DNA from: Litoreibacter roseus
Lineage (GTDB): Bacteria; Pseudomonadota; Alphaproteobacteria; Rhodobacterales; Rhodobacteraceae
NCBI RefSeq assembly: GCF_009811795.1
Contig: NZ_BLJE01000007.1
Location: 105,252-169,251, forward strand
DNA: 64,000 nucleotides
Direction of reading: 5' to 3'
The position numbers and the translations under genes were made by a program. Below are positions 1 to 64,000 of the stretch, one piece after another. The notes beneath the pieces were generated by a model, which worked only from the letters and a program-made list of their open reading frames with translations, did not search any database and was not told the DNA's origin. Each line of letters begins with the position of its first letter. Positions within the stretch are counted from its first letter, which is position 1.

Positions 1-738
1 GAGGAATGTCGTGCTGTTTTGGACCGTTTGGATGCTGCGGTCGACCGGGCTGGGGCAGCCGCGCTCAGTGGGCTAGATCGGCTGCGGATCGGCGGGATTG
101 ATGCAGCGCTGGTGTGGTTGCTGCCGCCCATTTTCGCGGCTTTTCAGAAACAGCATCCGGGAATACGACTTAATTTGACTGAGGTGACTGGCTCGCTTGC
201 GCAACTGGACGAGCTTTCGCGCCACCGCATCGATTTGTGTTTCTTCCGTCCGCCGGTGCAAAGGGACGGGATTGAGTGGGAGGCGCTCTATGAGGAGCGG
301 ATGATGGTCGCTGTTACGGCGACATCTCCCTTGGCAGCACGGTCCTGCGTGTCACCGGGGGACTTGCTCGATGAGCGTCTGATCGGATATCCGCGCCATT
401 CTCGCGCTTATCTCGCGTCGATGGTTGAAGCCTGCTTCAGGGACGTGAGTGCCATGCCTCCAATTGATCTGGAAGTTCTCGACAAGTCCACTTTGCTACG
501 GCTGGTGGGGCAAGGGGCCGGTATCGGTCTTGTGCCGCAATGGGTGTCTGAACTGGGCTCACCCGATGTGCAGTTTCTTGAGCTTCGCGACAGCCCCGTT
601 CTGCAGTTTGGCGTGGCTTGGCGCGAACGTGACGGGAGCAGCCAAACTTTGACCGATTTCCTTGATCTCGTGCGTGCGCAAGCATCCGACGTTAGAACAC
701 GCTTCGCACCACAAAGTCAAAGCGCCGCCAAAACCTGA
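1..738 (+). CDS. LysR-family transcriptional regulator, 5'-truncated by window edge
   Basis: The frame is open from base 1, so the N-terminal winged helix lies outside the window; what remains is the linker helix and the effector-binding domain (about 245 residues). The visible part reads like a LysR substrate domain: RIGGIDAALVWLLPPIFAAF, a strand-helix start typical of the family, followed by the usual PGIRLNLTE and QLDEL segments. Its 3' end overlaps the convergent hydrolase gene by 22 bp. Downstream genes suggest it may control the dehalogenase-like gene or the tctCAB-leuCD operon, but no binding site can be assigned. Family assignment is firm; the inducer is unknown. Confidence 0.85.
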   Translation, partial: EECRAVLDRLDAAVDRAGAAALSGLDRLRIGGIDAALVWLLPPIFAAFQKQHPGIRLNLTEVTGSLAQLDELSRHRIDLCFFRPPVQRDGIEWEALYEERMMVAVTATSPLAARSCVSPGDLLDERLIGYPRHSRAYLASMVEACFRDVSAMPPIDLEVLDKSTLLRLVGQGAGIGLVPQWVSELGSPDVQFLELRDSPVLQFGVAWRERDGSSQTLTDFLDLVRAQASDVRTRFAPQSQSAAKT

Positions 739-1658
739 CGCCACTCCGCAATGACGGCATCAGGAACTTCCTCCGCAAGGAAATGCGCGCCTTCCAACGC
801 CTGGCCAGAAACATGACGCGCCCGTTTGCGCCACAGTGCGAGACAATCGAAATGGCGTTCAATGGCACCCTTGCTACCCCAGAGTGCGTGAACTGGCACG
901 TTAAGGGGGGATGTTTCGGCGTTGTCATGCGCGATGTCGATACTGCAGGCCGCGCGGTAATCCTCGCAGGCTGATGCGACCGTGTCTGGGTCACGCCAGC
1001 AGTCCAGATATTCCTCAAGCGCCTGTCGCACAAAAATGCCAGATCCAGCTGGTCCCTTGCAGCACTTTCGGCACCAGTACCAGTCAGGATCGGCACTTAT
1101 CATGCGCTCTGGCATGGGCGCGGGTTGGATCAACCAGAACCACCACCAGTAGTCCGCGGCGAATGCTGCGTCGGTTCTCGCGTACATTTCCCGTGTCGGG
1201 GCGATATCGAGCGGCAACAGCACGCGGACCCTGTCCGGGTGATCTGCTGCAAGCCGATGTGCCACACGCGCGCCGCGATCATGAGCTCCAAGAACAAACT
1301 GCTCAACGCCGAGCGCATCGACCAGCGAGATGATGTCGCTTGCCATTTCTCGCTTGGACATTGCGGAGTGATCATCCACCACAGGGGGTTTCCAAGACCG
1401 CCCGTAGCCGCGCAAATCAGGACAGATCACCATGTGGTCCCGTGCAAGATCTGCAGCCAGATGATGCCACATCGCCGACGTCTGCGGATGCCCATGCAGG
1501 AGCACAATGGCGGGGCCCGATCCACCTATGCGATAGCGGACATGGCCGTTTCGAAGATGCAAGATACGATCTTCGAAACCGTCAAAGAACTGATCCGCCG
1601 CCGTTGCGGTCAAGAGGATGGTTGTCGGGTCGATTGGAAAAGAGGCTCGCGTCAACAT
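717..1658 (-). CDS. Haloacetate/fluoroacetate dehalogenase-like alpha/beta hydrolase
   Basis: An alpha/beta hydrolase of 313 residues resembling the DehH1/fluoroacetate dehalogenase group. Visible features are the oxyanion segment LLHGHPQT (residues 53-60), nucleophile Asp127 in GAHDRGAR with the substrate-binding arginines Arg128 and Arg131, Tyr234 in CEDYRA (halide pocket in the family) and catalytic His292 in GAHFLAEE. The family normally carries a His-Trp pair before the QPAP motif; here the aligned positions are Trp172-Trp173. About 20 extra N-terminal residues suggest the true start may lie near residue 24. It is transcribed toward the LysR gene and away from tctC. It could equally be an epoxide hydrolase-like enzyme; the Arg-x-x-Arg pattern favours 2-haloacid ester chemistry. 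Confidence 0.78.
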   Translation of the reverse strand: MLTRASFPIDPTTILLTATAADQFFDGFEDRILHLRNGHVRYRIGGSGPAIVLLHGHPQTSAMWHHLAADLARDHMVICPDLRGYGRSWKPPVVDDHSAMSKREMASDIISLVDALGVEQFVLGAHDRGARVAHRLAADHPDRVRVLLPLDIAPTREMYARTDAAFAADYWWWFWLIQPAPMPERMISADPDWYWCRKCCKGPAGSGIFVRQALEEYLDCWRDPDTVASACEDYRAACSIDIAHDNAETSPLNVPVHALWGSKGAIERHFDCLALWRKRARHVSGQALEGAHFLAEEVPDAVIAEWRQVLAAL

Positions 1659-1778
1659 GGGACATGCGTGCCACGCTTCTGAAACGGAAATAACAACGAA
1701 TTATTGTGTAATGTTTCGCGCTCAATCTTTTCTTCTTGCCTGGCCTACTGTGCAGCCGATCAACGGGAGGAAAACCAA

Positions 1779-2738
1779 ATGCTAAATCGTCGTACTTTCG
1801 GCAAAAGCCTTCTTGCCGGGGCCGCTACACTGTCTGCTCCGAGCCTTTTGCGCGCGCAAGCGGGCTGGCCCAGCCGTCCGATTACTTATGTGATCCCATT
1901 CAATCCGGGTGGCGAGTCTGATGTGACGGCCCGGTTCCAGCAGCCGTTCATGGAGGAGATTACCGGTCAATCGGTCGTGATCACGTCTCGGCCTGGCGCA
2001 GGTGGGGCGACATCCTGGGCGCAGCTCAATAGTCTGGAAGCGGACGGGTACACCATCATGAACACCATCGTGCCGCATACCATCCTGCAACCGGCCATGA
2101 AGGACGTGGGATATCAGACCGCCGACATCAACAATGTCTTCTTCTTTCATTATACCCCTGATGCGGTTCTTGTCCGGGCCGATAGCCCGTTCCAGACGCT
2201 TCAGGACCTGATCGACTTTGCGACTGACAACCCGGGCGCACTGACGATGGGAGGGTCGGGTACCAACACGGCAAACCATCTTGCCTCCGTCATCTTTGGT
2301 GATTTGACCGGGGCCAAAGTCACGTACGTTCCGTTTTCGGGGTCGGCTCCAGCTATGACAGCCGTTCTGGGCGGGCAGATTGGCGGCGGAATGTCCTATA
2401 CCACACAGGCTGTCCGCGCGGGTGATCAGGTGCGCACCTTGGCCGTTGCCACCGAAGACCGCGTTGCAGCGCTGCCAGATGTGCCAACCTTCCGCGAGCT
2501 GGGCTTTGATCACGTCGGTGGCGCCTACCGTGGTGTCGCTGTGCCTGCGGGGACACCCGCAGCCGTCCAACAGCAGCTTTCGGACGTCATCGGTCAAGTG
2601 AATGCCAACCCGGAGTTTCAGCGCCAGATGACCGAGGCTGGGTATCAAGTGGTTGATATCCCGCTCGCGAACGTGCCAGCCTTTATCGAAGAACGGCAGG
2701 GGGCCTATGCTCCGGCGATTGAACGGATGCGCGGCTGA
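1779..2738 (+). CDS. tctC: TTT transporter periplasmic solute receptor (TctC/Bug family)
   Basis: A Bug-type extracytoplasmic receptor that captures a carboxylate for the tripartite tricarboxylate transporter. The ATG at 1779 is preferred to an upstream in-frame start because GGGAGG sits at 1765-1770 and the protein then begins with a twin-arginine-like signal (MLNRRTFGKSLLAG) ending near SLLRAQA. The mature part shows the family pattern WPSRPITYVIPFNPGGESDV and a long two-lobe receptor of about 320 residues. It heads an operon with tctA, tctB and leuCD, so the ligand is probably a hydroxylated or unsaturated di- or tricarboxylate. The exact ligand cannot be read from sequence. Confidence 0.92.
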   Translation: MLNRRTFGKSLLAGAATLSAPSLLRAQAGWPSRPITYVIPFNPGGESDVTARFQQPFMEEITGQSVVITSRPGAGGATSWAQLNSLEADGYTIMNTIVPHTILQPAMKDVGYQTADINNVFFFHYTPDAVLVRADSPFQTLQDLIDFATDNPGALTMGGSGTNTANHLASVIFGDLTGAKVTYVPFSGSAPAMTAVLGGQIGGGMSYTTQAVRAGDQVRTLAVATEDRVAALPDVPTFRELGFDHVGGAYRGVAVPAGTPAAVQQQLSDVIGQVNANPEFQRQMTEAGYQVVDIPLANVPAFIEERQGAYAPAIERMRG

Positions 2739-2814
2739 CCCGCTCCGACCGTTGTGACGGGTCGACAGGCTTGCCTTGTCGGCCCTACCCCCATCCAGCA
2801 GAGTAAAGAAAACG

Positions 2815-4317
2815 ATGCTCGAAGCCTTTCTAAGTGCGTTGACCCCATTCAACCTGTCGCTCGCGCTAGCGGGTGTCGTGCTCGGCACCATCATCGGGGC
2901 GCTGCCTGGCTTGTCGGCAACGATGGCGGTTGCGGTGTTGGTGCCGTTCACCTTCACGATGGATCCGGCGTCTGGTTTGATAGCACTGGGAGCGGTTTAC
3001 ACGGGCGCGATCTACGGCGGGGCCTATGCTGCGATCCTCGTCAACACGCCCGGCACGCCCGCCGCAATCGCGACGTCATTGGACGGCTTTCCAATGGCCA
3101 AGCGCGGGGATGGTGATCTTGCCGTGACGATCTCCTGCTTTGCTTCGGCGTTTGGGGGCATAGTGGGCGCGCTTGCGCTTTTGTTTGTTGCGCCGCCTTT
3201 GGCCACCATCGCGCTCAACTTCGGGCCGGTGGAATACTTCTGGCTCGCTGTTTTTGGCCTGTCGCTCATCGCGGTCCTATCCAAGGGCAACACAATCAAG
3301 GGGCTGATCGGTGGCTTTATCGGGCTTTTCCTATCTACCGTTGGCTCAGCGGTGATTGGTGGCGACGTACGGTACACAATGGGCCAATTGTCGTTGTTGG
3401 GCGGCATTCACATCATTCCTGCACTGATCGGGCTGTATTGCATCCCCGTTTTGCTGGGCATGGTGGCCAACCGGGACCCGCATATCGAACGCGCAAAGTC
3501 GGGAAACGGCACACGCATCCCCGAAGCGCTTGGCACGCTTTGGCGTTCCAAGTTCAACCTCTTGCGGTCGTCCATTATTGGAACGGTTGTTGGCATCCTG
3601 CCCGCCGCGGGTGGGGCGGTGGCAGGGCTTGTCGCCTATTCAGAGGCGCGCCGCACCTCACCGGATCGCGCACGGTTCGGAAAGGGAGCGCCCGATGGCG
3701 TCGTTGCTTCCGAAAGCGCGAACTCCGCCACGGTTGGGGGTGGATTTGTCCCCACGCTCGTGCTCGGCATCCCGGGAACCCCGCCAGACGCGATTATCCT
3801 TGGCGCATTGTTGGTGCAGGGCATCCGGGTTGGACCACAGCTGTTCACCACACAAAGCGATCTGGTCATGACCTTCACATTTGGCCTGCTGATCGCGACC
3901 GTCTTGATGATCCCGACCGGGCTGGTGATCGGACGCACCGCGTTTCGAGCGATCAGTTCGATCCCGAAATCCGTTCTCGCCCCCGCAATCGGAGTCCTGA
4001 TTATGGTCGGGGCATTTGCTGTCGAGCAGAACCCAAATCACGTGGTCATGATGGTGATCCTCGGTGGCCTTGCTTTCATCGCAGCGCGGTGGGGCTTTGA
4101 ACCTTCGCCAATTGTTCTTGGCCTGATTCTTGGCCCGATCGCGGAACAAGGCTTCGTACAGGCTTGGCTGATCGGGGGAGCTTCTGGTGATCTGCTTGGG
4201 CAATACTTTGGACGTCCCATAAGCCTTGGGATCATATTCCTCACTTTACTGACGCTCGCATGGCCGTGGTTCAGTGACTGGAAAGCGCGCCGGCGCACTT
4301 TGGAAGTGACAGAATGA
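2815..4317 (+). CDS. tctA: TTT transporter large membrane subunit TctA
   Basis: The large permease subunit of the tripartite tricarboxylate transporter, 500 residues with about 11-12 hydrophobic segments, which matches the family length. The signature GALPGLSATM lies near residue 23-32 and a second repeat motif (GILPAAGGAVAGLVAY) near residue 260. The ATG at 2815 gives the usual N-terminus (MLEAFLSALTPFNLS); the open frame extends 39 bases further up but without family similarity. It is driven by ion gradients in characterised homologues. The gene ends by a 4-bp ATGA overlap with tctB. Confidence 0.94.
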   Translation: MLEAFLSALTPFNLSLALAGVVLGTIIGALPGLSATMAVAVLVPFTFTMDPASGLIALGAVYTGAIYGGAYAAILVNTPGTPAAIATSLDGFPMAKRGDGDLAVTISCFASAFGGIVGALALLFVAPPLATIALNFGPVEYFWLAVFGLSLIAVLSKGNTIKGLIGGFIGLFLSTVGSAVIGGDVRYTMGQLSLLGGIHIIPALIGLYCIPVLLGMVANRDPHIERAKSGNGTRIPEALGTLWRSKFNLLRSSIIGTVVGILPAAGGAVAGLVAYSEARRTSPDRARFGKGAPDGVVASESANSATVGGGFVPTLVLGIPGTPPDAIILGALLVQGIRVGPQLFTTQSDLVMTFTFGLLIATVLMIPTGLVIGRTAFRAISSIPKSVLAPAIGVLIMVGAFAVEQNPNHVVMMVILGGLAFIAARWGFEPSPIVLGLILGPIAEQGFVQAWLIGGASGDLLGQYFGRPISLGIIFLTLLTLAWPWFSDWKARRRTLEVTE

Positions 4318-4745
4318 ACCGCACCCTGCACCGCGATCTACCACCCGGTCTGGTCCTGATCGGCCTAGGCAGCTGGGCCCTGTGGGAAACACTTACAATG
4401 TCGGTCCTTGGTGCTGTGTTTCCGCGCTTGGCGGGCAGTGGTATGTTGGTCGGCGGGGTCATTCTGTGCATCCGGGCACTTTGGCGCGCGCCGCCCGTTC
4501 AACCGCCGGAAGGAGAGCTGACGCGTCCGCTGCTGTTTCTGGCGCTGCTGCTGGGATGGGCGGTGATGTTGCCAATCACCGGGTTTGTCCTCACCTCGGT
4601 CTGTGCGGCGCTGCTTGCGATGTTCCTGTCTGCAGACGAAAAATTTGATGCCAAGACCGCAGCTATCCAAGCGATTTCCCTCGCCGCTCTGGTGGGCGTT
4701 GCCGCACTTCTATTTGGTCAAATTCTTATGGTGAACCTGCCATGA
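4314..4745 (+). CDS. tctB: TTT transporter small membrane subunit TctB
   Basis: A 143-residue membrane protein with four predicted hydrophobic helices (roughly residues 12-30, 37-60, 72-105 and 118-142), the normal size and topology of TctB. It starts in the ATGA overlap with tctA and itself overlaps the start of leuC by ATGA, so the translation of transporter and enzyme is coupled. TctB sequences are poorly conserved, so the call rests on topology and on its place between tctA and the end of the transporter block. Confidence 0.88.
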   Translation: MNRTLHRDLPPGLVLIGLGSWALWETLTMSVLGAVFPRLAGSGMLVGGVILCIRALWRAPPVQPPEGELTRPLLFLALLLGWAVMLPITGFVLTSVCAALLAMFLSADEKFDAKTAAIQAISLAALVGVAALLFGQILMVNLP

Positions 4746-6139
4746 CTGCACGAACGCTCTATGAAAAGCTGATGGATGCACACCGGGTGCGTCAGTTCGA
4801 TCCCGACACGGTCCTGCTCTACGTTGATCTGCACGTGATGAATGAATACACCAGCCCTCAGGCCTTTGCGGGGTTGCACTCCGCCAAGCGGCGCGTGCGC
4901 AGGCCGGAAAGGCAATTGGCGGTGGTTGATCACGTCAATCCCACCCATCCGATCAGATCCATTGCCGAGATCGAGGATGCTGGCGGGCGCTTGCAGATCG
5001 AGACGCTTGCCGAAAATTGCACGCGCCACGGGATTGAACTCATCGACCTCTTTGATCCAAGGCAGGGCATCGAGCATGTCGTCGTGCCGGATCTAGGTCT
5101 GGCGCATCCGGGAATGACGATTCTGTGTGGGGACAGCCATACTACGACCTACGGCGCTTTCGGCGCATTGGCCTACGGCATCGGTACGTCCGAGATTGAA
5201 CACATCCTCGCGACGCAATGCATCGACCATACTGTATTGAAACCAATGCGCGTGTCGATCGTCGGGACAGCAGGGCCTGGTATCACTGCCAAAGACATCG
5301 TGATGGCGGTCATTGCCCGGATCGGAGCGGATGGCGCAGCAGGGCATGCCGTGGAGTTTGCAGGCGAAGCTGTAGAGGCCTTGGAGGTCGAAGGCCGCAT
5401 GACGCTCTGCAACATGATCGTCGAAGGCGGGGCACGGGTGGCAATAATCGCACCGGACGCCAAGGTGCTGGACTACATCAAGGGCCGTTCGCGCGCGCCG
5501 CAAGGCGCTGATTGGCAAGCTTTGGTGTCGAGGGTGCAGGGTATGCGGTCTGACCCGCAGGCGGTTTTCGCCAAGGAGGTGACGGTCGACGCAGGCGACA
5601 TCGCGCCGCTTGTCACCTGGGGCACCAGCCCCGATCAGGCATTGCCCGTCATGAGTGATGTCCCCCAACCGAAAACGGAGGCCGAAGCGCGCGCTTTGTC
5701 CTACATGGGCCTGACGGCAGGTCAACCGCTGACCTCTGTCCGGATTGACCGGGCGTTCATCGGGTCTTGCACCAATGCGCGCCTCAGCGATTTGCGGGCT
5801 GCAGCTGACGTTCTACGCGGTCGTCGTGTGGCTGAAGGCGTGCAGGCGATATGTGTCCCAGGGTCAAAGACGGTTCGGGCGGCGGCCGAGGCCGAAGGTC
5901 TCGACAAAGTGTTTCTTGCCGCCGGTTTCGAGTGGCGCGGCTCAGGGTGTTCCATGTGCCTTGCCATGAACGATGATGTGGCGAAACCGGGCGAGCGGCT
6001 TGCCTCGTCAACCAACCGCAACTTCGAAGGACGGCAGGGACAGGGCGCGCGGACCCACCTGATGAGCCCAACGATGGTCGCCGCCGCTGCAATCACCGGG
6101 CATCTTACCGATGTGCGCATTCTGGGAGGGCCGGCATGA
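4742..6139 (+). CDS. leuC: 3-isopropylmalate dehydratase-like large subunit (aconitase family)
   Basis: Large subunit of a two-subunit hydro-lyase of the aconitase superfamily, 465 residues, the normal LeuC length. The [4Fe-4S] ligands are present: Cys343 in FIGSCTNARL, and Cys403 and Cys406 in GCSMCLAMND. GDSHTTTYGAFGALAYGIGT (substrate/cluster region) is also intact. It overlaps tctB upstream and leuD downstream by four bases each. The location after a TTT transporter, not beside leuB or leuA, suggests a catabolic role on an imported acid (for example citraconate, a methylmalate or a similar compound) rather than leucine synthesis; this is inference. Sequence alone cannot separate LeuC from dimethylmaleate or citraconate hydratase subunits. 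Confidence 0.9.
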   Translation: MTARTLYEKLMDAHRVRQFDPDTVLLYVDLHVMNEYTSPQAFAGLHSAKRRVRRPERQLAVVDHVNPTHPIRSIAEIEDAGGRLQIETLAENCTRHGIELIDLFDPRQGIEHVVVPDLGLAHPGMTILCGDSHTTTYGAFGALAYGIGTSEIEHILATQCIDHTVLKPMRVSIVGTAGPGITAKDIVMAVIARIGADGAAGHAVEFAGEAVEALEVEGRMTLCNMIVEGGARVAIIAPDAKVLDYIKGRSRAPQGADWQALVSRVQGMRSDPQAVFAKEVTVDAGDIAPLVTWGTSPDQALPVMSDVPQPKTEAEARALSYMGLTAGQPLTSVRIDRAFIGSCTNARLSDLRAAADVLRGRRVAEGVQAICVPGSKTVRAAAEAEGLDKVFLAAGFEWRGSGCSMCLAMNDDVAKPGERLASSTNRNFEGRQGQGARTHLMSPTMVAAAAITGHLTDVRILGGPA

Positions 6140-6717
6140 CCCCGTTCACCACACATACCGGGATCGCGGCGGCACTGCCGATGCCGAACCTCGACACCGA
6201 TGTCATAATTCCAAAGCAGTTCCTCAAGCGCATTGACCGCGAAGGTCTGGCCGAGGGTGTGTTTTTTGATTTGTTCAAGGACCAGGAGTTCGTCTTGAAC
6301 CGCCCCCCATGGGACACCGCATCCATCCTGATTTGCGGCGAGAATTTCGGCTGCGGGTCCAGCCGTGAATATGCTGTCTGGGGGCTGATGCAATGGGGCA
6401 TCCGCGCAATCATTGCACCTTCCTTTGCGGGCATCTTCTTTGGAAATTGTGAAAAGAATGGGCTTCTGGCCGTAGACATGCCCGCGGATGATGTCGAAGA
6501 GCTGTCATGGCTTGCGCAGGATCCGGCGACGGCACAGATTGGCATCGATTTGCATCAGCAACGGATCATACAGGGCGGATCCAATTGGCAATTTGATATT
6601 CCTGCCGCGCGAAAGGCTCTGTTGCTAGAAGGCAAGGATCATATTGCCTGCACGTTGGAGCACGAAACTGAAATCGCCACATTTGAGAGACATCATGGCT
6701 CAGACGCCGTGCATTGA
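6136..6717 (+). CDS. leuD: 3-isopropylmalate dehydratase-like small subunit
   Basis: Small (swivel-domain) subunit partnering the upstream large subunit, 193 residues, near the usual 200. Family motifs are present: N-terminal PMPNLDTDVIIPKQFLK, and the substrate-binding CGSSREYAVW segment near residue 73-82. It starts in an ATGA overlap with leuC and is the last gene of the tctCAB-leuCD run; the next gene is 335 bp away behind its own promoter. The substrate reservation given for the large subunit applies here too. Confidence 0.92.
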   Translation: MTPFTTHTGIAAALPMPNLDTDVIIPKQFLKRIDREGLAEGVFFDLFKDQEFVLNRPPWDTASILICGENFGCGSSREYAVWGLMQWGIRAIIAPSFAGIFFGNCEKNGLLAVDMPADDVEELSWLAQDPATAQIGIDLHQQRIIQGGSNWQFDIPAARKALLLEGKDHIACTLEHETEIATFERHHGSDAVH

Positions 6718-6971
6718 CGTCACATGCGCTGCTGCTTGCTCAGTGACTGCTAGCTGCGCGCAAGCCAGTCCACGTAGGCACTCCAAGCGGCCGGCTTACT
6801 TTGTCAAATCTGCAGTATAAGCAGCACCATGCGTACAAAGTTTGCTAACTCTTCAATCTGCGGCGGACCCACCGACAGCATTTCTAACTATCTGCAGACT
6901 TAAACAAACCATTGTAATTAATGACATTTGAACAAGCCTTACTGCTACGCTGAGAGGCAAATCCTACGCTA

Positions 6972-6999
6972 TTGACAGGGCCAAATTGCCCCCTCTAAA
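6972..6999 (+). promoter_or_regulatory. Predicted sigma-70-type promoter
   Basis: A perfect -35 hexamer TTGACA at 6972-6977 followed, at 16 bp, by TCTAAA (6994-6999; TAAATT at 6996-7001 with 18 bp is an alternative -10). The start of transcription would fall inside or just after the operator palindrome at 7000-7012. Drives the operon that starts at 7053. Confidence 0.55.
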
Positions 7000-7012
7000 T
7001 TGGTACTACCAA
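7000..7012. promoter_or_regulatory. FadR-type GntR operator palindrome
   Basis: TTGGTA-C-TACCAA, a perfect 6+1+6 inverted repeat immediately downstream of the predicted -10 box. This is the operator style known for FadR-subfamily GntR repressors (such as sugar-acid regulators). A FadR-type regulator gene lies in the same operon (15221-15937), which makes negative autoregulation of the whole operon the simplest reading. A looser half-site ACCGGTAG follows at 7013-7020. Confidence 0.65.
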
Positions 7013-7052
7013 ACCGGTAGAATCAAATCGGTAAAATGCCACTAGGGAGGAA

Positions 7053-8093
7053 ATGATGGCATATTTTTGTAAGCTGGCCGCTATGGCTGGCGCGGCGATA
7101 GCTGCGTTCACAGCAATGGGTCCGGCCCCCAGTTACGCTGAAGATGACGACATCAAAATCGCCGTTGCGATGAAGACACAGGTGCAGCGTCGTTGGGCAT
7201 TTGACCGCAAAGCCATGGAGCAAGAAGCCGAGCGTCAAGGCGTGGAGTTGATCTTCCAGTATGCCAATGACAATCCGACACTTCAGGCATCCCAAGTTGA
7301 AAACCTGCTCAGCCAGCAGCCCGATGTGCTGATCCTTGTGCCTGTCGACAGTGCGGCCGCGGGGTCCATCGTGCGGAGCGCACAAGAAGCAGGTGTCCCG
7401 GTGGTGGGCTACGATATTGGCGTCTCAACCGCCAAGCTGGACTACTTCGTCATGCGCAACAACGGGCTGGTGGGTGAGCTGCAAGCCCAGGCCGCAATGG
7501 AATTTGCTCCCAAGGGCAATTTTGCGCTAATCAAAGGCGACCCTGGCAACGATGTGGCACAGTCCATTGCCGCGTCCTATGACCGCATTCTACCAAACGC
7601 CGATGGGGTCGAAATTGTTTTTGACCAATTCGTGAATGGCTGGAGCCCGCAGACGGCGCTGTCCAACGCGGAAAACATTTTGTCAGCCAACGATGACAAC
7701 GTGAAAGCGTTTGTGACAGCGAATGATGGTATGGCATCAGGAGTGGCCCAGGCAATCATCGCACGCGACTTGGCAGGCAAGGTGTTTCTGTCCGGTCTCG
7801 ATGCGGAATCCGCAAACCTGCGCCTGATTGCCGACGGCGTGCAGACGATGACCGTGTGGACTGATTTAACCGATCACGGCATTGCCGCCGTCAAGGCGGC
7901 GGTGTCGATCGCAAAAGGCGAAGAGCCTACATTTTCCGAGATGGTTGACCTTGGGGCGGGTGAAGTGCCGACGCACCTGGTCATCGTGGAAGAAATCAAC
8001 TCCGATAATCTCTGTGACTTTGTGGTTTCCGGTGCTCCCGAAGGCTGGACGTCGGTTGACGAGGTCTTTGACGACCCATCCGCGTGTAACTGA
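7053..8093 (+). CDS. Xylose-type sugar ABC transporter substrate-binding protein
   Basis: A periplasmic-binding-protein-like receptor of 346 residues (type I fold, XylF/RbsB group). A signal peptide covers about residues 1-30, ending in PAPSYA before EDDDIKIAVAM. The mature part has the characteristic hinge pattern DVLILVPVDSAAAGSIV and VPVVGYDIG. The start has GGGAGG 2-7 bases before a tandem ATGATG. It is the first gene of an operon with its ATPase and permease. The XylF-like group binds pentoses or related polyols; the true ligand is unknown, and the neighbouring oxidative enzymes suggest a modified sugar or sugar-like compound. Confidence 0.9.
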   Translation: MMAYFCKLAAMAGAAIAAFTAMGPAPSYAEDDDIKIAVAMKTQVQRRWAFDRKAMEQEAERQGVELIFQYANDNPTLQASQVENLLSQQPDVLILVPVDSAAAGSIVRSAQEAGVPVVGYDIGVSTAKLDYFVMRNNGLVGELQAQAAMEFAPKGNFALIKGDPGNDVAQSIAASYDRILPNADGVEIVFDQFVNGWSPQTALSNAENILSANDDNVKAFVTANDGMASGVAQAIIARDLAGKVFLSGLDAESANLRLIADGVQTMTVWTDLTDHGIAAVKAAVSIAKGEEPTFSEMVDLGAGEVPTHLVIVEEINSDNLCDFVVSGAPEGWTSVDEVFDDPSACN

Positions 8094-8105
8094 CACAAAG
8101 CCAAG

Positions 8106-8134
8106 GTCCTGCGCGGGCTCAGCCCGCGCAGGAC
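8106..8134 (+). other. Perfect 13-bp stem-loop between receptor and ATPase genes
   Basis: GTCCTGCGCGGGC - TCA - GCCCGCGCAGGAC, a perfect inverted repeat 13 bases after the receptor stop codon. There is no T-run after it (ACTTCC follows), so it is a poor terminator; by analogy with other ABC operons it probably protects the 3' end of the receptor message and sets a high receptor-to-ATPase ratio. That role is inference. Confidence 0.75.
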
Positions 8135-8158
8135 ACTTCCACATTTCGGGTTGAGACA

Positions 8159-9754
8159 ATGACACAAGACGTTCGACTTTCAATCGAAGGCATAACCAAG
8201 GAATTTGGCGGCGTGCCAGCCGTGTCCGAGGCAAGGTTTTCGGTTGGCGCTGGAGAGACGTTGGTTCTACTGGGCGAGAATGGCGCGGGCAAATCGACAC
8301 TTATGAAAGTGCTCGCTGGCGTGTATCCACTAGGCACCTATGCTGGATCGTTTCGTCTGGACGGGGTTGAGGCCCAGTTTCGAAACGTCCGTGAAGCCGA
8401 ACAGAACGGGGTCGTTCTGGTTCCCCAAGAGCTTCACGTTGCCCCCAACCTTTCGATCGCTGAAAACATCTTGATGGGAATGCTGCCAACGCGCTTTGGC
8501 ATTGTCGACCGGGCGAAAGCCCGCCAAAAGGCAAAGCAATGTCTCGATTTTTTCGAACTTGATGTCGACCCAGATGTGCCAGCCAAAAGCCTAAGCGCGT
8601 CAGAACAACGGTTAATCATGATATCGGCTGCCTTGGCGAAGTCAGCAGCCAAGGTTTTGATCCTCGATGAGCCGACAGCATCACTCACAGATGGCGAGGC
8701 GGAGCACCTTTTTGAGAAGATGGAGCAGGTGCGCGCTACAGGCGTGGCTACCATCTACATTACACACCGCCTCGATGAAATCGAACGGGTCTGTGATCGG
8801 GCCGTGGTCATGCGCAATGGGGCGGTCGTTTTAGAAACACCGGATGTGCAAGGGCGGCGCAGCGAGTTTATCCGCGCGATGATCGGACATGATCCTGCAG
8901 TTGACGCGTCGCTAAACCGCGCGGCGCCGGGCGCAGAGATCCTTGAGGTTCGTGATCTTTGGGTCCGAGGCAGCTCCGCCACAAGTAAGCCCCATGTCTG
9001 CGGCGTTTCGCTCAGCGCGCGCGCCGGCGAGATCCTCGGCCTTTTCGGCTTGGTCGGCGCAGGCCGGACCGAGCTTGCGAGCGCCGTGTTCGGGGCATGG
9101 CGGGGCGACGTGACTGGCGATGTGCGCATTAACGGCGTCGCAGGGCGGCCGACATCACCTGGTGAAGGGATTGCGCGCGGGGTCGGCATGCTGACCGAAG
9201 ACCGGAAACGCTCTGGCCTGATCGAAGGCCAGTCCGTTTTGCGCAATATCAGCGCAGCCAGCCTTGGGCGCGTCTGCAAGGCGGGCGTGATCCATTCCAA
9301 GAACGAACGAGCGCGTGCCGAATCCTTGGCCAGGGACCTGGACCTGCGGCCGCCAAATATCGACGCAATGGTCGAGAATTTTTCGGGCGGCAATCAGCAA
9401 AAGATCATGCTCGCGCGCTGGATGGCTACAGACCCGGATCTACTCATCGTGGATGAGCCGACCTACGGCGTCGATGTCGGTGCGCGCTACGCGATTTACG
9501 AACGCCTCAGGGCCCTTTCGAAGGACGGCACGGCGATCCTGATGATCTCCAGTGACATCGAAGAGATTATGCATGAAGCAGACCGCATTCTTGTTATGTA
9601 CAAAGGCCAGATCGCAGGTGAATTCGAGCCAGGCGTGTCGCGTCGTGAGCTTATGGCGGCGGCGACCGGCGAAACGCACGTTCCTTCGTTTGATGCCGTC
9701 CCAACTACCATTCCGTTCAAACAAGAGAAACAGAAGATTGGAGTCGCGATATGA
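8159..9754 (+). CDS. Sugar ABC transporter ATP-binding protein (two ATPase domains)
   Basis: A 531-residue tandem ATPase of the XylG/RbsA type that energises sugar import at the inner membrane. The first domain has Walker A GENGAGKST (near residue 40), the degenerate signature LSASEQ and Walker B LILDEPTASL; the second has a degenerate nucleotide loop GLVGAGRTE, signature FSGGNQQK and LLIVDEPTYGVDVGA. Asymmetry of this kind is normal for the family. Its final codons overlap the permease start by ATGA. Confidence 0.94.
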   Translation: MTQDVRLSIEGITKEFGGVPAVSEARFSVGAGETLVLLGENGAGKSTLMKVLAGVYPLGTYAGSFRLDGVEAQFRNVREAEQNGVVLVPQELHVAPNLSIAENILMGMLPTRFGIVDRAKARQKAKQCLDFFELDVDPDVPAKSLSASEQRLIMISAALAKSAAKVLILDEPTASLTDGEAEHLFEKMEQVRATGVATIYITHRLDEIERVCDRAVVMRNGAVVLETPDVQGRRSEFIRAMIGHDPAVDASLNRAAPGAEILEVRDLWVRGSSATSKPHVCGVSLSARAGEILGLFGLVGAGRTELASAVFGAWRGDVTGDVRINGVAGRPTSPGEGIARGVGMLTEDRKRSGLIEGQSVLRNISAASLGRVCKAGVIHSKNERARAESLARDLDLRPPNIDAMVENFSGGNQQKIMLARWMATDPDLLIVDEPTYGVDVGARYAIYERLRALSKDGTAILMISSDIEEIMHEADRILVMYKGQIAGEFEPGVSRRELMAAATGETHVPSFDAVPTTIPFKQEKQKIGVAI

Positions 9755-10899
9755 ATGGGCTTGCCCTTAGCAAAACCGACGTTGGCAAAGGGCTGATTAC
9801 CTGGTCGAGCCTTGCGTCTAAACAGGCGCTTGCGATGGTTGGCGTGTTCCTAGTTCTGGTGATCACGTTCCAGATCATGTCCGATGGATTGTTTCTGACG
9901 CCGCGCAATTTAACCTTGCTGATGCGTCAGGGCGCGATCGTATCGATCGTCGCGATGGGTGTCGCCATTTTGATCATCAAAGGCGAGATTGACCTGTCGA
10001 CCGGCAGCGCCGTCTATCTCTGCGGCGTTGCCGCGGCATTAATGCAGACCAAACTTGGCCTGCCAGTTGTGCCAACGGTCGTCTTGACCATTTTGTGCGG
10101 CATCGTTCTGGGAGCATGGCAAGGTGTTTGGGCTGTCGTTCTCGGGGTGCCTTCATTTGTCGTTACACTCGCGGGCCTGCTCGCGTTCCGTGGCACCGGT
10201 TACTACCTCACTGATGCGGCCACCTTGGCACCGATGTCTCCAAGCTACACGGCGTTGAGCGAGGGCTTTGTGTCAATCCCGATGACCTACACTATACTGG
10301 GTGCAGTTTGGCTTTTGAGTTCAGCTTATCTCTTAATGACGGCTCGGCAAAGCCATGCATCAACTCCAGTAATCCCCCTGGTAGTCTTGACTGCAGTGAT
10401 CGGCGTCAGCGCGTGGATCTTTGTCGGCTATCGCGGCATTCCGAACGCCGTTTTGTGGGTCGCCGTCTGTTTCGCGATCCTTTGGTTCCTGATGGATCGC
10501 ACGGCGTATGGTCGGAACTCCTACTTGATTGGCTCCAATCATGAAGCGGCGCGACTAGCCGGCATTCCAATCAAAAAGTATCTGCTGTCCGGCTTTGTGC
10601 TCATGGGGGTTCTTTATGGCGTCGCCGCCACCCTTATGACCGCGCGGCTCAGTGCGTCGACGCCGACATCTGGCCTCTATCTGGAGCTCGACGCGATCGC
10701 CGCCGCCGTGATTGGCGGGATATCGCTCCGCGGTGGGATTGGCAAGGTCGGAGGCGCACTGGTTGGCGCAGCCCTGCTTGTCACTATCGATAACGGGATG
10801 AGCATCCTGAACATCTCGACCTTCGTCCAGATGATGGTCAAGGGCATGGTTCTGCTCTTGGCACTCGCAGCGGACGTCACACTGAACAAAAAGAAATGA
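9751..10899 (+). CDS. Sugar ABC transporter permease (XylH type)
   Basis: A 382-residue membrane protein with about ten hydrophobic segments, as in XylH (longer than RbsC). The conserved EAA-like region GSNHEAARLAGIPIKKY lies near residue 265 and the C-terminal GGISLRGGIGKVGGALVGA motif near residue 325, both typical of the BPD_transp_2 family. Starts by ATGA overlap with the ATPase gene; its stop overlaps a possible start of the dehydratase gene. Confidence 0.93.
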   Translation: MNGLALSKTDVGKGLITWSSLASKQALAMVGVFLVLVITFQIMSDGLFLTPRNLTLLMRQGAIVSIVAMGVAILIIKGEIDLSTGSAVYLCGVAAALMQTKLGLPVVPTVVLTILCGIVLGAWQGVWAVVLGVPSFVVTLAGLLAFRGTGYYLTDAATLAPMSPSYTALSEGFVSIPMTYTILGAVWLLSSAYLLMTARQSHASTPVIPLVVLTAVIGVSAWIFVGYRGIPNAVLWVAVCFAILWFLMDRTAYGRNSYLIGSNHEAARLAGIPIKKYLLSGFVLMGVLYGVAATLMTARLSASTPTSGLYLELDAIAAAVIGGISLRGGIGKVGGALVGAALLVTIDNGMSILNISTFVQMMVKGMVLLLALAADVTLNKKK

Positions 10900-10916
10900 C
10901 AAGGGACGCTGCAATC

Positions 10917-12092
10917 ATGAACCCAAGAGACATCTCTTCGCCTGACCGCCTGCTCAAAATCAGATCGGTCGAAGCCTTTCCGATCAGCAGCCCGGTCAAA
11001 AACGGCCCTATTCTCGGCATAGGCCAACTGACCAAGCGCGAATCTGTGGTGGTCCGGATCGAAACCGAGGACGGGATCGTTGGTTACGGAGAAGCGCATC
11101 ACGGACGAGCCGCCGCATCGGTGGCACATCTGATCAACCACACTCTGCAACACTTCGCGGTCGGTAAGTCGGCGGCGGACGTGGTTGGGATTTGGGATGC
11201 CATCTATACGATGCAGCTTAAAAGCCACGGCATGGGTGCCGCGTCGAGCATCGGGATGAGCGGTATCGATCTGGCATTGTGGGACATACGCGGCAAGGCC
11301 GTCGGGTGGCCACTCTACCGGCTTCTGGGCGGCATGTCGCAGGACATTCCAGCCTATGCGGGTGGCGTTTCTCTGGGTTGGCAGCCGGCCGCGCAGCTTG
11401 TGGACGAAGTGCAAGCCGCGCTGGACGAAGGCTACAAAGCTGTGAAGCTTCGGGTTGGCGACAATCATGTGCGCGACGTGGAACGTGTTGCAGCGGTCCG
11501 GGCAGCCATCGGTGATGATGTGTCGATCATGGTCGACGCCAATACAAACTACGACGCGGCAACGTTCCGCCGCGCGTTGCCCGGCTTTGTCGCGCACGAT
11601 GTGTTCTGGATCGAAGAACCATTTGCGCCGCACGACATCGACAACTATCGCTTGGCGGCGCACCTTTCTTCGATCCCGCTGGCAGCCGGGGAAAATCACT
11701 ACACCCGCTTCGAGTTCAATCGCGTTATCGAAGACGGAAAGATCACGATACTACAGCCAGATGTCTCAAAAACCGGTGGGATCACTGAATCCATGCGCAT
11801 TGCGGCCGCCGCATCCGCGTGGAAAAGGATGATCTGCCCGCATACCTCGACCACGGGTCTCAACATGGCAGCCAGCGTGCATCTGCTCTGTGCCATCGAC
11901 AACGCCGGATACTTCGAAGGCGACGTCTCTGTCAGCAACCCGTTTCGAGATGAATTGACGAGCACGCCCTACATGGTTGGTGCCAACGGATGTGTCCGTC
12001 CGCTTGAGCAACCCGGGATCGGTGTCGAAGTCGACGAAGATTACCTGCGTGGCAATCCGACAACGGAGGGACTTTCCTATGCTGCACATTGA
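10917..12092 (+). CDS. Enolase-superfamily enzyme (mandelate racemase/muconate lactonizing type)
   Basis: A probable acid-sugar dehydratase or epimerase of 391 residues. N-terminal capping domain (about 1-130) is followed by a TIM barrel with Lys177-x-Arg179, metal-ligand segments Asp207 (MVDANTNY), EEP at 233-235 and Glu259 (AGENHY), and the Asp282/His309 dyad (QPDVSKTGG, CPHTSTTG) of the mandelate racemase subgroup. The second Lys of the common KxK motif is Arg. The ATG at 10917 has AAGGGA ten bases upstream; an earlier ATG at 10896 overlaps the permease stop and would add seven residues. Its 3' end overlaps the aldehyde dehydrogenase start by 14 bp. Substrate unknown. Confidence 0.88.
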   Translation: MNPRDISSPDRLLKIRSVEAFPISSPVKNGPILGIGQLTKRESVVVRIETEDGIVGYGEAHHGRAAASVAHLINHTLQHFAVGKSAADVVGIWDAIYTMQLKSHGMGAASSIGMSGIDLALWDIRGKAVGWPLYRLLGGMSQDIPAYAGGVSLGWQPAAQLVDEVQAALDEGYKAVKLRVGDNHVRDVERVAAVRAAIGDDVSIMVDANTNYDAATFRRALPGFVAHDVFWIEEPFAPHDIDNYRLAAHLSSIPLAAGENHYTRFEFNRVIEDGKITILQPDVSKTGGITESMRIAAAASAWKRMICPHTSTTGLNMAASVHLLCAIDNAGYFEGDVSVSNPFRDELTSTPYMVGANGCVRPLEQPGIGVEVDEDYLRGNPTTEGLSYAAH

Positions 12093-13539
12093 TGCATTCG
12101 TACCTGGCGATAGTCCATGCCTCGTGATCGGAGACAGCTGGATACACGCAGATCAGCGCGAATATGTTCCAGTCATAAACCCCGCGACTGAAGAGACTGT
12201 TTGTCATGCACCGGTTGCGACAGCGGATGATATTCAGCTGGCTATCGCCACCTCTGTGCAAGGATTTGAAACGTGGCGCAGAACGCTGCCGATTGACCGG
12301 TCGCGTGTGCTGCGCGGTGCAGCGGAACGGATCCGCGAGCGCGCAGACGACATCGCGAGGCTCATGACACTCGAGCAAGGCAAACCCCTGGCCGAGGCGC
12401 GTGCGGAGACGCTGTCCACAGCAGACCTCTTCGAGTGGTTCAGCGAGGAGGCGCGCCGCTCTTACGGGCGTATTGTAGCGAGTCAGGTGCCTGGCGTTGC
12501 GCTCAATGTGATGGCCGAACCGATTGGGCCTGTGGCTGCTTTCACAGCCTGGAACTTTCCGATGGTGGTTCCTGGCAGAAAGATCGCAGCGGCCATCGCT
12601 GCAGGATGTTCGATAATCATTAAACCGTCGGAGGAAACACCTCTCTGTGTCGTCGAAATAGCGCGCTGCCTCCGCGATGCCGGGCTGCCCAATGGTGTTT
12701 TGGCCGTTCTCTACGGTGATCCGGCGCAAATATCCGAGACGCTGCTGGCCGCTCCTGAGATCCGCAAGGTCGCGATCACGGGGTCTACCCGGGTCGGTAA
12801 GATTCTTGCACGGCTTGCTGCCGACACGATGAAACCCGGCACCTACGAGCTGGGTGGTCACAGCCCAGTTCTGGTCTTTGGCGATTCGGATGCCGAGGGT
12901 GCCGCGGCCCAGCTTGCCGTGGCGAAATACAGGAACGCGGGGCAGGTCTGCACCTCGCCGTCACGCTTTTTTGTGCATCGTGACATCGTAGAATCGTTCA
13001 CCGAAAGCTACCTTGCCCACGTCGACAAGATCGTCGTTGGCGATGGTCTCCAGGACGGTGTGGCGATGGGGCCGCTGTCGAATGAACGCCAGTTGCTACA
13101 TATCGTGGACCTGGTTTCGGACGCTGTGACGCATGGCGCGCAGCTGGCCGCAGGCGGTCATCGTATTGGCAATACCGGCTATTTCTATGAGCCTACCGTT
13201 CTTTTGAACGTGCCTGATACCGCTCGCATCATGCGTGAAGAGCCATTCGGTCCAGTGACGGCCATTCAGACCTTCGACACTACAGATGACGCGATTGCCA
13301 AGGCCAACATGCTCGACGTTGGCCTAGGGAGTTACGTGTTCTCGTCCTCGCCCGAGACAATGATCCGTGTTGCCGGTGAGCTGCAAGCGGGGATGGTGGG
13401 TGTGAATACCTGTTTGATCGCCCATCACGAGGCCCCCTTCGGCGGCGTCAACCAAAGCGGATATGGTCGAGAGGGTGGGATCGAAGGGCTGGACGCGTAC
13501 CAAATCAAGAAACTTGTCGCGGCCAGGGCCGTGGCCTGA
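12079..13539 (+). CDS. NAD(P)-dependent aldehyde dehydrogenase (semialdehyde type)
   Basis: An aldehyde dehydrogenase of 486 residues, the normal family length, probably acting on a semialdehyde or ketoglutarate-semialdehyde-like intermediate. Catalytic Glu257 (YELGGHSP) and Cys291 (NAGQVCTSP) are present, as is AFTAWNFPM (oxyanion Asn). The start at 12079 is preferred because ACGGAGGG lies at 12063-12070 and because the upstream extension overlaps the preceding gene without similarity to the family. SSADH-like residues suggest oxidation of a short carbon-chain semialdehyde; the pairing with a dehydratase resembles non-phosphorylative sugar-acid pathways. Confidence 0.92.
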   Translation: MLHIDAFVPGDSPCLVIGDSWIHADQREYVPVINPATEETVCHAPVATADDIQLAIATSVQGFETWRRTLPIDRSRVLRGAAERIRERADDIARLMTLEQGKPLAEARAETLSTADLFEWFSEEARRSYGRIVASQVPGVALNVMAEPIGPVAAFTAWNFPMVVPGRKIAAAIAAGCSIIIKPSEETPLCVVEIARCLRDAGLPNGVLAVLYGDPAQISETLLAAPEIRKVAITGSTRVGKILARLAADTMKPGTYELGGHSPVLVFGDSDAEGAAAQLAVAKYRNAGQVCTSPSRFFVHRDIVESFTESYLAHVDKIVVGDGLQDGVAMGPLSNERQLLHIVDLVSDAVTHGAQLAAGGHRIGNTGYFYEPTVLLNVPDTARIMREEPFGPVTAIQTFDTTDDAIAKANMLDVGLGSYVFSSSPETMIRVAGELQAGMVGVNTCLIAHHEAPFGGVNQSGYGREGGIEGLDAYQIKKLVAARAVA

Positions 13540-13567
13540 AAACGAAGTTACACGGAGGAATTTAGAG

Positions 13568-14668
13568 ATGAAACTTGGAATGTTCATGATGCCGCTGCAC
13601 CCGCCGCATCGCCCGATGCACGAAACCTACGACGAAGATCTTGCCAAGGTCGTGCACGCTGACAAGGTGGGATTTGACGAGGTCTGGATCGGCGAGCACT
13701 TCACCGCATCGACCGAGCCGATTGCCAATGCAATGACGTTTCTTGCCGCGGCGCTGCCGTTGACCAAGAACATCATGCTTGGCACCGGCGTTGTGAATCT
13801 GCCGAACCATAACCCGGTGATCGTGGCGGCTGAGGCGGCACAGTTCGACCACATGGCCAAAGGCCGCTTCCTCTTCGGGATCGGTCCTGGCGGGCTTGCC
13901 AGCGATTTTGAGGTTTTTGGCAACGAAGATCCCGAGGCGCGCGGCGAAAAGATGCTCGAGGCGTATGAGGCGATACGCTACATCTGGGCCAATGATCCGC
14001 CGTATCGCTTCCAGGGCAAGCACTACAACTTCCACATCACTGAAAACATCATTCCCGAAATGGGTATCGGCTTTATGCCCAAGCCTTATCAGAACCCGGC
14101 CCCCGATATCGGGCTGAGCGCGATGAGCCCGTTTTCCGGCAGTGTGAAACAGGCGGCCAGAAAAGGTTGGAGCCCGATTTCGGCAAACTTCGTGCCCGAA
14201 TACAGCGTAGCCAGTCACTGGAAAAAATTCCTTGAAGGCTGCGAAGAGGCAGGGATAGCTCCAGACGGCAATCGGTGGCGTGTCGCCCGCAACATCATTA
14301 TCGCGGACAGCGATTCCGAGGCCGAAGACCTCGCTCACGATCCAATGGGCAGCACGCACTATTACTTCGATTATCTGTGGAAAGCCCTGTGCGGTGCGAA
14401 TTACAGCGTAGCAATGAAGCCCGATCCAAAGATGGCCGATGAAGATGTAAAGCTGGACGATGTCATCTCGCAACTGGTGATCTACGGCAGCAAGGAGACT
14501 GTAACGGAGAAGTTGATCGCCTTCCGCGAAAACGTTGGGCCGTTTGGAACGCTCTTGCAGGCCGCGGTCGATGGGTCCGGCAAAAACGGTGATGCGGAAC
14601 GCCGAACAATGGCAGCGATGTCTGATTTTGTCATGCCGCGCCTGGCGGGAGCACTGGTTGATGCCTAG
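13568..14668 (+). CDS. Luciferase-like (LLM) flavin-dependent monooxygenase
   Basis: A 366-residue bacterial-luciferase-fold enzyme that would use reduced FMN and oxygen. It starts MKLGMFMMPLHPPHRP, with family segments FDEVWIGEHF, IMLGTGVVNLPNHNP and GRFLFGIGPGG. The start codon at 13568 has GGAGG ten bases upstream. It overlaps the flavin reductase gene by 8 bp, which argues for a two-component oxygenase. Closest family reading is the limonene-1,2-monooxygenase/alkanal group, but members act on very diverse substrates, including sulfonates and aldehydes; the co-operon sugar importer hints at a sugar-like or small polar substrate. Confidence 0.9.
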   Translation: MKLGMFMMPLHPPHRPMHETYDEDLAKVVHADKVGFDEVWIGEHFTASTEPIANAMTFLAAALPLTKNIMLGTGVVNLPNHNPVIVAAEAAQFDHMAKGRFLFGIGPGGLASDFEVFGNEDPEARGEKMLEAYEAIRYIWANDPPYRFQGKHYNFHITENIIPEMGIGFMPKPYQNPAPDIGLSAMSPFSGSVKQAARKGWSPISANFVPEYSVASHWKKFLEGCEEAGIAPDGNRWRVARNIIIADSDSEAEDLAHDPMGSTHYYFDYLWKALCGANYSVAMKPDPKMADEDVKLDDVISQLVIYGSKETVTEKLIAFRENVGPFGTLLQAAVDGSGKNGDAERRTMAAMSDFVMPRLAGALVDA

Positions 14669-15218
14669 CGCGGAGCATATTGAATCGAGCGCTAATTCCG
14701 CCGATGCGTACGGCGAAGCAGTGGAGGGATTTCGGCATGCCATGTCGAAATACCCCGCAACAGTGAACGTTATTACGACCGGATCCGGCGAGGCGCGGCG
14801 AGGCTTCACTGCTACAGCTGTTTTCAGTGCGACGATGGATCCGCCTGCCATTGGGATTTGTGTTAACAAGTCCGTCGATGCGCATGACGCGCTTAGGCCG
14901 GACTCGTCCTTCTGCGTGAATGTTCTGGCGGTGGAGCAGCAAGGTATCGCCAACCGCTTTGCAGCACGTGATGGGTCGAAAGGGGCCAGCCGGTTCGAAC
15001 ACGATACATGGGACATTCTCGTCACAGGATCGCCATGCCTCCGCGGTGCCTTGGCGAATGTGGATTGCAAGGTGTCCCAGTTCATCGACATCGGGACGCA
15101 CACGCTGATCCTCGGTGACGTGGTGAGCGTCCGGTCCGATCGTGTTCAAAACCCCTTGTTGTATTTTGACCGTGGGTTCCGGCAGTTGGCGACCGAAAGC
15201 TTGGAAATGGGAGAGTAA
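14661..15218 (+). CDS. NAD(P)H:flavin reductase (FMN-reductase domain)
   Basis: A 185-residue split-barrel flavin reductase, the partner that supplies reduced FMN to the LLM oxygenase. Visible motifs: FRHAMSKYPATVNVITT, GFTATAVFSATMDPPAIGIC (flavin-binding) and the C-terminal LLYFDRGFR. The ATG at 14661 overlaps the oxygenase stop; the longer frame upstream is inside the oxygenase gene and does not fit the family. Overlap implies coupled translation of the two components. Confidence 0.9.
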   Translation: MPSAEHIESSANSADAYGEAVEGFRHAMSKYPATVNVITTGSGEARRGFTATAVFSATMDPPAIGICVNKSVDAHDALRPDSSFCVNVLAVEQQGIANRFAARDGSKGASRFEHDTWDILVTGSPCLRGALANVDCKVSQFIDIGTHTLILGDVVSVRSDRVQNPLLYFDRGFRQLATESLEMGE

Positions 15219-15220
15219 GA

Positions 15221-15937
15221 ATGAAGCGGGTCGATAACCAGGTGACGAAGACAATTTCGAACCTTGTTCATTTCCTCAATCAACGAGGATACGAGCCAGG
15301 CGAACGTCTGCCATCCGAGCGGATATTGGCGGAGCGGTTTGAAGTCACACGCGGCGTTATCCGAGAGGCGTTGATGTCGCTTGAGTTGATGCGCTACATC
15401 CAGCGGCGCCCGAATTCGGGCATCTTCATGCGGGCCGAAGACGAGGCGGAAACCAGTATCGAAGCGCTGGTGATGTACTCGAACATCGGTATCCCCTTTG
15501 GACATGACACTGATCTGCAATGTCTCGAAGTCAGACGTTTGCTTGAAGTGCAGGCAGTGCGGATCGCGTGCGAACGTCGAACAGATGAAGACTTGGCAGA
15601 GCTAACGCGCATTGCAGAGGTTGCAGCCCACAGCACGGGAGATGGCTCGGATCTGTCAAAGCTGGACTACGACTTCCATATGCAGATATTCGAGGCCACT
15701 CAGAACAAGGTGCTCGTGCAACTTGTGACGCCGTTCTACCTGATGTCCGAGATGCGGCGGGAACGCTTCTTTCGCAACAAGGAGAATTTCTTGAATAGTC
15801 ACCAGCAGCACCTGCAACTGATTGATGCAATAGCCGCGCGTGACACAAAGGCGGCGGCTGGCCTCATGGATCGGCACATTGGCAATGTCGAAAGCTATTT
15901 TGGCGCATCTGAGGATGCCGAAGAATTCGCTGACTAG
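15221..15937 (+). CDS. FadR-subfamily GntR transcriptional regulator
   Basis: A 238-residue regulator with an N-terminal winged helix (about 8-70; PGERLPSERILAERFEVTRGVIREAL) and an all-helical FCD effector domain (about 95-225). FCD proteins usually bind carboxylates or sugar acids. It lies two bases after the flavin reductase gene, within the operon, and a matching palindrome is at 7000-7012 before the first gene. I infer autoregulated repression relieved by a pathway intermediate. Confidence 0.93.
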   Translation: MKRVDNQVTKTISNLVHFLNQRGYEPGERLPSERILAERFEVTRGVIREALMSLELMRYIQRRPNSGIFMRAEDEAETSIEALVMYSNIGIPFGHDTDLQCLEVRRLLEVQAVRIACERRTDEDLAELTRIAEVAAHSTGDGSDLSKLDYDFHMQIFEATQNKVLVQLVTPFYLMSEMRRERFFRNKENFLNSHQQHLQLIDAIAARDTKAAAGLMDRHIGNVESYFGASEDAEEFAD

Positions 15938-15964
15938 CGCGAACGGCAAAAGGGAGGCCCAATC

Positions 15965-16621
15965 ATGTTTTTTGGTGGATCATTTGACGTCGTATCGCGC
16001 GTCGAACCGGTCAGACAGCTTGCGTCGACAGAAGAGATTATCGCGGAATGTAGTGCGGGGCAAATGTTCATCCTGGTGGACAACCCGGATCGTGAAAATG
16101 AGGGCGATCTGGTGATCGCCGGCGCTTATGCAACACAGAGCGCAATCGCCTTTATGGCGCGGCTTGGGCGCGGCTTGATCTGCGTTGCCGTGCCTGGCGC
16201 GGTCGCGGACCGGTTTGAGTTAGCGTTCCAAGACAGTAGCAATGTAGGCGAAGGCTATACCGCGTTCACAACGTCAATCGACGCAAGATACGGGATTACA
16301 ACTGGGATATCCGCACAGGACCGGGCGGCAGCCATCGATATCTTGAACGATCCGGAAAAAAGTGCCGCCGATATTGTCACCCCGGGTCACATTTTTCCTC
16401 TGGTCGCAAAAAGCGGCGGTGTACTCGAACGCCCCGGCCATACGGAAGCGAGTGTTGATCTCGCCAAGGCCGCGGGTGCCGGTGAGACCGCCGTAATCTG
16501 CGAAATCCTTGGCGATGACGGCGAGCCCTTGCGCTTGCCTGCCCTGATCGACTTTGCGGGCAAGCACGGCATGAAGATCGGCACAATTGCGGACCTCATT
16601 GCATGGCGGGAAGCGCAGTGA
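15965..16621 (+). CDS. ribB: 3,4-dihydroxy-2-butanone-4-phosphate synthase
   Basis: Single-domain RibB of 218 residues that makes the four-carbon precursor of riboflavin from ribulose 5-phosphate. Active-site segments are intact: DRENEGDL, TTGISAQDR and the GHTEASVDL motif. There is no fused GTP cyclohydrolase II domain. The gene has AGGGAGG just before its ATG. Its position inside a catabolic operon with an FMN-dependent oxygenase, rather than with other rib genes, suggests a dedicated flavin supply. It could also merely be a second copy; the rest of the genome is not visible. Confidence 0.92.
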   Translation: MFFGGSFDVVSRVEPVRQLASTEEIIAECSAGQMFILVDNPDRENEGDLVIAGAYATQSAIAFMARLGRGLICVAVPGAVADRFELAFQDSSNVGEGYTAFTTSIDARYGITTGISAQDRAAAIDILNDPEKSAADIVTPGHIFPLVAKSGGVLERPGHTEASVDLAKAAGAGETAVICEILGDDGEPLRLPALIDFAGKHGMKIGTIADLIAWREAQ

Positions 16622-16666
16622 AGCTGTGCTTGGCACCACTCGACTAGGATTTGACGGCAGGCTGTC

Positions 16667-18223
16667 ATGAAAACCACTTCACCCAGTCCCGTGTTCCGGG
16701 ATATGGGACAACACGGCTTTGATCCCGAAACTGATTTGTCTTCTGATGTTCTGATCATTGGCAGCGGAATGGGAGGCGCTGCATTTGCTGCCGGCCTAGC
16801 CTCGACCGGTCTCAAAGTACGCATGCTCGAGGCGGGTGATTTCATCCCGGACGCGCCGGACAACCGGACGCCGCAGGCCGTCTATCACGAAATGCGCTTT
16901 CACAGCCGGGATCGGTGGCTTGACAAAAACGACAGAGCCTTCGTGCCCGGCACCTATGAATGGGTAGGCGGGAATAGTAAGTTCTTCGGAGCCGTCCTAT
17001 ACCGCTTTCGCGAAATCGATTTTCATGAACGGCACTATGCCGAGGGCATCTCACCGGCTTGGCCTTTCGATTACGGTGAACTGCAGCCTTGGTATGAAAA
17101 AGCGGAGCGTATGCTACATGTTCGGGGCGTTACGGGTGAGGACTCCACGGAACCTTCGGGGCCGTATGGATACGACTTCCCCAAAGTTCCGGATGAGCCT
17201 GCTATTGCCGAGTTACGCCGCAGGCTGGAGATAGACGGAGGGATCGGCACGGCGACACTGCCGCTCGGTGTCGACACAGACGCATGGCTTGCCGAGGGGC
17301 AGGGGCCCTGGGACGGCTACCCTGACGCGACCTGTCAGGGCAAGATGGAGGCGGAATCCAGATTGCTTCCGCTCGCAGCGCAAAACAAGCGCTTTAAGCT
17401 GATCACCAGCGCCCGTGCGACGCGCCTGCTTGTGGAGCCGGGTGGGTCGCGGATCGCGAGTGTGGTCTTTGAACGCGACGGACGGGAATGGACCCACAAC
17501 TCAAAGCTTGTCGTTGTTGCGGCAGGTGCAGTGAATAGTGCGGCTCTGCTTTTGCGGTCAGGGGTTGCAAACAGCTCTGATCAGGTCGGGCGCAACTTCA
17601 TGAACCACATATTCAGCGTTCTGATCGCCATCGATCCACGTTTCCGCAACACAAGCGCCTATCAGAAGACCATCACATCAAACGCCTTCTACGATACGCA
17701 AAACGACACCGGCCAAGCACTGGGCAATATCCAGCTGCTTGGGCGGCTCTATGGCGACACGCTTGCACATGACGTCAAGTATTTGCCGCGCTTTGCATTG
17801 AACTGGATCGCAGATCACTCGGCGCATTTCTTTCTGCAAACCGAAGATGTTCCAAAGCCGGAGAACCGAGTTACGTTGAAAGGTGACCGGATCAAGCTGG
17901 AATGGCACCGCGACCACATCCCCACCCATCAGACCTTTGTCAAACGGGCGAAGCAGCTATTGCGCGATGCGCGGTTTCCTATCGTTTTGCATCGGTTGAT
18001 GGATGAGGCACTGCCCTATCACCAATGCGGCACCGTATGTATGGGAAGCGATTCGAAAACCTCGGTATTGAATCCTCAAAATGTCAGCTGGGATCACCCC
18101 AATCTGATAGTTGCGGACGCCAGCGCTCTTGTTTCGTCCGCTGGCGTGAACCCGGCACTGACGGTTGCCGCTCTTTCCCTGCGGGCTGCGCATCATGCGC
18201 TTGATAGGTTCGCCCAACTCTAA
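16667..18223 (+). CDS. GMC-family FAD oxidoreductase
   Basis: A 518-residue FAD-dependent alcohol or sugar oxidase/dehydrogenase. The N-terminal dinucleotide fold shows LIIGSGMGGAAFAAGLAS and acidic ribose-binding Glu in RMLEAGDF; the catalytic His452 (YHQCGT) and Asn495 (GVNPAL) close the C-terminal part, as in pyranose-oxidase-like GMC members. There is no signal peptide, so it is probably cytoplasmic. It follows ribB by 45 bases. The pyranose-oxidase resemblance together with the sugar importer makes a sugar-like substrate plausible; this is inference. Confidence 0.88.
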   Translation: MKTTSPSPVFRDMGQHGFDPETDLSSDVLIIGSGMGGAAFAAGLASTGLKVRMLEAGDFIPDAPDNRTPQAVYHEMRFHSRDRWLDKNDRAFVPGTYEWVGGNSKFFGAVLYRFREIDFHERHYAEGISPAWPFDYGELQPWYEKAERMLHVRGVTGEDSTEPSGPYGYDFPKVPDEPAIAELRRRLEIDGGIGTATLPLGVDTDAWLAEGQGPWDGYPDATCQGKMEAESRLLPLAAQNKRFKLITSARATRLLVEPGGSRIASVVFERDGREWTHNSKLVVVAAGAVNSAALLLRSGVANSSDQVGRNFMNHIFSVLIAIDPRFRNTSAYQKTITSNAFYDTQNDTGQALGNIQLLGRLYGDTLAHDVKYLPRFALNWIADHSAHFFLQTEDVPKPENRVTLKGDRIKLEWHRDHIPTHQTFVKRAKQLLRDARFPIVLHRLMDEALPYHQCGTVCMGSDSKTSVLNPQNVSWDHPNLIVADASALVSSAGVNPALTVAALSLRAAHHALDRFAQL

Positions 18224-18254
18224 TTCTCTAAGCTAAGAAAAGGACCCCAGAAAA

Positions 18255-18572
18255 ATGTTGCTTCACTGCGTTTACCTGTCGTTGAAACCCGAGACTGAAG
18301 ATCGTGATTTGGCTGAGCTTATGTCAGCCTTGTCCAGCTTGTCGGACGAAATTGACGGTATGGGCTGCGTTGATCATGGCCCAAATCGAGACTTTGAAAG
18401 CAAATCCGAGGACTTTCCATATGGTTTCGTAATTCCCTTCAATAACGCTGAAGCGCTTGCGCGTTATGCTGAAAATCCAAAGCACAAGCGGATTGCGGAG
18501 GGCTTGATTGCAAGCTGTAAAGGCGGCGCCGACGGCATTGTAGTCTTTGACCTGGAAACTGGGGCATCATAG
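18255..18572 (+). CDS. Dabb (stress-responsive A/B barrel) domain protein
   Basis: A 105-residue protein that fits the dimeric alpha-beta barrel (Dabb) family: LLHCVYLSLKPE at the N-terminus and a central helix with FVIPFNNAEALARYAENPKHK, a pattern shared by these ferredoxin-like proteins. Dabb proteins bind small hydrophobic ligands; some are cyclases. It is the last gene of the operon. A separate role in this pathway cannot be read from sequence. Confidence 0.82.
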   Translation: MLLHCVYLSLKPETEDRDLAELMSALSSLSDEIDGMGCVDHGPNRDFESKSEDFPYGFVIPFNNAEALARYAENPKHKRIAEGLIASCKGGADGIVVFDLETGAS

Positions 18573-18846
18573 CTGCTTGGTAAATGTCCATTGCACCTGA
18601 CCCAGTGCGCCCCGATTAACTTTATTGATCAAGGCGCTATACCATTTGCCGATTCTGACAGCTTTCCTGAGCCAACATAAAAGGCGTTGACACATTCAGA
18701 AAGCGGAAGCGTCCTGCGAAAAATCTGTAATACATGGTATCAGAGAAGGGCTGCAAGCGCCTCGATTGATCCGGCCGCTCTTCATTGACTTGAAATGAAC
18801 AGCATTCGGTGCGCTTTAGCTTTGCTGCTGATTGATATGCAATAAG

Positions 18847-19758
18847 CTACGACTTCAACTCTTTCCGCATTTTTCCTGGAGTTGAGCCTAGCTTGTCTCG
18901 AAAAACGTCTGTCATATGGCTTTGTGAGGAAAACCCACACCGTATGGCCACAGCAGCGAGGGGTGTCGATGTTGTCGCAAGCTCGTGTTGCGCTCGCTCA
19001 AGTCGTCTAGATAAGACATATTGATAGGGTGAACATCCTGTTGCTTCTCGGAAGTCCTTGGAAAACTGGCTTAAGGGCAGATTAACAAGCTCTGCAAGGT
19101 CTTGCGTATTAAATGCTCTACCGAGGTTTTCAACGATGTATTCGTCAATCTTGGTTATTTGCTTGCGTGTCAGTCCGAATGATTTCCTTGTGAGCGGCTC
19201 TTCAGCTAGCTGTAAGAGCCTTGCCACTATGGATTGCCAAAAGGCGTCTACCATCAGATCGTATGCCACTCCCTCATTCGCCGCTTCTTTCCAGAGGTTC
19301 TGAATAAGGACACGCAATGTCAGATCTTGAATAAAGGACTGCCCAACCAAGCGGTCGAAGACTGCAGTAGATGGGATGCCGTGCTCTTGCAGGAGGGACT
19401 TCAGCGTCTTTTGAGGACAAGCAATGACGATGATGTCGTTAGCACCACGAACCTTGTGAGAAGCGGACACTCCAGCAGGCGTAATCAAACTGCTTCCTGG
19501 ATGGGATAATTTTTCACCAACCCACCCATCGCCAAAGTCCCAGTCGCTTGGCACGTTTTTGCCAAGACCCATACCAATTGTGAAATCGTCGACAGCAGGT
19601 GTCACTTGTTCGAAAGCCTCTGCTGAGATGCGCACTGCTTCTATGCCGAATGCGCCACCTTCACGAAATTCCTTTTTGAAATTCGCGTGGCTCTCTGATC
19701 TTGTCAGAAATTTCGATATGGAACGTTTGTAGCTACTTCCTGCATGGCTGGTTAACAT
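18847..19758 (-). CDS. AraC-family regulator, paralogue 1
   Basis: A 303-residue regulator with an unassigned N-terminal sensing region (about 1-200) and a two-helix-turn-helix AraC domain at the C-terminus (SQFSKDFREATGCSPYQYVL and AAVAIRCGFSSQSHMTDVFR). It lies six bases downstream of paralogue 2, so the two are likely co-transcribed. The sensing part shares the pattern FxxNFRxGG-FGxEA with paralogue 2. Nearby targets are not obvious; the operon ending at 18572 is convergent. Confidence 0.9.
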   Translation of the reverse strand: MLTSHAGSSYKRSISKFLTRSESHANFKKEFREGGAFGIEAVRISAEAFEQVTPAVDDFTIGMGLGKNVPSDWDFGDGWVGEKLSHPGSSLITPAGVSASHKVRGANDIIVIACPQKTLKSLLQEHGIPSTAVFDRLVGQSFIQDLTLRVLIQNLWKEAANEGVAYDLMVDAFWQSIVARLLQLAEEPLTRKSFGLTRKQITKIDEYIVENLGRAFNTQDLAELVNLPLSQFSKDFREATGCSPYQYVLSRRLERAQHELATTSTPLAAVAIRCGFSSQSHMTDVFRDKLGSTPGKMRKELKS

Positions 19759-19764
19759 ACTAAA

Positions 19765-20670
19765 TTATTCCTCAAGTGAGTAACGAAAGGTTCCAGGTGT
19801 GGAACCGAGTTTGCTGCGAAAAATATCGGTCATATGACTTTGGGATGAAAACCCGCATTCCAATGCGATAGCCGCTAAAGGTTTCTGGCTATGCGCAAGG
19901 GCGTCTTGAGCTGCTGCAAGACGTTGTTTTAAGACATATTGATAGGGTGAAAAGCCCGTGGCTTCCTTAAAGTCTCTGGAGAATTGCGAAATTGGTAGAT
20001 TGGCAATTTCTGCTAAGTCAGTGGTGGCAAATGACTTAGCTATGTTTTCGCGAACAAATTCATCGATCGCAACCAATTGCCGGTGCGTAAGCCCGAAACT
20101 GACGACTCTAGGTTGCTTGTCTGCGAGACTAAGAAGGCACGAGATAACTTTTTGCCAGTGGGCATCAACCAGCAAGCCGGAAGAAGGGTTGGCACACTTG
20201 CTCTCTTTCCAAATGGCTAGCATGCTGAATTTTATGTCGGCGTTGTAAATGAAGCGACGTTGCGTCAGGGAATCAAATACCGTGCTTGGATCAAGTCCAT
20301 ATGGCTCCAGGAGCCTGGTGAGAGTATCCTGTGGGCATCCTATGTGAAGTAGATCATGAGACCCGTGGACATCGTAGTCCACAACGACATTCGATGGGAT
20401 TGCTATGATGCTCCCAACGTTTGCGGTTGTTTCACCCAACCAGCGATCTCCGAAATTCCAATTCGCTATGACATCTTTTGTGAGGCCCATGCCAAGCTGA
20501 AGCTCTGGCAAAGCGGGAGTCGAAGCTTGGTAAGCCTCCATTTTAGCGCGCAAGGCTTCCACGCCAAATGAACCGCCCGACCGAAAATTTTGTTCAAAGC
20601 CCTTATGGCTATTGGCCTCAGCGTAGAATTTGGAAATCTGTAGTTTTCTGGAGACGGAGGCAGCGTTCAT
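19765..20670 (-). CDS. AraC-family regulator, paralogue 2
   Basis: A 301-residue AraC regulator close in sequence to paralogue 1. The ATG at 20670 is preferred; the frame could start seven codons earlier only at a TTG. The DNA-binding domain contains SQFSRDFKEATGFSPYQYVL and LECGFSSQSHMTDIFR. The N-terminal region is shared with paralogue 1 but only loosely with paralogue 3. It is separated from paralogue 3 by 183 bp, which may hold a promoter for paralogues 2 and 1. Confidence 0.88.
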   Translation of the reverse strand: MNAASVSRKLQISKFYAEANSHKGFEQNFRSGGSFGVEALRAKMEAYQASTPALPELQLGMGLTKDVIANWNFGDRWLGETTANVGSIIAIPSNVVVDYDVHGSHDLLHIGCPQDTLTRLLEPYGLDPSTVFDSLTQRRFIYNADIKFSMLAIWKESKCANPSSGLLVDAHWQKVISCLLSLADKQPRVVSFGLTHRQLVAIDEFVRENIAKSFATTDLAEIANLPISQFSRDFKEATGFSPYQYVLKQRLAAAQDALAHSQKPLAAIALECGFSSQSHMTDIFRSKLGSTPGTFRYSLEE

Positions 20671-20853
20671 AATCCAATCTCTGCTTCCCAATTACTGATG
20701 AAGATACGGCCTAAGGTCCTTGATAGCGCCTTTTTGAGTTCAAGTGGCACTAATTGGAAAAATAGTTTGAGGGGGATACAAATCAACCGCAGAGCCAATC
20801 AGCTCGCCCCGGGGATGCGCTTGTGAGGGCCGCCTGGATGCTTTGCTCAGCAA

Positions 20854-21747
20854 TTAGGCGTGTTCGTGCCGAAAAGTGGCAGGTGTTTGACCAAGCTTGC
20901 AGCGGAACGTGTCGGTCATGTGGCTCTGGGATGAGAACCCGCAAAGCATAGCAATTGAGGCCAATGACAGATCACTGGTGGAGATGTGTAAGCGCGCCTG
21001 ATTAATCCGGTAAGCCAGTACATATTGGTAGGGAGCCAAGCCTCTAATGTCTCGAAATTCCTTGGTGAACCGGGAAATGGACATACCGACGAGGTCTGCA
21101 AGGTCCTTAGCGGTTATCTGATCACAAAGGTTATCAGCGATGTACGTGTCAACTTTCCTCAGATCCTGCTGGCTCATACCGAAACACGTAGGCGCCTTGG
21201 GCGTGAGAAGCGCATTGACGAGGGCGGCTAGCAAGAGCTTCCAATAGCCTTGGATGACTAGTGTAGTCCCAGAGGACTCTGCTCGCGCTAGTTCACGCCA
21301 GAGATCCAGTATTAGCGCAGCAACTCGCATGTCGTGAACGATTGAAAGGGATGACAGCGCTGCTGCAGTGCTGTCTGCATTCAAACCATGACTGGTCAGA
21401 AGGGAAGAAAGCGCACGATTGTCACATCCGATCACAATCATCTCGTGAGGGTGTGGCGCATCGAACTCGCACGCTTGTGCTGCGGGGGTTACGATGACAC
21501 TCGGGGCATTTGCCTTGCCGGCCAACTTCCAGCCGTCGGTATCTCGGACCCTCAATGGCGTATCATGCGTCAAGCACAGCCGTATCACGACTTCATCGGC
21601 AGGAGGTAGTATCGCCCGATATGGCTTCATCGACAGACGCAACGCCGTGAAGGGCAAATGCATGGGTGCAGTATCGGCTTTCAAGATCTCCTGATGCAAA
21701 GCCGCGCGTTCATAGAAATTAAATGTGGAAGACGCAATCGCGTTCAT
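20854..21747 (-). CDS. AraC-family regulator, paralogue 3
   Basis: A 297-residue AraC regulator, the most divergent of the three neighbours. The C-terminal domain keeps SRFTKEFRDIRGLAPYQYVL and CGFSSQSHMTDTFRCKLGQTP. A strong AGGAGG lies five bases before the ATG at 21747. The N-terminal 190 residues form the likely effector domain. It follows the PNPOx-family gene by 34 bases on the same strand. Confidence 0.9.
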   Translation of the reverse strand: MNAIASSTFNFYERAALHQEILKADTAPMHLPFTALRLSMKPYRAILPPADEVVIRLCLTHDTPLRVRDTDGWKLAGKANAPSVIVTPAAQACEFDAPHPHEMIVIGCDNRALSSLLTSHGLNADSTAAALSSLSIVHDMRVAALILDLWRELARAESSGTTLVIQGYWKLLLAALVNALLTPKAPTCFGMSQQDLRKVDTYIADNLCDQITAKDLADLVGMSISRFTKEFRDIRGLAPYQYVLAYRINQARLHISTSDLSLASIAMLCGFSSQSHMTDTFRCKLGQTPATFRHEHA

Positions 21748-21781
21748 GAATGCCTCCTACTTCTGAAATGGTCAAAGGTGC

Positions 21782-22459
21782 CTATCTTGCGACTCGGCCC
21801 AGCGAGGCTGGCAATGGAAGGCCTGGTGTTACTGTTTTGTCGGGGATTGCCGCGCCAAAGGCGGTAGCCACCGGAACAATCCCGGCCCAAACATTTGGGT
21901 CTGGATCTGGGTAATCGTCGGTCGCCGGGCCTTGTCGTACCTTGGCGGAGGCGGCAGTGATGCGCACCTCAAAAATTCCAGTGCCTTTAAGTTCTTTGGC
22001 CAAAGGCGCACGTACCTCGTCCCAGCGACCCGGGAAGATATGCTCCGATGTGCAGTGCAGAGCATGAAGTCTTTCAGCTTCGTCCTGCAAGACATGCGCC
22101 GTGCCATGGACCACAACCGAGCGATAGTTCATCGCGGACTCAAAGACGGATCGCGCCACAACCACCCCGTCAACATGTGTCACGGTCAAACACACCGGCT
22201 CGCCTTCCGCCCGTGACATGGTTCGCGACTTTCGATGCCCGTGAATGAACAGGCGATCGCCGTCTCGACCGTACACCATCGGTATGACCACAGGCCGACC
22301 ATCGTCGACGAAGCCCACATGAGCGACCAGACCGGCATCCAAAATGGGAAACACGGACGCACGATCATATGATCCGCGCTCTCGGATTTGCCGCACCTGG
22401 TTGATCTTTCCAGCTGAGAATGGATCGTTCGGTAGCGTTGGTAAGGATTGTTTGTTCAT
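21782..22459 (-). CDS. PNPOx-fold flavin-binding protein
   Basis: A 225-residue pyridoxamine 5'-phosphate-oxidase-family (split-barrel) protein, annotatable as an FMN- or F420-type flavoprotein. The start at 22459 has AAGGAGAT upstream; a longer frame lacks this. Segments GLVAHVGFVDDGRPVVIPM and FIHGHRKSRTM fit the flavin-phosphate binding part of the family. It is followed by the AraC genes and preceded by a MocR regulator gene on the same strand. MocR proteins often sit beside PNPOx-like genes, but true PLP-synthesis activity is not shown. Confidence 0.82.
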   Translation of the reverse strand: MNKQSLPTLPNDPFSAGKINQVRQIRERGSYDRASVFPILDAGLVAHVGFVDDGRPVVIPMVYGRDGDRLFIHGHRKSRTMSRAEGEPVCLTVTHVDGVVVARSVFESAMNYRSVVVHGTAHVLQDEAERLHALHCTSEHIFPGRWDEVRAPLAKELKGTGIFEVRITAASAKVRQGPATDDYPDPDPNVWAGIVPVATAFGAAIPDKTVTPGLPLPASLGRVAR

Positions 22460-22529
22460 GTGCTGATCTCCTTGTTGCAAAAGAGATAGCAGCGGATAGG
22501 CCCGCATATCAGGGCCGAAAATGACTAAA

Positions 22530-24035
22530 CTACAGGGCCACTTTCAGCGCGTTTGCAATCGTGGTGATGTGTTTAGCGTAGGTCTTCTCGCTTGTGTTCC
22601 CGAACCCCAGCACCAGCCCATGATCGGCATTTATGCGCTCCACATGATAACCAGACAATGCCGTTGCGCCGATCTTGCTCTGTCTGAGTGATCGCACGAC
22701 CGCAGTGTCATCGATCTGCTGAGAGGCTCGGAAACACAGATGCAGGCCAGAGTTCGAAGAGATCGGGTCCAGGACATCAGATGCAAAATGTTGAACGGTT
22801 TCGAGTAAGGCGGCTTTGCGGGCCGCATAGAGCTTACGCATACGTCGCAGATGTCGTGCGTAATTACCGGATCGGATGAATTCAGCCATGCCCGCTTGCA
22901 GGACTGTACTGGGCTGCCCATCAAGCAATCCCCGCATTTGTCCAAAGGCAGGAGCGCAATCGTACGGCACAATGACATAGGCCAATCTCAGACCCGGGAA
23001 CATCGATTTGGAGAAGGTGCCGATATGTATCGCTGACACAAGCTCGTCTTGCGCCGCCAAGGCGCGCGAGGGTTTCCCATAATGATGGAACTCACCGTCG
23101 TAATCATCTTCAACGATGATGACGGAGTTATCTCGACACTCTTTGATTACCTCCAACATGCGCTTGGGTGGCATCTTTTGCCCGGTTGGATACTGGTGCG
23201 TGGGTGTCAGGAAAGCCAGCTTGGCACTGCCCTCTCCCTGCGGAAGTTGAATGCCGGTGGTGTCGACCGGGCAGGGTTGAATGCGCCGCCCTAGAGCCAG
23301 CGCAATCTCTCGCGCTTCTACAAAGCCAGGATTCTCTACCAACACCGTATCGCCCGGATCACTGAACAGACGTGTGACGATTTCAAAAGCCTGGCGCGCG
23401 CTGGAAAGAACGATGATCTGCTCTGGGTGACACGAAATTCCCCTTGCCGGTCCGACATGGGCTGCGATGGCTTCACGAAGAGCAAGAAGTCCTCTTGTAT
23501 CGGTATCCAACACATAGTCCGACGGACGTGTACGCAACGCCTTTGAGAGACAGCGGGACCATTGGTCCGTTGGAAACTCATCAAGGGCTGGAATGCCGGG
23601 TGTTAATGCAAGATGAGGATCAGGCAGCGCCCAAGCATCCGCGCGCTGAAGCAGCACACGCGTTGCTTCGGAAAAAACCGAGCGTGGATGCCGCCTGGGG
23701 TTTGACGCGGTAGAGTTTGATCCTTCCGCTACAAAAGACCCGGCACCATGGATGCTATCGACAAGCCCTTCGGAGATCAGCGCGTCATAGGCTTCGGTCA
23801 CAACGTTTCGACCAACAGATAACTGCTTTGAAAGAACACGAGACGAGGGCAACTTGCTTCCCGCAGAAAGCGTTCCAGCGACGATTATCTTACGCAACTC
23901 TCCCGCAAGCTGCGCCGCCAGGGTTTCGCGGGCGGCTCGGTCGAGGAGTAGATCGTCTAAGAAGGCTTCCGTCATGGTGTCGTACTGTTCGCTTAAATCA
24001 GGGATACGCTCGATGTTGATGGCTACTCGAAACAC
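22530..24035 (-). CDS. MocR/PdxR-type GntR-aminotransferase regulator
   Basis: A 501-residue fusion of an N-terminal GntR winged helix (about 38-105) and a fold-type I aminotransferase-like domain (about 140-495). The PLP-binding lysine is Lys343 in FSKSMFPG. Characterised members sense PLP and control vitamin B6 or amino-acid genes. It is transcribed divergently from the large stress/efflux block starting at 24219, and a palindrome lies in the gap at 24139-24162. A shorter start at residue 21 (Met) is also possible. Confidence 0.9.
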   Translation of the reverse strand: MFRVAINIERIPDLSEQYDTMTEAFLDDLLLDRAARETLAAQLAGELRKIIVAGTLSAGSKLPSSRVLSKQLSVGRNVVTEAYDALISEGLVDSIHGAGSFVAEGSNSTASNPRRHPRSVFSEATRVLLQRADAWALPDPHLALTPGIPALDEFPTDQWSRCLSKALRTRPSDYVLDTDTRGLLALREAIAAHVGPARGISCHPEQIIVLSSARQAFEIVTRLFSDPGDTVLVENPGFVEAREIALALGRRIQPCPVDTTGIQLPQGEGSAKLAFLTPTHQYPTGQKMPPKRMLEVIKECRDNSVIIVEDDYDGEFHHYGKPSRALAAQDELVSAIHIGTFSKSMFPGLRLAYVIVPYDCAPAFGQMRGLLDGQPSTVLQAGMAEFIRSGNYARHLRRMRKLYAARKAALLETVQHFASDVLDPISSNSGLHLCFRASQQIDDTAVVRSLRQSKIGATALSGYHVERINADHGLVLGFGNTSEKTYAKHITTIANALKVAL

Positions 24036-24138
24036 AGGACTTACTTGATCTCATTCAAGGCATCCTTTCGATTTCAATCCTGGCCGACACTAGCAGCGGC
24101 GGCGATTTCGGCAAAGTCTGCACGCGCTTCTCTATGGG

Positions 24139-24162
24139 TTTGGAATCCAGAACTGGTCCAAA
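24139..24162. promoter_or_regulatory. Imperfect palindrome in MocR/hydrolase divergent region
   Basis: TTTGGA-AT-CCAG-AA-CTGG-TCCAAA: two nested inverted arms (TTTGGA/TCCAAA and CCAG/CTGG) with two extra bases on the left. It lies between the MocR gene and the first gene of the divergent block, a natural place for a regulator site. Assignment to MocR is inference. Confidence 0.45.
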
Positions 24163-24218
24163 TCTGTAAGAATCGCGGCTGGCATCACACCACCTCAGCC
24201 ACAACAGGAGGGAGTGCC

Positions 24219-25079
24219 GTGCTCGTAATTGATACACCCGAACCCCACTCGCGTGGTGTCGCAACGTCAAGTGACGGTGTTGACATTCCGTATCAGATAT
24301 TTGGAGACGGACCAGAAACCGTCCTCTTCGTGCACGGTTGGTGCTGCGATCATAGCATCTGGGGCGACCAAATCGCAGCGCTGTGTTCTGACTACACGGT
24401 CGTCGCGCTTGACCTTGCATCGCATGGCTCTGCGGGCAAACGCCAGAACGCCTGGCCGATGTCATCCTATGTTCAAGATGCCCTTGCTGTCGTGAAGGCG
24501 GTAAACCGGCCGTCATGGGCTCTCGTAGGTCATTCTCTTGGCGGTGTTTTAGTCGCGATGCTGGCGGCAGAGATGCGCGCCGAAACCGCTGCTGTTGTCG
24601 TCGTGGACGCGATCAAACGCCCTGACCAGACGTTGCCCCAGCAAGACGCCGATGCAATGCTGGACTATCTGTCAGTCGATTGGCCGCGCAACGTTCCAGC
24701 CTGGCTTGCTGAAGCGGCGTTCACCAACAAAACGTCATCTGAGATTGTCTCTTATGTCGAGCGGGCCTTGGGCTCTGCCGATGGAACGACTGCGGTTGAG
24801 GGTTTGCGAGATTTCCTGGCCCAGGATCATGCGAAGCTGCTGGACGCCATCCGCGATATTCCCGTTCTGTTGATGAATGGCGCACCGCCCGCGCCAAGCG
24901 CGGACTTTTTTGATGCGTTTCATCCTGACTGCAAGCTCGTTGAATTCGAGGGAGCGGGGCACTTTGTGATGCTCGAGCGCGTCGAAGACTTCAACCGATG
25001 CTTACGCGAGGAGCTGCCCAAAATGTTCAGCGCCCATTTGAATGAAAGCAGTCCCGCTTCACGAGAGGTTTTGATCTGA
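24219..25079 (+). CDS. Alpha/beta hydrolase
   Basis: An alpha/beta hydrolase of 286 residues with oxyanion-loop HGWCCDHSIW, nucleophile Ser106 in GHSLGG and His248 in GAGHFVMLE. I chose the GTG at 24219, six bases after a consensus AGGAGGG (24206-24212), over an in-frame ATG far upstream with no such site. Substrate is not assignable (ester, lactone or C-C hydrolase). It starts the plus-strand block divergent from the MocR gene and its stop overlaps the next start. Confidence 0.85.
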   Translation: MLVIDTPEPHSRGVATSSDGVDIPYQIFGDGPETVLFVHGWCCDHSIWGDQIAALCSDYTVVALDLASHGSAGKRQNAWPMSSYVQDALAVVKAVNRPSWALVGHSLGGVLVAMLAAEMRAETAAVVVVDAIKRPDQTLPQQDADAMLDYLSVDWPRNVPAWLAEAAFTNKTSSEIVSYVERALGSADGTTAVEGLRDFLAQDHAKLLDAIRDIPVLLMNGAPPAPSADFFDAFHPDCKLVEFEGAGHFVMLERVEDFNRCLREELPKMFSAHLNESSPASREVLI

Positions 25080-25507
25080 TGTCACAGCATGAAACCGACG
25101 TTTCCGATCCAGCGCGACCAACGAGGCTCAAGGGTACGGTGCAGAGCTTTCTTGCAGCAGCCTATGGCGGCAAGATTGAGGATGCCAAACGCTATCTGAC
25201 CGACGATTTGCGCCTTGAGATTGCGGGCTCCAGCGCCGTGTCAGGTACGCGATCAGGGCCTGACGCTTTCTTCGAGAACTTCGGGCGCATGCTGGAGCTG
25301 ACCGAACACACTTACACCATGACCGAGCAAACGGATTGGTGTGCCAGCTTGGACCGTGTCGTGTTGGTGGCGACCGAACAGACCACCAAAGACGGTAAGC
25401 CCCTGACCTTCAGGCGCGCGGTGATCTACCGGTTTCGCTCCGAGTTGATCGACCAGATCAGCGTCTATGAGCTGGACCCGGACGTCGCGGCCGCCGCCTT
25501 CGGCTAA
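25079..25507 (+). CDS. NTF2-like/SnoaL-type protein
   Basis: A 142-residue protein with the layout of the SnoaL/NTF2-like fold: helix with FLAAAYGGKIEDAKRYLTDDLRLEI, a central G-x-x-xFFENFGRM segment and a final RFRSELIDQISVYELDP strand. Members include steroid isomerases, polyketide cyclases and proteins of unknown use. Its ATG overlaps the stop of the preceding hydrolase gene, so the two are likely co-translated. No specific reaction can be assigned. Confidence 0.75.
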   Translation: MSQHETDVSDPARPTRLKGTVQSFLAAAYGGKIEDAKRYLTDDLRLEIAGSSAVSGTRSGPDAFFENFGRMLELTEHTYTMTEQTDWCASLDRVVLVATEQTTKDGKPLTFRRAVIYRFRSELIDQISVYELDPDVAAAAFG

Positions 25508-25536
25508 CAGAATTCACCCAAAATTGGAGCAACGAC

Positions 25537-26022
25537 ATGAGACACTCGCGGATTGGTCTTCCAGACAACACCAAGATGACTGCAATCGCCTTGTTGCAAA
25601 AAGCGCTCGTTGATACGCTTGATCTGAGGCTTGCGGTCAAACAAGCGCATTGGACGGTCAAAGGGTCGGATTTCCAGCAACTTCACGAGTTGTTCGACAG
25701 CTTTGTCGAGCCGCTGGATGACGAGGTCGATACCATTGCGGAGCGTATCTCAATTCTTGGTGGTGTGCCGGACGGCCGAGCTGTCACGGTCGGTACCGGG
25801 AGTAAGCTCGAGGCGTACCCACTAGAAGGCGGGGCCGGTAAGTCGCATCTGGAATGGCTCGCGGACCGCTTTGCGGCGCTTGGCGATCACATTCGCGAGG
25901 CTATCGATCAAGCAGATGACGCTGGCGACGCGGACACCGCCGATATCTTCACCGGCACATCCCGATTTCTCGACAAGTCACTCTGGTTCATCGAGGCGCA
26001 CCTGCCTGCCGCAGAAGCCTGA
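25537..26022 (+). CDS. dps: Dps-family ferritin-like protein
   Basis: A 161-residue Dps/ferritin-like protein that would store iron and protect DNA from peroxide. Ferroxidase-site residues of the inter-subunit type appear in KQAHWTVKG (His) and LDDEVDTIAERI (Asp/Glu). GGAG lies seven bases before the ATG. It sits between NTF2-like and cupin genes, supporting an oxidative-stress theme. Confidence 0.88.
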   Translation: MRHSRIGLPDNTKMTAIALLQKALVDTLDLRLAVKQAHWTVKGSDFQQLHELFDSFVEPLDDEVDTIAERISILGGVPDGRAVTVGTGSKLEAYPLEGGAGKSHLEWLADRFAALGDHIREAIDQADDAGDADTADIFTGTSRFLDKSLWFIEAHLPAAEA

Positions 26023-26048
26023 ACCAATTCGCAAAAGGGACAAAAACC

Positions 26049-26513
26049 ATGACGAAAAAACACAAACCCATCGTTCACGGGCCGGGTCAAGGCGAACACA
26101 ACAGCGCGTTTGGCCTTAACCGCTACTTCAGGGTCACGCCGGAGCATACTGGAGGCGCGTTTTGCATCTTCGAAGAAGAAATCGAAGAAGGCGCAGGGCC
26201 TCCACTGCACATCCATCACACCGAACAAGAGGTATTCACCGTTTTGTCCGGGTCGGTGAAGTTTCACTGTGATGGCGAGGAGACGGTGGCAGGGCCCGGA
26301 ACAACTGCTTTGATCCCCGCAGGTGCGCGCCATGCGTTTCGCGGCATCGGGCCAGGAATATCGCGCGTTCTTGTCATGCTGGTTGCAGGCAAGGGGGAGG
26401 GCTTCTTCCGGGACGTCGAGACCGAAGGGCTTTCGCCAAAAAATGGCATGCCCCGGATCAACGAGATTGCCGCCGAATACTCTGTTGAGTTTGTCGGTCC
26501 CCCAATCGACTGA
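26049..26513 (+). CDS. Cupin-domain protein A
   Basis: A 154-residue single-cupin protein. Metal motif 1 is seen as PPLHIHHTEQEVFTVLSGSVKF and motif 2 as GTTALIPAGARHAFR. No signal peptide. It is the first of three cupin genes in a row and is less like the other two. Function unknown; cupins bind metals and act as dioxygenases, isomerases or sensors. Confidence 0.84.
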   Translation: MTKKHKPIVHGPGQGEHNSAFGLNRYFRVTPEHTGGAFCIFEEEIEEGAGPPLHIHHTEQEVFTVLSGSVKFHCDGEETVAGPGTTALIPAGARHAFRGIGPGISRVLVMLVAGKGEGFFRDVETEGLSPKNGMPRINEIAAEYSVEFVGPPID

Positions 26514-26572
26514 CCCAACCCAGTCAACCGCGCCAAGATGCCATTCGGCGCTTCAGAACAAGGACGATACAG

Positions 26573-27133
26573 ATGAATATGTTCAAACCGATCATTCTCT
26601 CAGCCCTTATTGCTCTGGCGCTGTTGATCTCCCCCGGCCATGCTCATGATTTCGGACAGCACGAAACTGATGCCGCGACCGACGGGCCTCGAACAGCCAC
26701 CGTGGTGCACGCCGATGATCCAAGGAAGAAAATCGGGGGTGGGCAAGATCAATTCGATCTGCTGGTCTCCGGCGCTGAAACCGACGGGCAATACTTCCTG
26801 ATGGAAGCAGTGATTACTCCGGGGGGACGCGCGCCTGAGCATGTGCAGACCCGAGAGGAAGAAGGCTTCTACATCCTCAGTGGCACGTTGAACTTCTACG
26901 CCGACGGTCAGCAGGTGATCGCGCGTGCCGGTACCTTCATCAACATTCCCAAAGGTGTGCCGCATTACTTCGAAAACGTGTCCGGCGAGGATGCAAAGAT
27001 GCTCATCCTGCTGTCGCCTTCTGGTCTTGAGCATTGGTTTGAAGCGGCAGGCGAAGATCCGGCGAACGCGCGTGCCCTTGGCGAGGCAGAGTATGGCCTC
27101 GAATTCATTCAAGACTTCCCTGCCCAAGACTGA
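26573..27133 (+). CDS. Cupin-domain protein B, with signal peptide
   Basis: A 186-residue cupin with an N-terminal secretion signal (about residues 1-24, hydrophobic ILSALIALALLIS and cleavage near GHAHD). The mature domain carries APEHVQTREEEGFYILSG and GTFINIPKGVPHYFEN motifs. It is strongly similar to the next protein but exported to the periplasm. Pairing of an exported and a cytoplasmic version is unusual and is taken up under findings. Confidence 0.85.
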   Translation: MNMFKPIILSALIALALLISPGHAHDFGQHETDAATDGPRTATVVHADDPRKKIGGGQDQFDLLVSGAETDGQYFLMEAVITPGGRAPEHVQTREEEGFYILSGTLNFYADGQQVIARAGTFINIPKGVPHYFENVSGEDAKMLILLSPSGLEHWFEAAGEDPANARALGEAEYGLEFIQDFPAQD

Positions 27134-27153
27134 ACCTCTGTTGGAGAGACAAT

Positions 27154-27645
27154 ATGACCTTTGCTCAGGATTTTCAGTTGTCTGACTGCAGACCCGAAGG
27201 GATGCGGAAAGCCGTAAAATCAAAGAAACCGACAATTATCCACGCTGATGACCCGCGCCGTCAGACCGGCGGCGTCGAGAACCGTTTTGACATGTTGGCG
27301 ACCGGCGCGGAAACCGATGGTCAATATCTTCTCATGCAAGCGACAATCGCGCCCGGTGGACATCCGCCAAAGCATATCCAGACCCGAGAAGAAGAGATGT
27401 TCTACATCCTTAGTGGAACACTCACCTTCCATGCCGACGGGCAAGAAGTGGTCGCACGGGCCGGTACGTCTCTGAGTATCCCGAAGAACGTCGAACACTG
27501 GTTTGAAAACGTCTCGGATGCGCCCGCGAGGATGCTGGTTCTCTTCGCTCCAGCCGGACTTGAAGGGTGGTTTGAAGCTGCCACCCGATCGCCCGAACGC
27601 ATGCGAGAGATCGGAGAAACGACCTACGGCCTAAAGTTCGTCTAG
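27154..27645 (+). CDS. Cupin-domain protein C, cytoplasmic paralogue of B
   Basis: A 163-residue cupin nearly parallel to protein B but without a signal peptide. Motif 1 reads PPKHIQTREEEMFYILSG and motif 2 reads GTSLSIPKNVEHWFEN. The shared N-terminal HADDPR and GAETDGQY segments show a recent duplication. The gene is followed by two strong hairpins. Confidence 0.85.
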   Translation: MTFAQDFQLSDCRPEGMRKAVKSKKPTIIHADDPRRQTGGVENRFDMLATGAETDGQYLLMQATIAPGGHPPKHIQTREEEMFYILSGTLTFHADGQEVVARAGTSLSIPKNVEHWFENVSDAPARMLVLFAPAGLEGWFEAATRSPERMREIGETTYGLKFV

Positions 27646-27665
27646 GAGGATTAGGTCGCTGAAAC

Positions 27666-27745
27666 GCACGGGATCGGTTGTCCCCCCGACCCGTGCCTTA
27701 TGAGGGGTGGCCCGCCTCGATCTCCTCCCCGTCGCGCCACCCCTC
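27666..27745 (+). terminator. Two tandem hairpins between cupin C and the hydrolase
   Basis: First hairpin 27666-27696: GCACGGG/CCCGTGC with an inner TCGG/CCGA stem. Second hairpin 27702-27745: GAGGGGTGGC/GCCACCCCTC with a 24-base loop, followed by ACTTTTC. Together they may stop or slow transcription, or serve as a processing site, before the hydrolase gene at 27766. T-run is short, so full termination is doubtful. Confidence 0.55.
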
Positions 27746-27765
27746 ACTTTTCGAAAGAGAGTTCT

Positions 27766-28614
27766 ATGACCCAAACCAACCATCGTATTCCCGTTCCCGG
27801 AGGTGCGCTGCATGCACTACACTCAGGAGAGGGCGACACCGCAATCGTTATGCTGCACGGCTGGCCTCAGACCTGCCGCGAATGGAACGCCGTCACCGCG
27901 CTGATGGAAAATCAGCACCAGATTATTGCACCTGACCTGCGCGGATGCGGTGACAGCTTCAAGCCGATGTTGGGTTATGACGCTGTCACGCAAGCCGATG
28001 ACGTCTTGGCGCTTCTGGATCACTTTCAACTCAAACAGGCACATCTGGTCGGGCATGACGTAGGTGGTCCTGTGGCTTACGCCTTTGCCGCGTCCCACCG
28101 TAGCCGCTGCGCCTCGCTATCGCTCATCGAAGCGCCGCTATGGGGTGTCGTAGGGGACGGTGTTCCTGATCTTCTGTCGATGTTTTGGCATTTGCAATTC
28201 CATCAGGACGTGGATCTTGCTGAGAAGCTGATACGCGGTGACATCGGGGCGTATCTCGAACACTTCTACCGTGATTTCGGGTTCAACCCAGATGCGATTT
28301 CACCTGCCGAGGTCGCAGAATATGTGCGGGCATACAGTGGGATCGGTGCACTGCGCGGCAGCCTGATGCACTATCACGCAATCCCCGAGACCGCGGAGCA
28401 GCTCAAGAAACTGAGCGCCGACAAGTTGACCATCCCAGTTGCTGCTTTCGGCTCTGAGATGGTCATGAGCGGCTATTGTCAGGCCGTCGCAGCACTTGTC
28501 GCAGAGAACGTAACGGGTGGTGTTGTCCCTGCCTGCGGACATTGGGTGCCTGAAGAAAAACCCCAGGCCGTTGCCGATATCATCGCCGCCTCCATTGCCG
28601 CGGCATCAGCTTAA
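27766..28614 (+). CDS. Alpha/beta hydrolase with Asp nucleophile (epoxide hydrolase/dehalogenase-like)
   Basis: A 282-residue alpha/beta hydrolase with Asp98 nucleophile in LVGHDVGGP, HGWPQTCREWN oxyanion motif and His259 in ACGHWVPEE. An Asp at the nucleophile elbow is typical of soluble epoxide hydrolases and haloalkane dehalogenases rather than esterases. The start at 27766 has AAGAGA upstream and is after the hairpins; earlier in-frame starts run through them. The exact substrate is open. Confidence 0.85.
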   Translation: MTQTNHRIPVPGGALHALHSGEGDTAIVMLHGWPQTCREWNAVTALMENQHQIIAPDLRGCGDSFKPMLGYDAVTQADDVLALLDHFQLKQAHLVGHDVGGPVAYAFAASHRSRCASLSLIEAPLWGVVGDGVPDLLSMFWHLQFHQDVDLAEKLIRGDIGAYLEHFYRDFGFNPDAISPAEVAEYVRAYSGIGALRGSLMHYHAIPETAEQLKKLSADKLTIPVAAFGSEMVMSGYCQAVAALVAENVTGGVVPACGHWVPEEKPQAVADIIAASIAAASA

Positions 28615-28630
28615 AGACTGGAAAACGACT

Positions 28631-29077
28631 ATGAATCAAGATCTGCAATACCTTTTGGATCGTCGCGCACTTGATGACCTGATGGCTGGTTTCTCGGATG
28701 CTGCAAACCGGTTCTCGCCTGAGGATTTTCGGAGACTCTGGGCCGATGATGCAACGTGGACGATTGGTCCACCCGTCAGCACCACATTTACAGGAGCGGA
28801 TGATATCGTTGCCGCCTTCTCCCAACTGGTTGGTAATCGCTGGAAGTTCTTTCTGCAGATGCCATCGGCAGCCAATGTCGTAGATATCCAGGGAGATCGG
28901 GCGACGGGCCGGGCCTATACAAACGAAATTGCCCAAGCGAATGACGGTTCCGGGAACTACAACTTCGCCCTCTATGAGGACGAGATGGTCAAGATCGATG
29001 GAAAGTGGCGTTTTGCGTCGCGCAACTACAAGGTCCTGTACCTCGATCAAACGCCTTTGGCGGGAGAAGGGTTCTGA
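28631..29077 (+). CDS. SnoaL-like (NTF2-fold) protein
   Basis: A 148-residue NTF2-like protein: N-terminal helix LDDLMAGFSDAANRFSPEDF, followed by LWADDATW and DDIVAAFSQLV, and a C-terminal KIDGKWRFASRNYKVLY strand that fits the SnoaL_4 family. It lies 16 bases after the epoxide hydrolase-like gene and just before an MFS pump gene. These proteins include dehydratases and dioxygenase subunits; no specific function can be given. Confidence 0.76.
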   Translation: MNQDLQYLLDRRALDDLMAGFSDAANRFSPEDFRRLWADDATWTIGPPVSTTFTGADDIVAAFSQLVGNRWKFFLQMPSAANVVDIQGDRATGRAYTNEIAQANDGSGNYNFALYEDEMVKIDGKWRFASRNYKVLYLDQTPLAGEGF

Positions 29078-29126
29078 CAATCAAACCCATACCCACGAGC
29101 GCTACCGAGTTCGTGTCGTGATCGCG

Positions 29127-30713
29127 ATGACGCCAGTGACGGGCGATACGGCCAGGCCGGATATTTGGCCTCGCATCGGTATGGTTGCCGTCGCCAGCTT
29201 TGGATGTGTGATGGCTATCCTGTCGGGTCAGATCAGTGGCTTTGCACAAGCTGACTTGGCGGGTGGTTTAGGCGTTTCCGCCGACGCTGCGTCGTGGTTC
29301 AGCACGCTCTATCAGATAGGCCAGATTATCGTGATTCCATTGGTAGCGATCTCCACCTTAGCACTATCGGCGCGCACGGTGGCCATGTCTGCAGGTGTTG
29401 GGTTCGCCTTCACCTCCGCACTTGCCGTATCAGCGGTGACGTATGAACAGATGCTGCTGCTGCGCCTTTTACAAGGCTTCTTTGGCGGTGCTTTTCCGGT
29501 GCTGACAATGCTCCTTGTCATGCGCTCGTTTCCGCCTGGCGAAGGACAACGAGAAGGGTTGGCGGTCTTTGCCATGGCGGTGAGCGTGAGCCTTGGGTGC
29601 GCTGCTTTAGCAGCCGACTTTTTGACCTTTCACCTGAGTCACGATGGACCGTTCGTTTTCCAGGTTGGATGGACGGTATTCTACATATTCCTGGTGGCAA
29701 TGGCCTTTCCAAGACAACAGTCCAACCTCGTCATTTTGCGGATGGCCGACTGGCGCAGCTATTTCCTGCTCGTCGTTGGCTTCTGCTGTTTGGTCATCGC
29801 TTTGACACAAGGCGAGCGGCTGTTCTGGTTTGAAAGCGCGACTGTGATGTTCTCGACTCTGTTTGGCATCGGCTTTTTGGGCGCAACCCTTGTGTCGCTT
29901 ACCCGCGCCGAGCGTCCCTTCATCGATCTATCCCTCATTGGTCGCATCACTTTTGGCTGGGCAATGCTAATGGCTCTGACAGTGCGATTTGCATTGCTTG
30001 TGGTCGCCTTTGTTGTCCCCCAATACCTCATCAGGCTGCAGGGGTTTAGAGCGGGCGAGATTGCCGAGGTGACCCTGTGGTTGGTGCCGGTCCACCTCCT
30101 TGCCTTTCCTGCCGCCTACTTCGCAGTCCGGCTACTGGACCCGCGGCTCACCTTAATGATTGGCTTGCTGTTGTTTGCCGCTGCCGCCGCGATCAATGTT
30201 GATCTGAACCCTCTTTGGGCCGCCGAACAATTTCGTACGTCCATGGTTTTTCTGGGCACCGGACAAGCGTTTTTCATGGTGTCTTTGCTCGCCTTCGCGG
30301 TTCACGGGTTGCGGCCCGAAAACGGTGCGACAGCAGGCACACTGTTCAACATGACACGTATTCTTGGACAGGCGTTGGGCACAGCGATGATCGCGACGCT
30401 GGTGACCGAGCGTGAGAAGTTTCATTCTAATCAAATCGTTGAGCACCTGACGGCCAGCGATGGAATCTTTCAAAACCGACTAGCTGCCCTTGCAAACGGA
30501 TACGCGTCAGTCGGTTTACCTGAACCGCAGCTGTCCGGCTTAAACGCACTGCGGGGTCAAATTGCGAACCAAGCATACGTGCTGGCCTACATGGACGCGT
30601 TTGTTGTCCTGGCTGTGCTTCTGAGCGCTGCCGCATTTCTCGTTTGGATGCTGCCGGATATTCGACCGCGGCCCAAATCTCAATCCGAACTTTTGGAGAA
30701 CCCGAATGGCTGA
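29127..30713 (+). CDS. MFS drug:H+ antiporter (DHA2/EmrB type)
   Basis: A 528-residue integral membrane protein with about 14 hydrophobic segments, matching the DHA2 family. Its last codons overlap the HlyD-family adaptor gene by 8 bp, the EmrAB arrangement, so export across both membranes through an outer-membrane channel is likely. The ATG at 29127 is chosen; a GTG three codons earlier is possible. No close match to a known drug pump can be asserted. Confidence 0.87.
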   Translation: MTPVTGDTARPDIWPRIGMVAVASFGCVMAILSGQISGFAQADLAGGLGVSADAASWFSTLYQIGQIIVIPLVAISTLALSARTVAMSAGVGFAFTSALAVSAVTYEQMLLLRLLQGFFGGAFPVLTMLLVMRSFPPGEGQREGLAVFAMAVSVSLGCAALAADFLTFHLSHDGPFVFQVGWTVFYIFLVAMAFPRQQSNLVILRMADWRSYFLLVVGFCCLVIALTQGERLFWFESATVMFSTLFGIGFLGATLVSLTRAERPFIDLSLIGRITFGWAMLMALTVRFALLVVAFVVPQYLIRLQGFRAGEIAEVTLWLVPVHLLAFPAAYFAVRLLDPRLTLMIGLLLFAAAAAINVDLNPLWAAEQFRTSMVFLGTGQAFFMVSLLAFAVHGLRPENGATAGTLFNMTRILGQALGTAMIATLVTEREKFHSNQIVEHLTASDGIFQNRLAALANGYASVGLPEPQLSGLNALRGQIANQAYVLAYMDAFVVLAVLLSAAAFLVWMLPDIRPRPKSQSELLENPNG

Positions 30714-31902
30714 TGGCCTGCACAGTGGCGTGAAACGAGTTTTGATGACAATAGGCTTCGTCTGCGTATTTGCAGCTCTGGCTGTCGTGGTGGGACAACT
30801 GATTTCCGGGCGGACTATTTATGTTCGTACCGAAAACGCTTATGTGCGATCAGACATCGTCACCGTCGCACCACGTATCTCCGGGTATGCGGTGGAAATT
30901 CTAGTCGAGGACAACACCGCTGTCACAGCGGGTCAGCCCCTATTTCAATTGGATCGCCGTGACTTTGAGGCGGCGGTGCGCCAGGCCGAAGCCGATGTTG
31001 AAATCCAGAATGCTGGGCGAGCAGCAGTAGAAGCCCGCGCTCGGCTGCAGCTCGCCCGCATAAGTGCTGCTCAGTCCACCGTAGACGCACGCCAGGCAGA
31101 GCGAGAATTCGCAGCAGCAGAGCTGGCGCGAGCAACCGAACTGCGGACCCGCGGGGCAGGAACACAGCAACGCCTGGAAGACGCAACAGCCGCAGACCTT
31201 GTTGCAGCCGCCCGGCTTGTCGAAGCATCTGCTGATCTGCTTCTGGAACAGGAGCAGCAGACGGTTTTGGAGGCTGAGCGTCAATCAGCAGAAGCAGCAA
31301 TCGCCAATGCCGAGGCGACACTGGAAAAGAACCGCATGGCGTTGCACGACACGACGGTTTGGGCACCGCTCTCGGGGACAGTAGCCAGTCGTGGGTTGCG
31401 TCTAGGCGAGTTTGCGGCGGCCGGCGCATCTGCGATGAGCGTTGTTCCGGAAGACGGCCACTGGATCGAAGCCAACATCCGCGAGACGCAGATCCAAAAC
31501 GTGCGACCAGGTGACCGCGCCGAGGTACAGGTTGATACGCTCGGCGGAACTCCGTTTTGTGCCACTGTTGAAAGTGTTGCGCCGGCCTCCGGCAGCGAGT
31601 TTTCATTGATCCCACCAGACAACGCGACCGGCAATTTCACCAAGATCGTTCGCCGCTTCACTGTGCGACTTCAGTTTGATCCTGATGATCCAAGATTGAC
31701 GCTCGTGCGTCCCGGCATGTCGGTTGTTCCCACGATCGCTGCGGGCTCTCACGAGACGGGACTCAGTGATGCAGGTTTTCTCGAGAACCTTCTTCGTTTT
31801 GGGCATGCCGACAGATTTGCTTGTGACACAGGCGCTCCTGTTTCACCGCCACAGCCTTTGCGCCGCTCCCTGCCTGTTTGGGATGAAGAGGCAAACGGTT
31901 GA
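30706..31902 (+). CDS. HlyD/EmrA-family membrane fusion protein
   Basis: A 398-residue periplasmic adaptor with an N-terminal membrane anchor (about residues 12-33), lipoyl half-domains (TENAYVRSDIVTVAPRISGY and TVWAPLSGTVASRG) and a long coiled-coil rich in Ala/Glu/Arg between residues 90 and 215. It partners the upstream MFS pump. The C-terminal tail is longer than in typical EmrA proteins, ending in a Pro-rich segment. It overlaps the next gene's possible TTG start. Confidence 0.9.
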   Translation: MADGLHSGVKRVLMTIGFVCVFAALAVVVGQLISGRTIYVRTENAYVRSDIVTVAPRISGYAVEILVEDNTAVTAGQPLFQLDRRDFEAAVRQAEADVEIQNAGRAAVEARARLQLARISAAQSTVDARQAEREFAAAELARATELRTRGAGTQQRLEDATAADLVAAARLVEASADLLLEQEQQTVLEAERQSAEAAIANAEATLEKNRMALHDTTVWAPLSGTVASRGLRLGEFAAAGASAMSVVPEDGHWIEANIRETQIQNVRPGDRAEVQVDTLGGTPFCATVESVAPASGSEFSLIPPDNATGNFTKIVRRFTVRLQFDPDDPRLTLVRPGMSVVPTIAAGSHETGLSDAGFLENLLRFGHADRFACDTGAPVSPPQPLRRSLPVWDEEANG

Positions 31903-31916
31903 GGACAGCTTTGCAT

Positions 31917-32987
31917 ATGCGGACAGCGCTCGGGCTTGTGGTGGTACTATTGGGCGCGGCATGCGCTGAGCGTGCCATTGTCGCTGTATTGCCGCCACCA
32001 GAGGTTTCGAATGTCCGGGATGTCTGGGTGGTGAAGTTGCGAGGCGATGCGCAAGCGACGCGCCGCACAGCACCGCCTCGCACGAACAGGCTGAGCTTTG
32101 AAAGGACCTCCGTTTCCATCCCGCCGACACACCAACCTGGTCAGATCAAATGGCCAAAGGGACCTCCGGACGCCAACACCGATTTTGTCATCACGCAGGA
32201 AGTGAAATTCTCTACTGAATCGCAGTTCGTAAACGCTTTGAATGCTGGTCAGGCTGCTGAGCAAGGCGAGACGCTGCTCTTTGTACACGGCTACAACGTT
32301 CGCCACTACGAAGCGGTCTATCAGCTTGCCCAGATGGCCGAGGACTACGACGTGTCGGGGCCGGCAGTAGTGTTTTCCTGGCCCTCCGCGGGCGTCGCGG
32401 CAGGGTATGTCTATGATCGCGACAGCGTGCTGATCTCGCGCGATGCTCTCGAGCAAACGATCATTGCCTTGTCCAAACAAAGTAACCGCGAAATTATATT
32501 GGTGGGGCATTCAATGGGCAGCCACCTCATTATGGAAACCCTGCGCCAGATCGAGATCAAGAAATCTTTAGATATCGCGACCTCAATCACTGCACTAGTA
32601 CTGATGGCGCCCGACATTGATGGTGAGGTGTTCCTGTCGCAAGTCAGAAGCTTAGATGCTCTGCCGGATCCGTCCATCTTGATGGTTGCCCAGCGTGACC
32701 GAGCGCTGCGTTTGTCTGCATTTCTCGCAGGACAACGCCCTCGACTGGGAGGACAGACAGACAGAGCCATCGTCGCTGACCTGCCAATTAGTGTAATCGA
32801 CGTTGATGATTTGGGAACTGGCGAAAGGTTCGATCATGCCATACCGACCTCATCTCCGGCGGCCATCGAAATTTTACGACGTCTGGACGCCGATATGCCA
32901 ATCGCAAACGCTGAGATACCTGATCTTGTTGTCCTCTCGGAACTTCCACATACACCGAACCCGACGAAAACCCAACCTGATCGTTGA
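31917..32987 (+). CDS. Putative lipoprotein alpha/beta hydrolase (DUF900-like)
   Basis: A 356-residue predicted lipoprotein: lipobox LLGAAC places the modified Cys at residue 16. A serine hydrolase core follows, with FVHGYNVRHYEAV, VFSWPSAG, and the nucleophile elbow GHSMGSH. The DUF900 family shows this layout. The ATG at 31917 has GAGGAC ten bases upstream; a TTG at 31899 overlaps the adaptor stop. Probably anchored to a membrane in the envelope; substrate unknown. Confidence 0.8.
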   Translation: MRTALGLVVVLLGAACAERAIVAVLPPPEVSNVRDVWVVKLRGDAQATRRTAPPRTNRLSFERTSVSIPPTHQPGQIKWPKGPPDANTDFVITQEVKFSTESQFVNALNAGQAAEQGETLLFVHGYNVRHYEAVYQLAQMAEDYDVSGPAVVFSWPSAGVAAGYVYDRDSVLISRDALEQTIIALSKQSNREIILVGHSMGSHLIMETLRQIEIKKSLDIATSITALVLMAPDIDGEVFLSQVRSLDALPDPSILMVAQRDRALRLSAFLAGQRPRLGGQTDRAIVADLPISVIDVDDLGTGERFDHAIPTSSPAAIEILRRLDADMPIANAEIPDLVVLSELPHTPNPTKTQPDR

Positions 32988-33044
32988 AATCCAGAACGGT
33001 CTGAAAGTCGGAAAACTTCTGAAATAGCGACCCCATCTTTGACT

Positions 33045-33064
33045 CGTGATCAGCAGAGATCACG
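33045..33064. promoter_or_regulatory. Inverted repeat before the isochorismatase-like gene
   Basis: CGTGATC - AGCAGA - GATCACG, a perfect 7-bp inverted repeat about 34 bases before the start codon. Could be an operator or a short RNA hairpin. The spacer (110 bp) between the hydrolase and this gene is larger than in most of the block, so an internal promoter here is plausible. Confidence 0.4.
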
Positions 33065-33097
33065 CGAGATTTTCAATCGTCTAAGAAGGAGTATCCC

Positions 33098-33781
33098 ATG
33101 GGCTTGCCCTCAAGTGAACTGACCCCCGACAACTGTGTTTTCATGATGATCGACCACCAGGTCGGTTTGATGTCGTTTCTGACATCGATCGATCCGACCC
33201 AGATGAAGAACAACATTCTTGGTCACGCCAAGACAGCCAAAGCGTTCGACATCCCGGTGATCATGGGCACCAGCTGGCCCACCGGTCCAAACGGCCCGAC
33301 TATGCCCGAGCTCAAAGCGCTCTTTCCCGATGTCGACGTGATCGACCGCCCGTTTGTGAACTTCTGGAATGATCCGGCGTCCAAGGCGGCAGTTGAGGCG
33401 ACCGGGCGCAAGAAGCTCGTGATCTCTGGTCTGGCGACCGAAGTCTGCGCCGCATTTCCGGCTATCGCCGCTCTGCGTGAAGGCTATGAGGTCTACGTGG
33501 TGATGGACGCCAGCGCGGACTTCAACCCTTTCATTCAACAGGTCACTATGACGCGTCTGGCTGCCGCTGGCGTGATCGTGACCACTTGGGTGGCGGTATT
33601 GGCGGAACTGGCCAAGAACACTCAGGAAAACGGCCAGCATATTGGCATGCTGTTGAGCGAGCATATGGGCCAGTACTACGCCGCGATGAACTTCTTCCTG
33701 GGCTCCGGCAAGACGGCCGACGAAGTCGCGAAGAACGTGGGCCTCACAGGTCACCCGCCGATCCCGATGGCGGGCCAGTAA
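33098..33781 (+). CDS. Isochorismatase-family hydrolase (YcaC-like)
   Basis: A 227-residue cysteine hydrolase. The nucleophile is Cys117 in GLATEVCAAF with the family Asp in MMIDHQVG near the N-terminus; the cis-peptide region lies near residue 111. AAGGAG seven bases before the ATG gives a good ribosome-binding site. YcaC-like members have unknown amide- or ester-type substrates and are often near stress genes. A C-terminal extension (EHMGQYYAAMNFF) is normal for the YcaC group. Confidence 0.88.
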   Translation: MGLPSSELTPDNCVFMMIDHQVGLMSFLTSIDPTQMKNNILGHAKTAKAFDIPVIMGTSWPTGPNGPTMPELKALFPDVDVIDRPFVNFWNDPASKAAVEATGRKKLVISGLATEVCAAFPAIAALREGYEVYVVMDASADFNPFIQQVTMTRLAAAGVIVTTWVAVLAELAKNTQENGQHIGMLLSEHMGQYYAAMNFFLGSGKTADEVAKNVGLTGHPPIPMAGQ

Positions 33782-33796
33782 CCCGTCGCGCAATTG

Positions 33797-33822
33797 GAAC
33801 CGTCGCCCTCGGGCGGCGGTTC
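33797..33822 (+). other. Strong GC hairpin after isochorismatase-like gene
   Basis: A near-perfect stem GAACCGTCGCC / GGCGGCGGTTC (one T-G pair) with a CTCG loop, sixteen bases after the stop codon. It is followed by ATACGCG and not by T residues, so it is a weak intrinsic terminator at best; it may stabilise the upstream message. Confidence 0.55.
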
Positions 33823-33872
33823 ATACGCGATCTGAAAGCCCAGTGTTCGCCGTTATGGCAGGGAGAACAAAT

Positions 33873-34406
33873 ATGAGCGTTCAAGAGCTCGTCGTAGCTG
33901 ACGCTATTCCACGTGAGAGACTTGCACGGTACTGGACGATTATCGGATCGGTCCTCCTCGTCGCCTCGATAGCGCAGCCGATCGTATCTGCACAACTCGC
34001 CGGTATACCGCCAGAGGATTTGCTGTCTCCAATGACGTCTCACTTCGGTGATACGCCGCTCCCGGACGAGGTGTTGTCTCTATTTGCCGGTGTCTTCGCT
34101 AACATCGAGTTTGCCTTTGTGTTTGCGGCGGTGAAGCTAATTGCCGGCGCTGCCATTTTGTATTCTGCCAGACACCTTCACGCGGACACGGGGCGTCCTC
34201 AGATCGTTCTCGAAATAGCGGCTGTTACGGGGGTGGCCGCTTTTATCGGGATCGGCGTTTACTTCTCATACTCGTCTTTTCTCATCGCCTCTCTCATGGG
34301 CGTTCCGCTCATTGCAACGGTTTTCATGGCGGGACTTGGCTTGATTTTTGCGCTCCTCCCGGCCCGTTGGCTTTGGCGCAATTTCCGTAGTTTACGTGCC
34401 CTCTAG
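33873..34406 (+). CDS. Conserved membrane protein of unknown function
   Basis: A 177-residue protein with four predicted hydrophobic segments (about residues 22-43, 75-100, 118-140 and 145-165). I do not recognise the family. The start at 33873 follows AGGGAGA; ten extra codons upstream are possible but lack a site. It lies nine bases before the RND adaptor gene, so it may belong to that transcript. Confidence 0.65.
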   Translation: MSVQELVVADAIPRERLARYWTIIGSVLLVASIAQPIVSAQLAGIPPEDLLSPMTSHFGDTPLPDEVLSLFAGVFANIEFAFVFAAVKLIAGAAILYSARHLHADTGRPQIVLEIAAVTGVAAFIGIGVYFSYSSFLIASLMGVPLIATVFMAGLGLIFALLPARWLWRNFRSLRAL

Positions 34407-34415
34407 GAGCTGCTG

Positions 34416-35579
34416 ATGCTTTGTCCATCAACCGTTCGCACGATAGATAGTCTTCTCGGTAGAGGCCGGATGATTGCTACAATCGGTGCGTTTGTTTCCT
34501 TGGCACTTCTGGTGAGCGCTTCTTTAGTGTCTGCGCAGGGCTTTGGAAACGGCGATCAGCCGCCGCCCGCCGTTTTGGTCACAGAGGTCCGTCCAGAGGC
34601 GCGCGCTGATGAGAATGTTTACCCCGGCCGGGTTCGCTCCACAGACCGTTTGGAGATCGTACCACGCGTCACTGGCTTCTTGGAGAAACCGCTCTTTGAA
34701 ATCGGGGACTATGTCGAGGCGGGTACGCTGCTGTTTCAGATTGAGCCGTCGCGTTTTGCCGCTCAACTCAGAGCGGTTGAAGCACAGTTGGCATCTGCGG
34801 AGGCGCAACGAACACTCGCACGTGCCACGCTGGAGCGCACGCGCGAACTTGCCACGCGCAGTGCCACGCCGCAGGCACGGCTGGATGAAGCGCAAGCCGC
34901 ATTTGAAAGTGCTGTCGCCGAGATCGCGCAGCTCACCGCGAGCCGGGATCTTGCCCAAATAGATTTGCAGAACACCGAGATTAGAGCGCCTTTCTCTGGC
35001 CGTATGTCGCGGTCGGTGGTGGCCCAAGGGGCCCTTGTTGGGCCAACATCAGGCCCGCTGGCGATGCTTGTCGCCGAGGATCCAACCGAGGTTGTCTTTG
35101 CCGCGAGCCAGCAAGTCTTTTTGGATGTCCGGCGGGATGGTTTGGAACCGGGTGATGTAGATGTGTTGCTTCGGCTTATGGATGGCTCAGTGTACTCAGA
35201 AATTGGCCAGATCGTCGCAAATGAAGTCACCGCCAGCGGCCGGACAGACGCGATAGAAGTCACCGCGCGTATTGCCAACCCGGAGGGATCGCTGATTGAC
35301 GGGCAGCTCGTCGATGTGGTGATCCGCAACAAGCAACCGACAGAACGTCTTGTCTTGCCGCAGGCCGCTTTGCTGCTCGATCAGCAGGGGACGTATGTGC
35401 TGGGTGTTGACGAGACCGACACCGTGATCCGCTATGACATCAAGACAGGCGTGCAAATAGGCACGGAAATCGAAGTGACCTCGGGCATTGAGACCGGTGC
35501 CGTGGTCATCGTCTCTGGTCTTACCCGCGCGCGGCCAGGCCTTGTCGTCGCGCCCCAGTTTGCCCGAGCGCAAGACTAG
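34416..35579 (+). CDS. RND efflux periplasmic adaptor (AcrA-like)
   Basis: A 387-residue membrane-fusion protein. A signal or anchor segment covers about residues 19-40 (IATIGAFVSLALLVSASLVSA); lipoyl segments DRLEIVPRVTGFLE and IRAPFSGRMSRSVV flank a coiled-coil (about 115-180). AGGAG lies six bases before the ATG. Its TAG stop overlaps the GTG start of the pump gene. An outer-membrane TolC-type gene is not present in the visible operon. Confidence 0.9.
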   Translation: MLCPSTVRTIDSLLGRGRMIATIGAFVSLALLVSASLVSAQGFGNGDQPPPAVLVTEVRPEARADENVYPGRVRSTDRLEIVPRVTGFLEKPLFEIGDYVEAGTLLFQIEPSRFAAQLRAVEAQLASAEAQRTLARATLERTRELATRSATPQARLDEAQAAFESAVAEIAQLTASRDLAQIDLQNTEIRAPFSGRMSRSVVAQGALVGPTSGPLAMLVAEDPTEVVFAASQQVFLDVRRDGLEPGDVDVLLRLMDGSVYSEIGQIVANEVTASGRTDAIEVTARIANPEGSLIDGQLVDVVIRNKQPTERLVLPQAALLLDQQGTYVLGVDETDTVIRYDIKTGVQIGTEIEVTSGIETGAVVIVSGLTRARPGLVVAPQFARAQD

Positions 35580-38500
35580 TGGTCTATGACATTTTCATCG
35601 CCCGTCCACGCCTCGCGATTGTCATTTCTCTCTTGATCACGATTGCCGGGTTGATCGCCATGCGCGTCATACCGGTCGCACAATACCCCGATATCGCACC
35701 ACCAACCGTTCAGGTCAGTGCTTTCTACCCCGGGGCAGATTCTGAAGTCATCGAAAGTGCCGTGGCGCAGCCCATCGAGAGCGCAATCAATGGTGTCGAA
35801 GGCATGCGCTATATGTCGTCATCGTCCTCTGCTGATGGAACATATTCATTGACGGTCTCTTTTGAAGTTGGCGTTGATCCTGACATCGCGGCGATCAACA
35901 TTCAAAATCGCATTGCTGCGGTGGAATCGACGCTCCCGGCAGAAGTGCGGGACGACGGTGTTTCGGTCACTAAGTCTGCTGGCGATCTGCTTCAGGCCTT
36001 CCTCTTCTTCTCAACTGATGGTTCGCGAGATGGCTTGTTCATCAACAACTACTTGGCCATCGCCGTGCTTGACGAAATCAAACGCGTTCCAGGTGTTGGA
36101 AGTGCCCAACAGTTTGGTGGCGGCGACTACGCCATGCGGGTCTGGCTGGATGCAGACGCGCTGGACAGTTACCGTCTGACCGCATCCGACGTGTCCGCAG
36201 CGCTGCAAACACAGAATATTCAAGCGCCTATTGGCCGTATTGGGTCCGCCCCAATATTCGGAGATCAACAGCTACAGCTCAATCTGACAACCACGGGTCG
36301 TTTGGTCACACCGGAAGAATTTGAGAACGTAATTCTCTTGGCCGAGCCGGGAGGAGCGACTGTGCGGGTGGCAGATGTGGGCCGCGTTGAGCTATCCGCC
36401 GAGAACTTCGACCAAGCAGCTTTCTATGAAGGCCGCCGTGCCTCTGTTTTGGGGATCAGTCTTTTGCCAGGTGCAAATGCTGTATCTGTCGCTGAAGCCG
36501 TAAATCTACGCCTCAGTGCTTTGTCAGAGCGCTTCCCGGATGGGCTTGCCTACAGGTCCGTCTTGGACAACTCAAAATTCGTCGGAGCTATGATAGATAA
36601 GGTTGTCGTCACATTGGCAGAGGCCTTTGGATTGGTAGCATTGGTCATCTTGCTCTTCCTGGGGCGGGTTCGCTCAACGGTGATACCCCTCATTGCCGTA
36701 CCTGTGGCCGTTATTGGTACGTTTGCGGTTCTCCTTATCGCGGGCATGTCGGCCAATACGATCAGCTTGTTGGCGATGATCCTCGTGATTGGGATTGTTG
36801 TGGACGATGCCATCATCGTTGTCGAAAACGTTGAACGGGTGATGGAAGAGAATCCCGAAATGCCCGTCAATGAAGCTGTCAGTAAGGCGATGCGAGAAAT
36901 CGCTGGGTCGATCATTGCTATTACGCTGGTGCTACTCTCGGTCTTTGTGCCTGTAGCCTTTCTAGGAGGATCATCGGGCACGTTGTTGCGCGAGTTCGCC
37001 GTCACAGTGTCTGCTGCCATGGTAATATCTGCCATCAATGCGTTGACGCTTGCGCCGGCACTCGCAGCACTCTTTCTTAGGCCAGGTCCGGTGGCATTCG
37101 CGCCACTCAGATGGGTGTCGAGACGGATTGATGGGCTCACCAAGGGATACACCTGGACCATCGCACGTCTGCTGCGCGTTGCTCCATTGGCCTTCGTGCT
37201 ATCAGTTGGGGCAGGCTACATCGCGTTTCAATCAACCCAAATGCTGCCATCCGGTTTTGTCCCCGAAGAAGACAAGGGATTTGCCTTCGTCGTCGTGACA
37301 TTGCCAGAGGGAACGTCACTCAATCGAACTCAAGACCTGCTCTTGGATCTGACGGAAAGCGTGGTCGAGGATCCGGCCATCGATATCGCCGTCCCCGTCG
37401 CGGGTATCGATTTCCTAGGTGGAGGGGCGGCCCCCAACACGGGCGTCATTTTTGTGACGCTGCTCCCTTATGAACTCCGTGAAGATCCGGAGCTCAGTTC
37501 TTTTGCCGTTGTTCGAAGGCTCGGTGCCTTGTTGGCATCGATCCCAGACGGGACATTTTTCCCCGTAAACCCACCTGCAATCGACGGGATCGGACAGGTC
37601 GGCGGGCTTGAATACAACCTTGAAGCCGTCACTGGCCAGAACGCGCCTCAATTGGCGGCAGCTGCACGCGGCATGATCGTCGCCGCCAGTGCGGCACCAG
37701 AGATCGCCGCTGTGTTTACCACCTTCAGCGCGGAAACGCCTCGGTTGCGCTTGGACGTCAACAGAGAGCGCGCACAAGTGCTCGGGGTTGAGGTCGCAGA
37801 TGTCTTTCGGGCGCTGCAGATCAATCTCGGCGGGGCCTATGTCAACGACTTCAATCTATTTGGGAGAACATGGTCTGTCAGACTTCAAAGCGATGCAGCC
37901 GATCGAAACGAAATCTCGGACGTCCTCTCCCTGAGGGTCCGCAACACAGACGGCGATATGATCTCCCTGTCATCTTTTGCAACTGTGTCGTTGGAAGCGG
38001 GCCCGCGTTTGATCAGCCGACACAACAACTATCGTTCAGCAGCTTTGACGGTCGCTCCCATGCCAGGCGTCGGTGATGGTGTCGCCCTCGCCGCGATGGA
38101 AGAGCTATCGCGCACTACTCTGCCAGATGGTTACGCATATGAGTGGTCCGGGCAGGCTCTTGAACAAGTGGAAACCAGTGACCAGACCTTAATCGTCTTG
38201 GCCCTTGCTCTGTTGTTTGCCTATCTATTCCTAGTGGCACTTTATGAGAGCTGGGCAATCCCAATTGCTGTGCTGACATCGGTTTCGGTCGCTGGCATGG
38301 GTGCTGTGCTGGCCTTACTTTTTTTCCAGATGTCGTTCGACCTCTATGCCCAGATCGGCTTGATCATCCTGATCGCCTTGTCCGCAAAGAACGCCATTCT
38401 TGTCGCCAGTTTCGTCCTGGAGCGTCGGACGCAGGGCGATAGCCCGCAACAAGCAGCACTGGACGGTGCAAGGCTCCGGTTCCGACCAATCATGATGACA

Positions 38501-38695
38501 GCACTCTCCTTCATCCTTGGGTTGATACCGCTTGCAACGGCGACGGGCGCAGGAGCCGGTGCCATGGTCGCAGTCGGCATTCCCGTGCTTTTTGGCATGT
38601 TGGCATCCGCAGTCTTTGGCATTTTGCTAACACCGATGCTCTTGCTAACAATTGAAAGCTTCCGCGCACGTTTCGGATCGCACCATCCGCTCTAG
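35579..38695 (+). CDS. RND efflux pump inner-membrane subunit (AcrB/HAE1 family)
   Basis: A 1038-residue proton-driven pump, full length for the HAE1 family. It starts at GTG overlapping the adaptor stop: VYDIFIARPRLAIVISLLIT. Visible features are PVAQYPDIAPPTVQV near residue 25-40, the central proton-relay segment VDDAIIVVENVERVM with acidic pair near residue 407, and the repeat QIGLIILIALSAKNAILV near residue 925. Twelve hydrophobic segments fit. Substrate range cannot be predicted. Last gene of the plus-strand block. Confidence 0.95.
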   Translation: MVYDIFIARPRLAIVISLLITIAGLIAMRVIPVAQYPDIAPPTVQVSAFYPGADSEVIESAVAQPIESAINGVEGMRYMSSSSSADGTYSLTVSFEVGVDPDIAAINIQNRIAAVESTLPAEVRDDGVSVTKSAGDLLQAFLFFSTDGSRDGLFINNYLAIAVLDEIKRVPGVGSAQQFGGGDYAMRVWLDADALDSYRLTASDVSAALQTQNIQAPIGRIGSAPIFGDQQLQLNLTTTGRLVTPEEFENVILLAEPGGATVRVADVGRVELSAENFDQAAFYEGRRASVLGISLLPGANAVSVAEAVNLRLSALSERFPDGLAYRSVLDNSKFVGAMIDKVVVTLAEAFGLVALVILLFLGRVRSTVIPLIAVPVAVIGTFAVLLIAGMSANTISLLAMILVIGIVVDDAIIVVENVERVMEENPEMPVNEAVSKAMREIAGSIIAITLVLLSVFVPVAFLGGSSGTLLREFAVTVSAAMVISAINALTLAPALAALFLRPGPVAFAPLRWVSRRIDGLTKGYTWTIARLLRVAPLAFVLSVGAGYIAFQSTQMLPSGFVPEEDKGFAFVVVTLPEGTSLNRTQDLLLDLTESVVEDPAIDIAVPVAGIDFLGGGAAPNTGVIFVTLLPYELREDPELSSFAVVRRLGALLASIPDGTFFPVNPPAIDGIGQVGGLEYNLEAVTGQNAPQLAAAARGMIVAASAAPEIAAVFTTFSAETPRLRLDVNRERAQVLGVEVADVFRALQINLGGAYVNDFNLFGRTWSVRLQSDAADRNEISDVLSLRVRNTDGDMISLSSFATVSLEAGPRLISRHNNYRSAALTVAPMPGVGDGVALAAMEELSRTTLPDGYAYEWSGQALEQVETSDQTLIVLALALLFAYLFLVALYESWAIPIAVLTSVSVAGMGAVLALLFFQMSFDLYAQIGLIILIALSAKNAILVASFVLERRTQGDSPQQAALDGARLRFRPIMMTALSFILGLIPLATATGAGAGAMVAVGIPVLFGMLASAVFGILLTPMLLLTIESFRARFGSHHPL

Positions 38696-38761
38696 AGGGC
38701 GTCTCGGAAAAGCAGAACCGATGATTAGTTTAACTGCGTTGGCTCAACATCTTTTGCCAGA

Positions 38762-39400
38762 TCAATCGACTGGTAAGGCGGGTTCCAGCAGAGCGCGAAG
38801 CGCATTGCGCTTCGCATGATCCGATAGACCCTGTACTTGCCACAGCCGTTGACCCGCCAGCAGATCAGCCGTCCCGTGTACAACCGCCCAATAATGATGG
38901 GTCAAAACCATGTCCTGAAAAGTTCCAAAGGGCGCTTTGCCGGTAAGTGCTGCGAATTGTTCAGCCAATAGCCGAAAGGCATCGTCTCCCGCCCGGGTCA
39001 GATCGATATCCGCGCGGTCGGTGCGATCTGATGTAAAAGACAACCGAAACAAGGCTGTATGAATCTGCGCGAACGCAATGTAGGCAAGTCCATAGGCCAA
39101 CAGACCCTCCCGAGGCCCTGTCGTCTTTGCAATCTCCGCTTTTGCCATATCCAACAGCCGTTCGAACCCGCGCACCGCCAGCGCCGTTAGTAGCCCTGCG
39201 ACATCGTTGAAGTGATGCGCGGGTGCAGCGTGGCTGACACCGGTTCGCCGAGCGACACGACGAAGCGAAAACGCTTCGGGCCCGACCTCTGCCAGTTCGA
39301 CCTCACCCGCGTCAAGCAGCGCCGTGCGTAGATCACCATGATGATAACGGCGCTCCTCAGGGCTGGTCGTGGGCTGAGTGTGATCGATCCTCTCATTCAT
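38762..39400 (-). CDS. TetR-family repressor
   Basis: A 212-residue TetR protein with N-terminal helix-turn-helix (FSLRRVARRTGVSHAAPAHHF, about 44-64) and a helical ligand domain. It is divergent from the membrane-protein genes starting at 39512, and two matching palindromes lie in the gap. It is convergent with the RND gene and 66 bp from it, so control of that pump is possible but less likely than control of the divergent genes. Confidence 0.9.
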   Translation of the reverse strand: MNERIDHTQPTTSPEERRYHHGDLRTALLDAGEVELAEVGPEAFSLRRVARRTGVSHAAPAHHFNDVAGLLTALAVRGFERLLDMAKAEIAKTTGPREGLLAYGLAYIAFAQIHTALFRLSFTSDRTDRADIDLTRAGDDAFRLLAEQFAALTGKAPFGTFQDMVLTHHYWAVVHGTADLLAGQRLWQVQGLSDHAKRNALRALLEPALPVD

Positions 39401-39442
39401 GCCACAGTTCTACAAAGTGACCCTAGCTTCAGCAAGCCATTT

Positions 39443-39457
39443 CTTGACAGTGTCAAG
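39443..39457. promoter_or_regulatory. TetR operator 1
   Basis: CTTGACA-G-TGTCAAG, a perfect 15-bp palindrome. It contains a consensus -35 hexamer (TTGACA) for the plus-strand genes, so binding would block RNA polymerase. Centre at 39450, exactly 33 bp (about three helical turns) from the second site. Confidence 0.65.
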
Positions 39458-39475
39458 ATTTTGCGATACCTGATT

Positions 39476-39490
39476 CTTGTCACTGTCAAG
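39476..39490. promoter_or_regulatory. TetR operator 2
   Basis: CTTGTCA-C-TGTCAAG, the same palindrome with one mismatch in the left arm, centred at 39483. It lies just before the start region of the membrane-protein operon. The two sites with 33-bp spacing fit binding by two TetR dimers on one face of the helix. Confidence 0.6.
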
Positions 39491-39511
39491 ATGGTAGCTA
39501 TGGAGCCGAGC

Positions 39512-39952
39512 ATGGACCCGCAAACTCTGTTCGACGTTGCGTCGACACTTGCAATGCTAGGATGGGTAGCGCTTGCGCTGAGTCCGCTGGCGCCACGCAG
39601 GCTGCTGCCCGTCGGTGGTGTAGTTTTGCCGCTATTGGTCTGTGTTATCTACGCTCTGGCAGCGGTGCTTTACCTGCCGGGTGCGGAGGGCGGATTCGAC
39701 ACCCTCGACAATGTGATGCTGCTGTTCTCGGATCGGGGAGCCACCACGGTCGGATGGGTTCATTTTCTAGCTTTCGATCTGTTAGTCGGCGGCTGGATCG
39801 TCCGTGACGCACGCGCCCGCAGCGTCCCACACATTACTCTGCTGCCCTGTCTGTTCGTTACCCTCATGCTCGGCCCAGTCGGTCTACTGGCCTATCTCGC
39901 CTTACGAAGCCTATGGGTTACTTGGCAAAAACGAAAGGTTGCATTCGCATGA
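39512..39952 (+). CDS. ABA4-like (DUF4281) membrane protein
   Basis: A 146-residue membrane protein with four hydrophobic segments. The N-terminal MDPQTLFDVASTLAMLGWVAL and central HFLAFDLLVGGWIVRDAR pattern match the ABA4-like/DUF4281 family, named after a plant neoxanthin-synthesis factor; bacterial roles are unknown. The start at 39512 is supported by GGAG six bases upstream; ATG codons at 39491 and 39500 are alternatives. Overlaps the next gene by ATGA. Confidence 0.78.
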   Translation: MDPQTLFDVASTLAMLGWVALALSPLAPRRLLPVGGVVLPLLVCVIYALAAVLYLPGAEGGFDTLDNVMLLFSDRGATTVGWVHFLAFDLLVGGWIVRDARARSVPHITLLPCLFVTLMLGPVGLLAYLALRSLWVTWQKRKVAFA

Positions 39953-40704
39953 CTGACATCTCCCTATCACAAACGCGCGCGACTTTAACGCCGCTCGCCG
40001 TTGCCGCCCTCGCCCTCGCAGGAATTGCAGTCCTTTTGCTCTCAATGGTTGCATTTGATACGCGTGTGCTGGACGGGGAAAGCGTCTGGCTAAAGCCCCT
40101 TAAATTCTCCGTGTCACTTGCACTTTGGTTGGCGACGCTGGATTGGGGAGCGCGCAGGCTCCCATCATCAGTACGGAACAGGCGTTGGCTGACGATTTGG
40201 GCCTGTATCGCCATTACCACAGCGTTTGCTGAACTTGTCTGGGTAGCAAGTGCGGCCGCCCTTGGCACCCGATCACACTACAATGTAACCGACCCACTGC
40301 TCCAAACGCTCTACGAGACGGCAATGGGGCCAATTGCCGTCTTGCTCGCCCTGACAGCAGCCGGCTTCGGTGCATCGCTTCTGCGTCATGGCACGGACGT
40401 GATGGATCGCGCTGTCGGGTATGCGTTCGTCGCGACGACGATGCTGACAATTCCAATTGGAATGGCACTTTCCTTCGCGCCGGTCGAAGGCATTGGCATT
40501 GCGCCCTTTGGATGGACTCTTGCCCCGGGTGACCTCCGCCCCGCGCATTTCGTGGCCACGCACCTGATGCAGATTATCCCAATAGCGATGTGGTTTGTCG
40601 CTTTGATTGGGCTCGAGCGGCGTGGCACCAGCCTGGTACTAACAACGACGTTTTCGGCGATCACCCTGCTGATTGCAGCCTATGGGATGGGCTGGATCGG
40701 CTAA
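39949..40704 (+). CDS. Conserved membrane protein, seven hydrophobic segments
   Basis: A 251-residue protein with about seven membrane segments and no recognised active site. The ATG at 39949 overlaps the stop of the ABA4-like gene, showing translational coupling. The motif WLKPLKFSVSLALW near residue 43 recurs in small uncharacterised membrane families. It likely works with the ABA4-like protein under TetR control; function unknown. Confidence 0.7.
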   Translation: MTDISLSQTRATLTPLAVAALALAGIAVLLLSMVAFDTRVLDGESVWLKPLKFSVSLALWLATLDWGARRLPSSVRNRRWLTIWACIAITTAFAELVWVASAAALGTRSHYNVTDPLLQTLYETAMGPIAVLLALTAAGFGASLLRHGTDVMDRAVGYAFVATTMLTIPIGMALSFAPVEGIGIAPFGWTLAPGDLRPAHFVATHLMQIIPIAMWFVALIGLERRGTSLVLTTTFSAITLLIAAYGMGWIG

Positions 40705-40757
40705 AATACTTTCTGCTGATACACGACAAACCTATCAACCGCGAGAAAGGACCTTTC

Positions 40758-41339
40758 ATGTCACTTCGTCTTCCCATGAACCTGCTCTTTGCTTGTATTG
40801 CTCTCCCGGCGCATGCAGACACCACTGTCACTGCGATCCAGGGTACCTGGGTGACGACCATCCTCGAAAGCCCAACCCCAGGTGGCGGCCCGCCAGCCTA
40901 CGTTCGCCAGACGACGTCCTTTGACAAGGAACAACAAACCCTTACGGTGGAAGCATTTTCCGATCCGAGCGGAACACAGCCTCTGTTCAGATACGATTCC
41001 TTCGGTCCATTCACGGATATCGGCCCCTGGGAGGCAGTTCCCAGAGCTCGCGCGCTTGACTTAGAAAACGACAGCTCTGTGGTGACAATTTTTGTAGACG
41101 CCCCAGACCTTTGGCGGGCAATTAGTCTCGCCAATTGTGATCTGACCGTTGGTGTCGGAATTGATATCACAGACTGTGTCAACGGCCCACCCTTCGCTGT
41201 GACGGACTGTATCGACATGGACATCGTGCTGGTTGACTTGGAGGGAACTCGGCTGCGCTATGGCGGAGGCGAAAACGTCAACAGATGCATAACGCGTCCA
41301 ACAGAAGTATCGGAGACTGCGTTCTTCAAGGTAGAGTAA
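40758..41339 (+). CDS. Hypothetical exported protein
   Basis: A 193-residue protein starting MSLRLPMNLLFACIALPAHA, a clear signal peptide cleaved near residue 20. The mature part is acidic, with several Cys (four within about residues 134-180), as in disulfide-containing periplasmic proteins. No family recognised. The start has GAAAGG upstream at 40744-40749. It is the last gene before the transposase remnant. Confidence 0.65.
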   Translation: MSLRLPMNLLFACIALPAHADTTVTAIQGTWVTTILESPTPGGGPPAYVRQTTSFDKEQQTLTVEAFSDPSGTQPLFRYDSFGPFTDIGPWEAVPRARALDLENDSSVVTIFVDAPDLWRAISLANCDLTVGVGIDITDCVNGPPFAVTDCIDMDIVLVDLEGTRLRYGGGENVNRCITRPTEVSETAFFKVE

Positions 41340-41481
41340 CATCCGGTTTTCCCACCAGATGTTGTTTCGTGAGTTTCTGTACCAGGCCTAGGGGGCTCGA
41401 AGCTGCATAATCGGACAGATTCTGGAACATTTGCGAACGTACCGGCTTGCTGCATGGTCTAAGGCTGCCGAAGATATCGTC

Positions 41482-43080
41482 ATGAAGTCTATGGAGGCCG
41501 AAGTGACACCGGATATTGCGCGCGACTGGGGTTTGTCCTTTGACGATTTGCTGTTTCTGGCCGAGTTGCCAGAGTATGTCCGTCTTGAGGCTGCGCTTCA
41601 ACTATGCCATCTCCGTCGTACTGGCCGGTTTGTTGAGGATTGGTCATGTATTTCCGATGACGCCATTTTTTATGTGGCCTCGCAGGTTGAACAGTCTGAC
41701 GCCCGCACGCACCGCTCTTTCGATGATCGGACAGCGCGTCGATATCGGGTCAGACTTATCGAATACATGGGTCTTTCGCGCGCTACCGCGGATGATCTTG
41801 CTGCGCTGGAAACTCGGTTGATGACGGAAGCCTGCCCTATGGGCGGTTCAGTTGTTGAGATGATCGAACATTGTTTTCTTCGGTTCGGGTATCATGGGCT
41901 TATTCCGCCATCCGAAAAAACGCTTTCACGCATTGTACGGTCGGTCCGTCGGAAATTTCTGGATAGATACCTTCCATCAGTAGTCAACGCACTGTCGCCT
42001 GAAACGATCTCCAGGCTGGAAAGCTGTCTTGCCAATCCAAGTGGGGACCATGGATTTCAGCGTCTGAAAACTGACGTTGGCGCTGCGACTTTGGATAACG
42101 TGCCGGAAGCGGCCGACCGACTGGAATTCATTCCCAGCTTGGCTCTGCCATTTGAACTCTTGGTGCATCTCAATCCGTCATGGCTGGCTACGCTGACACG
42201 CCGGGTGGAAAGAGAAACTGCAACCGAGATGCGACGACATTGCGGGGCGCGTCGCCTTGGTCTGTTCGCAATTTACCTCATGTCCCGCCGCGCACGGATG
42301 ATTGACGAGCTTGCAGATCTATTGCTTGAAGTTGTGCATTGGGTTGGCACCAAGTCCCGACGCAAGGTCGTCAGCAGGATTGCTGCTGATATTGAGAAGG
42401 TACACGGCAAAGACCGGTTACTTGTGGGCATTGCAACGGCGGCAATGCTGACCCCAAATGGACGGGTAGCTGATGTGATCTTCCCGGTGGCAACAGCGGT
42501 CAAGTTGAAAGCCAATACAGATGAACACCGGGCCAAGGTTACATTGGACTTCGGATACAGACGATGATGCGCGGCTCCTATGCCACCCACTACCGGCGCA
42601 TGCTGCCATCGTTGCTTCCCGTTTTGGAATTTCGTTCGATTAATGAAACCTGGCGGCCCATTCTGAAAGCGCAGTCTCTGATCGTGCTTTTGAATGAAGA
42701 AGGGCGACGACTTGTGCCCGTATCACTGGTCCCGGAAGGGTCAATTCCCCGCAAATGGTGGGACACAGTGGTTGATCAGAAGGGGCGACTCAATGTCGTA
42801 TCTCAATCCAGATGATGATCTGCCGAAAGATTTTCTGCAGAAACGGGACATCTAAAACGCCAGGTTGGACCTGACCCAAGGTGCAAAGGCTTTCTCGGGT
42901 TCTGTGCGTGAACATTCGGAACAGGAACTGCTTCAATTGAATGCGATATTGCCGTCAAATGAAAAAGTGAGGATACACTTTTCTGGCGAAAACAGGATCG
43001 GCATCACGCCCTTTGATCCAGTACCTGAGCCTGGGGGGCTGATGGCGATCCTGTTTGCGTCAGCCAAGCAGCGCAACACG
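41482..43080 (+). pseudogene. Decayed Tn3-family transposase
   Basis: The first 360 residues (to 42567) match the N-terminal region of Tn3 transposases: DDLLFLAELPEYVRLEAALQL, then PPSEKTLSRIVRSVRRKF and EMRRHCGARRLGLFAIYLMS. Reading then shifts frame: SYATHYRRMLPSLLPVLEF (from 42564), SYLNPDDDLPKDF (from 42793) and KVRIHFSGENRIGITPFDP (from about 42960) continue the same protein in other frames. About 30 residues before the SYLNP part are deleted, and the C-terminal DDE catalytic domain is missing. No terminal inverted repeat pair could be confirmed. An old, dead insertion. Confidence 0.85.
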
Positions 43081-43257
43081 CAACTAACTCTTCGGAATGT
43101 GCAATGCCTCGACTGTTTCAATACATCATACCATGCCCAAGGAGGTAACCCCTATGCTTTTCGCAGTTGGGGTCACCCTTGAGCGGGCTGACTGTCCTGG
43201 TTATATGAAACGATGAAATACTAAGGGCAATAGTCGATGGTGCGCTTGGCTTCGGCG

Positions 43258-44202
43258 TCAGTCGGGCGGTAAGGCATAAACTGCTACTCCAGGAGACGCC
43301 TCGGAATACTCATGATCAACGGTGACAAAGGCTTGATCCTTTCGCAACGCAATCCCAGAAACTTCTCCGGCATCGACAAGTGAGTAAACGGTCGAAATCT
43401 CACCGGTCACCGGGTCGATGTACAGCAAGTCGTTCCATCCTGCAGCGAGCGCGACGATTTTGTCTCCGCCGTGGTGCAAGCCGACGATCTGATATTCGGA
43501 TACGGATCTGCTAGGGCGAAGATCGCCTGTCAGTTGCAGCCGGAGCGCTGTGCCGTCTTGTAGACTCAGCAGCAGCCCTTGCCCTTCGTCGGAGAGGACG
43601 AGCGTCCCGGTCGCGGGATCTACCGACATAGCCGCGATTTCTCCAACAGTCGGCAGGCCGCCTAGGCCTAGTGGCAGCCCCGGCTCGGTCTGCCATCCAC
43701 CTGAGCCCTTAGACCAAACAGCGATCTCGTCATAGTCACCAGCAATGAAGGCACGTTCGTCCGATATGGTCACAGTTTCGATCTGCCCCTGTCGCAGCAA
43801 CAGTGGCGCACCGTTGATCACGGTCGAAGACTTAACCGCGTCGAGTGACGGCGGAAGTTCAAAGAGCTCCGCCTGGTCGGTCGCTACTAGGAACCGCTCA
43901 TCAGTGGGATCCCAGGCAATGCCAGAGGGTTGGAGGATAGCAAGTGGCAGTGACCGCGTGTCTGCGCGAACAAGGTTTGCGGTCGGCTGGATTGGTGGCC
44001 CGTCCGGGTTGAGGTCGGGGATGGATTGGTCCGGCGCAAATAGAGTGAACATCACATCCACGCCAGTCCGCGTGTAAAGCGCACCATAGGCGAGGAGGCC
44101 AAGTGCCACCGCGACAGCTAGAATTGCCACGATGCCTGACCGCCGCTTTCGGGGTTGCGAGGCGGCGGGGAGGTGGGCGCGGATTTCGGTCGAGTTATCC
44201 AT
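43258..44202 (-). CDS. Hypothetical beta-propeller-like envelope protein
   Basis: A 314-residue protein with an N-terminal membrane segment (about residues 24-43) after a basic RKRRSG stretch, then a repetitive series of strands such as SGIAWDPTDERFLVATD and AAMSVDPATGTLVLSD that resemble SdiA-regulated or NHL-like propellers. Its first codons overlap the stop of the hydrolase gene by 8 bp, so it is third in the MipA-hydrolase-propeller operon. No catalytic site seen. Likely an envelope-exposed binding protein. Confidence 0.68.
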   Translation of the reverse strand: MDNSTEIRAHLPAASQPRKRRSGIVAILAVAVALGLLAYGALYTRTGVDVMFTLFAPDQSIPDLNPDGPPIQPTANLVRADTRSLPLAILQPSGIAWDPTDERFLVATDQAELFELPPSLDAVKSSTVINGAPLLLRQGQIETVTISDERAFIAGDYDEIAVWSKGSGGWQTEPGLPLGLGGLPTVGEIAAMSVDPATGTLVLSDEGQGLLLSLQDGTALRLQLTGDLRPSRSVSEYQIVGLHHGGDKIVALAAGWNDLLYIDPVTGEISTVYSLVDAGEVSGIALRKDQAFVTVDHEYSEASPGVAVYALPPD

Positions 44203-45406
44203 GATCGTCGCCTTTTGCTGAGTTCAGATGCTCGACAAGCCATGGCACGAGTTTCGAGGTCATCTGCCAACGGTCCTGCGGACAATGGTCATCTGTTCCC
44301 GACCACACCAACGTCCCGTCGGTGGTCGACGCGGTCACCAATTCCATATCCGACTCCGGGGCTACGTCGTCTCCGCGCGCGTTGATCGAGAAGATCGGCA
44401 CGTGGGTCGTGCGTCCCTCGCCAATCAGTCCCTGATCTACCAGCGAGAACCCCTTCAACGCTGCCGCGATGGCCTCAAAATCGTTGGGGTCTAGGTTGGC
44501 CCTGTCGGCAAAGGCATGGCGATACATCTCTCCGACATAGGCGATCTGCTCGGCTTCGAGTTGGAAGACAGAATGGACAGGCCCGCAAACGTTGACTGCG
44601 GCACGTAAACCCTCAGGTGCCTGCATAGCCAGCTTGACGGCGATGCCGCCGCCGAAGGAAACGCCCATGATTGCGAACCGGTCGCCATCCACGCGCTTGT
44701 CGGAGCGTAGGATTTCCATAAGTGCGACCGGCAACTGCTCGTAGTCTGGCGCGAGACGAATTTGAGAATGGCTTCCCGTGCCTGCCATGTCGTAAGCGAG
44801 CAACCCAATCCCTTCGGCTAGCAGCGCCTCGGTCAGTCCGAAGAACTCGCCTTTGAGGACGTCGATGCCGTTGGACGCGACAACGACTGGGATCGGACCA
44901 TCCTCATCGGCTGGCAAGGTCAAGATGCCATCGATAGCGTGACCGCCCCAGTTACCCTTCACTTGCTCCACCTGATGCCCGCGCAGCGCTGCGGCGCGCA
45001 TCAAGGCGTCGATATTTTTGCCGAAGTTCCGCTCTTGGTTCGGGTTTTCCCCGACATACGGGAACTTGGCCACAGCGTAATGTCCCGCCGCGCGACTGAG
45101 CAGTTCGGCCGCGACAAGGGCGTTTCCGGCGGCGACCTGTACGTCGGCGCGCCTTACTAGGCTGTCGCCCAGACTCTCGAACTCGTAGGTCCATTCGCCG
45201 GGCCCGTATTCGGTCGCGCCATCAGCTGGACCGTCTTCGGGTGCGCCAGCGCGAATGCGCTCCAGCGTCGCGTCAAGGTTGATCGGGTCAATTCCGTTCC
45301 ACATCCAATGCGCCGGACGAATGTCGCGATAGAATTCGCCGTCCGCGCAGACGGGCATGGCGGTGGCGCAGAGAAGGGCCAAGGCGGAAAGACTGCGTAG
45401 GGTCAT
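44195..45406 (-). CDS. Exported alpha/beta hydrolase (FrsA/DUF1100-like)
   Basis: A 403-residue protein with a signal peptide (about residues 1-21, ending in PVCADG). The hydrolase core has VVASNGIDVLKGEFF, nucleophile elbow GVSFGGG and a late DDH region (SGTDDHCPQ) suitable for catalytic His. The size and helical N-terminal part resemble FrsA-like esterases. The ATG at 45406 has GGAG eight bases upstream, which sits inside the end of the MipA gene region. Substrate unknown. Confidence 0.78.
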   Translation of the reverse strand: MTLRSLSALALLCATAMPVCADGEFYRDIRPAHWMWNGIDPINLDATLERIRAGAPEDGPADGATEYGPGEWTYEFESLGDSLVRRADVQVAAGNALVAAELLSRAAGHYAVAKFPYVGENPNQERNFGKNIDALMRAAALRGHQVEQVKGNWGGHAIDGILTLPADEDGPIPVVVASNGIDVLKGEFFGLTEALLAEGIGLLAYDMAGTGSHSQIRLAPDYEQLPVALMEILRSDKRVDGDRFAIMGVSFGGGIAVKLAMQAPEGLRAAVNVCGPVHSVFQLEAEQIAYVGEMYRHAFADRANLDPNDFEAIAAALKGFSLVDQGLIGEGRTTHVPIFSINARGDDVAPESDMELVTASTTDGTLVWSGTDDHCPQDRWQMTSKLVPWLVEHLNSAKGDDHG

Positions 45407-45417
45407 GATAATCTCCA

Positions 45418-46203
45418 TCAAAAATTGTAGAGGAGGCCGATTCCAACCTCGATTTGTGTGTCGTCGAAGACCAAGGGGCTGTCGGCGGCGTCGCCAGAGA
45501 GCCGGCCCCATTCAACCTCGGCGGCGATGCCAACGCGCTCGGTTAGACGGTAGTAGCCCGAGAGCTCGAGGCCGTAACGCTCGATCCCGGACGAGGCATC
45601 GTAGCGGCTGAAGGATGAGCGTCCGGCCTCAGAAGCTGAGACCCCGTAGAACGCATCTGTATAGTCGCCGTCGGCCCATCGAACGAAAGGTGCCACGCCA
45701 ACTTGCAAGCGTTCGCCTAGCATTGTGTCGAACCCGGCCGATAGCGTTGCGGTCGTCCCTCCGTGGCCGTCACCGCCGATCCCGCGCGAGATGACGAATT
45801 CGAGATCGGCGGGACCCAGGCCATACTCGAAGATGGCGTTGAGTGTCGCTGTGCCTTCCACGTCGTCTAGACCGCTCAGCCGAGCGTCATCGTCCTGCTC
45901 GCGGCTTTCGAAGTCGTAGCCCAGCGAAAGCGCTACCCCGTACTCCGCGATGTCGTCATCGCGGCGCAAGACGTAACCGCCCACCCCAAGCTCGGAATTG
46001 AGGAAAAAACGCCGCCATTCCAGATCGATTATCGGCAGCACCTCGGTCTCGGTCTCATCGGAGCCAGCGAAGGTCGGCGCGCTGCCGACGCCGAGGCCGA
46101 TCACGCCCTCAACTTCAGATGATAAGCCTTGCGCAATAGCCTGTGGTGTTTGGAGAAGCGCAGTCGCTGATATCGCCGCGACAATGATGCAATTTCGGTT
46201 CAT
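45418..46203 (-). CDS. MipA/OmpV-family outer-membrane protein
   Basis: A 261-residue predicted outer-membrane beta-barrel with signal peptide (about 1-25, cleavage near AIAQG). Features are the MipA-type start VIGLGVGSAPTFAGSDE, alternating strands such as EYGVALSLGYDFES and the C-terminal aromatic IGLLYNF. First gene of a minus-strand operon whose promoter region holds LytTR-type repeats. MipA/OmpV proteins function in peptidoglycan assembly scaffolds or as porins. Confidence 0.86.
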   Translation of the reverse strand: MNRNCIIVAAISATALLQTPQAIAQGLSSEVEGVIGLGVGSAPTFAGSDETETEVLPIIDLEWRRFFLNSELGVGGYVLRRDDDIAEYGVALSLGYDFESREQDDDARLSGLDDVEGTATLNAIFEYGLGPADLEFVISRGIGGDGHGGTTATLSAGFDTMLGERLQVGVAPFVRWADGDYTDAFYGVSASEAGRSSFSRYDASSGIERYGLELSGYYRLTERVGIAAEVEWGRLSGDAADSPLVFDDTQIEVGIGLLYNF

Positions 46204-46330
46204 GTTATTTGGTGCCCTCGTTTGTCATCCAACTTTCATTCGCCCCTGCTTTGGGACTCGGTGATGCAGCGACATTGGCGGCATCACGAGCGGGTAACGC
46301 GAGCGGTTCTTCGCGGCAGGTGCCGTTTTG

Positions 46331-46362
46331 CTCACGAACGGAGGCAGCGGTCTCGCGAACGG
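46331..46362 (-). promoter_or_regulatory. Pair of LytTR-type direct repeats
   Basis: CTCACGAACGG (46331-46341) and CTCGCGAACGG (46352-46362) are direct repeats with a 21-bp period, i.e. two helical turns. Read on the minus strand they are TCCGTTCGTG and ACCGTTCGCG, close to the LytTR consensus built around C-GTT-N-[AG]. They lie between the MipA operon and the gene for a LytTR protein, so that protein is the natural binder. Confidence 0.62.
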
Positions 46363-46449
46363 TCAAAGTGCTACCGGTCGCGAAATCCCATATTGCAACG
46401 GCTGGACGGACCGAGGCCTAGTCTGCAGGGACAGAAAGAGAGAAATAGA

Positions 46450-47322
46450 ATGCCGAAGAAACACGGGCCGACGGGCGAGGTCGAACGTAAGGAGAATATC
46501 TTGCGATTTTGGCGCGACGCGACCGTCTTCCTTGGCGCGGGGCCGACTGCCAACAACGCATCGTCATGGCGGTACTTTCTGTTGCATGGGGCGGTTTTTT
46601 CGGCAGCGTCAGGTTTAGCCGTCGCCGCCCTCGAGCCATCCTCAACGACAGAGTTGCCCTACCCGGGGGCTGCGCTGGCCTGGACATTGCAGATCGGTGC
46701 AGCGCTGGCGCTGCTCACCGCGTCTGTGACCGGTCTCGTCCTTGCGGGCGTCCGGCGCAGAGTCGCGGTGATCATCGCCATTGCGGCCCTGCCTGTGCTC
46801 GTTGCGCCTATCTCGTTGTTGGTCGATGGCGGGCTTGGTGGCGAACCGGATAGCCCGCCCGACCAGCTCGGAACTGCACTGCTGCGTGAGGTCGTAGAGG
46901 TTGCGCCAGCTTGCCTTGCGCTGTCGGCTCTCCTCTTTCTGTTGTTGGAGCGCGCGTCCCGTCTCTCACAACTCTTGCGCCGCCGCATTGTCGCGTCGCA
47001 GGCGACACCTCCCGAGCTAAGTGACATCCTGCCCAAAGTGCCTTTGTCAATCGGGTCAGACCTCATCCGTATCGAGGCGCAAGATCACTACATTCTGGTG
47101 GTGACGACTGAGGGTTCGACTACATTGTCCGTGGGCTTCGCTGAGACGGTCGAGAAACTAGAGCCGTTTGAAGGGGTACAGTGCCACCGCTCGCACTGGG
47201 TGGTTCCGCGCCATGTCACGCGATTGGTCCGAGACGGCAGCGCTCATCGTTGTATCCTGTCGAACAGTGAATCCATCCCAGTCAGCCGGCGGCGTGCTGC
47301 AGAGGTGCGGCGACGTCTTTAG
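46450..47322 (+). CDS. Membrane-anchored LytTR-domain regulator
   Basis: A 290-residue protein with about four N-terminal membrane helices (residues 40-165) and a C-terminal LytTR DNA-binding domain (about 195-290; SIGSDLIRIEAQDHYILVVTTEG and HWVVPRHVTRLVRDG). No response-regulator receiver domain is present, so it is a one-component membrane sensor. It is divergent from the MipA operon. The ATG at 46450 is preferred; upstream codons in frame show no family similarity. Confidence 0.86.
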   Translation: MPKKHGPTGEVERKENILRFWRDATVFLGAGPTANNASSWRYFLLHGAVFSAASGLAVAALEPSSTTELPYPGAALAWTLQIGAALALLTASVTGLVLAGVRRRVAVIIAIAALPVLVAPISLLVDGGLGGEPDSPPDQLGTALLREVVEVAPACLALSALLFLLLERASRLSQLLRRRIVASQATPPELSDILPKVPLSIGSDLIRIEAQDHYILVVTTEGSTTLSVGFAETVEKLEPFEGVQCHRSHWVVPRHVTRLVRDGSAHRCILSNSESIPVSRRRAAEVRRRL

Positions 47323-47520
47323 CTGTTCAACGGCAAACCTATGACAATGAATATAACATAATAAACATTACCGGAATACGATCTCACAACAGGCCACCCT
47401 GCGAATTTGTCCGCCTTTTCACCTAAGCTGCTTAAGTCTCATTATGGAACTCTATCGAGTTCAGTACTTGGTGCTTGCCTTGTGAGAACAACGCTTTTGT
47501 TGGCTGATCGTCGACCCGCT

Positions 47521-48819
47521 TCAATCGATCTTGAGGCGGATTGTGCGTCGCACATGCTCTTGTAACGGATTCGGTATTTCGAGTTCGTTCGCCAAAGCCT
47601 GCCAACCTGAAAACGCTTCTTGAGTATGCTCGAGAGTCTTTCTTTCGCGGCCACGCGGAAGACCTGCATATTCTGCCAAGTGCTTGAGATCAGCGCGGGT
47701 ATGACCGGATGTCTTGCCGTTGATGCTCAACTGATGGAAGCGAGTAAAAGCACTGCCCTCCGCATGGCAGAGGTCATAGGCCGGAGCTAGTGACCATTCG
47801 CCATCGCGGTCCATCATGAAGCCGAAATTCTTCACATGGTCGTCTTGGTTACAGCCGACGATGTTGAACACCACGCGCCGGAATTGTTCCTCCAGAGCCG
47901 ACTTCGGCATGTCCAGCTGCTTCATGAGCATGAAGAGTTGCTCGTAGGAGTAAGCGCCGCTCTCATAGTAATCGTAATGCGCCAGAGCTGCGAAAGTTTG
48001 AACAAACTTTTTGCCACCCACTTCGTCTCGATCAAAGCGCCGGGTCATGAAATGGTTGCGCCCGTTCTCGGAGAACACCCGGCTCTCCATCATGTCGATC
48101 CCACAGGCCTTGGCCATCTCGTGATAGCTGTATTCCAGCAAGCCATATCCCATCGGATCGGCGATACCCCAATCGCCACTGAACTCCACGCCATCGAACT
48201 TGATCAACCAATGCTCAAAGCCTTCAGGAAGGTCGACCTGACCTGATCGAACATGTTTGGTCTGGGGATTGAACGCGATCACAGCCTTGGCCCGTGCACC
48301 ACCTGCTGACGTGCCGACACTTAGGATATCCAGCAGCGCTTCCTCGCCACCAGCTTCCTCGAACTTCGTGTCGAGTGTCTCTTTGCTGGCAAACGCCATG
48401 GACGCCAGCTGCGTTAGTTGCTCAATCTCAAGCTGCTTGTCTTCAGGCATGTCGGGTCGTTTAGAGGGTTCAAATTCAAGCGCACCCATGCCCCGGCGCC
48501 CGGTGTAACAAAGCCTGTCCACCGCGTTGAAATCTTCTGGTTTACGCCCCGTCTTTGCCAACCACACATCGATCAGTCGTTGGCCGTATTTGTCGGGTAG
48601 GCTGTCAGCGATCATGCCAGGCATCCCGTGAAATGACCGGGGGTGCAGATCCGGAAACTGATAGATGCGGCCCGATCTCACTTTCATATGTATCGGTGCG
48701 GGTTCTACGGCGAGATCAGGGAAGTCCGGATCGTACTCGAAGCGGGCAAAGCGCTCAGAAGCATCCATAGCGACATAACCGATTGTCGTCCCCCAAAGCT
48801 TGACGATCGCCGTACTCAT
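47521..48819 (-). CDS. hipA: HipA-family serine/threonine kinase toxin
   Basis: A 432-residue HipA-like kinase that in characterised systems phosphorylates glutamyl-tRNA synthetase and induces dormancy. Key residues: Ser171 in the flexible VGTSAGGARAK loop (equivalent to the autophosphorylation site), catalytic Asp326 in NQDDHVKNFGF, Asn331, and Asp349 in LAPAYDL. Starts by a 4-bp ATGA overlap with hipB. All active-site positions look intact, so the toxin is probably functional. It marks the edge of the mobile-element-like region. Confidence 0.94.
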   Translation of the reverse strand: MSTAIVKLWGTTIGYVAMDASERFARFEYDPDFPDLAVEPAPIHMKVRSGRIYQFPDLHPRSFHGMPGMIADSLPDKYGQRLIDVWLAKTGRKPEDFNAVDRLCYTGRRGMGALEFEPSKRPDMPEDKQLEIEQLTQLASMAFASKETLDTKFEEAGGEEALLDILSVGTSAGGARAKAVIAFNPQTKHVRSGQVDLPEGFEHWLIKFDGVEFSGDWGIADPMGYGLLEYSYHEMAKACGIDMMESRVFSENGRNHFMTRRFDRDEVGGKKFVQTFAALAHYDYYESGAYSYEQLFMLMKQLDMPKSALEEQFRRVVFNIVGCNQDDHVKNFGFMMDRDGEWSLAPAYDLCHAEGSAFTRFHQLSINGKTSGHTRADLKHLAEYAGLPRGRERKTLEHTQEAFSGWQALANELEIPNPLQEHVRRTIRLKID

Positions 48820-49145
48820 CCGTTCTCATCGCCCCAACGTTTGCCGCTCGAAGGTGCGTTTCTCTTTCGTCTCCCACTGGCCTTGGCCTGCGCCATCGGC
48901 GACTCGAAATTCTCAGGGAGAAATTGATCAAGTGATGAGATCATTTGCAGTGCTTTAAGCAGTTTGAGCCAAGAGTCCATCTGGCTCCCCTCGCCCGCTT
49001 CGATCCGGCGAAGGGTGGCCACACCTAATCCAGATTCCTCTGCGAGTTCTTCCTGCGAGTACCCGCGCTGCTTGCGCAGCTTTGCAAGCCGCTCCCCGAG
49101 CTCCCTGAGGATCACCTTGTCCGGCGTCAATATATCAATTTTCAT
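48816..49145 (-). CDS. hipB: HipB-family antitoxin (Xre helix-turn-helix)
   Basis: A 109-residue antitoxin with an Xre helix-turn-helix (LRKQRGYSQEELAEESGLGV, about residues 22-41). I chose the ATG at 49145; an in-frame ATG at 49184 would add 13 residues (total 122). An operator-like palindrome lies directly before each of these starts, so sequence alone does not settle it. The C-terminal tail rich in Lys/Arg/Ser (ASGRRKRNAPSSGK) is long for HipB and could contact DNA or HipA. Confidence 0.9.
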   Translation of the reverse strand: MKIDILTPDKVILRELGERLAKLRKQRGYSQEELAEESGLGVATLRRIEAGEGSQMDSWLKLLKALQMISSLDQFLPENFESPMAQAKASGRRKRNAPSSGKRWGDENG

Positions 49146-49147
49146 CC

Positions 49148-49161
49148 GATCACTTTTGATA
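49148..49161. promoter_or_regulatory. HipB operator-like palindrome 1
   Basis: GATCA-CTTT-TGATA, two bases before the preferred hipB start. Matches the consensus [GT]ATCA-N4-TGAT[AT] found four times here. Confidence 0.6.
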
Positions 49162-49188
49162 GCAAAATCGCTTTTGGCACTCATTTAC

Positions 49189-49202
49189 GATCAAAACTGA
49201 TA
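49189..49202. promoter_or_regulatory. HipB operator-like palindrome 2
   Basis: GATCA-AAAC-TGATA, 41 bp (about four turns) from palindrome 1. Confidence 0.6.
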
Positions 49203-49257
49203 GCACGCATGCATTCCTTGTGTACAGCAAGATTCGAGAGAGACGCCGTGATATTGC

Positions 49258-49271
49258 TATCATATTTGATA
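49258..49271. promoter_or_regulatory. HipB operator-like palindrome 3
   Basis: TATCA-TATT-TGATA, the most symmetrical of the four; lies between hipB and the divergent ParB-like gene. Confidence 0.6.
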
Positions 49272-49297
49272 AATTATGACTGAAAAAGTTGAAAACC

Positions 49298-49311
49298 GAT
49301 CAAAATTGATT
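49298..49311. promoter_or_regulatory. HipB operator-like palindrome 4
   Basis: GATCA-AAAT-TGATT, 40 bp from palindrome 3 and closest to the ParB-like gene; could let HipB influence that gene too. Confidence 0.55.
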
Positions 49312-49440
49312 GGCCGCACAGCTCTTATCTGTACTTTGAGCATACACAGCCCACGACAACCGCGACCGAAACATGACCGCAAAGAACGAGGCGCGCGCGG
49401 CGGATAGGCTGCGCCCTGGGTTCAGAGAGGAAGAGGCGGG

Positions 49441-49484
49441 CAAGCCCAGTTTGCCGGGCTTGATAGGGAGAGAGAGGCTCTCCC
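49441..49484 (+). other. Two hairpins in the ParB-like gene leader
   Basis: CAAGCCC-N8-GGGCTTG (49441-49462) and GGGAGAG-N5-CTCTCCC (49466-49484), both perfect 7-bp stems, in a purine-rich leader upstream of the ATG at 49517. The giant helicase gene has a comparable two-hairpin leader. Confidence 0.6.
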
Positions 49485-49516
49485 GGGCTCGGGGACCTGG
49501 AAAAGGATCCCAAGTT

Positions 49517-51613
49517 ATGACCAAGACCAAATCCAAAGCCGCGGACGTCGCAAAGACAGCTGCCGTCGCCGCACCCAGCTTCGAGCTGATTCCCCTCTCG
49601 AAACTCACCCTCAGCCCCAAGAACGTGCGCAAATCGCCCGCATCCGCTGAAGCCGACGCGGAACTCTATGCCAGCATCAAAGAGACCGGTCTCAAACAGA
49701 ATCTGCTCGTGCACAAAGTGGGTGCGAAGTTCCATGTGCACGCTGGCGGCCGTCGCCTCGCTGCCTTGCAGAAGCTGAAAGAGGCTGGCCATATCAAGGC
49801 CGGTCACAAGGTCCCCTGCCAGATCGAAGACCCCGATCTGGCCGAAGACACTTCGGCGGCCGAAAACCTCGTCCGCGCGGCGATGCATGCGGCCGACCAG
49901 TTCGAGGCCTTTGCGACCCTGCGCAAGAAGGGCCGGACCGAAGCGCAGATCGCAGCGCAATTCGGGATCACGCAGAACCTGGTGCGACAGCGCCTCAAGC
50001 TCGCCAGCGTGGCCCCAGAAATCATGGACATCTTCCGCGCGGGCGACATGACGCTCGACTGCGTGATGGCGTTCACGTTGACTGACGATCATGCCCGTCA
50101 GATCGAGGCATGGGAGGCTGTCCAAAAGCAATACAATCCGGGCGCCTACGCCATCCGCAATCACCTCACCCAGAAAACCTACTCCGGCGCATCCAAACTC
50201 GCGAAGTTCGTCGGGGTCGATACTTACAAGGCGGCGGGCGGCACCGTCATCGAAGACCTCTTCTCCGAGCGCGACAACACCCATCTCGAAGATCCCGACC
50301 TTCTGGAAAAGCTCGCCGAAGAGAAGCTGGCCGGTCTCGCAGCGGAAGCCGCCAAGACCTGGAAATGGGCCGAGCCGATGCTGGAGGTCGACTATGACAG
50401 CTTTCGCCCCTTCGGCCGGGTCTATCCACAACCGCTCGCATCCGATCCCGAACTTGATGCCGAGTATGACAAACTGCAGGCCCGGCAAACCGAGCTGGAA
50501 GACGACTATGATGAGGACACGTGGACTGAGGCGCTCCAGGAGGAAGAGGAGAAAATCTGGGATCGCCTTCGGGAAATCGACGATATCCGCGAAGCGAACG
50601 TCGCTTACACCGACGAAGACCACAAGATCGCCGGATGTGTCGTGACCATCAATCATGCGGGCGAGCCGACCTACCATGATGGCCTCGCGCGGCCCGAGGA
50701 TATCCCGCAGCAAGACGCAGGGGATGAAAGCGCGGATGCACCACAGGGTGAGAACGCGCAAACTGCGACAGCACCGGAGATCGAACTCCCGCAATCGATG
50801 CGACCCTCGAATGTGCCCGTGGACGCCACGGCGGCGGCGCGGAAGGCACAAGGCATTACACAGGCGCTGGCCGACGATCTGCGGGCGACACGCCATCAGA
50901 TCCTGCAAGCGCATCTCGTCGCCGATTATGCGACGGCCTACGACGTGATGCTCTATGCCATGGCACGCGCGTTCATCGGTCGCGGCAGCTATCACTCCCC
51001 CCTCGATCAGTCATTGCGCCCGGCGATGACGCAAGGAGCAAACGAGGCCCTGAAGGAGACGGTCGCAGCCTTGATGCTCGAGAAGCTTCAGGAGGGCCTG
51101 AACCTCTCCTGGGCGGAGGCCGACGCACCTGAAGACTTCCATCAGCTCTGCTCACTGGAAGAAAGCGACAAGCAAGCGCTCTTCGCCTGGTGCACGTCCT
51201 ATGCGCTGAAACAGCAACTCAGTAACGACACGCGGACCAATCCGATCATTGAAGCGATTGGAACACGATTGAACGTTGATGTCGCCGCCTGCTGGCGTCC
51301 GAGTGCGGAAACCTATTGGGCGCGGGTCAAAAAAGACCATGCGCTCGAGACGGCAAAGGCGCTGATCGGCGGGGAATGGGCCGACGACAAGTCGGGTCTG
51401 CGCAAACCGGAACTGGCGAAGGCGATGGATCAGGCGTTCTCGGAGACTCCCGGCGAGACGGCCGGACTGACCGCGGAGACAGCCGCCAAGACATCCCGCT
51501 GGCTGCCGGATGGCATGGCCTTTGATGTGAGCGGTGAAACCCGGTCAGGCGACACAGAGACCGCGGCGCAAGACGATACCGCCCTGCCCGCCTATCTGAG
51601 CGACGCCGCATAA
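49517..51613 (+). CDS. Large ParB-like nuclease-domain protein
   Basis: A 698-residue protein with an N-terminal ParB/Sulfiredoxin-like domain: IPLSKLTLSPKNVRKSP, HAGGRRLAALQKL (ParB box II style), then helix-turn-helix QIAAQFGITQNLVRQRLKLA (about 145-165). A long acidic middle (about 300-440) and a helical C-terminus of unknown function follow. This large version is common on roseobacter plasmids and conjugative islands and is likely for partition or element regulation rather than chromosome segregation. The ATG at 49517 is supported by AAAGG upstream and by similarity only beginning here. No parA gene neighbours it. Confidence 0.88.
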   Translation: MTKTKSKAADVAKTAAVAAPSFELIPLSKLTLSPKNVRKSPASAEADAELYASIKETGLKQNLLVHKVGAKFHVHAGGRRLAALQKLKEAGHIKAGHKVPCQIEDPDLAEDTSAAENLVRAAMHAADQFEAFATLRKKGRTEAQIAAQFGITQNLVRQRLKLASVAPEIMDIFRAGDMTLDCVMAFTLTDDHARQIEAWEAVQKQYNPGAYAIRNHLTQKTYSGASKLAKFVGVDTYKAAGGTVIEDLFSERDNTHLEDPDLLEKLAEEKLAGLAAEAAKTWKWAEPMLEVDYDSFRPFGRVYPQPLASDPELDAEYDKLQARQTELEDDYDEDTWTEALQEEEEKIWDRLREIDDIREANVAYTDEDHKIAGCVVTINHAGEPTYHDGLARPEDIPQQDAGDESADAPQGENAQTATAPEIELPQSMRPSNVPVDATAAARKAQGITQALADDLRATRHQILQAHLVADYATAYDVMLYAMARAFIGRGSYHSPLDQSLRPAMTQGANEALKETVAALMLEKLQEGLNLSWAEADAPEDFHQLCSLEESDKQALFAWCTSYALKQQLSNDTRTNPIIEAIGTRLNVDVAACWRPSAETYWARVKKDHALETAKALIGGEWADDKSGLRKPELAKAMDQAFSETPGETAGLTAETAAKTSRWLPDGMAFDVSGETRSGDTETAAQDDTALPAYLSDAA

Positions 51614-51642
51614 CAACAGCACCTACCCTTCACTTGCCTCGG

Positions 51643-51673
51643 CCGCTTCCGATCTCAACTTGATCGGGGGCGG
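51643..51673 (+). terminator. Terminator after ParB-like gene
   Basis: 12-bp stem (two G-T pairs) CCGCTTCCGATC / GATCGGGGGCGG with a 7-base loop, followed by TCCTTTCC. First of a series of terminator-like hairpins found between the small genes that follow. Confidence 0.65.
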
Positions 51674-51738
51674 TCCTTTCCGACTGCCGGGTGAATCGCA
51701 CCGGGATCGTCCCAAGCGGACCGGCACGGAGAGACGAC

Positions 51739-52140
51739 ATGACCACAGATGAGATCACAATCGACAATACGCCGGACTTGAGCAGCGCGGAAACCGCAAA
51801 ACTGGTCGCCGAACAGAACGATCGCTTCCGCAAGGCGAGTGTCGGCGTCGCCACAGAAGGTCCGATCCCGCCCGGACGGGTGATGATGACCCGTGGCATC
51901 GCCGAACAGTCCGACACCTTCAAAGAGAAGCTCTTCGCGGCCATCGGTGCTTATGGCACCTTCAATGAAGACAGCGATCCCTATGGCTGGCACGAGATGG
52001 GTGTGATGGAGATCGACGGCGTGACGGTCTGGTTCAAGCTCGATCTCTATGACGAAAACTACGAATACGGGTCCGCCGATCCAACCGATCCGCAGTTTAC
52101 ACGGCGCGTGATGACCCTGCTCTTGCCGTCCGAATACTGA
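51739..52140 (+). CDS. DUF3768-domain protein
   Basis: A 133-residue protein that fits DUF3768: NDRFRKASVG, RVMMTRGIAEQ, DSDPYGWHEMGVMEIDGVTVWFKLDLYD (spread over residues 80-115) and a final TRRVMTLLLPSEY. Function unknown; common on alphaproteobacterial plasmids and islands. Start at 51739 has GGAGAG nine bases upstream. No catalytic residues recognised. Confidence 0.82.
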   Translation: MTTDEITIDNTPDLSSAETAKLVAEQNDRFRKASVGVATEGPIPPGRVMMTRGIAEQSDTFKEKLFAAIGAYGTFNEDSDPYGWHEMGVMEIDGVTVWFKLDLYDENYEYGSADPTDPQFTRRVMTLLLPSEY

Positions 52141-52166
52141 CCAGACCGACCCGCACAGACTTTGGG

Positions 52167-52191
52167 CCGCTCCCCATCCGGTAGGGAGCGG
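52167..52191 (+). terminator. Terminator after DUF3768 gene
   Basis: 8-bp stem CCGCTCCC / GGGAGCGG with a 9-base loop, followed by TTCTGTTCC. Confidence 0.65.
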
Positions 52192-52257
52192 TTCTGTTCC
52201 GCTGATGCGTTTTCGAGGTTCGAACGGTTCGGACCCGCGCATCGCGGAGAATATCCC

Positions 52258-52548
52258 ATGCCCAAAAGCATCGACTACACCGTCAAGCTCTACCGCGCCC
52301 ACAAGGAGGGCGGGTTCATCGTCACGAAGTATGAGTTCGGCGAGAGCCACCCCACCCGCGAGATCACCGCCGCAGGGGTGGAGGATCTCGTCAGCCAGAT
52401 CACCGCCTTCGCGATGGAGCACGGCGAGGGCTGTCGCGCCTCGGTGCGCTGCCATGCGCCACGCAAGCCGCCCGGGTTCAAGAAGGCCACGGAGGATCTG
52501 GTGTTCAACCTGCAGGAACAGCCCTTGGGCAAGGCCTCGGCCGCCTGA
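52258..52548 (+). CDS. Small hypothetical mobile-element protein
   Basis: A 96-residue basic protein starting MPKSIDYTVKLYRAHKEGG. GGAG lies eight bases before the ATG at 52258. No domain recognised; the central VEDLVSQITAFAMEHGEG looks like an amphipathic helix. Short, conserved-looking accessory gene flanked by hairpins on both sides. Confidence 0.7.
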   Translation: MPKSIDYTVKLYRAHKEGGFIVTKYEFGESHPTREITAAGVEDLVSQITAFAMEHGEGCRASVRCHAPRKPPGFKKATEDLVFNLQEQPLGKASAA

Positions 52549-52579
52549 GCGGGACACACATCATGACCACCCCAAAAGG

Positions 52580-52607
52580 CCCGCCGCACCGGCGGGTCTT
52601 TCCTTTT
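52580..52607 (+). terminator. Terminator before DUF6878 gene
   Basis: 7-bp stem CCCGCCG-CAC-CGGCGGG followed by TCTTTCCTTTT, 32 bases after the previous stop codon. The sequence pattern (stem then T-rich) is that of an intrinsic terminator. Confidence 0.75.
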
Positions 52608-52620
52608 GAGGAGACAGAAA

Positions 52621-53013
52621 ATGCCAACGAAACCGACAAATGCAGAGATCATATCCGCCATGGAAGAGGCACAGCGGCAACGCGAGACCGCTTTGAAAGA
52701 CGAACGGGCGCGTTTGCTCGTCGCTTTGCGCGCTGCCGGTGCCACAGGCGTGACCGTCCAATATGACGCCTACGGCGATTCCGGCAATGTTCAGGACATG
52801 ACGCTGGAGCCCGTGGGCACAGAGCTTTCGTCAGAGGATGCAAAGGCTCTGGAGAACTTCGGGTGGGATCAAGCCTATTCGCTCCATCCCGGTTTCGAGA
52901 ACAATGAAGGCGGCTACGGCGAGATGACATGGGACATCACCGAGGACCGGATCGATCTCACACATCACGACCGCTTCGTCGATCACGACACAACAACCCA
53001 CGAGGGGGTCTGA
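52621..53013 (+). CDS. DUF6878-like protein
   Basis: A 130-residue acidic protein that resembles the DUF6878 family (LLVALRAAGATGVTVQYDAYGDSG near residue 30-53 and ENNEGGYGEMTWDI near residue 95). The family is found on rhodobacterial plasmids and islands and has no known function. Preceded by GAGGAGA. One base separates it from the next gene, which is therefore likely on the same transcript. Confidence 0.78.
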   Translation: MPTKPTNAEIISAMEEAQRQRETALKDERARLLVALRAAGATGVTVQYDAYGDSGNVQDMTLEPVGTELSSEDAKALENFGWDQAYSLHPGFENNEGGYGEMTWDITEDRIDLTHHDRFVDHDTTTHEGV

Positions 53014-53014
53014 G

Positions 53015-53470
53015 ATGGCCCATCCCCTGCACCACGCCGAGAGCTCCGCGCGTCGCTTTGGCGGCGCGCCTGAGGACTACCAGCATATTCACGACTGGTT
53101 CGATGCCTCCAAAGCGCATCTCGCGCTCTTCACCCACCGTGCCTTACGGCATCACAGCCAAGGCATATTCGAGGCGGAGCGTGTCTTTGGTCTGACACTT
53201 GCCAACAGTGCCGGTCGTACCGTCCCGGTCCGGTGGATCGGCGAGCAACATGTCAAAGAGGACTGCCGCGGGTGCATCCCAAGCCTCGCGGATTGGCTCT
53301 CGCGCATCCAACCTGTTCCCTGGATGGCGAACGGAGCCATCGACAATCAAGCACCAGCTGACCTTGCCGACCCGCAACAGGCTTGGCGCGACGCCGTCGT
53401 CGCGGGCCGCACAATTCTCGGGCTGACCGAGTGGTGTTGCAAGCGCGACGCTGAGGCGGCGGAACGTTAA
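53015..53470 (+). CDS. DUF6915-like protein
   Basis: A 151-residue protein that resembles DUF6915: MAHPLHHAESSARRFGG, YQHIHDWFDASKAH, VPVRWIGEQHVKEDCRG. The conserved His and Cys residues (HHAES, HIHDWF, EDCRGCIP) could bind metal, but no activity is known. GAGGGGG precedes the start. It shares the short transcript of the DUF6878 gene and ends before another terminator. Confidence 0.78.
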   Translation: MAHPLHHAESSARRFGGAPEDYQHIHDWFDASKAHLALFTHRALRHHSQGIFEAERVFGLTLANSAGRTVPVRWIGEQHVKEDCRGCIPSLADWLSRIQPVPWMANGAIDNQAPADLADPQQAWRDAVVAGRTILGLTEWCCKRDAEAAER

Positions 53471-53522
53471 TCGGCCCGCGACGCGGCTTGAACGGACGTC
53501 ATCAACACTACGAAAATCCAGC

Positions 53523-53545
53523 GCCGCCTTCCGGGCGGCTTTTTT
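53523..53545 (+). terminator. Strong intrinsic terminator
   Basis: GCCGCC - TTCCG - GGCGGC followed by six T residues (53540-53545). The clearest terminator in the island, closing the DUF6878-DUF6915 pair. Confidence 0.85.
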
Positions 53546-53572
53546 ATGCGCTTCAAAAAAGGAGAAACCGCC

Positions 53573-54157
53573 ATGCGAGACCCGATCCACGAGGAAACCT
53601 ATCACGAACATACGATCAAGATTTTCCATGACCCCACCCCCGAGAACCCACGGGAGTTTGACAATCTAGGCACGATGACCTGCTGGCATCGACGCTACCG
53701 ATTGGGGGATGATCACAGCCACGAAGACCCGCATGCGTTTCTTGCATCGCTTGCGGAAATGTCCGATGCGACGGACGCCAGCTTTGACCAACTCTATTCA
53801 CGCGCCTCCCGCAAAGCAGTCATCCTGCCGCTCTATCTCTATGACCACAGTGGCATCACCATGAACACGACCGGGTTCCATTGCCCCTGGGATTCCGGGC
53901 AGGTCGGGTTCATTCATGTCTCTCTTGATCCCGTACGCGAAGCCTATGGAGTGCAGCGCGTATCGAAAAGCCTGCGCGAAAATGTTGAAAACATACTCAG
54001 GCAAGAGGTCGCCGCCTATGATGATTATCTGACCGGCAACTGCTTCGGGTTTGTCACCGAACGGGATGGGGAAGAGATCGACAGCTGTTGGGGGTTTCTA
54101 GGAGACTACGAACAAGGCTGTCTGACTGAAGCACGATCCGCCGTGTTGATTGGCTAA
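53573..54157 (+). CDS. Hypothetical phage/island protein with conserved YLYDHSG motif
   Basis: A 194-residue protein of a family widely seen in phages and plasmids but without known function. Recognisable segments: LPLYLYDHSGITMNTTGF (about 89-106), CPWDSGQVGFIHVS and YDDYLTGNCFGFV. AGGAG lies about ten bases before the ATG at 53573. The Trp/Cys-rich conserved core suggests a compact fold; I cannot assign an activity. Confidence 0.76.
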   Translation: MRDPIHEETYHEHTIKIFHDPTPENPREFDNLGTMTCWHRRYRLGDDHSHEDPHAFLASLAEMSDATDASFDQLYSRASRKAVILPLYLYDHSGITMNTTGFHCPWDSGQVGFIHVSLDPVREAYGVQRVSKSLRENVENILRQEVAAYDDYLTGNCFGFVTERDGEEIDSCWGFLGDYEQGCLTEARSAVLIG

Positions 54158-54220
54158 GTTGAAAATGTTGCCACGTCTGAAGACGTTAGACGCCTTCCTC
54201 TGTGTTCAAGATCATTTTAT

Positions 54221-54245
54221 AGACGCCTCAGAGGTCGGCGTTTTT
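54221..54245 (+). terminator. Terminator after the YLYDHSG-family gene
   Basis: AGACGCC - N9 - GGCGTTT (7 pairs, one G-T) with a run of five T residues. It lies inside the upward extension of the next frame, which is a reason to start that gene downstream of it. Confidence 0.7.
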
Positions 54246-54284
54246 ACTAGGCCCAAGAGTGAGAAGAAAACGAGATGGGCCAAG

Positions 54285-54602
54285 ATGAAAAACGCTGAAG
54301 ACCAGATGGACTCCATCAAGCGGCAACACCGCGCATTAGCCATCTTGCGTCTTTTGGAGCGCAACCCCGGATATTGCACGAACATCGAACTCTTGCGCGA
54401 CTGTCTCGCCGTCATTGCGCTCACCGCAACCAGAGACCAGCTCCTGCAGGAATGCCGTTCCTTGGAGAGCGTCGGTTTTCTTAGGGTGACCGAGCGGGGT
54501 GAGGTCGTCGTTCTAGAACTGACCGAAGCGGGCGGTGATGTGGCTCAAGGCCTCGTCATGAGCGATCTGGTCCTGCGGCCAGGACCCGAATGCCCGTATT
54601 GA
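54285..54602 (+). CDS. Small winged-helix-like protein (VpaChn25_0724-type)
   Basis: A 105-residue protein resembling the VpaChn25_0724 phage family: HRALAILRLLERNPGYCTN, then TRDQLLQECRSLESVGFLRV and a final TEAGGDVAQG. The arrangement helix-helix-wing suggests a small winged-helix DNA-binding fold. I start it at 54285; a frame open from 54150 crosses the terminator and overlaps the previous gene. Function in phage Mu-like elements is unclear. Confidence 0.72.
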   Translation: MKNAEDQMDSIKRQHRALAILRLLERNPGYCTNIELLRDCLAVIALTATRDQLLQECRSLESVGFLRVTERGEVVVLELTEAGGDVAQGLVMSDLVLRPGPECPY

Positions 54603-54618
54603 AACGCGCACCATCGCA

Positions 54619-55641
54619 TCAGTCTTTGGGTCTTGGCCCAACCACACGCACGGGCAGATCCGAAGATGTCGGCTGCCCTCTCTTGTGCGCACGCACCTTC
54701 ACCACCTTGCCGCTCGCATAGCGCCGTTCGTGCTCGGCTACCCAATGTTCGGTCGGCGTCGCGCGTCCTGACGCCTGCGCCTCCTCGAACCGCTGTCGTC
54801 GTTCGAGTTCGGCCAGATGCCGTTCGCCACTCGGACCTATCCTGATCGTCACATGTGATCGTGGGCTTTCGGTGATCCATGACTTACCGAATTTTCGGGC
54901 CGTCTTGATCTCGGCGTTGGATAGGCTTTGCGCATCTCGCGAAATCAAATCGTCTTCCCGCGCGGCCAGAGCTGCAAAGAGCATAAATCCGATCACCATC
55001 TCGTAGCTCAGATGCCCTTTGTGTTCTTTGAAGAGATCCCTGACCTCCTGCTCCCGATTGCCTGAACTCATCTGCATATGCGCTTTCGCGACATTGCGGT
55101 GAGCCTGCCAGTTCACACCCTCGAAACTGGGGCGACCGTCCGGGGATTTCGGCAGAACAAGTGTCAGAGGCGCGTCCCAGAAACTCTGATCCGTCATCGC
55201 GGAGAAGAGCCTCACGGTCATAAAATCCGGCGCGCGATTGTCGAAGAGAAATCCTCGCTGATGCCAGTACTGCAGCTGTTCGGCGCTCATCGACGTCAGG
55301 CCACGGGTGACGCGATCTTGCCAGAGCTGTTTGCTGTCGTACTCGACCCAAACCAGCGCCTGCGGGAATTCGATTTCGCTGACATAGCTCTGGATGTGAG
55401 ACTCTGGCCGTTCCTCCCATGGCTTGCCCTGAACGTCCATCCTGAGGCTGTCGAGGTAGTTGGCCGCACGATGATCGAGCAGATAGAGGCGCGCCGCCGA
55501 GAGATCGTCAAGGATGCCGCGCCTCTGCGCCCGTGTCTCCTCGGTCGGCACCATGCGACCGACCGGATCGTATTCCTTGCCGGGCTGACCGGTCTCCAGA
55601 AAGCGCCCATATTGCAGGGCGATTGTCTTGTAGAGGATCAT
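54619..55641 (-). CDS. Hypothetical island protein, 340 aa
   Basis: A 340-residue soluble protein with no family I recognise. It has helix-rich central parts (AKAHMQMSSGNREQEVRDLF) and a basic C-terminus (KVRAHKRGQP). It is the only sizeable minus-strand gene in the island between 49.5 and 62.5 kb and is divergent from the giant helicase gene. Its last bases nearly abut the preceding plus-strand gene. Confidence 0.68.
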   Translation of the reverse strand: MILYKTIALQYGRFLETGQPGKEYDPVGRMVPTEETRAQRRGILDDLSAARLYLLDHRAANYLDSLRMDVQGKPWEERPESHIQSYVSEIEFPQALVWVEYDSKQLWQDRVTRGLTSMSAEQLQYWHQRGFLFDNRAPDFMTVRLFSAMTDQSFWDAPLTLVLPKSPDGRPSFEGVNWQAHRNVAKAHMQMSSGNREQEVRDLFKEHKGHLSYEMVIGFMLFAALAAREDDLISRDAQSLSNAEIKTARKFGKSWITESPRSHVTIRIGPSGERHLAELERRQRFEEAQASGRATPTEHWVAEHERRYASGKVVKVRAHKRGQPTSSDLPVRVVGPRPKD

Positions 55642-55787
55642 TTATGAACTCGAGACCATGTGACGTGTGAGGGCGCGAAGACGCTCATGTGCTGGTGTTG
55701 ATAGAGCAGGCTCGCACGCCAGCCCAGCTCTTATCTTCCCACCGAACCAACATAGGAAACAGACGGCGCGCCAAACAGATGGGGAAG

Positions 55788-55842
55788 CTCTGCCGAAAGG
55801 CGGAGAGGGAGAGGGCCTTGGGGGGAAGGGCAAGCCTTCCCC
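55788..55842 (+). other. Two hairpins in the giant helicase gene leader
   Basis: CTCTGCC-GAAA-GGCGGAG (55788-55805, GNRA-type tetraloop, one T-G pair) and GGGGAAGG-GCAAG-CCTTCCCC (55822-55842, perfect 8-bp stem), 54 to 108 bases before the ATG. A purine-rich GAGAGAGGTCC tract follows, as in the ParB-like leader. Confidence 0.65.
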
Positions 55843-55895
55843 GATGTCAGAGAGAGGTCCGGGGCGGGCATCACCCTCAGTTCCGGAGTTCTCCC

Positions 55896-58800
55896 ATGGT
55901 TCAATCCTCCCCTTCTCGCGCCGCACATAGTTCCCTACCTGATGAGCGCCACAAGTCCGATCGCCTCCTTCACGCGGCAGAGCATCTGCTCGTCAATTTC
56001 GAGAGCGGCAAACCCATAGATCAGGCCTGTCTCCGCGCCGCCATGGAGACAGCTTTCGGTGCCGGTGACGGCTCTGGTGCCTGGATCTGGAAGGACGCCT
56101 ATGACGCCTGCGAAGCCGCACAGGTCCTGTTGCTCGCAAAATTCGGGCGCACCATGGTCGAGCGCGCGGGGTCCGATCTTGCCCTGATCACCTCATTGGC
56201 ACGGATTGCGGCGCTCGCCCCGCCACATACGCGCCGCAGCGAGACCTCCCAAAAACTGCAGCAATTCTCCACGCCCCTGCCGTTGGCGGGTATCGCTGCC
56301 CGTGCCGCACACATCAAGAAAGACGATCTGGTCCTTGAGCCGTCCGCCGGTACAGGCCTTCTGGCGATCCACGCGCACGTTCGCGGCGCGCGTCTGCATC
56401 TCAACGAGCTTGATCCGGTTCGGGCGGATTTGCTCTCAGCCCTCTTCCCGAAATGTGATGTGACCCGCCACGATGCCGGCACGATTCATGATCGGCTCGA
56501 CCGCGGTATTCGTCCGTCGGTCATTCTGATGAACCCGCCATTCTCGGCCTCTCCGGGCGTCGAGGGCCGCCACAAGGGAGCGATCTCGGACCATGTGCTC
56601 TCGGGTCTGGCACGATTGGCAGACGGAGGACGGCTGGTGCTGATTTCCGGTAGCAATTTCTCACCTGCAACCTCCGCCTACCGGAAGACCTTCGCCCGCA
56701 TCACCGAGGCTGCGACCGTCCGGTTCTCGGTTTCCATCGCGGGCAAACTCTACGCGCGCCACGGCACGACGACGGAAACCCGGCTGACCGTCATCGACAA
56801 GATGACCGGGATCGAGGCGACACCGGAGACGACCTACTTCCCCCTAGTCGAGAGCACCGACGCACTTCACAATGCGGTTATACGCCACTGTCCCCCGCGG
56901 GAAGTTCTGCAGGCTGCAAACCAATCTGCACAATCGGACGGGGGCGCCTTCTCTACGCTTTTGGCCGAGGCGCAGGGTCAGGTCAGAGCCGTCGCGGCGG
57001 AGCGTTCCAAACATCCCTTTGACCGGGCCGAGGTGGCACCGGTGTCTTATCAGCCGAAAGACTGGACCGAGCCGAAGGACACGTTGAACGCTGCGCTCTA
57101 CGAGCCCTATACCGTTCAGTCCATTGCGATCGACGGAGCTGCTGTGCATCCGACGGCTCTTGTGCAATCCGCCGCCATGGGATCCGTCGCCCCGCCCGTT
57201 CCGACGCATAGACCAAATTTGCCGAAGGATATTCTCACCAAGGGCCTCCTGTCGGACGCCCAGATCGAGAGCGTGATCTATGCTGGCGATGCCCACAGCC
57301 AACATCTGGCGAGCTGGTTCCGGCATGATCTCGAGGATGGCCGTCTTGTCGCCGCCGAGCCTGAGGCCGAAGGCGCATTCCGTCTGCGCAAGGGATGGTT
57401 TCTTGGCGATGGCACCGGCTGCGGCAAGGGACGCCAGGTGGCCGGTGTCATCCTCGACAACTGGATGGCCGGTCGAAGACGCGCGGTCTGGATCTCCAAA
57501 TCGGACAAGTTGATCGAGGATGCAGTGCGGGATTGGACAGCACTTGGTGGGCGCAGGTCCGATATCGTTCCACTGTCGCGGTTCAAACAGGGGTCAGACA
57601 TCCGGCTTGCCGAAGGTATTCTCTTCGTCACCTATGCCACCCTGCGAACCGCCGAACGCCAACATGGCGAACACACCAAAGCCTCGCGGCTCGATCAGGT
57701 CGTGGCCTGGCTCGGAGATGACTTCGATGGTGTCATCGCCTTCGATGAGGCCCATGCCATGGCGAACGCGGCTGGCGAGAAAGCCAAGGAGGGCGGGCGC
57801 GGCGAAAAACAGGCCTCGCAACAGGGCCTCGCAGGATTGCGATTACAAGACCGGGTGCCTGATGCGCGGATCCTCTACGTTTCGGCGACCGGTGCGACGG
57901 TGGTCGGCAATCTCGCCTATGCCTCCCGTCTCGGCCTCTGGGGAACGGGCGACTTCCCCTTTGCGACACGCGAACAATTCGTGGCGGACATGGAGGCGGG
58001 TGGGATAGCGGCGATGGAGATCATCTCGCGCGATCTGAAAGCCCTGGGCCTCTATCTGGCAAGATCTCTGTCTTATGACGGCGTCGCCTACGAGATGCTG
58101 GTCCATCCGCTCACACAGACGCAGCGCGAGATCTATGACAGCTATGCCGAGGCGTTCCAAATCATCCACCGCAATCTCGAAGCGGCCTTGGAGGCGTCGG
58201 GCATCACCTCAGACGAAGGCACGCTGAACGTGCAAGCGAAGTCCGCCGCGCGTTCGGCCTTTGAGAGCAACAAACAGCGGTTCTTCAACCACCTGATCAC
58301 GGCCATGAAATGCCCAACGGTCATCAAATCCATTGAGGCTGATCTCGAGGCAGGCCATGCCGCCGTCCTGCAGATCGTCTCGACCAGCGAGGCTCTGATG
58401 GAACGGCGTCTCGCGCATATCCCGGTCGGTGACTGGGGCGATCTGCATGTGGACATCACCCCTCGTGAATACGTTCTCGACTATCTGATGCATTCCTTCC
58501 CGACACAGCTCTTCGAGCCTTTCACTGACGAGGACGGAAACCTCAAATCGCGCCCGGCCACCGACGCCGACGGACATCCCATCCAATCCCGCGAAGCCGC
58601 CGCGCGGCGTGACGCGATGATCGAGCATCTCGGCGCGCTGCCACCGGTACAGGGTGCCCTCGACCAGATCCTCTGGCATTTTGGCAATGAGCAGGTCGCG
58701 GAGGTGACCGGGCGCTCCCGGCGGATCGTTCGCACCTCGGATGGACGTCGCAAAGTCGAAAGCCGCCCCGCCTCCTCCAATATCGGTGAGACCCAGGCGT

Positions 58801-60272
58801 TCATGGATGACCGCAAGCGCATCCTGATCTTCTCGGACGCGGGCGGGACCGGGCGGTCCTATCATGCGGACCTCGGCGCGCGGAACCGTCGCCTGCGCGT
58901 GCACTACCTGTTGGAGCCCGGCTGGCGGGCAGACAACGCCATCCAAGGTCTGGGCCGCACAAACCGGACCAATCAGGCGCAACCCCCGCTTTTCCGGCCC
59001 TGTGCGACGGACGTGAAAGGCGAGAAACGTTTTCTATCGACGATCGCGCGGCGTCTCGACACGCTCGGGGCGATCACGAAGGGCCAGCGCGAGACGGGCG
59101 GGCAGAACATGTTCCGCGCCGAAGACAATCTTGAGAGCGTCTATGCCCGCAAGGCGCTGCGCAATTTCTTCTGGGATCTCACGAATGAACGTATCGATGC
59201 CTGCTCGCAGAGCCGGTTCGAGGAGATGACGGGTCTCTCGCCTTGCGACAGCGACGGGTCCTTGAAAGAACAGCTGCCCCCGATCCAGCAGTTCCTGAAC
59301 CGGTGCCTGGCGCTCACGATCGACATGCAGAACGCAATCTTCGCGTGTTTCGGGCACATCCTCGAGGCGATTATCGATGAGGCTATCACGGCAGGAACTT
59401 ACGAGGTGGGTCTGGAAACTCTGCAGGCCGAGCGGTTCGAGATCATCGATCGTAAGACGATTTTTGAACATACCGCCTCCGGTGCCACGGCGACGGCGCT
59501 GACGGTGGAGCGGACGGATCGCAACCACCCGCTGACACTGGAAAAGGCACGGGCTTTCTGCGCGCAACGCGGTGACGTCCGGCTGATGATCAACCGGAAG
59601 TCGGATCGCGCCGCGCTTATGACGCCGGCAACGAGCCTGATGACCGAGGAGGGCGAGCCTATTGCAAGGGTCGAGTTGCTGCGCCCGATGGGCGACGAGC
59701 GCTTGCTGGAAATCGAGCTGAAGACCTCGCATTGGGAGCCCGCCTCGGACAGCGCCTTTGAGGCGGCCTGGCAGAAAGAGGTTGCTGCGGTCCCGGAGAC
59801 GACCGTCTCCAAACTGACACTGGTCTCGGGCCTTCTCCTCCCGATCTGGGATCGTCTGCCGGTCGACAACATGCGCATCTACCGGCTGCAGACCGAGGAC
59901 GGTGAGCGCGCGCTCGGACGGTTGGTCACCCAGGATCAGCTGGCGCGTCTTTATGCGGCACTCGGTCTCGATCACGTGGTCGAGCTTTCGCCCGACGAGG
60001 TGCTGGACGCCGTTCTGAAGCGAGGACAATCGATCCATCTCTCGGGCGGGCTCACCTTGCGCCGAGCGCGTTTGATGAGCGTCTACCGGTTGGAGCTGGT
60101 GGGCGCGAACCCGGCTGCCCTTCCCCAGTTCAAGGCGTTGGGATGCTTCACGGAGATCATCCAATGGACGACGCGCTTGTTCATTCCGACGGATACAACA
60201 GGCGCTCTGGATGCCATCTTGCAGAAACACCAAATCGTCGCCGATCCGGCTGATACCAGGAGCGCGGCATGA
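55896..60272 (+). CDS. Giant methyltransferase-helicase fusion (strawberry-notch type)
   Basis: A 1458-residue protein. Residues about 120-330 form a class I SAM-dependent methyltransferase: QQFSTPLPLA (122-131), EPSAGTG (148-154) and the N6-adenine-type NPPF (213-216). Residues about 480-1050 form a strawberry-notch/SF2 ATPase: GTGCGKG Walker A (506-512), DEAH (617-620), VSATGAT and the arginine-finger-like GRTNRTNQ (about 1020-1027). A long C-terminal domain (about 1050-1458) is unassigned. GGAG lies seven bases before the ATG at 55896. Such polyvalent proteins are carried by conjugative elements and phages to modify or protect incoming DNA; that role here is inference. Overlaps the next gene by ATGA. 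Confidence 0.9.
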   Translation: MVQSSPSRAAHSSLPDERHKSDRLLHAAEHLLVNFESGKPIDQACLRAAMETAFGAGDGSGAWIWKDAYDACEAAQVLLLAKFGRTMVERAGSDLALITSLARIAALAPPHTRRSETSQKLQQFSTPLPLAGIAARAAHIKKDDLVLEPSAGTGLLAIHAHVRGARLHLNELDPVRADLLSALFPKCDVTRHDAGTIHDRLDRGIRPSVILMNPPFSASPGVEGRHKGAISDHVLSGLARLADGGRLVLISGSNFSPATSAYRKTFARITEAATVRFSVSIAGKLYARHGTTTETRLTVIDKMTGIEATPETTYFPLVESTDALHNAVIRHCPPREVLQAANQSAQSDGGAFSTLLAEAQGQVRAVAAERSKHPFDRAEVAPVSYQPKDWTEPKDTLNAALYEPYTVQSIAIDGAAVHPTALVQSAAMGSVAPPVPTHRPNLPKDILTKGLLSDAQIESVIYAGDAHSQHLASWFRHDLEDGRLVAAEPEAEGAFRLRKGWFLGDGTGCGKGRQVAGVILDNWMAGRRRAVWISKSDKLIEDAVRDWTALGGRRSDIVPLSRFKQGSDIRLAEGILFVTYATLRTAERQHGEHTKASRLDQVVAWLGDDFDGVIAFDEAHAMANAAGEKAKEGGRGEKQASQQGLAGLRLQDRVPDARILYVSATGATVVGNLAYASRLGLWGTGDFPFATREQFVADMEAGGIAAMEIISRDLKALGLYLARSLSYDGVAYEMLVHPLTQTQREIYDSYAEAFQIIHRNLEAALEASGITSDEGTLNVQAKSAARSAFESNKQRFFNHLITAMKCPTVIKSIEADLEAGHAAVLQIVSTSEALMERRLAHIPVGDWGDLHVDITPREYVLDYLMHSFPTQLFEPFTDEDGNLKSRPATDADGHPIQSREAAARRDAMIEHLGALPPVQGALDQILWHFGNEQVAEVTGRSRRIVRTSDGRRKVESRPASSNIGETQAFMDDRKRILIFSDAGGTGRSYHADLGARNRRLRVHYLLEPGWRADNAIQGLGRTNRTNQAQPPLFRPCATDVKGEKRFLSTIARRLDTLGAITKGQRETGGQNMFRAEDNLESVYARKALRNFFWDLTNERIDACSQSRFEEMTGLSPCDSDGSLKEQLPPIQQFLNRCLALTIDMQNAIFACFGHILEAIIDEAITAGTYEVGLETLQAERFEIIDRKTIFEHTASGATATALTVERTDRNHPLTLEKARAFCAQRGDVRLMINRKSDRAALMTPATSLMTEEGEPIARVELLRPMGDERLLEIELKTSHWEPASDSAFEAAWQKEVAAVPETTVSKLTLVSGLLLPIWDRLPVDNMRIYRLQTEDGERALGRLVTQDQLARLYAALGLDHVVELSPDEVLDAVLKRGQSIHLSGGLTLRRARLMSVYRLELVGANPAALPQFKALGCFTEIIQWTTRLFIPTDTTGALDAILQKHQIVADPADTRSAA

Positions 60273-61324
60273 CCCGGGGGCGCGGCATCGACGTAGGCGC
60301 AATCGCGCGGGACCTCGCGCGGGATACGGAAGGGTTCTGTCGACGCTATTTCCCGAACGGCGTGAAGGCCGGCAATTATTGGCAGATGGGAGATGTGACC
60401 GGTGCCGCCGGACGTAGTCTTACCATCCGTCTGTGTGCGGCGGGCGGCAATCAGCCAGGCAAATGGACGGATCATGCCACGGGCGAGTTTGGCGATCTGC
60501 TGGATTTGCTCGCGCATCAGATTGGGTCTGGCAGCTTTGATGCATTGATGGCCGAGGCGCGATCCTTCCTTGGTCATGCACAGTTCGGTCCAAATCGAAC
60601 GCGGTCTTCTGACAAGATGCGGAGCTTTCCAAACACCAATGTCCGATCCGGCGTGAAACTCTTCGGATATGGGACAGCGATCGCGAACACCCCTGCCGCA
60701 GCCTATCTCACGGCGCGCGGTATCACGCGGTTCGGAACAGCACTCCGATATCATCCGAGCGCCTATCTGCGGGGAGACCATGGCGAACGGCTCGCATGTC
60801 CAGCACTCCTTGCCGCGATCACAGACAATGAAGGTCAGATCACAGGCTGCTCGCGCATCTTCCTTGATCCTGTCACGAGCCAAGTCGCCGCGATCACTGC
60901 ACCGAAACGCGTTTTGGGTGCCTTGCACGGAAACGGAATCCGACTGGGTGCTTGGAGGTCCGCCCGCGATCTGATTGTTGGCGAGGGTCTCGAGAACACG
61001 CTGTCGGTGGGCACGGCCTTCCCAACAGCGGCTCTCATATCCTGTCTGACGGCCAATCACCTTGCGGCCTTCATCTGGCCCTCTGCGACACGCCGTATCT
61101 GGATCGCGCTCGATGATGATCGGGCCGGGTGGCGCGGTGCCAAGACGCTCCACGCCCGCGCACTGGCCGCGGGGCGTGACGCCTTCTTCCTCACGCCCCA
61201 TCGCGATGACTTCAACGCTGATCTCATCGCGGACGGGCCCACCGTTCTGCGACACCGGCTTGCCGCAGTGATATCGGCGAAGGTCGACGGGCACGACCTT
61301 TGGCCGCGCGATCAGGCGGCCTGA
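60269..61324 (+). CDS. Toprim-domain (primase-like) protein
   Basis: A 351-residue protein with an N-terminal zinc-finger-less primase-like region (about 1-120, with GKWTDHATGEFGDLLDLLA), a linker and a C-terminal Toprim domain: Glu in LIVGEGLENTLSVG (about 235) and the DxD motif in IWIALDDDRAGWRG (about 275-288). Such proteins prime replication of plasmids or incoming single strands after conjugation. It starts in an ATGA overlap with the helicase gene, so the two products are coupled. Confidence 0.88.
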   Translation: MTRGRGIDVGAIARDLARDTEGFCRRYFPNGVKAGNYWQMGDVTGAAGRSLTIRLCAAGGNQPGKWTDHATGEFGDLLDLLAHQIGSGSFDALMAEARSFLGHAQFGPNRTRSSDKMRSFPNTNVRSGVKLFGYGTAIANTPAAAYLTARGITRFGTALRYHPSAYLRGDHGERLACPALLAAITDNEGQITGCSRIFLDPVTSQVAAITAPKRVLGALHGNGIRLGAWRSARDLIVGEGLENTLSVGTAFPTAALISCLTANHLAAFIWPSATRRIWIALDDDRAGWRGAKTLHARALAAGRDAFFLTPHRDDFNADLIADGPTVLRHRLAAVISAKVDGHDLWPRDQAA

Positions 61325-61630
61325 AAGCGGAACAGAGGTCAGGTGGCGGTGCCGTCCGGCACGCGCAGCGCCCTGCCCCGTTTGGATATCCGGGGTCGAT
61401 GGACCGACAGGTCGGGTGCAGAGGCACCCTCGGCCCGACAGCAACGCGCCCGGACCAGAAATTTCCCCGGCGGGCTGCGCCGCACCTCCTCGCGCAGCAA
61501 ATTTATGGCCCGGTCCCGTCCTCCGCTGCGCTGCGGCCCTGATGGGTGCGGTCGGGCCGTTGACGGTCCGTTCATCGCCCCATCCAAATCGGATCAGGAC
61601 GCAACACGAGACCAAAGGACGGACCACATC
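61325..61630 (+). other. Structured GC-rich non-coding stretch
   Basis: A 306-bp gap without a credible gene. It carries many perfect inverted repeats: GTGCCG-TC-CGGCAC (61349-61362), CCGAC-AG-GTCGG (61404-61415), GGGTGC-AGAG-GCACCC (61414-61429) nested in GTCGGG/CCCGAC (61411-61439), GCTGCGC-N11-GCGCAGC (61474-61498) and CCGC-N6-GCGG (61523-61536). The GCTGCGC hairpin is flanked by AAATTT at 61459-61464 and 61499-61504. Possible origin of transfer, leader RNA or small RNA; open frames across it look spurious. Confidence 0.6.
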
Positions 61631-62545
61631 ATGACCCCTCATCCCGCACCCATCAGCCCCACATCAAGCGCCACGGCCCGTGCCCTCGAAGCACTTGCCC
61701 TGCACGGCCCCAGGCCACCCGAAGACGAGATCGATCACCGCCCGCTCCCCGAACAGGATCAGACCGAATGTGCGATCGCAGCCATGGTGGAGGCGACACA
61801 TATGCTCCTGGCAGACACGCAGCTCGAAGAGGATCTCGAAGAACTGCTCTGGTCCCTCACGAACATCTTTCATCGGCGGCTGGGATTGATCGAACGCCGT
61901 CTCGACGAGAATGAGATCGAACAGCGCGGATTGATGCGGGCGCAGGATGGATCAGAGGTCAAAAGCCTCGAATTGGAACGCCAGATCGCACGGGGTCAGA
62001 AGCTCATCGATCACCGCGACGCCTATGAGACAATGCGCGACCATGCGGCAGAGCAATTCCAAGCGGAGACAGGGTCTGTTTGGCTTCCCCGCACAGGCTC
62101 ACGCACGTCCAACAAAGGGTTAACCGCCTCGGTGATCGACAGCCGGAACTTCATCTCGGCCGAGCGCCGCAAGAAGAATGAGGTCCATTGCCCCGAAGGG
62201 ACCCGCATCGCCTTGACGGGAGGCGATTATCAGGACTTCGATACGATCTGGTCAATCCTTGATCAGACCCGCGAGAAATATCCGGACATGATCCTACTCC
62301 ACGGCGGCACACCCAAAGGGGCTGAGCACATCGCAAGTCTCTGGGCCGATAATCGTGGCGTGGCGCAGGTCATCTTCAAGCCCGACTGGGCGGCACATAA
62401 TAAGGCCGCTCCCTTCAAGCGCAACGACCGGTTGCTCGAGGCCATGCCCAAGGGCGTGATCGCCTGCCCGGGATCCGGGATCACCGACAATCTCGTCGAC
62501 AAAGCCCGCAAGCTCGGCATCCCGATCAAACGGATCGGGGGCTGA
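61631..62545 (+). CDS. DUF2493 (SLOG-like) domain protein
   Basis: A 304-residue protein. The N-terminal half (about 30-150) is helical and may be a coiled-coil (EEDLEELLWSLTNIFHRRLG); the C-terminal part (about 190-304) is the DUF2493/SLOG nucleotide-binding-like fold with RIALTGGDYQDFDTIW, LLHGGTPKGAEHIAS and CPGSGITDNLVDKARKLGI. SLOG members bind nucleotide-like ligands. Common on rhodobacterial plasmids. The ATG at 61631 is preferred because similarity starts there; the upstream frame runs through the structured region. Confidence 0.85.
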   Translation: MTPHPAPISPTSSATARALEALALHGPRPPEDEIDHRPLPEQDQTECAIAAMVEATHMLLADTQLEEDLEELLWSLTNIFHRRLGLIERRLDENEIEQRGLMRAQDGSEVKSLELERQIARGQKLIDHRDAYETMRDHAAEQFQAETGSVWLPRTGSRTSNKGLTASVIDSRNFISAERRKKNEVHCPEGTRIALTGGDYQDFDTIWSILDQTREKYPDMILLHGGTPKGAEHIASLWADNRGVAQVIFKPDWAAHNKAAPFKRNDRLLEAMPKGVIACPGSGITDNLVDKARKLGIPIKRIGG

Positions 62546-62575
62546 GGCCCGGATGACTGGCGGTGCAGGCGCGCA

Positions 62576-62767
62576 TCAGCGCCTTGCATCGCCATTGGTC
62601 TGTAGGGCGTCCGCCAGAGCATCAATCTCATTGAACACGTCCACAGAATCGCGGGCGAGCGCCTCCTCGAGATAGCGTCTCAAACTGTCGCTGGTCTCGG
62701 GCAGGTTCTTGAGCACGGCGAGCCGCAGCATCGTCTGTTTTATCGTTTTTGGGGACATCTCCGCCAT
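62576..62767 (-). CDS. Small hypothetical protein, divergent from dotD
   Basis: A 63-residue, mostly helical protein (KQTMLRLAVLKNLPETSDSL; SLRRYLEEALARD). No family recognised. It could start three codons later at 62758. It is divergent from the dotD-dotC genes and the gap between them contains operator-like repeats, so a regulatory role is conceivable but not shown. Confidence 0.5.
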   Translation of the reverse strand: MAEMSPKTIKQTMLRLAVLKNLPETSDSLRRYLEEALARDSVDVFNEIDALADALQTNGDARR

Positions 62768-62808
62768 TCCCGTTGAGGAGTGATTTTTGCTCTGGTTTAT
62801 CAGATAAT

Positions 62809-62833
62809 ATAACGATACACATAACGATATGTG
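62809..62833. promoter_or_regulatory. Repeat cluster in the dotD upstream region
   Basis: Direct repeat ATAACGATA at 62809-62817 and 62821-62829 (12-bp period), the second half overlapping an inverted repeat CACAT-AACGAT-ATGTG (62818-62833). The stretch is AT-rich, in contrast with its surroundings, and lies in the divergent gap, so it probably carries the promoter/operator of the dotDC transfer genes. Confidence 0.5.
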
Positions 62834-62889
62834 AAGCAGTGATTAACCGACTACCGAATGTCGGACCGGATGAGGACAGGTGAGCGGTG

Positions 62890-63396
62890 ATGATACGGTA
62901 TGGACTATGTTTTGGCGTTGGCGTGCTCTCCGCATGTACGACCCCCGCCCCCGAAAACCTCCAAAGCATCGCCGGCCTGGTCGAGCAGCAAACCTTTGAT
63001 GTGGGCCGCGAGGTCGCCGACGCGGGGCTCTACAACGGCGTGTTGGAGCCGATCGCGGGCGGCCAGGTTGTTCTCAGAAACCCCGAGTATGTTACCGACC
63101 AGGCCCTGTTGCGCGTCGTCAACGCACAGTTCACCGGCAAGATCGAGGACCTTGTCTCGATCATCACCCGCGAAACCGGCTACCGCGTGATCGCCGACGG
63201 CGAGAAACCAGGCGCCCCCATCGTCGTGGTGCTGGTGCAACGCGACCTGCCCGCGATCGGTGCGCTCAGAGAGGCGTTCCATCAGGCCAAAGGTCGCGCG
63301 AAGGTCTTTATCGATCAAACGTCACGGACGATGACGATCCACTACCGTCGGCACGAGGCGAGCCCGGTCCCGCATCGCGAGGACCTAGAACTATGA
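62890..63396 (+). CDS. dotD: DotD-like type IVB secretion lipoprotein
   Basis: A 168-residue lipoprotein with lipobox LSAC (Cys16). The mature part shows the DotD/TraH pattern: LRNPEYVTDQALLRVVNAQFTG and a C-terminal secretin-N-like fold around VVLVQRDLPAIGALREAF. DotD helps assemble the outer-membrane core of Dot/Icm and IncI-type systems. Start: ATG 62890, one codon after a GTG. It overlaps dotC by ATGA, matching the known DotD-DotC pair. Confidence 0.84.
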   Translation: MIRYGLCFGVGVLSACTTPAPENLQSIAGLVEQQTFDVGREVADAGLYNGVLEPIAGGQVVLRNPEYVTDQALLRVVNAQFTGKIEDLVSIITRETGYRVIADGEKPGAPIVVVLVQRDLPAIGALREAFHQAKGRAKVFIDQTSRTMTIHYRRHEASPVPHREDLEL

Positions 63397-64000
63397 GCCA
63401 TTCCGTCGCGCGCCTCGCTGCCTTTGCATTTTTCCTGACGACTCTCACCGCCTGTGAGACACTCGACCTAGGCGTGGAGCCGGAGATCGCCCCTCCCCCA
63501 CCGATCATCGTCGGCGGTCCCGATCAATATCGCAGCGACCGCGTGCCTGTTGGCTTTGATACGTTCACAGCCCGTGCGCAGCGCGGCAACTATGAGACTG
63601 ATATCGAGGAAGAACGCTACGATCTCTTGCGCGATGCGGCGCTCTCCTATGCGGCCCAGGCCGGATATGAGCGCCGCGTCTGGGAGATCATGCGCCAGTT
63701 GGAAACCGACAGCGGCAAGCTGTCTGCAACATTTGATTTCAACCGGGTCGCCTACCCGCCCCCGCGCGAAACGGGTTACATCCTGCCGCCCGTAGTGTCA
63801 CGGGCGACCGCGGCGATCAATGTCGAGGGGGATGGGCGATCCGCGGTCGCGGCAGACGAATATTACCGGATCGAGATCCCTGGTCGGATCACGACCGTCG
63901 TACCGACATGGCGCGACTATTTGGTGATCCCGCTCGAGGAGCCAGCGCAGCAGAACGATGACTTCCTCCCACAGAACCGTGAAGAAAAACGTGTGTTCGC
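63393..64000 (+). CDS. dotC: DotC-like type IVB secretion lipoprotein, 3' truncated by window edge
   Basis: The frame is open from 63393 to the window end (at least 202 residues). Lipobox LTAC places the modified Cys at residue 21. Later segments match DotC/TraI (IncI): RYDLLRDAALSYAAQAGY, GKLSATFDFNRVAY, GYILPPVVSRATAAIN and PTWRDYLVIPLEEP. In Legionella, DotC and DotD are outer-membrane lipoproteins required for DotH insertion. The pair indicates that the conjugation apparatus continues beyond the window. Confidence 0.86.
   Translation, partial: MSHSVARLAAFAFFLTTLTACETLDLGVEPEIAPPPPIIVGGPDQYRSDRVPVGFDTFTARAQRGNYETDIEEERYDLLRDAALSYAAQAGYERRVWEIMRQLETDSGKLSATFDFNRVAYPPPRETGYILPPVVSRATAAINVEGDGRSAVAADEYYRIEIPGRITTVVPTWRDYLVIPLEEPAQQNDDFLPQNREEKRVF

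What the first reader, a model, noticed from the sequence alone, without database searches (positions are those of the whole stretch)
7000..18572. Uncharacterised sugar-uptake plus flavin-oxygenase catabolic operon with its own RibB
Eleven genes in one direction and mostly overlapping: xylose-type ABC importer, mandelate-racemase-type dehydratase, semialdehyde dehydrogenase, LLM flavin monooxygenase with flavin reductase, FadR repressor, RibB, a pyranose-oxidase-like GMC enzyme and a Dabb protein. I know of no described pathway with this set. The logic suggests oxygen-dependent cleavage or desulfonation/oxidation of a sugar-like substrate, then acid-sugar dehydration and semialdehyde oxidation. 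Sulfosugar monooxygenation and C-glycoside oxidation are two analogies in which sugar import meets flavin or GMC chemistry; neither is proven here.
Basis: partly seen in the sequence, partly recalled or inferred. Interest (0 to 1): 0.78.

Follow-up and report, generated by a model that had tools for sequence, protein, structure and literature searches.

The report
Predicted oxygen-driven sugar-ring cleavage operon
A bacterial operon of eleven genes likely imports a sugar-like ring compound, is predicted to turn one ring alcohol into a ketone and, with oxygen and a reduced vitamin B2 cofactor, would split the ring at that ketone before finishing the product as acids; no described pathway that we found combines these enzymes.

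Summary
The eleven genes are real: one tandem + strand cluster (7053-18572) behind a promoter-like site and one perfect FadR-type palindrome (7000-7012). The core is conserved: LLM, GMC and dehydratase homologues (57-73% identical) lie on contigs of equal length in three cases, and two of the three in two more; two MAGs carry dehydratase-LLM-FadR operons. The LLM model is nearest to 3,6-diketocamphane monooxygenase, a type II Baeyer-Villiger enzyme, well ahead of sulfonate and sulfoquinovose monooxygenases. In one clade of six relatives the LLM sits with a vicinal-diol dehydrogenase, flavin reductase and acyl-CoA genes, in five of six also semialdehyde dehydrogenase, RibB and 3-oxoadipyl-CoA thiolase: the set expected for diol -> hydroxyketone -> oxo-acid -> adipate. 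The window version has a sugar-type GMC enzyme and a mandelate-racemase-type dehydratase instead. Best reading: Baeyer-Villiger cleavage of a polyhydroxylated ring (cyclitol- or sugar-like), with a second RibB for flavin supply. Reactions are inferred and the substrate is unknown; the host has IolD and no KdgD or GarL over cut-off, so plain myo-inositol and glucarate are less likely. Desulfonation and C-glycoside analogies are not supported. New variant of a known kind.

The parts
6972..7001 (+). sigma-70-like promoter (TTGACA, 18 nt, TAAATT)
   Evidence: 10 of 12 consensus matches; the scan as a whole found 4 against 5.8 expected in shuffles, so weak alone; its place before the operon and next to the palindrome is what counts
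7000..7012 (.). predicted FadR-type operator TTGGTACTACCAA (perfect 6-1-6 inverted repeat)
   Evidence: the only such site in 64 kb, though the looser consensus occurs 6 times and the pattern was chosen after reading the sequence; with 3 mismatches allowed it is not enriched (5 against 5.55). L038 has TGGTCCGACCA starting 71 nt upstream of its MR gene; L034 has none
7053..8093 (+). sugar-binding protein (XylF-like, CUT2-type importer)
   Evidence: Pfam PF13407; XylF model 223.2 bits, below its 389.55 cut-off; best solved relative is the D-xylose-binding protein 3m9w
8159..9754 (+). ABC importer ATPase (two ABC stretches)
9751..10899 (+). ABC importer permease
10896..12092 (+). mandelate-racemase-subgroup enzyme, predicted hydroxy-acid dehydratase
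   Evidence: putative catalytic positions (roles recalled) K184, R186, D214, E240, E266, D289, H316 invariant in the 119 listed homologues, the best of 5573 hits
12079..13539 (+). aldehyde (semialdehyde) dehydrogenase
   Evidence: Pfam PF00171; nearest NCBIfam model is the SSADH subfamily, 465.8 against a cut-off of 646.35 bits
13568..14668 (+). luciferase-like monooxygenase, predicted type II Baeyer-Villiger monooxygenase
   Evidence: run on the protein from 13580, four residues short of the likely start
14661..15218 (+). flavin reductase partner
   Evidence: PF01613; nearest models RutF and HpaC, below cut-off
15221..15937 (+). GntR/FadR-family regulator
   Evidence: 48-49% identical regulators in L034 and L038
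15965..16621 (+). RibB, second copy in the genome, predicted flavin supply
16667..18223 (+). GMC enzyme, predicted to oxidise a ring alcohol to a ketone
   Evidence: H452 and N495 invariant in 18 of 18 aligned
18255..18572 (+). Dabb protein, role unknown, often near this GMC family
   Evidence: PF07876; Dabb homologue in 11 of 15 GMC loci read in the family, 0 of 2 GMC plasmid loci, 0 of 91 LLM and MR loci

Best explanation
[quoted passage not shown] The aldehyde dehydrogenase would then oxidise the aldehyde end to a (poly)hydroxy acid, and the mandelate-racemase-type enzyme would dehydrate it to a 2-keto-3-deoxy acid for central metabolism. The operon's RibB, a second ribB copy in the genome, would raise flavin supply for the diffusible FMNH2 that such two-component enzymes need, and the FadR-type protein would repress from the palindrome at 7000-7012 until an intermediate binds. 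Shown: gene content and order, recurrence of the core on equal-length contigs, families and predicted folds, conserved putative catalytic positions, the palindrome, the second ribB copy. Inferred: every reaction, the order of steps, the substrate and the regulation. Dabb has no assigned role.
For: 1) LLM: nearest solved sequence is 3,6-diketocamphane 1,6-monooxygenase (E 2.4e-29), and its model (pLDDT 89.7) matches that enzyme at TM 0.84-0.85, ranks 1-4. 2) Function by company: in a clade of six LLMs (L002, L003, L029, L031, L040, L041; 100/100 support) all six loci have a 2,3-butanediol-dehydrogenase homologue (the L002 query itself, others 78-87%), a reductase, an acyl-CoA dehydrogenase and a hydratase/3-hydroxyacyl-CoA dehydrogenase; five of six have a thiolase like that of L002 (which passes pcaF, 634.1 against 597 bits), five of six the ALDH, and five of six ribB while L003 has RibA and RibH. 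That is the set expected for a cyclic vicinal diol -> hydroxyketone -> oxo-acid -> adipate (pathway recalled). 3) Same slot, different family: downstream of FadR stands GMC in the window, a Zn-alcohol dehydrogenase in L038 and an SDR in L034. 4) Core conserved: contigs of equal length carry LLM, GMC and MR at 14751, 16799 and 21117 nt, LLM and GMC at 938309, GMC and MR at 33341; the window LLM clade of eight has 100/100 support. 5) GMC model is closest to fructose and glucose dehydrogenases. 6) Putative MR catalytic positions intact in 119 of 119 listed homologues. 7) A site of the same form stands before the L038 operon. 8) A more distant LLM (42%, L006) also has GMC-family genes beside it.
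Against: No activity is tested and the substrate is not identified. Same-contig linkage is inferred from equal contig lengths, not from contig names. L034 carries a PhnW equivalog (475.8 against 400.8 bits) about 135 nt before its MR gene, which a pure cyclitol reading does not predict. No PF01613-type reductase was found in L034 and L038 (L034 has a Flavodoxin_2 protein). Most LLM relatives of the GTDB scan have none of these partners in the stretch read: reductase in 26 of 80 loci, ALDH 13, ribB 9, MR 2, GMC 0, Dabb 0. Flavin contacts of the camphor enzyme are not kept in the alignment: Ser44 aligns with Gly and His10 with Met, an invariant His lying three residues on (residues from passages of PMC4631483). 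KdgD and GarL are below cut-off in the host, so the fate of the dehydrated acid is not assigned. The host has IolD over cut-off, so myo-inositol itself is probably handled elsewhere. The GMC region 452-495, which holds the invariant His and Asn, has pLDDT below 50. MR relatives at 44-59% sit in other contexts. L038 is a long branch, so its pairing with L034 is unsure.
Confidence: 0.52

Rival explanations
1. Sulfosugar or sulfonate monooxygenation: the LLM cleaves a C-S bond (SmoC/SsuD-like) and the other enzymes process the desulfonated sugar.
For: Sugar importer, LLM and flavin reductase together, as in the sulfo-SMO pathway (recalled); a weak match to the dimethylsulfone monooxygenase model SfnG (45.7 against 382.95 bits).
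Against: Foldseek ranks the sulfoquinovose monooxygenase 7oh2 42nd (TM 0.61) and an alkanesulfonate monooxygenase 38th, against TM 0.84-0.85 for the camphor type II Baeyer-Villiger enzyme; no alkanesulfonate monooxygenase model among the 25 shown of 30 NCBIfam matches; no sulfite-handling or sulfoquinovosidase family among the operon's Pfam matches.
Confidence: 0.06
2. C-glycoside or glycoside oxidation: the GMC enzyme makes a 3-keto-glycoside whose aglycone is eliminated, and the LLM acts on another compound.
For: GMC family; C-glycoside oxidases appear among structural matches (8qve rank 10, 7dve rank 33).
Against: Closer fold matches are fructose and glucose dehydrogenases; no deglycosidase was recognised among the eleven genes, Dabb being unassigned; the recurrence of LLM, GMC and MR on equal-length contigs argues for one pathway.
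Confidence: 0.1
3. Flavin catabolism: the LLM is a riboflavin-lyase-like enzyme and RibB and the reductase belong to flavin turnover.
For: A two-component flavin-dependent enzyme removes the ribose in the published riboflavin pathway (enzyme type recalled; start of the abstract of PMC12746152 in the listing); rib genes recur near LLM relatives, with a riboflavin kinase in L002 and L003.
Against: RibB makes rather than degrades flavin; no riboflavin kinase or ribokinase family among the operon's Pfam matches; relatives carry diol and adipate genes. RcaE itself was not compared.
Confidence: 0.05
4. Two modules in one transcript: MR-ALDH-LLM-FadR is one pathway, and GMC-Dabb, found in the family without LLM, is a separate sugar-oxidation module placed behind it.
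For: GMC occurs in the family without LLM (Dabb in 11 of 15 GMC loci read, LLM in 0 of 15); L034 and L038 have MR-LLM-FadR without GMC.
Against: LLM and GMC recur on equal-length contigs in four cases, and the GMC proteins of the five contigs are nearer to the window's (57-69%) than those of the family genomes sampled (at most 52%).
Confidence: 0.2

Closest known systems
3,6-diketocamphane 1,6-monooxygenase (type II Baeyer-Villiger, CAM plasmid)
   Same: LLM fold and near full-length sequence similarity (26-27% over the Foldseek alignments, TM 0.84-0.85), FMNH2 from a separate reductase (passages of PMC4631483)
   Different: Terpene substrate; no sugar importer, GMC enzyme, MR dehydratase or RibB (recalled); His10 and Ser44 align with Met and Gly
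trans-1,2-cyclohexanediol degradation (diol, 2-hydroxycyclohexanone, 6-oxohexanoate, adipate; recalled)
   Same: Same logic of alcohol to hydroxyketone to aldehyde-acid to acid; LLM relatives at 53-54% sit in the matching gene set
   Different: Window has a GMC enzyme instead of a diol dehydrogenase and a dehydratase instead of adipate beta-oxidation; no gene-level report among the 12 papers listed
SAR202 FMNO and enolase-superfamily hypothesis (PMC5395668, PMC6946804; passages)
   Same: Luciferase-type Baeyer-Villiger enzymes, short-chain and choline-dehydrogenase-like alcohol-oxidising enzymes, and mandelate-racemase-family enzymes discussed for oxidising resistant compounds
   Different: Described there as paralogue expansions (the word operon does not occur in the main text of PMC6946804); here they form one operon with importer, reductase, RibB and regulator
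lux-rib gene arrangement of luminous bacteria (recalled; one search was a search listing only)
   Same: Riboflavin-synthesis genes beside an LLM two-component flavin enzyme
   Different: No light; RibB alone, in a catabolic operon

Membership tests
type II Baeyer-Villiger monooxygenase | luciferase-like TIM-barrel closest to the diketocamphane monooxygenases | tested here: met
type II Baeyer-Villiger monooxygenase | separate flavin reductase supplying FMNH2 | tested here: met
   a reductase gene overlaps the LLM gene by 8 nt; that it feeds the LLM is inferred. Reductase within 500 nt in 27 of 83 LLM loci
type II Baeyer-Villiger monooxygenase | flavin-contact residues of 3,6-DKCMO (His10, Ser44) | tested here: inconclusive
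   Ser44 aligns with Gly and His10 with Met; an invariant family His lies three residues on, and a gapless pairwise alignment may be off there
type II Baeyer-Villiger monooxygenase | ketone to ester or lactone activity | not testable with these tools
   needs assay
mandelate-racemase subgroup of the enolase superfamily | three metal ligands, KxR motif and His-Asp dyad (roles recalled) | tested here: met
   K184, R186, D214, E240, E266, D289, H316 invariant in the 119 listed homologues
galactonate dehydratase (NF010624) and other curated enolase-superfamily models | score above the curated cut-off | tested here: not met
   best is galactonate dehydratase at 201.4 against 311 bits
sulfoquinovose monooxygenase (SmoC) | closest fold | tested here: not met
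   7oh2 at rank 42, TM 0.61
C-glycoside oxidase gene cluster | GMC closest to C-glycoside oxidases, with a deglycosidase | tested here: not met
   fructose and glucose dehydrogenases rank above; no deglycosidase recognised
riboflavin catabolic (rca) cluster | LLM closest to RcaE | not tested
   RcaE was not compared
riboflavin catabolic (rca) cluster | riboflavin kinase and ribokinase beside it (recalled) | tested here: not met
   no such family among the operon's Pfam matches
adipate-forming cyclic diol cluster | diol dehydrogenase and 3-oxoadipyl-CoA thiolase beside the LLM | tested here: not met
   both present in relatives L002, L003, L031, L040, L041 but not among the window operon's families

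The most novel reading that the evidence does not exclude
A Baeyer-Villiger route for cyclitols or carbohydrates: bacteria that open a polyhydroxylated carbon ring by making an inosose-like ketone with a GMC enzyme, cutting it with an FMNH2-dependent luciferase-fold monooxygenase to a uronic-acid-like semialdehyde, and then running the acid through an aldehyde dehydrogenase and an enolase-superfamily dehydratase, with a dedicated RibB to feed the flavin: an oxygen-dependent counterpart of myo-inositol oxygenase built from unrelated enzymes.
Probability: 0.3. Interest if true: 0.78.

Novelty: new variant of a known kind. Interest (0 to 1): 0.56.

Why it matters
If right, it would carry luciferase-fold Baeyer-Villiger chemistry, known from terpenes and proposed for resistant marine carbon, over to sugar-like substrates in one regulated operon. 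It would give the SAR202 idea, that such monooxygenases and enolase-superfamily enzymes act on resistant ring compounds, a compact operon in which to test it, and a testable assignment for a luciferase-like family with 425 tblastn-confirmed places in the GTDB scan. It also suggests a simple lead, an extra RibB beside a two-component flavin enzyme, for spotting pathways with heavy demand for free reduced flavin.

Tried and rejected
Desulfonation reading: disfavoured on the fold ranking. C-glycoside reading: its enzymes rank below simple sugar dehydrogenases. Riboflavin catabolism: considered because rib genes recur beside LLM relatives; disfavoured, not tested by sequence. FMN riboswitch as explanation of the RibB: no Rfam match in the window and none in the host genome (the same search rang in 7 of 14 control genomes). 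MR as a marker of the pathway: its relatives (44-59%) in 8 of 8 class-level loci show no LLM in the stretch read, so the MR alone says nothing; two of these eight stretches, L124 and L125, are cut by contig ends. A plain inositol-to-glucarate route: weakened by IolD over cut-off and KdgD and GarL below it in the host. A search of the order of another genome for the LLM gave 0 of 76, with no positive control. Literature: of the listings no title or abstract start described this gene set; one search asked for at least three of six terms and returned no paper. Only PMC5395668, PMC6946804 and PMC4631483 were opened, as passages. The cap for metagenome contigs was 0 and no such scan was tried, so the 14,751, 16,799 and 21,117 nt contigs could not be read.
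Full report
OBSERVATION. With the likely starts, neighbours overlap by 4, 4, 14 and 8 nt at four junctions and are 2 to 65 nt apart at the other six. A sigma-70-like promoter (6972-7001; the scan found 4 sites against 5.8 expected, so it is weak alone) and one perfect 6-1-6 palindrome of the FadR-type consensus (consensus recalled; 7000-7012) lie before the first gene. The palindrome is the only perfect one in 64 kb, while the looser consensus occurs six times; it was chosen after reading the sequence, and allowing three mismatches it is not enriched (5 against 5.55). Of the nine proteins run against NCBIfam only RibB passes a curated cut-off.

IS THE SET CONSERVED? The protein searches list the best 120 of 1887 LLM, 4113 GMC and 5573 MR hits. 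Within these lists three contig lengths recur in all three: 14751 (LLM 70%, GMC 67%, MR 73%), 16799 (69%, 66%, 71%) and 21117 (72%, 57%, 68%). Length 938309, a Hyphomicrobiaceae MAG, recurs for LLM (66%) and GMC (63%), and 33341 for GMC (69%) and MR (78%). Equal length is taken as the same contig; names were not available. The window LLM and seven relatives (P0001-P0007, four of them on these contigs, three unplaced) form one clade with 100/100 support. In the GTDB scan (the best 80 of 425 places) two more loci, L034 and L038, have MR, LLM and FadR in that order on one strand, L038 with the ALDH between MR and LLM. They pair with 99/88 support, L038 being a long branch, and the MR-LLM link needs two changes on the tree. 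L038 has TGGTCCGACCA starting 71 nt upstream of its MR gene, the same TGGT-N3-ACCA form as the window's site; L034 has none. The operon's LLM type was not seen elsewhere in the host's family: 23 of 295 sampled genomes, the host included, have an LLM at E <= 1e-60; the others reach at most 44% identity over the full length (52% for one fragment), and the one sampled genome of the same genus has none at that threshold.

WHAT THE LLM DOES. By sequence and by model (pLDDT 89.7) the closest solved protein is 3,6-diketocamphane monooxygenase, a type II Baeyer-Villiger enzyme; luciferases, an alkanesulfonate monooxygenase (rank 38) and sulfoquinovose monooxygenase (rank 42, TM 0.61) follow. Two flavin contacts of the camphor enzyme, His10 and Ser44, align with Met and Gly, so cofactor details differ or the alignment is off there. 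The strongest functional clue is the company of relatives. In a clade of six (L002, L003, L029, L031, L040, L041; 100/100) all six have a 2,3-butanediol-dehydrogenase homologue, a flavin reductase beside the LLM, an acyl-CoA dehydrogenase and a hydratase/3-hydroxyacyl-CoA dehydrogenase; five of six have the ALDH, five a 3-oxoadipyl-CoA-thiolase homologue and five ribB; L003 has RibA and RibH instead (L002 and L003 supplied the queries). The L002 thiolase passes the pcaF cut-off (634.1 against 597 bits). A six-carbon diacid at the end, a vicinal-diol dehydrogenase at the start and a semialdehyde dehydrogenase in the middle fit cleavage of a cyclic 2-hydroxyketone to an oxo-acid. This inference uses the recalled pathway of 1,2-cyclohexanediol; none of the 12 papers listed reports its genes by title or abstract start.

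WHAT THE WINDOW VERSION DOES. The same slots are refilled. Downstream of FadR the alcohol-oxidising enzyme is GMC here, a Zn-alcohol dehydrogenase in L038 and an SDR in L034. The GMC model is closest to fructose and glucose dehydrogenases, though its region 452-495, which holds the invariant H452 and N495, is predicted poorly. Beta-oxidation is replaced by an MR-subgroup enzyme whose putative catalytic positions are invariant in the 119 listed homologues. The importer's binding protein is of the XylF kind but scores below the XylF cut-off. Together this suggests a ring that still carries several hydroxyls. The order of ALDH and MR steps, and the substrate, are inferred.

RIBB. The genome holds a second ribB-like gene (55% identical, in a 403-codon frame), so the operon's copy is extra. 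ribB lies within the fetched stretch in 10 of 83 LLM loci and in 0 of 25 GMC and MR loci. I read this as flavin supply for a diffusible FMNH2 pair, as recalled for lux-rib; it is not shown.

DABB. A Dabb homologue occurs in 11 of the 15 GMC loci that I read in the family (15 of 42 places other than the host's), in 0 of 2 GMC plasmid loci (L004 is cut just behind the GMC gene) and in 0 of 91 LLM and MR loci. Its role is unknown.

AGAINST THE READING. Most LLM relatives have none of the partners in the stretch read (reductase in 26 of 80 loci, ALDH 13, ribB 9, MR 2, GMC 0, Dabb 0). L034 has a PhnW equivalog about 135 nt before its MR gene. MR relatives at 44-59% occur in 8 of 8 class-level loci without LLM. 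In the host KdgD and GarL fall below cut-off and IolD passes. GMC occurs in the family without LLM (0 of 15), so GMC-Dabb may be a second module.

LITERATURE. SAR202 papers (PMC5395668 and PMC6946804, passages) propose luciferase-type Baeyer-Villiger enzymes and discuss enolase-superfamily expansions for resistant dissolved carbon; the passages that I read describe no such operon. PMC4631483 (passages) was used for the camphor enzyme.

VERDICT. Observation confirmed; interpretation partly supported; best reading a Baeyer-Villiger cleavage pathway for a polyhydroxylated ring, with the substrate open.

Noticed in passing
window 1704-6717: Tripartite tricarboxylate transporter genes (TctC, TctA, a small gene between TctA and the next pair) followed by an aconitase-family large and small subunit pair, ending 335 nt before the operon's first gene; possibly a separate acid-uptake unit.
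   Followed up: partly
window 18847-21747, - strand: Three genes in tandem that look like diverged copies of one AraC-type regulator (only the first was tested by Pfam).
   Followed up: no
window 47521-62545: HipA/HipB-looking pair (by eye) and a mobile-looking block with a sub-threshold ParB_N match and a strawberry-notch helicase; the best DNA matches of the helicase part are Roseobacter-group plasmids at about 74%.
   Followed up: partly
window 34416-38695: RND-type efflux pair by appearance (membrane fusion protein and a 1038 aa pump), read by eye only.
   Followed up: no
L034:7404-8600: A PhnW (2-aminoethylphosphonate transaminase) equivalog in line with MR-LLM-FadR; hints that some relatives start from an amine.
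   Followed up: partly
   Followed up: partly
L119, L120, L125: MR homologues (44-57%) near a hydantoinase/oxoprolinase-looking gene and, in L119 and L120, branched-chain ABC genes, read by eye; same family, probably another substrate.
   Followed up: no
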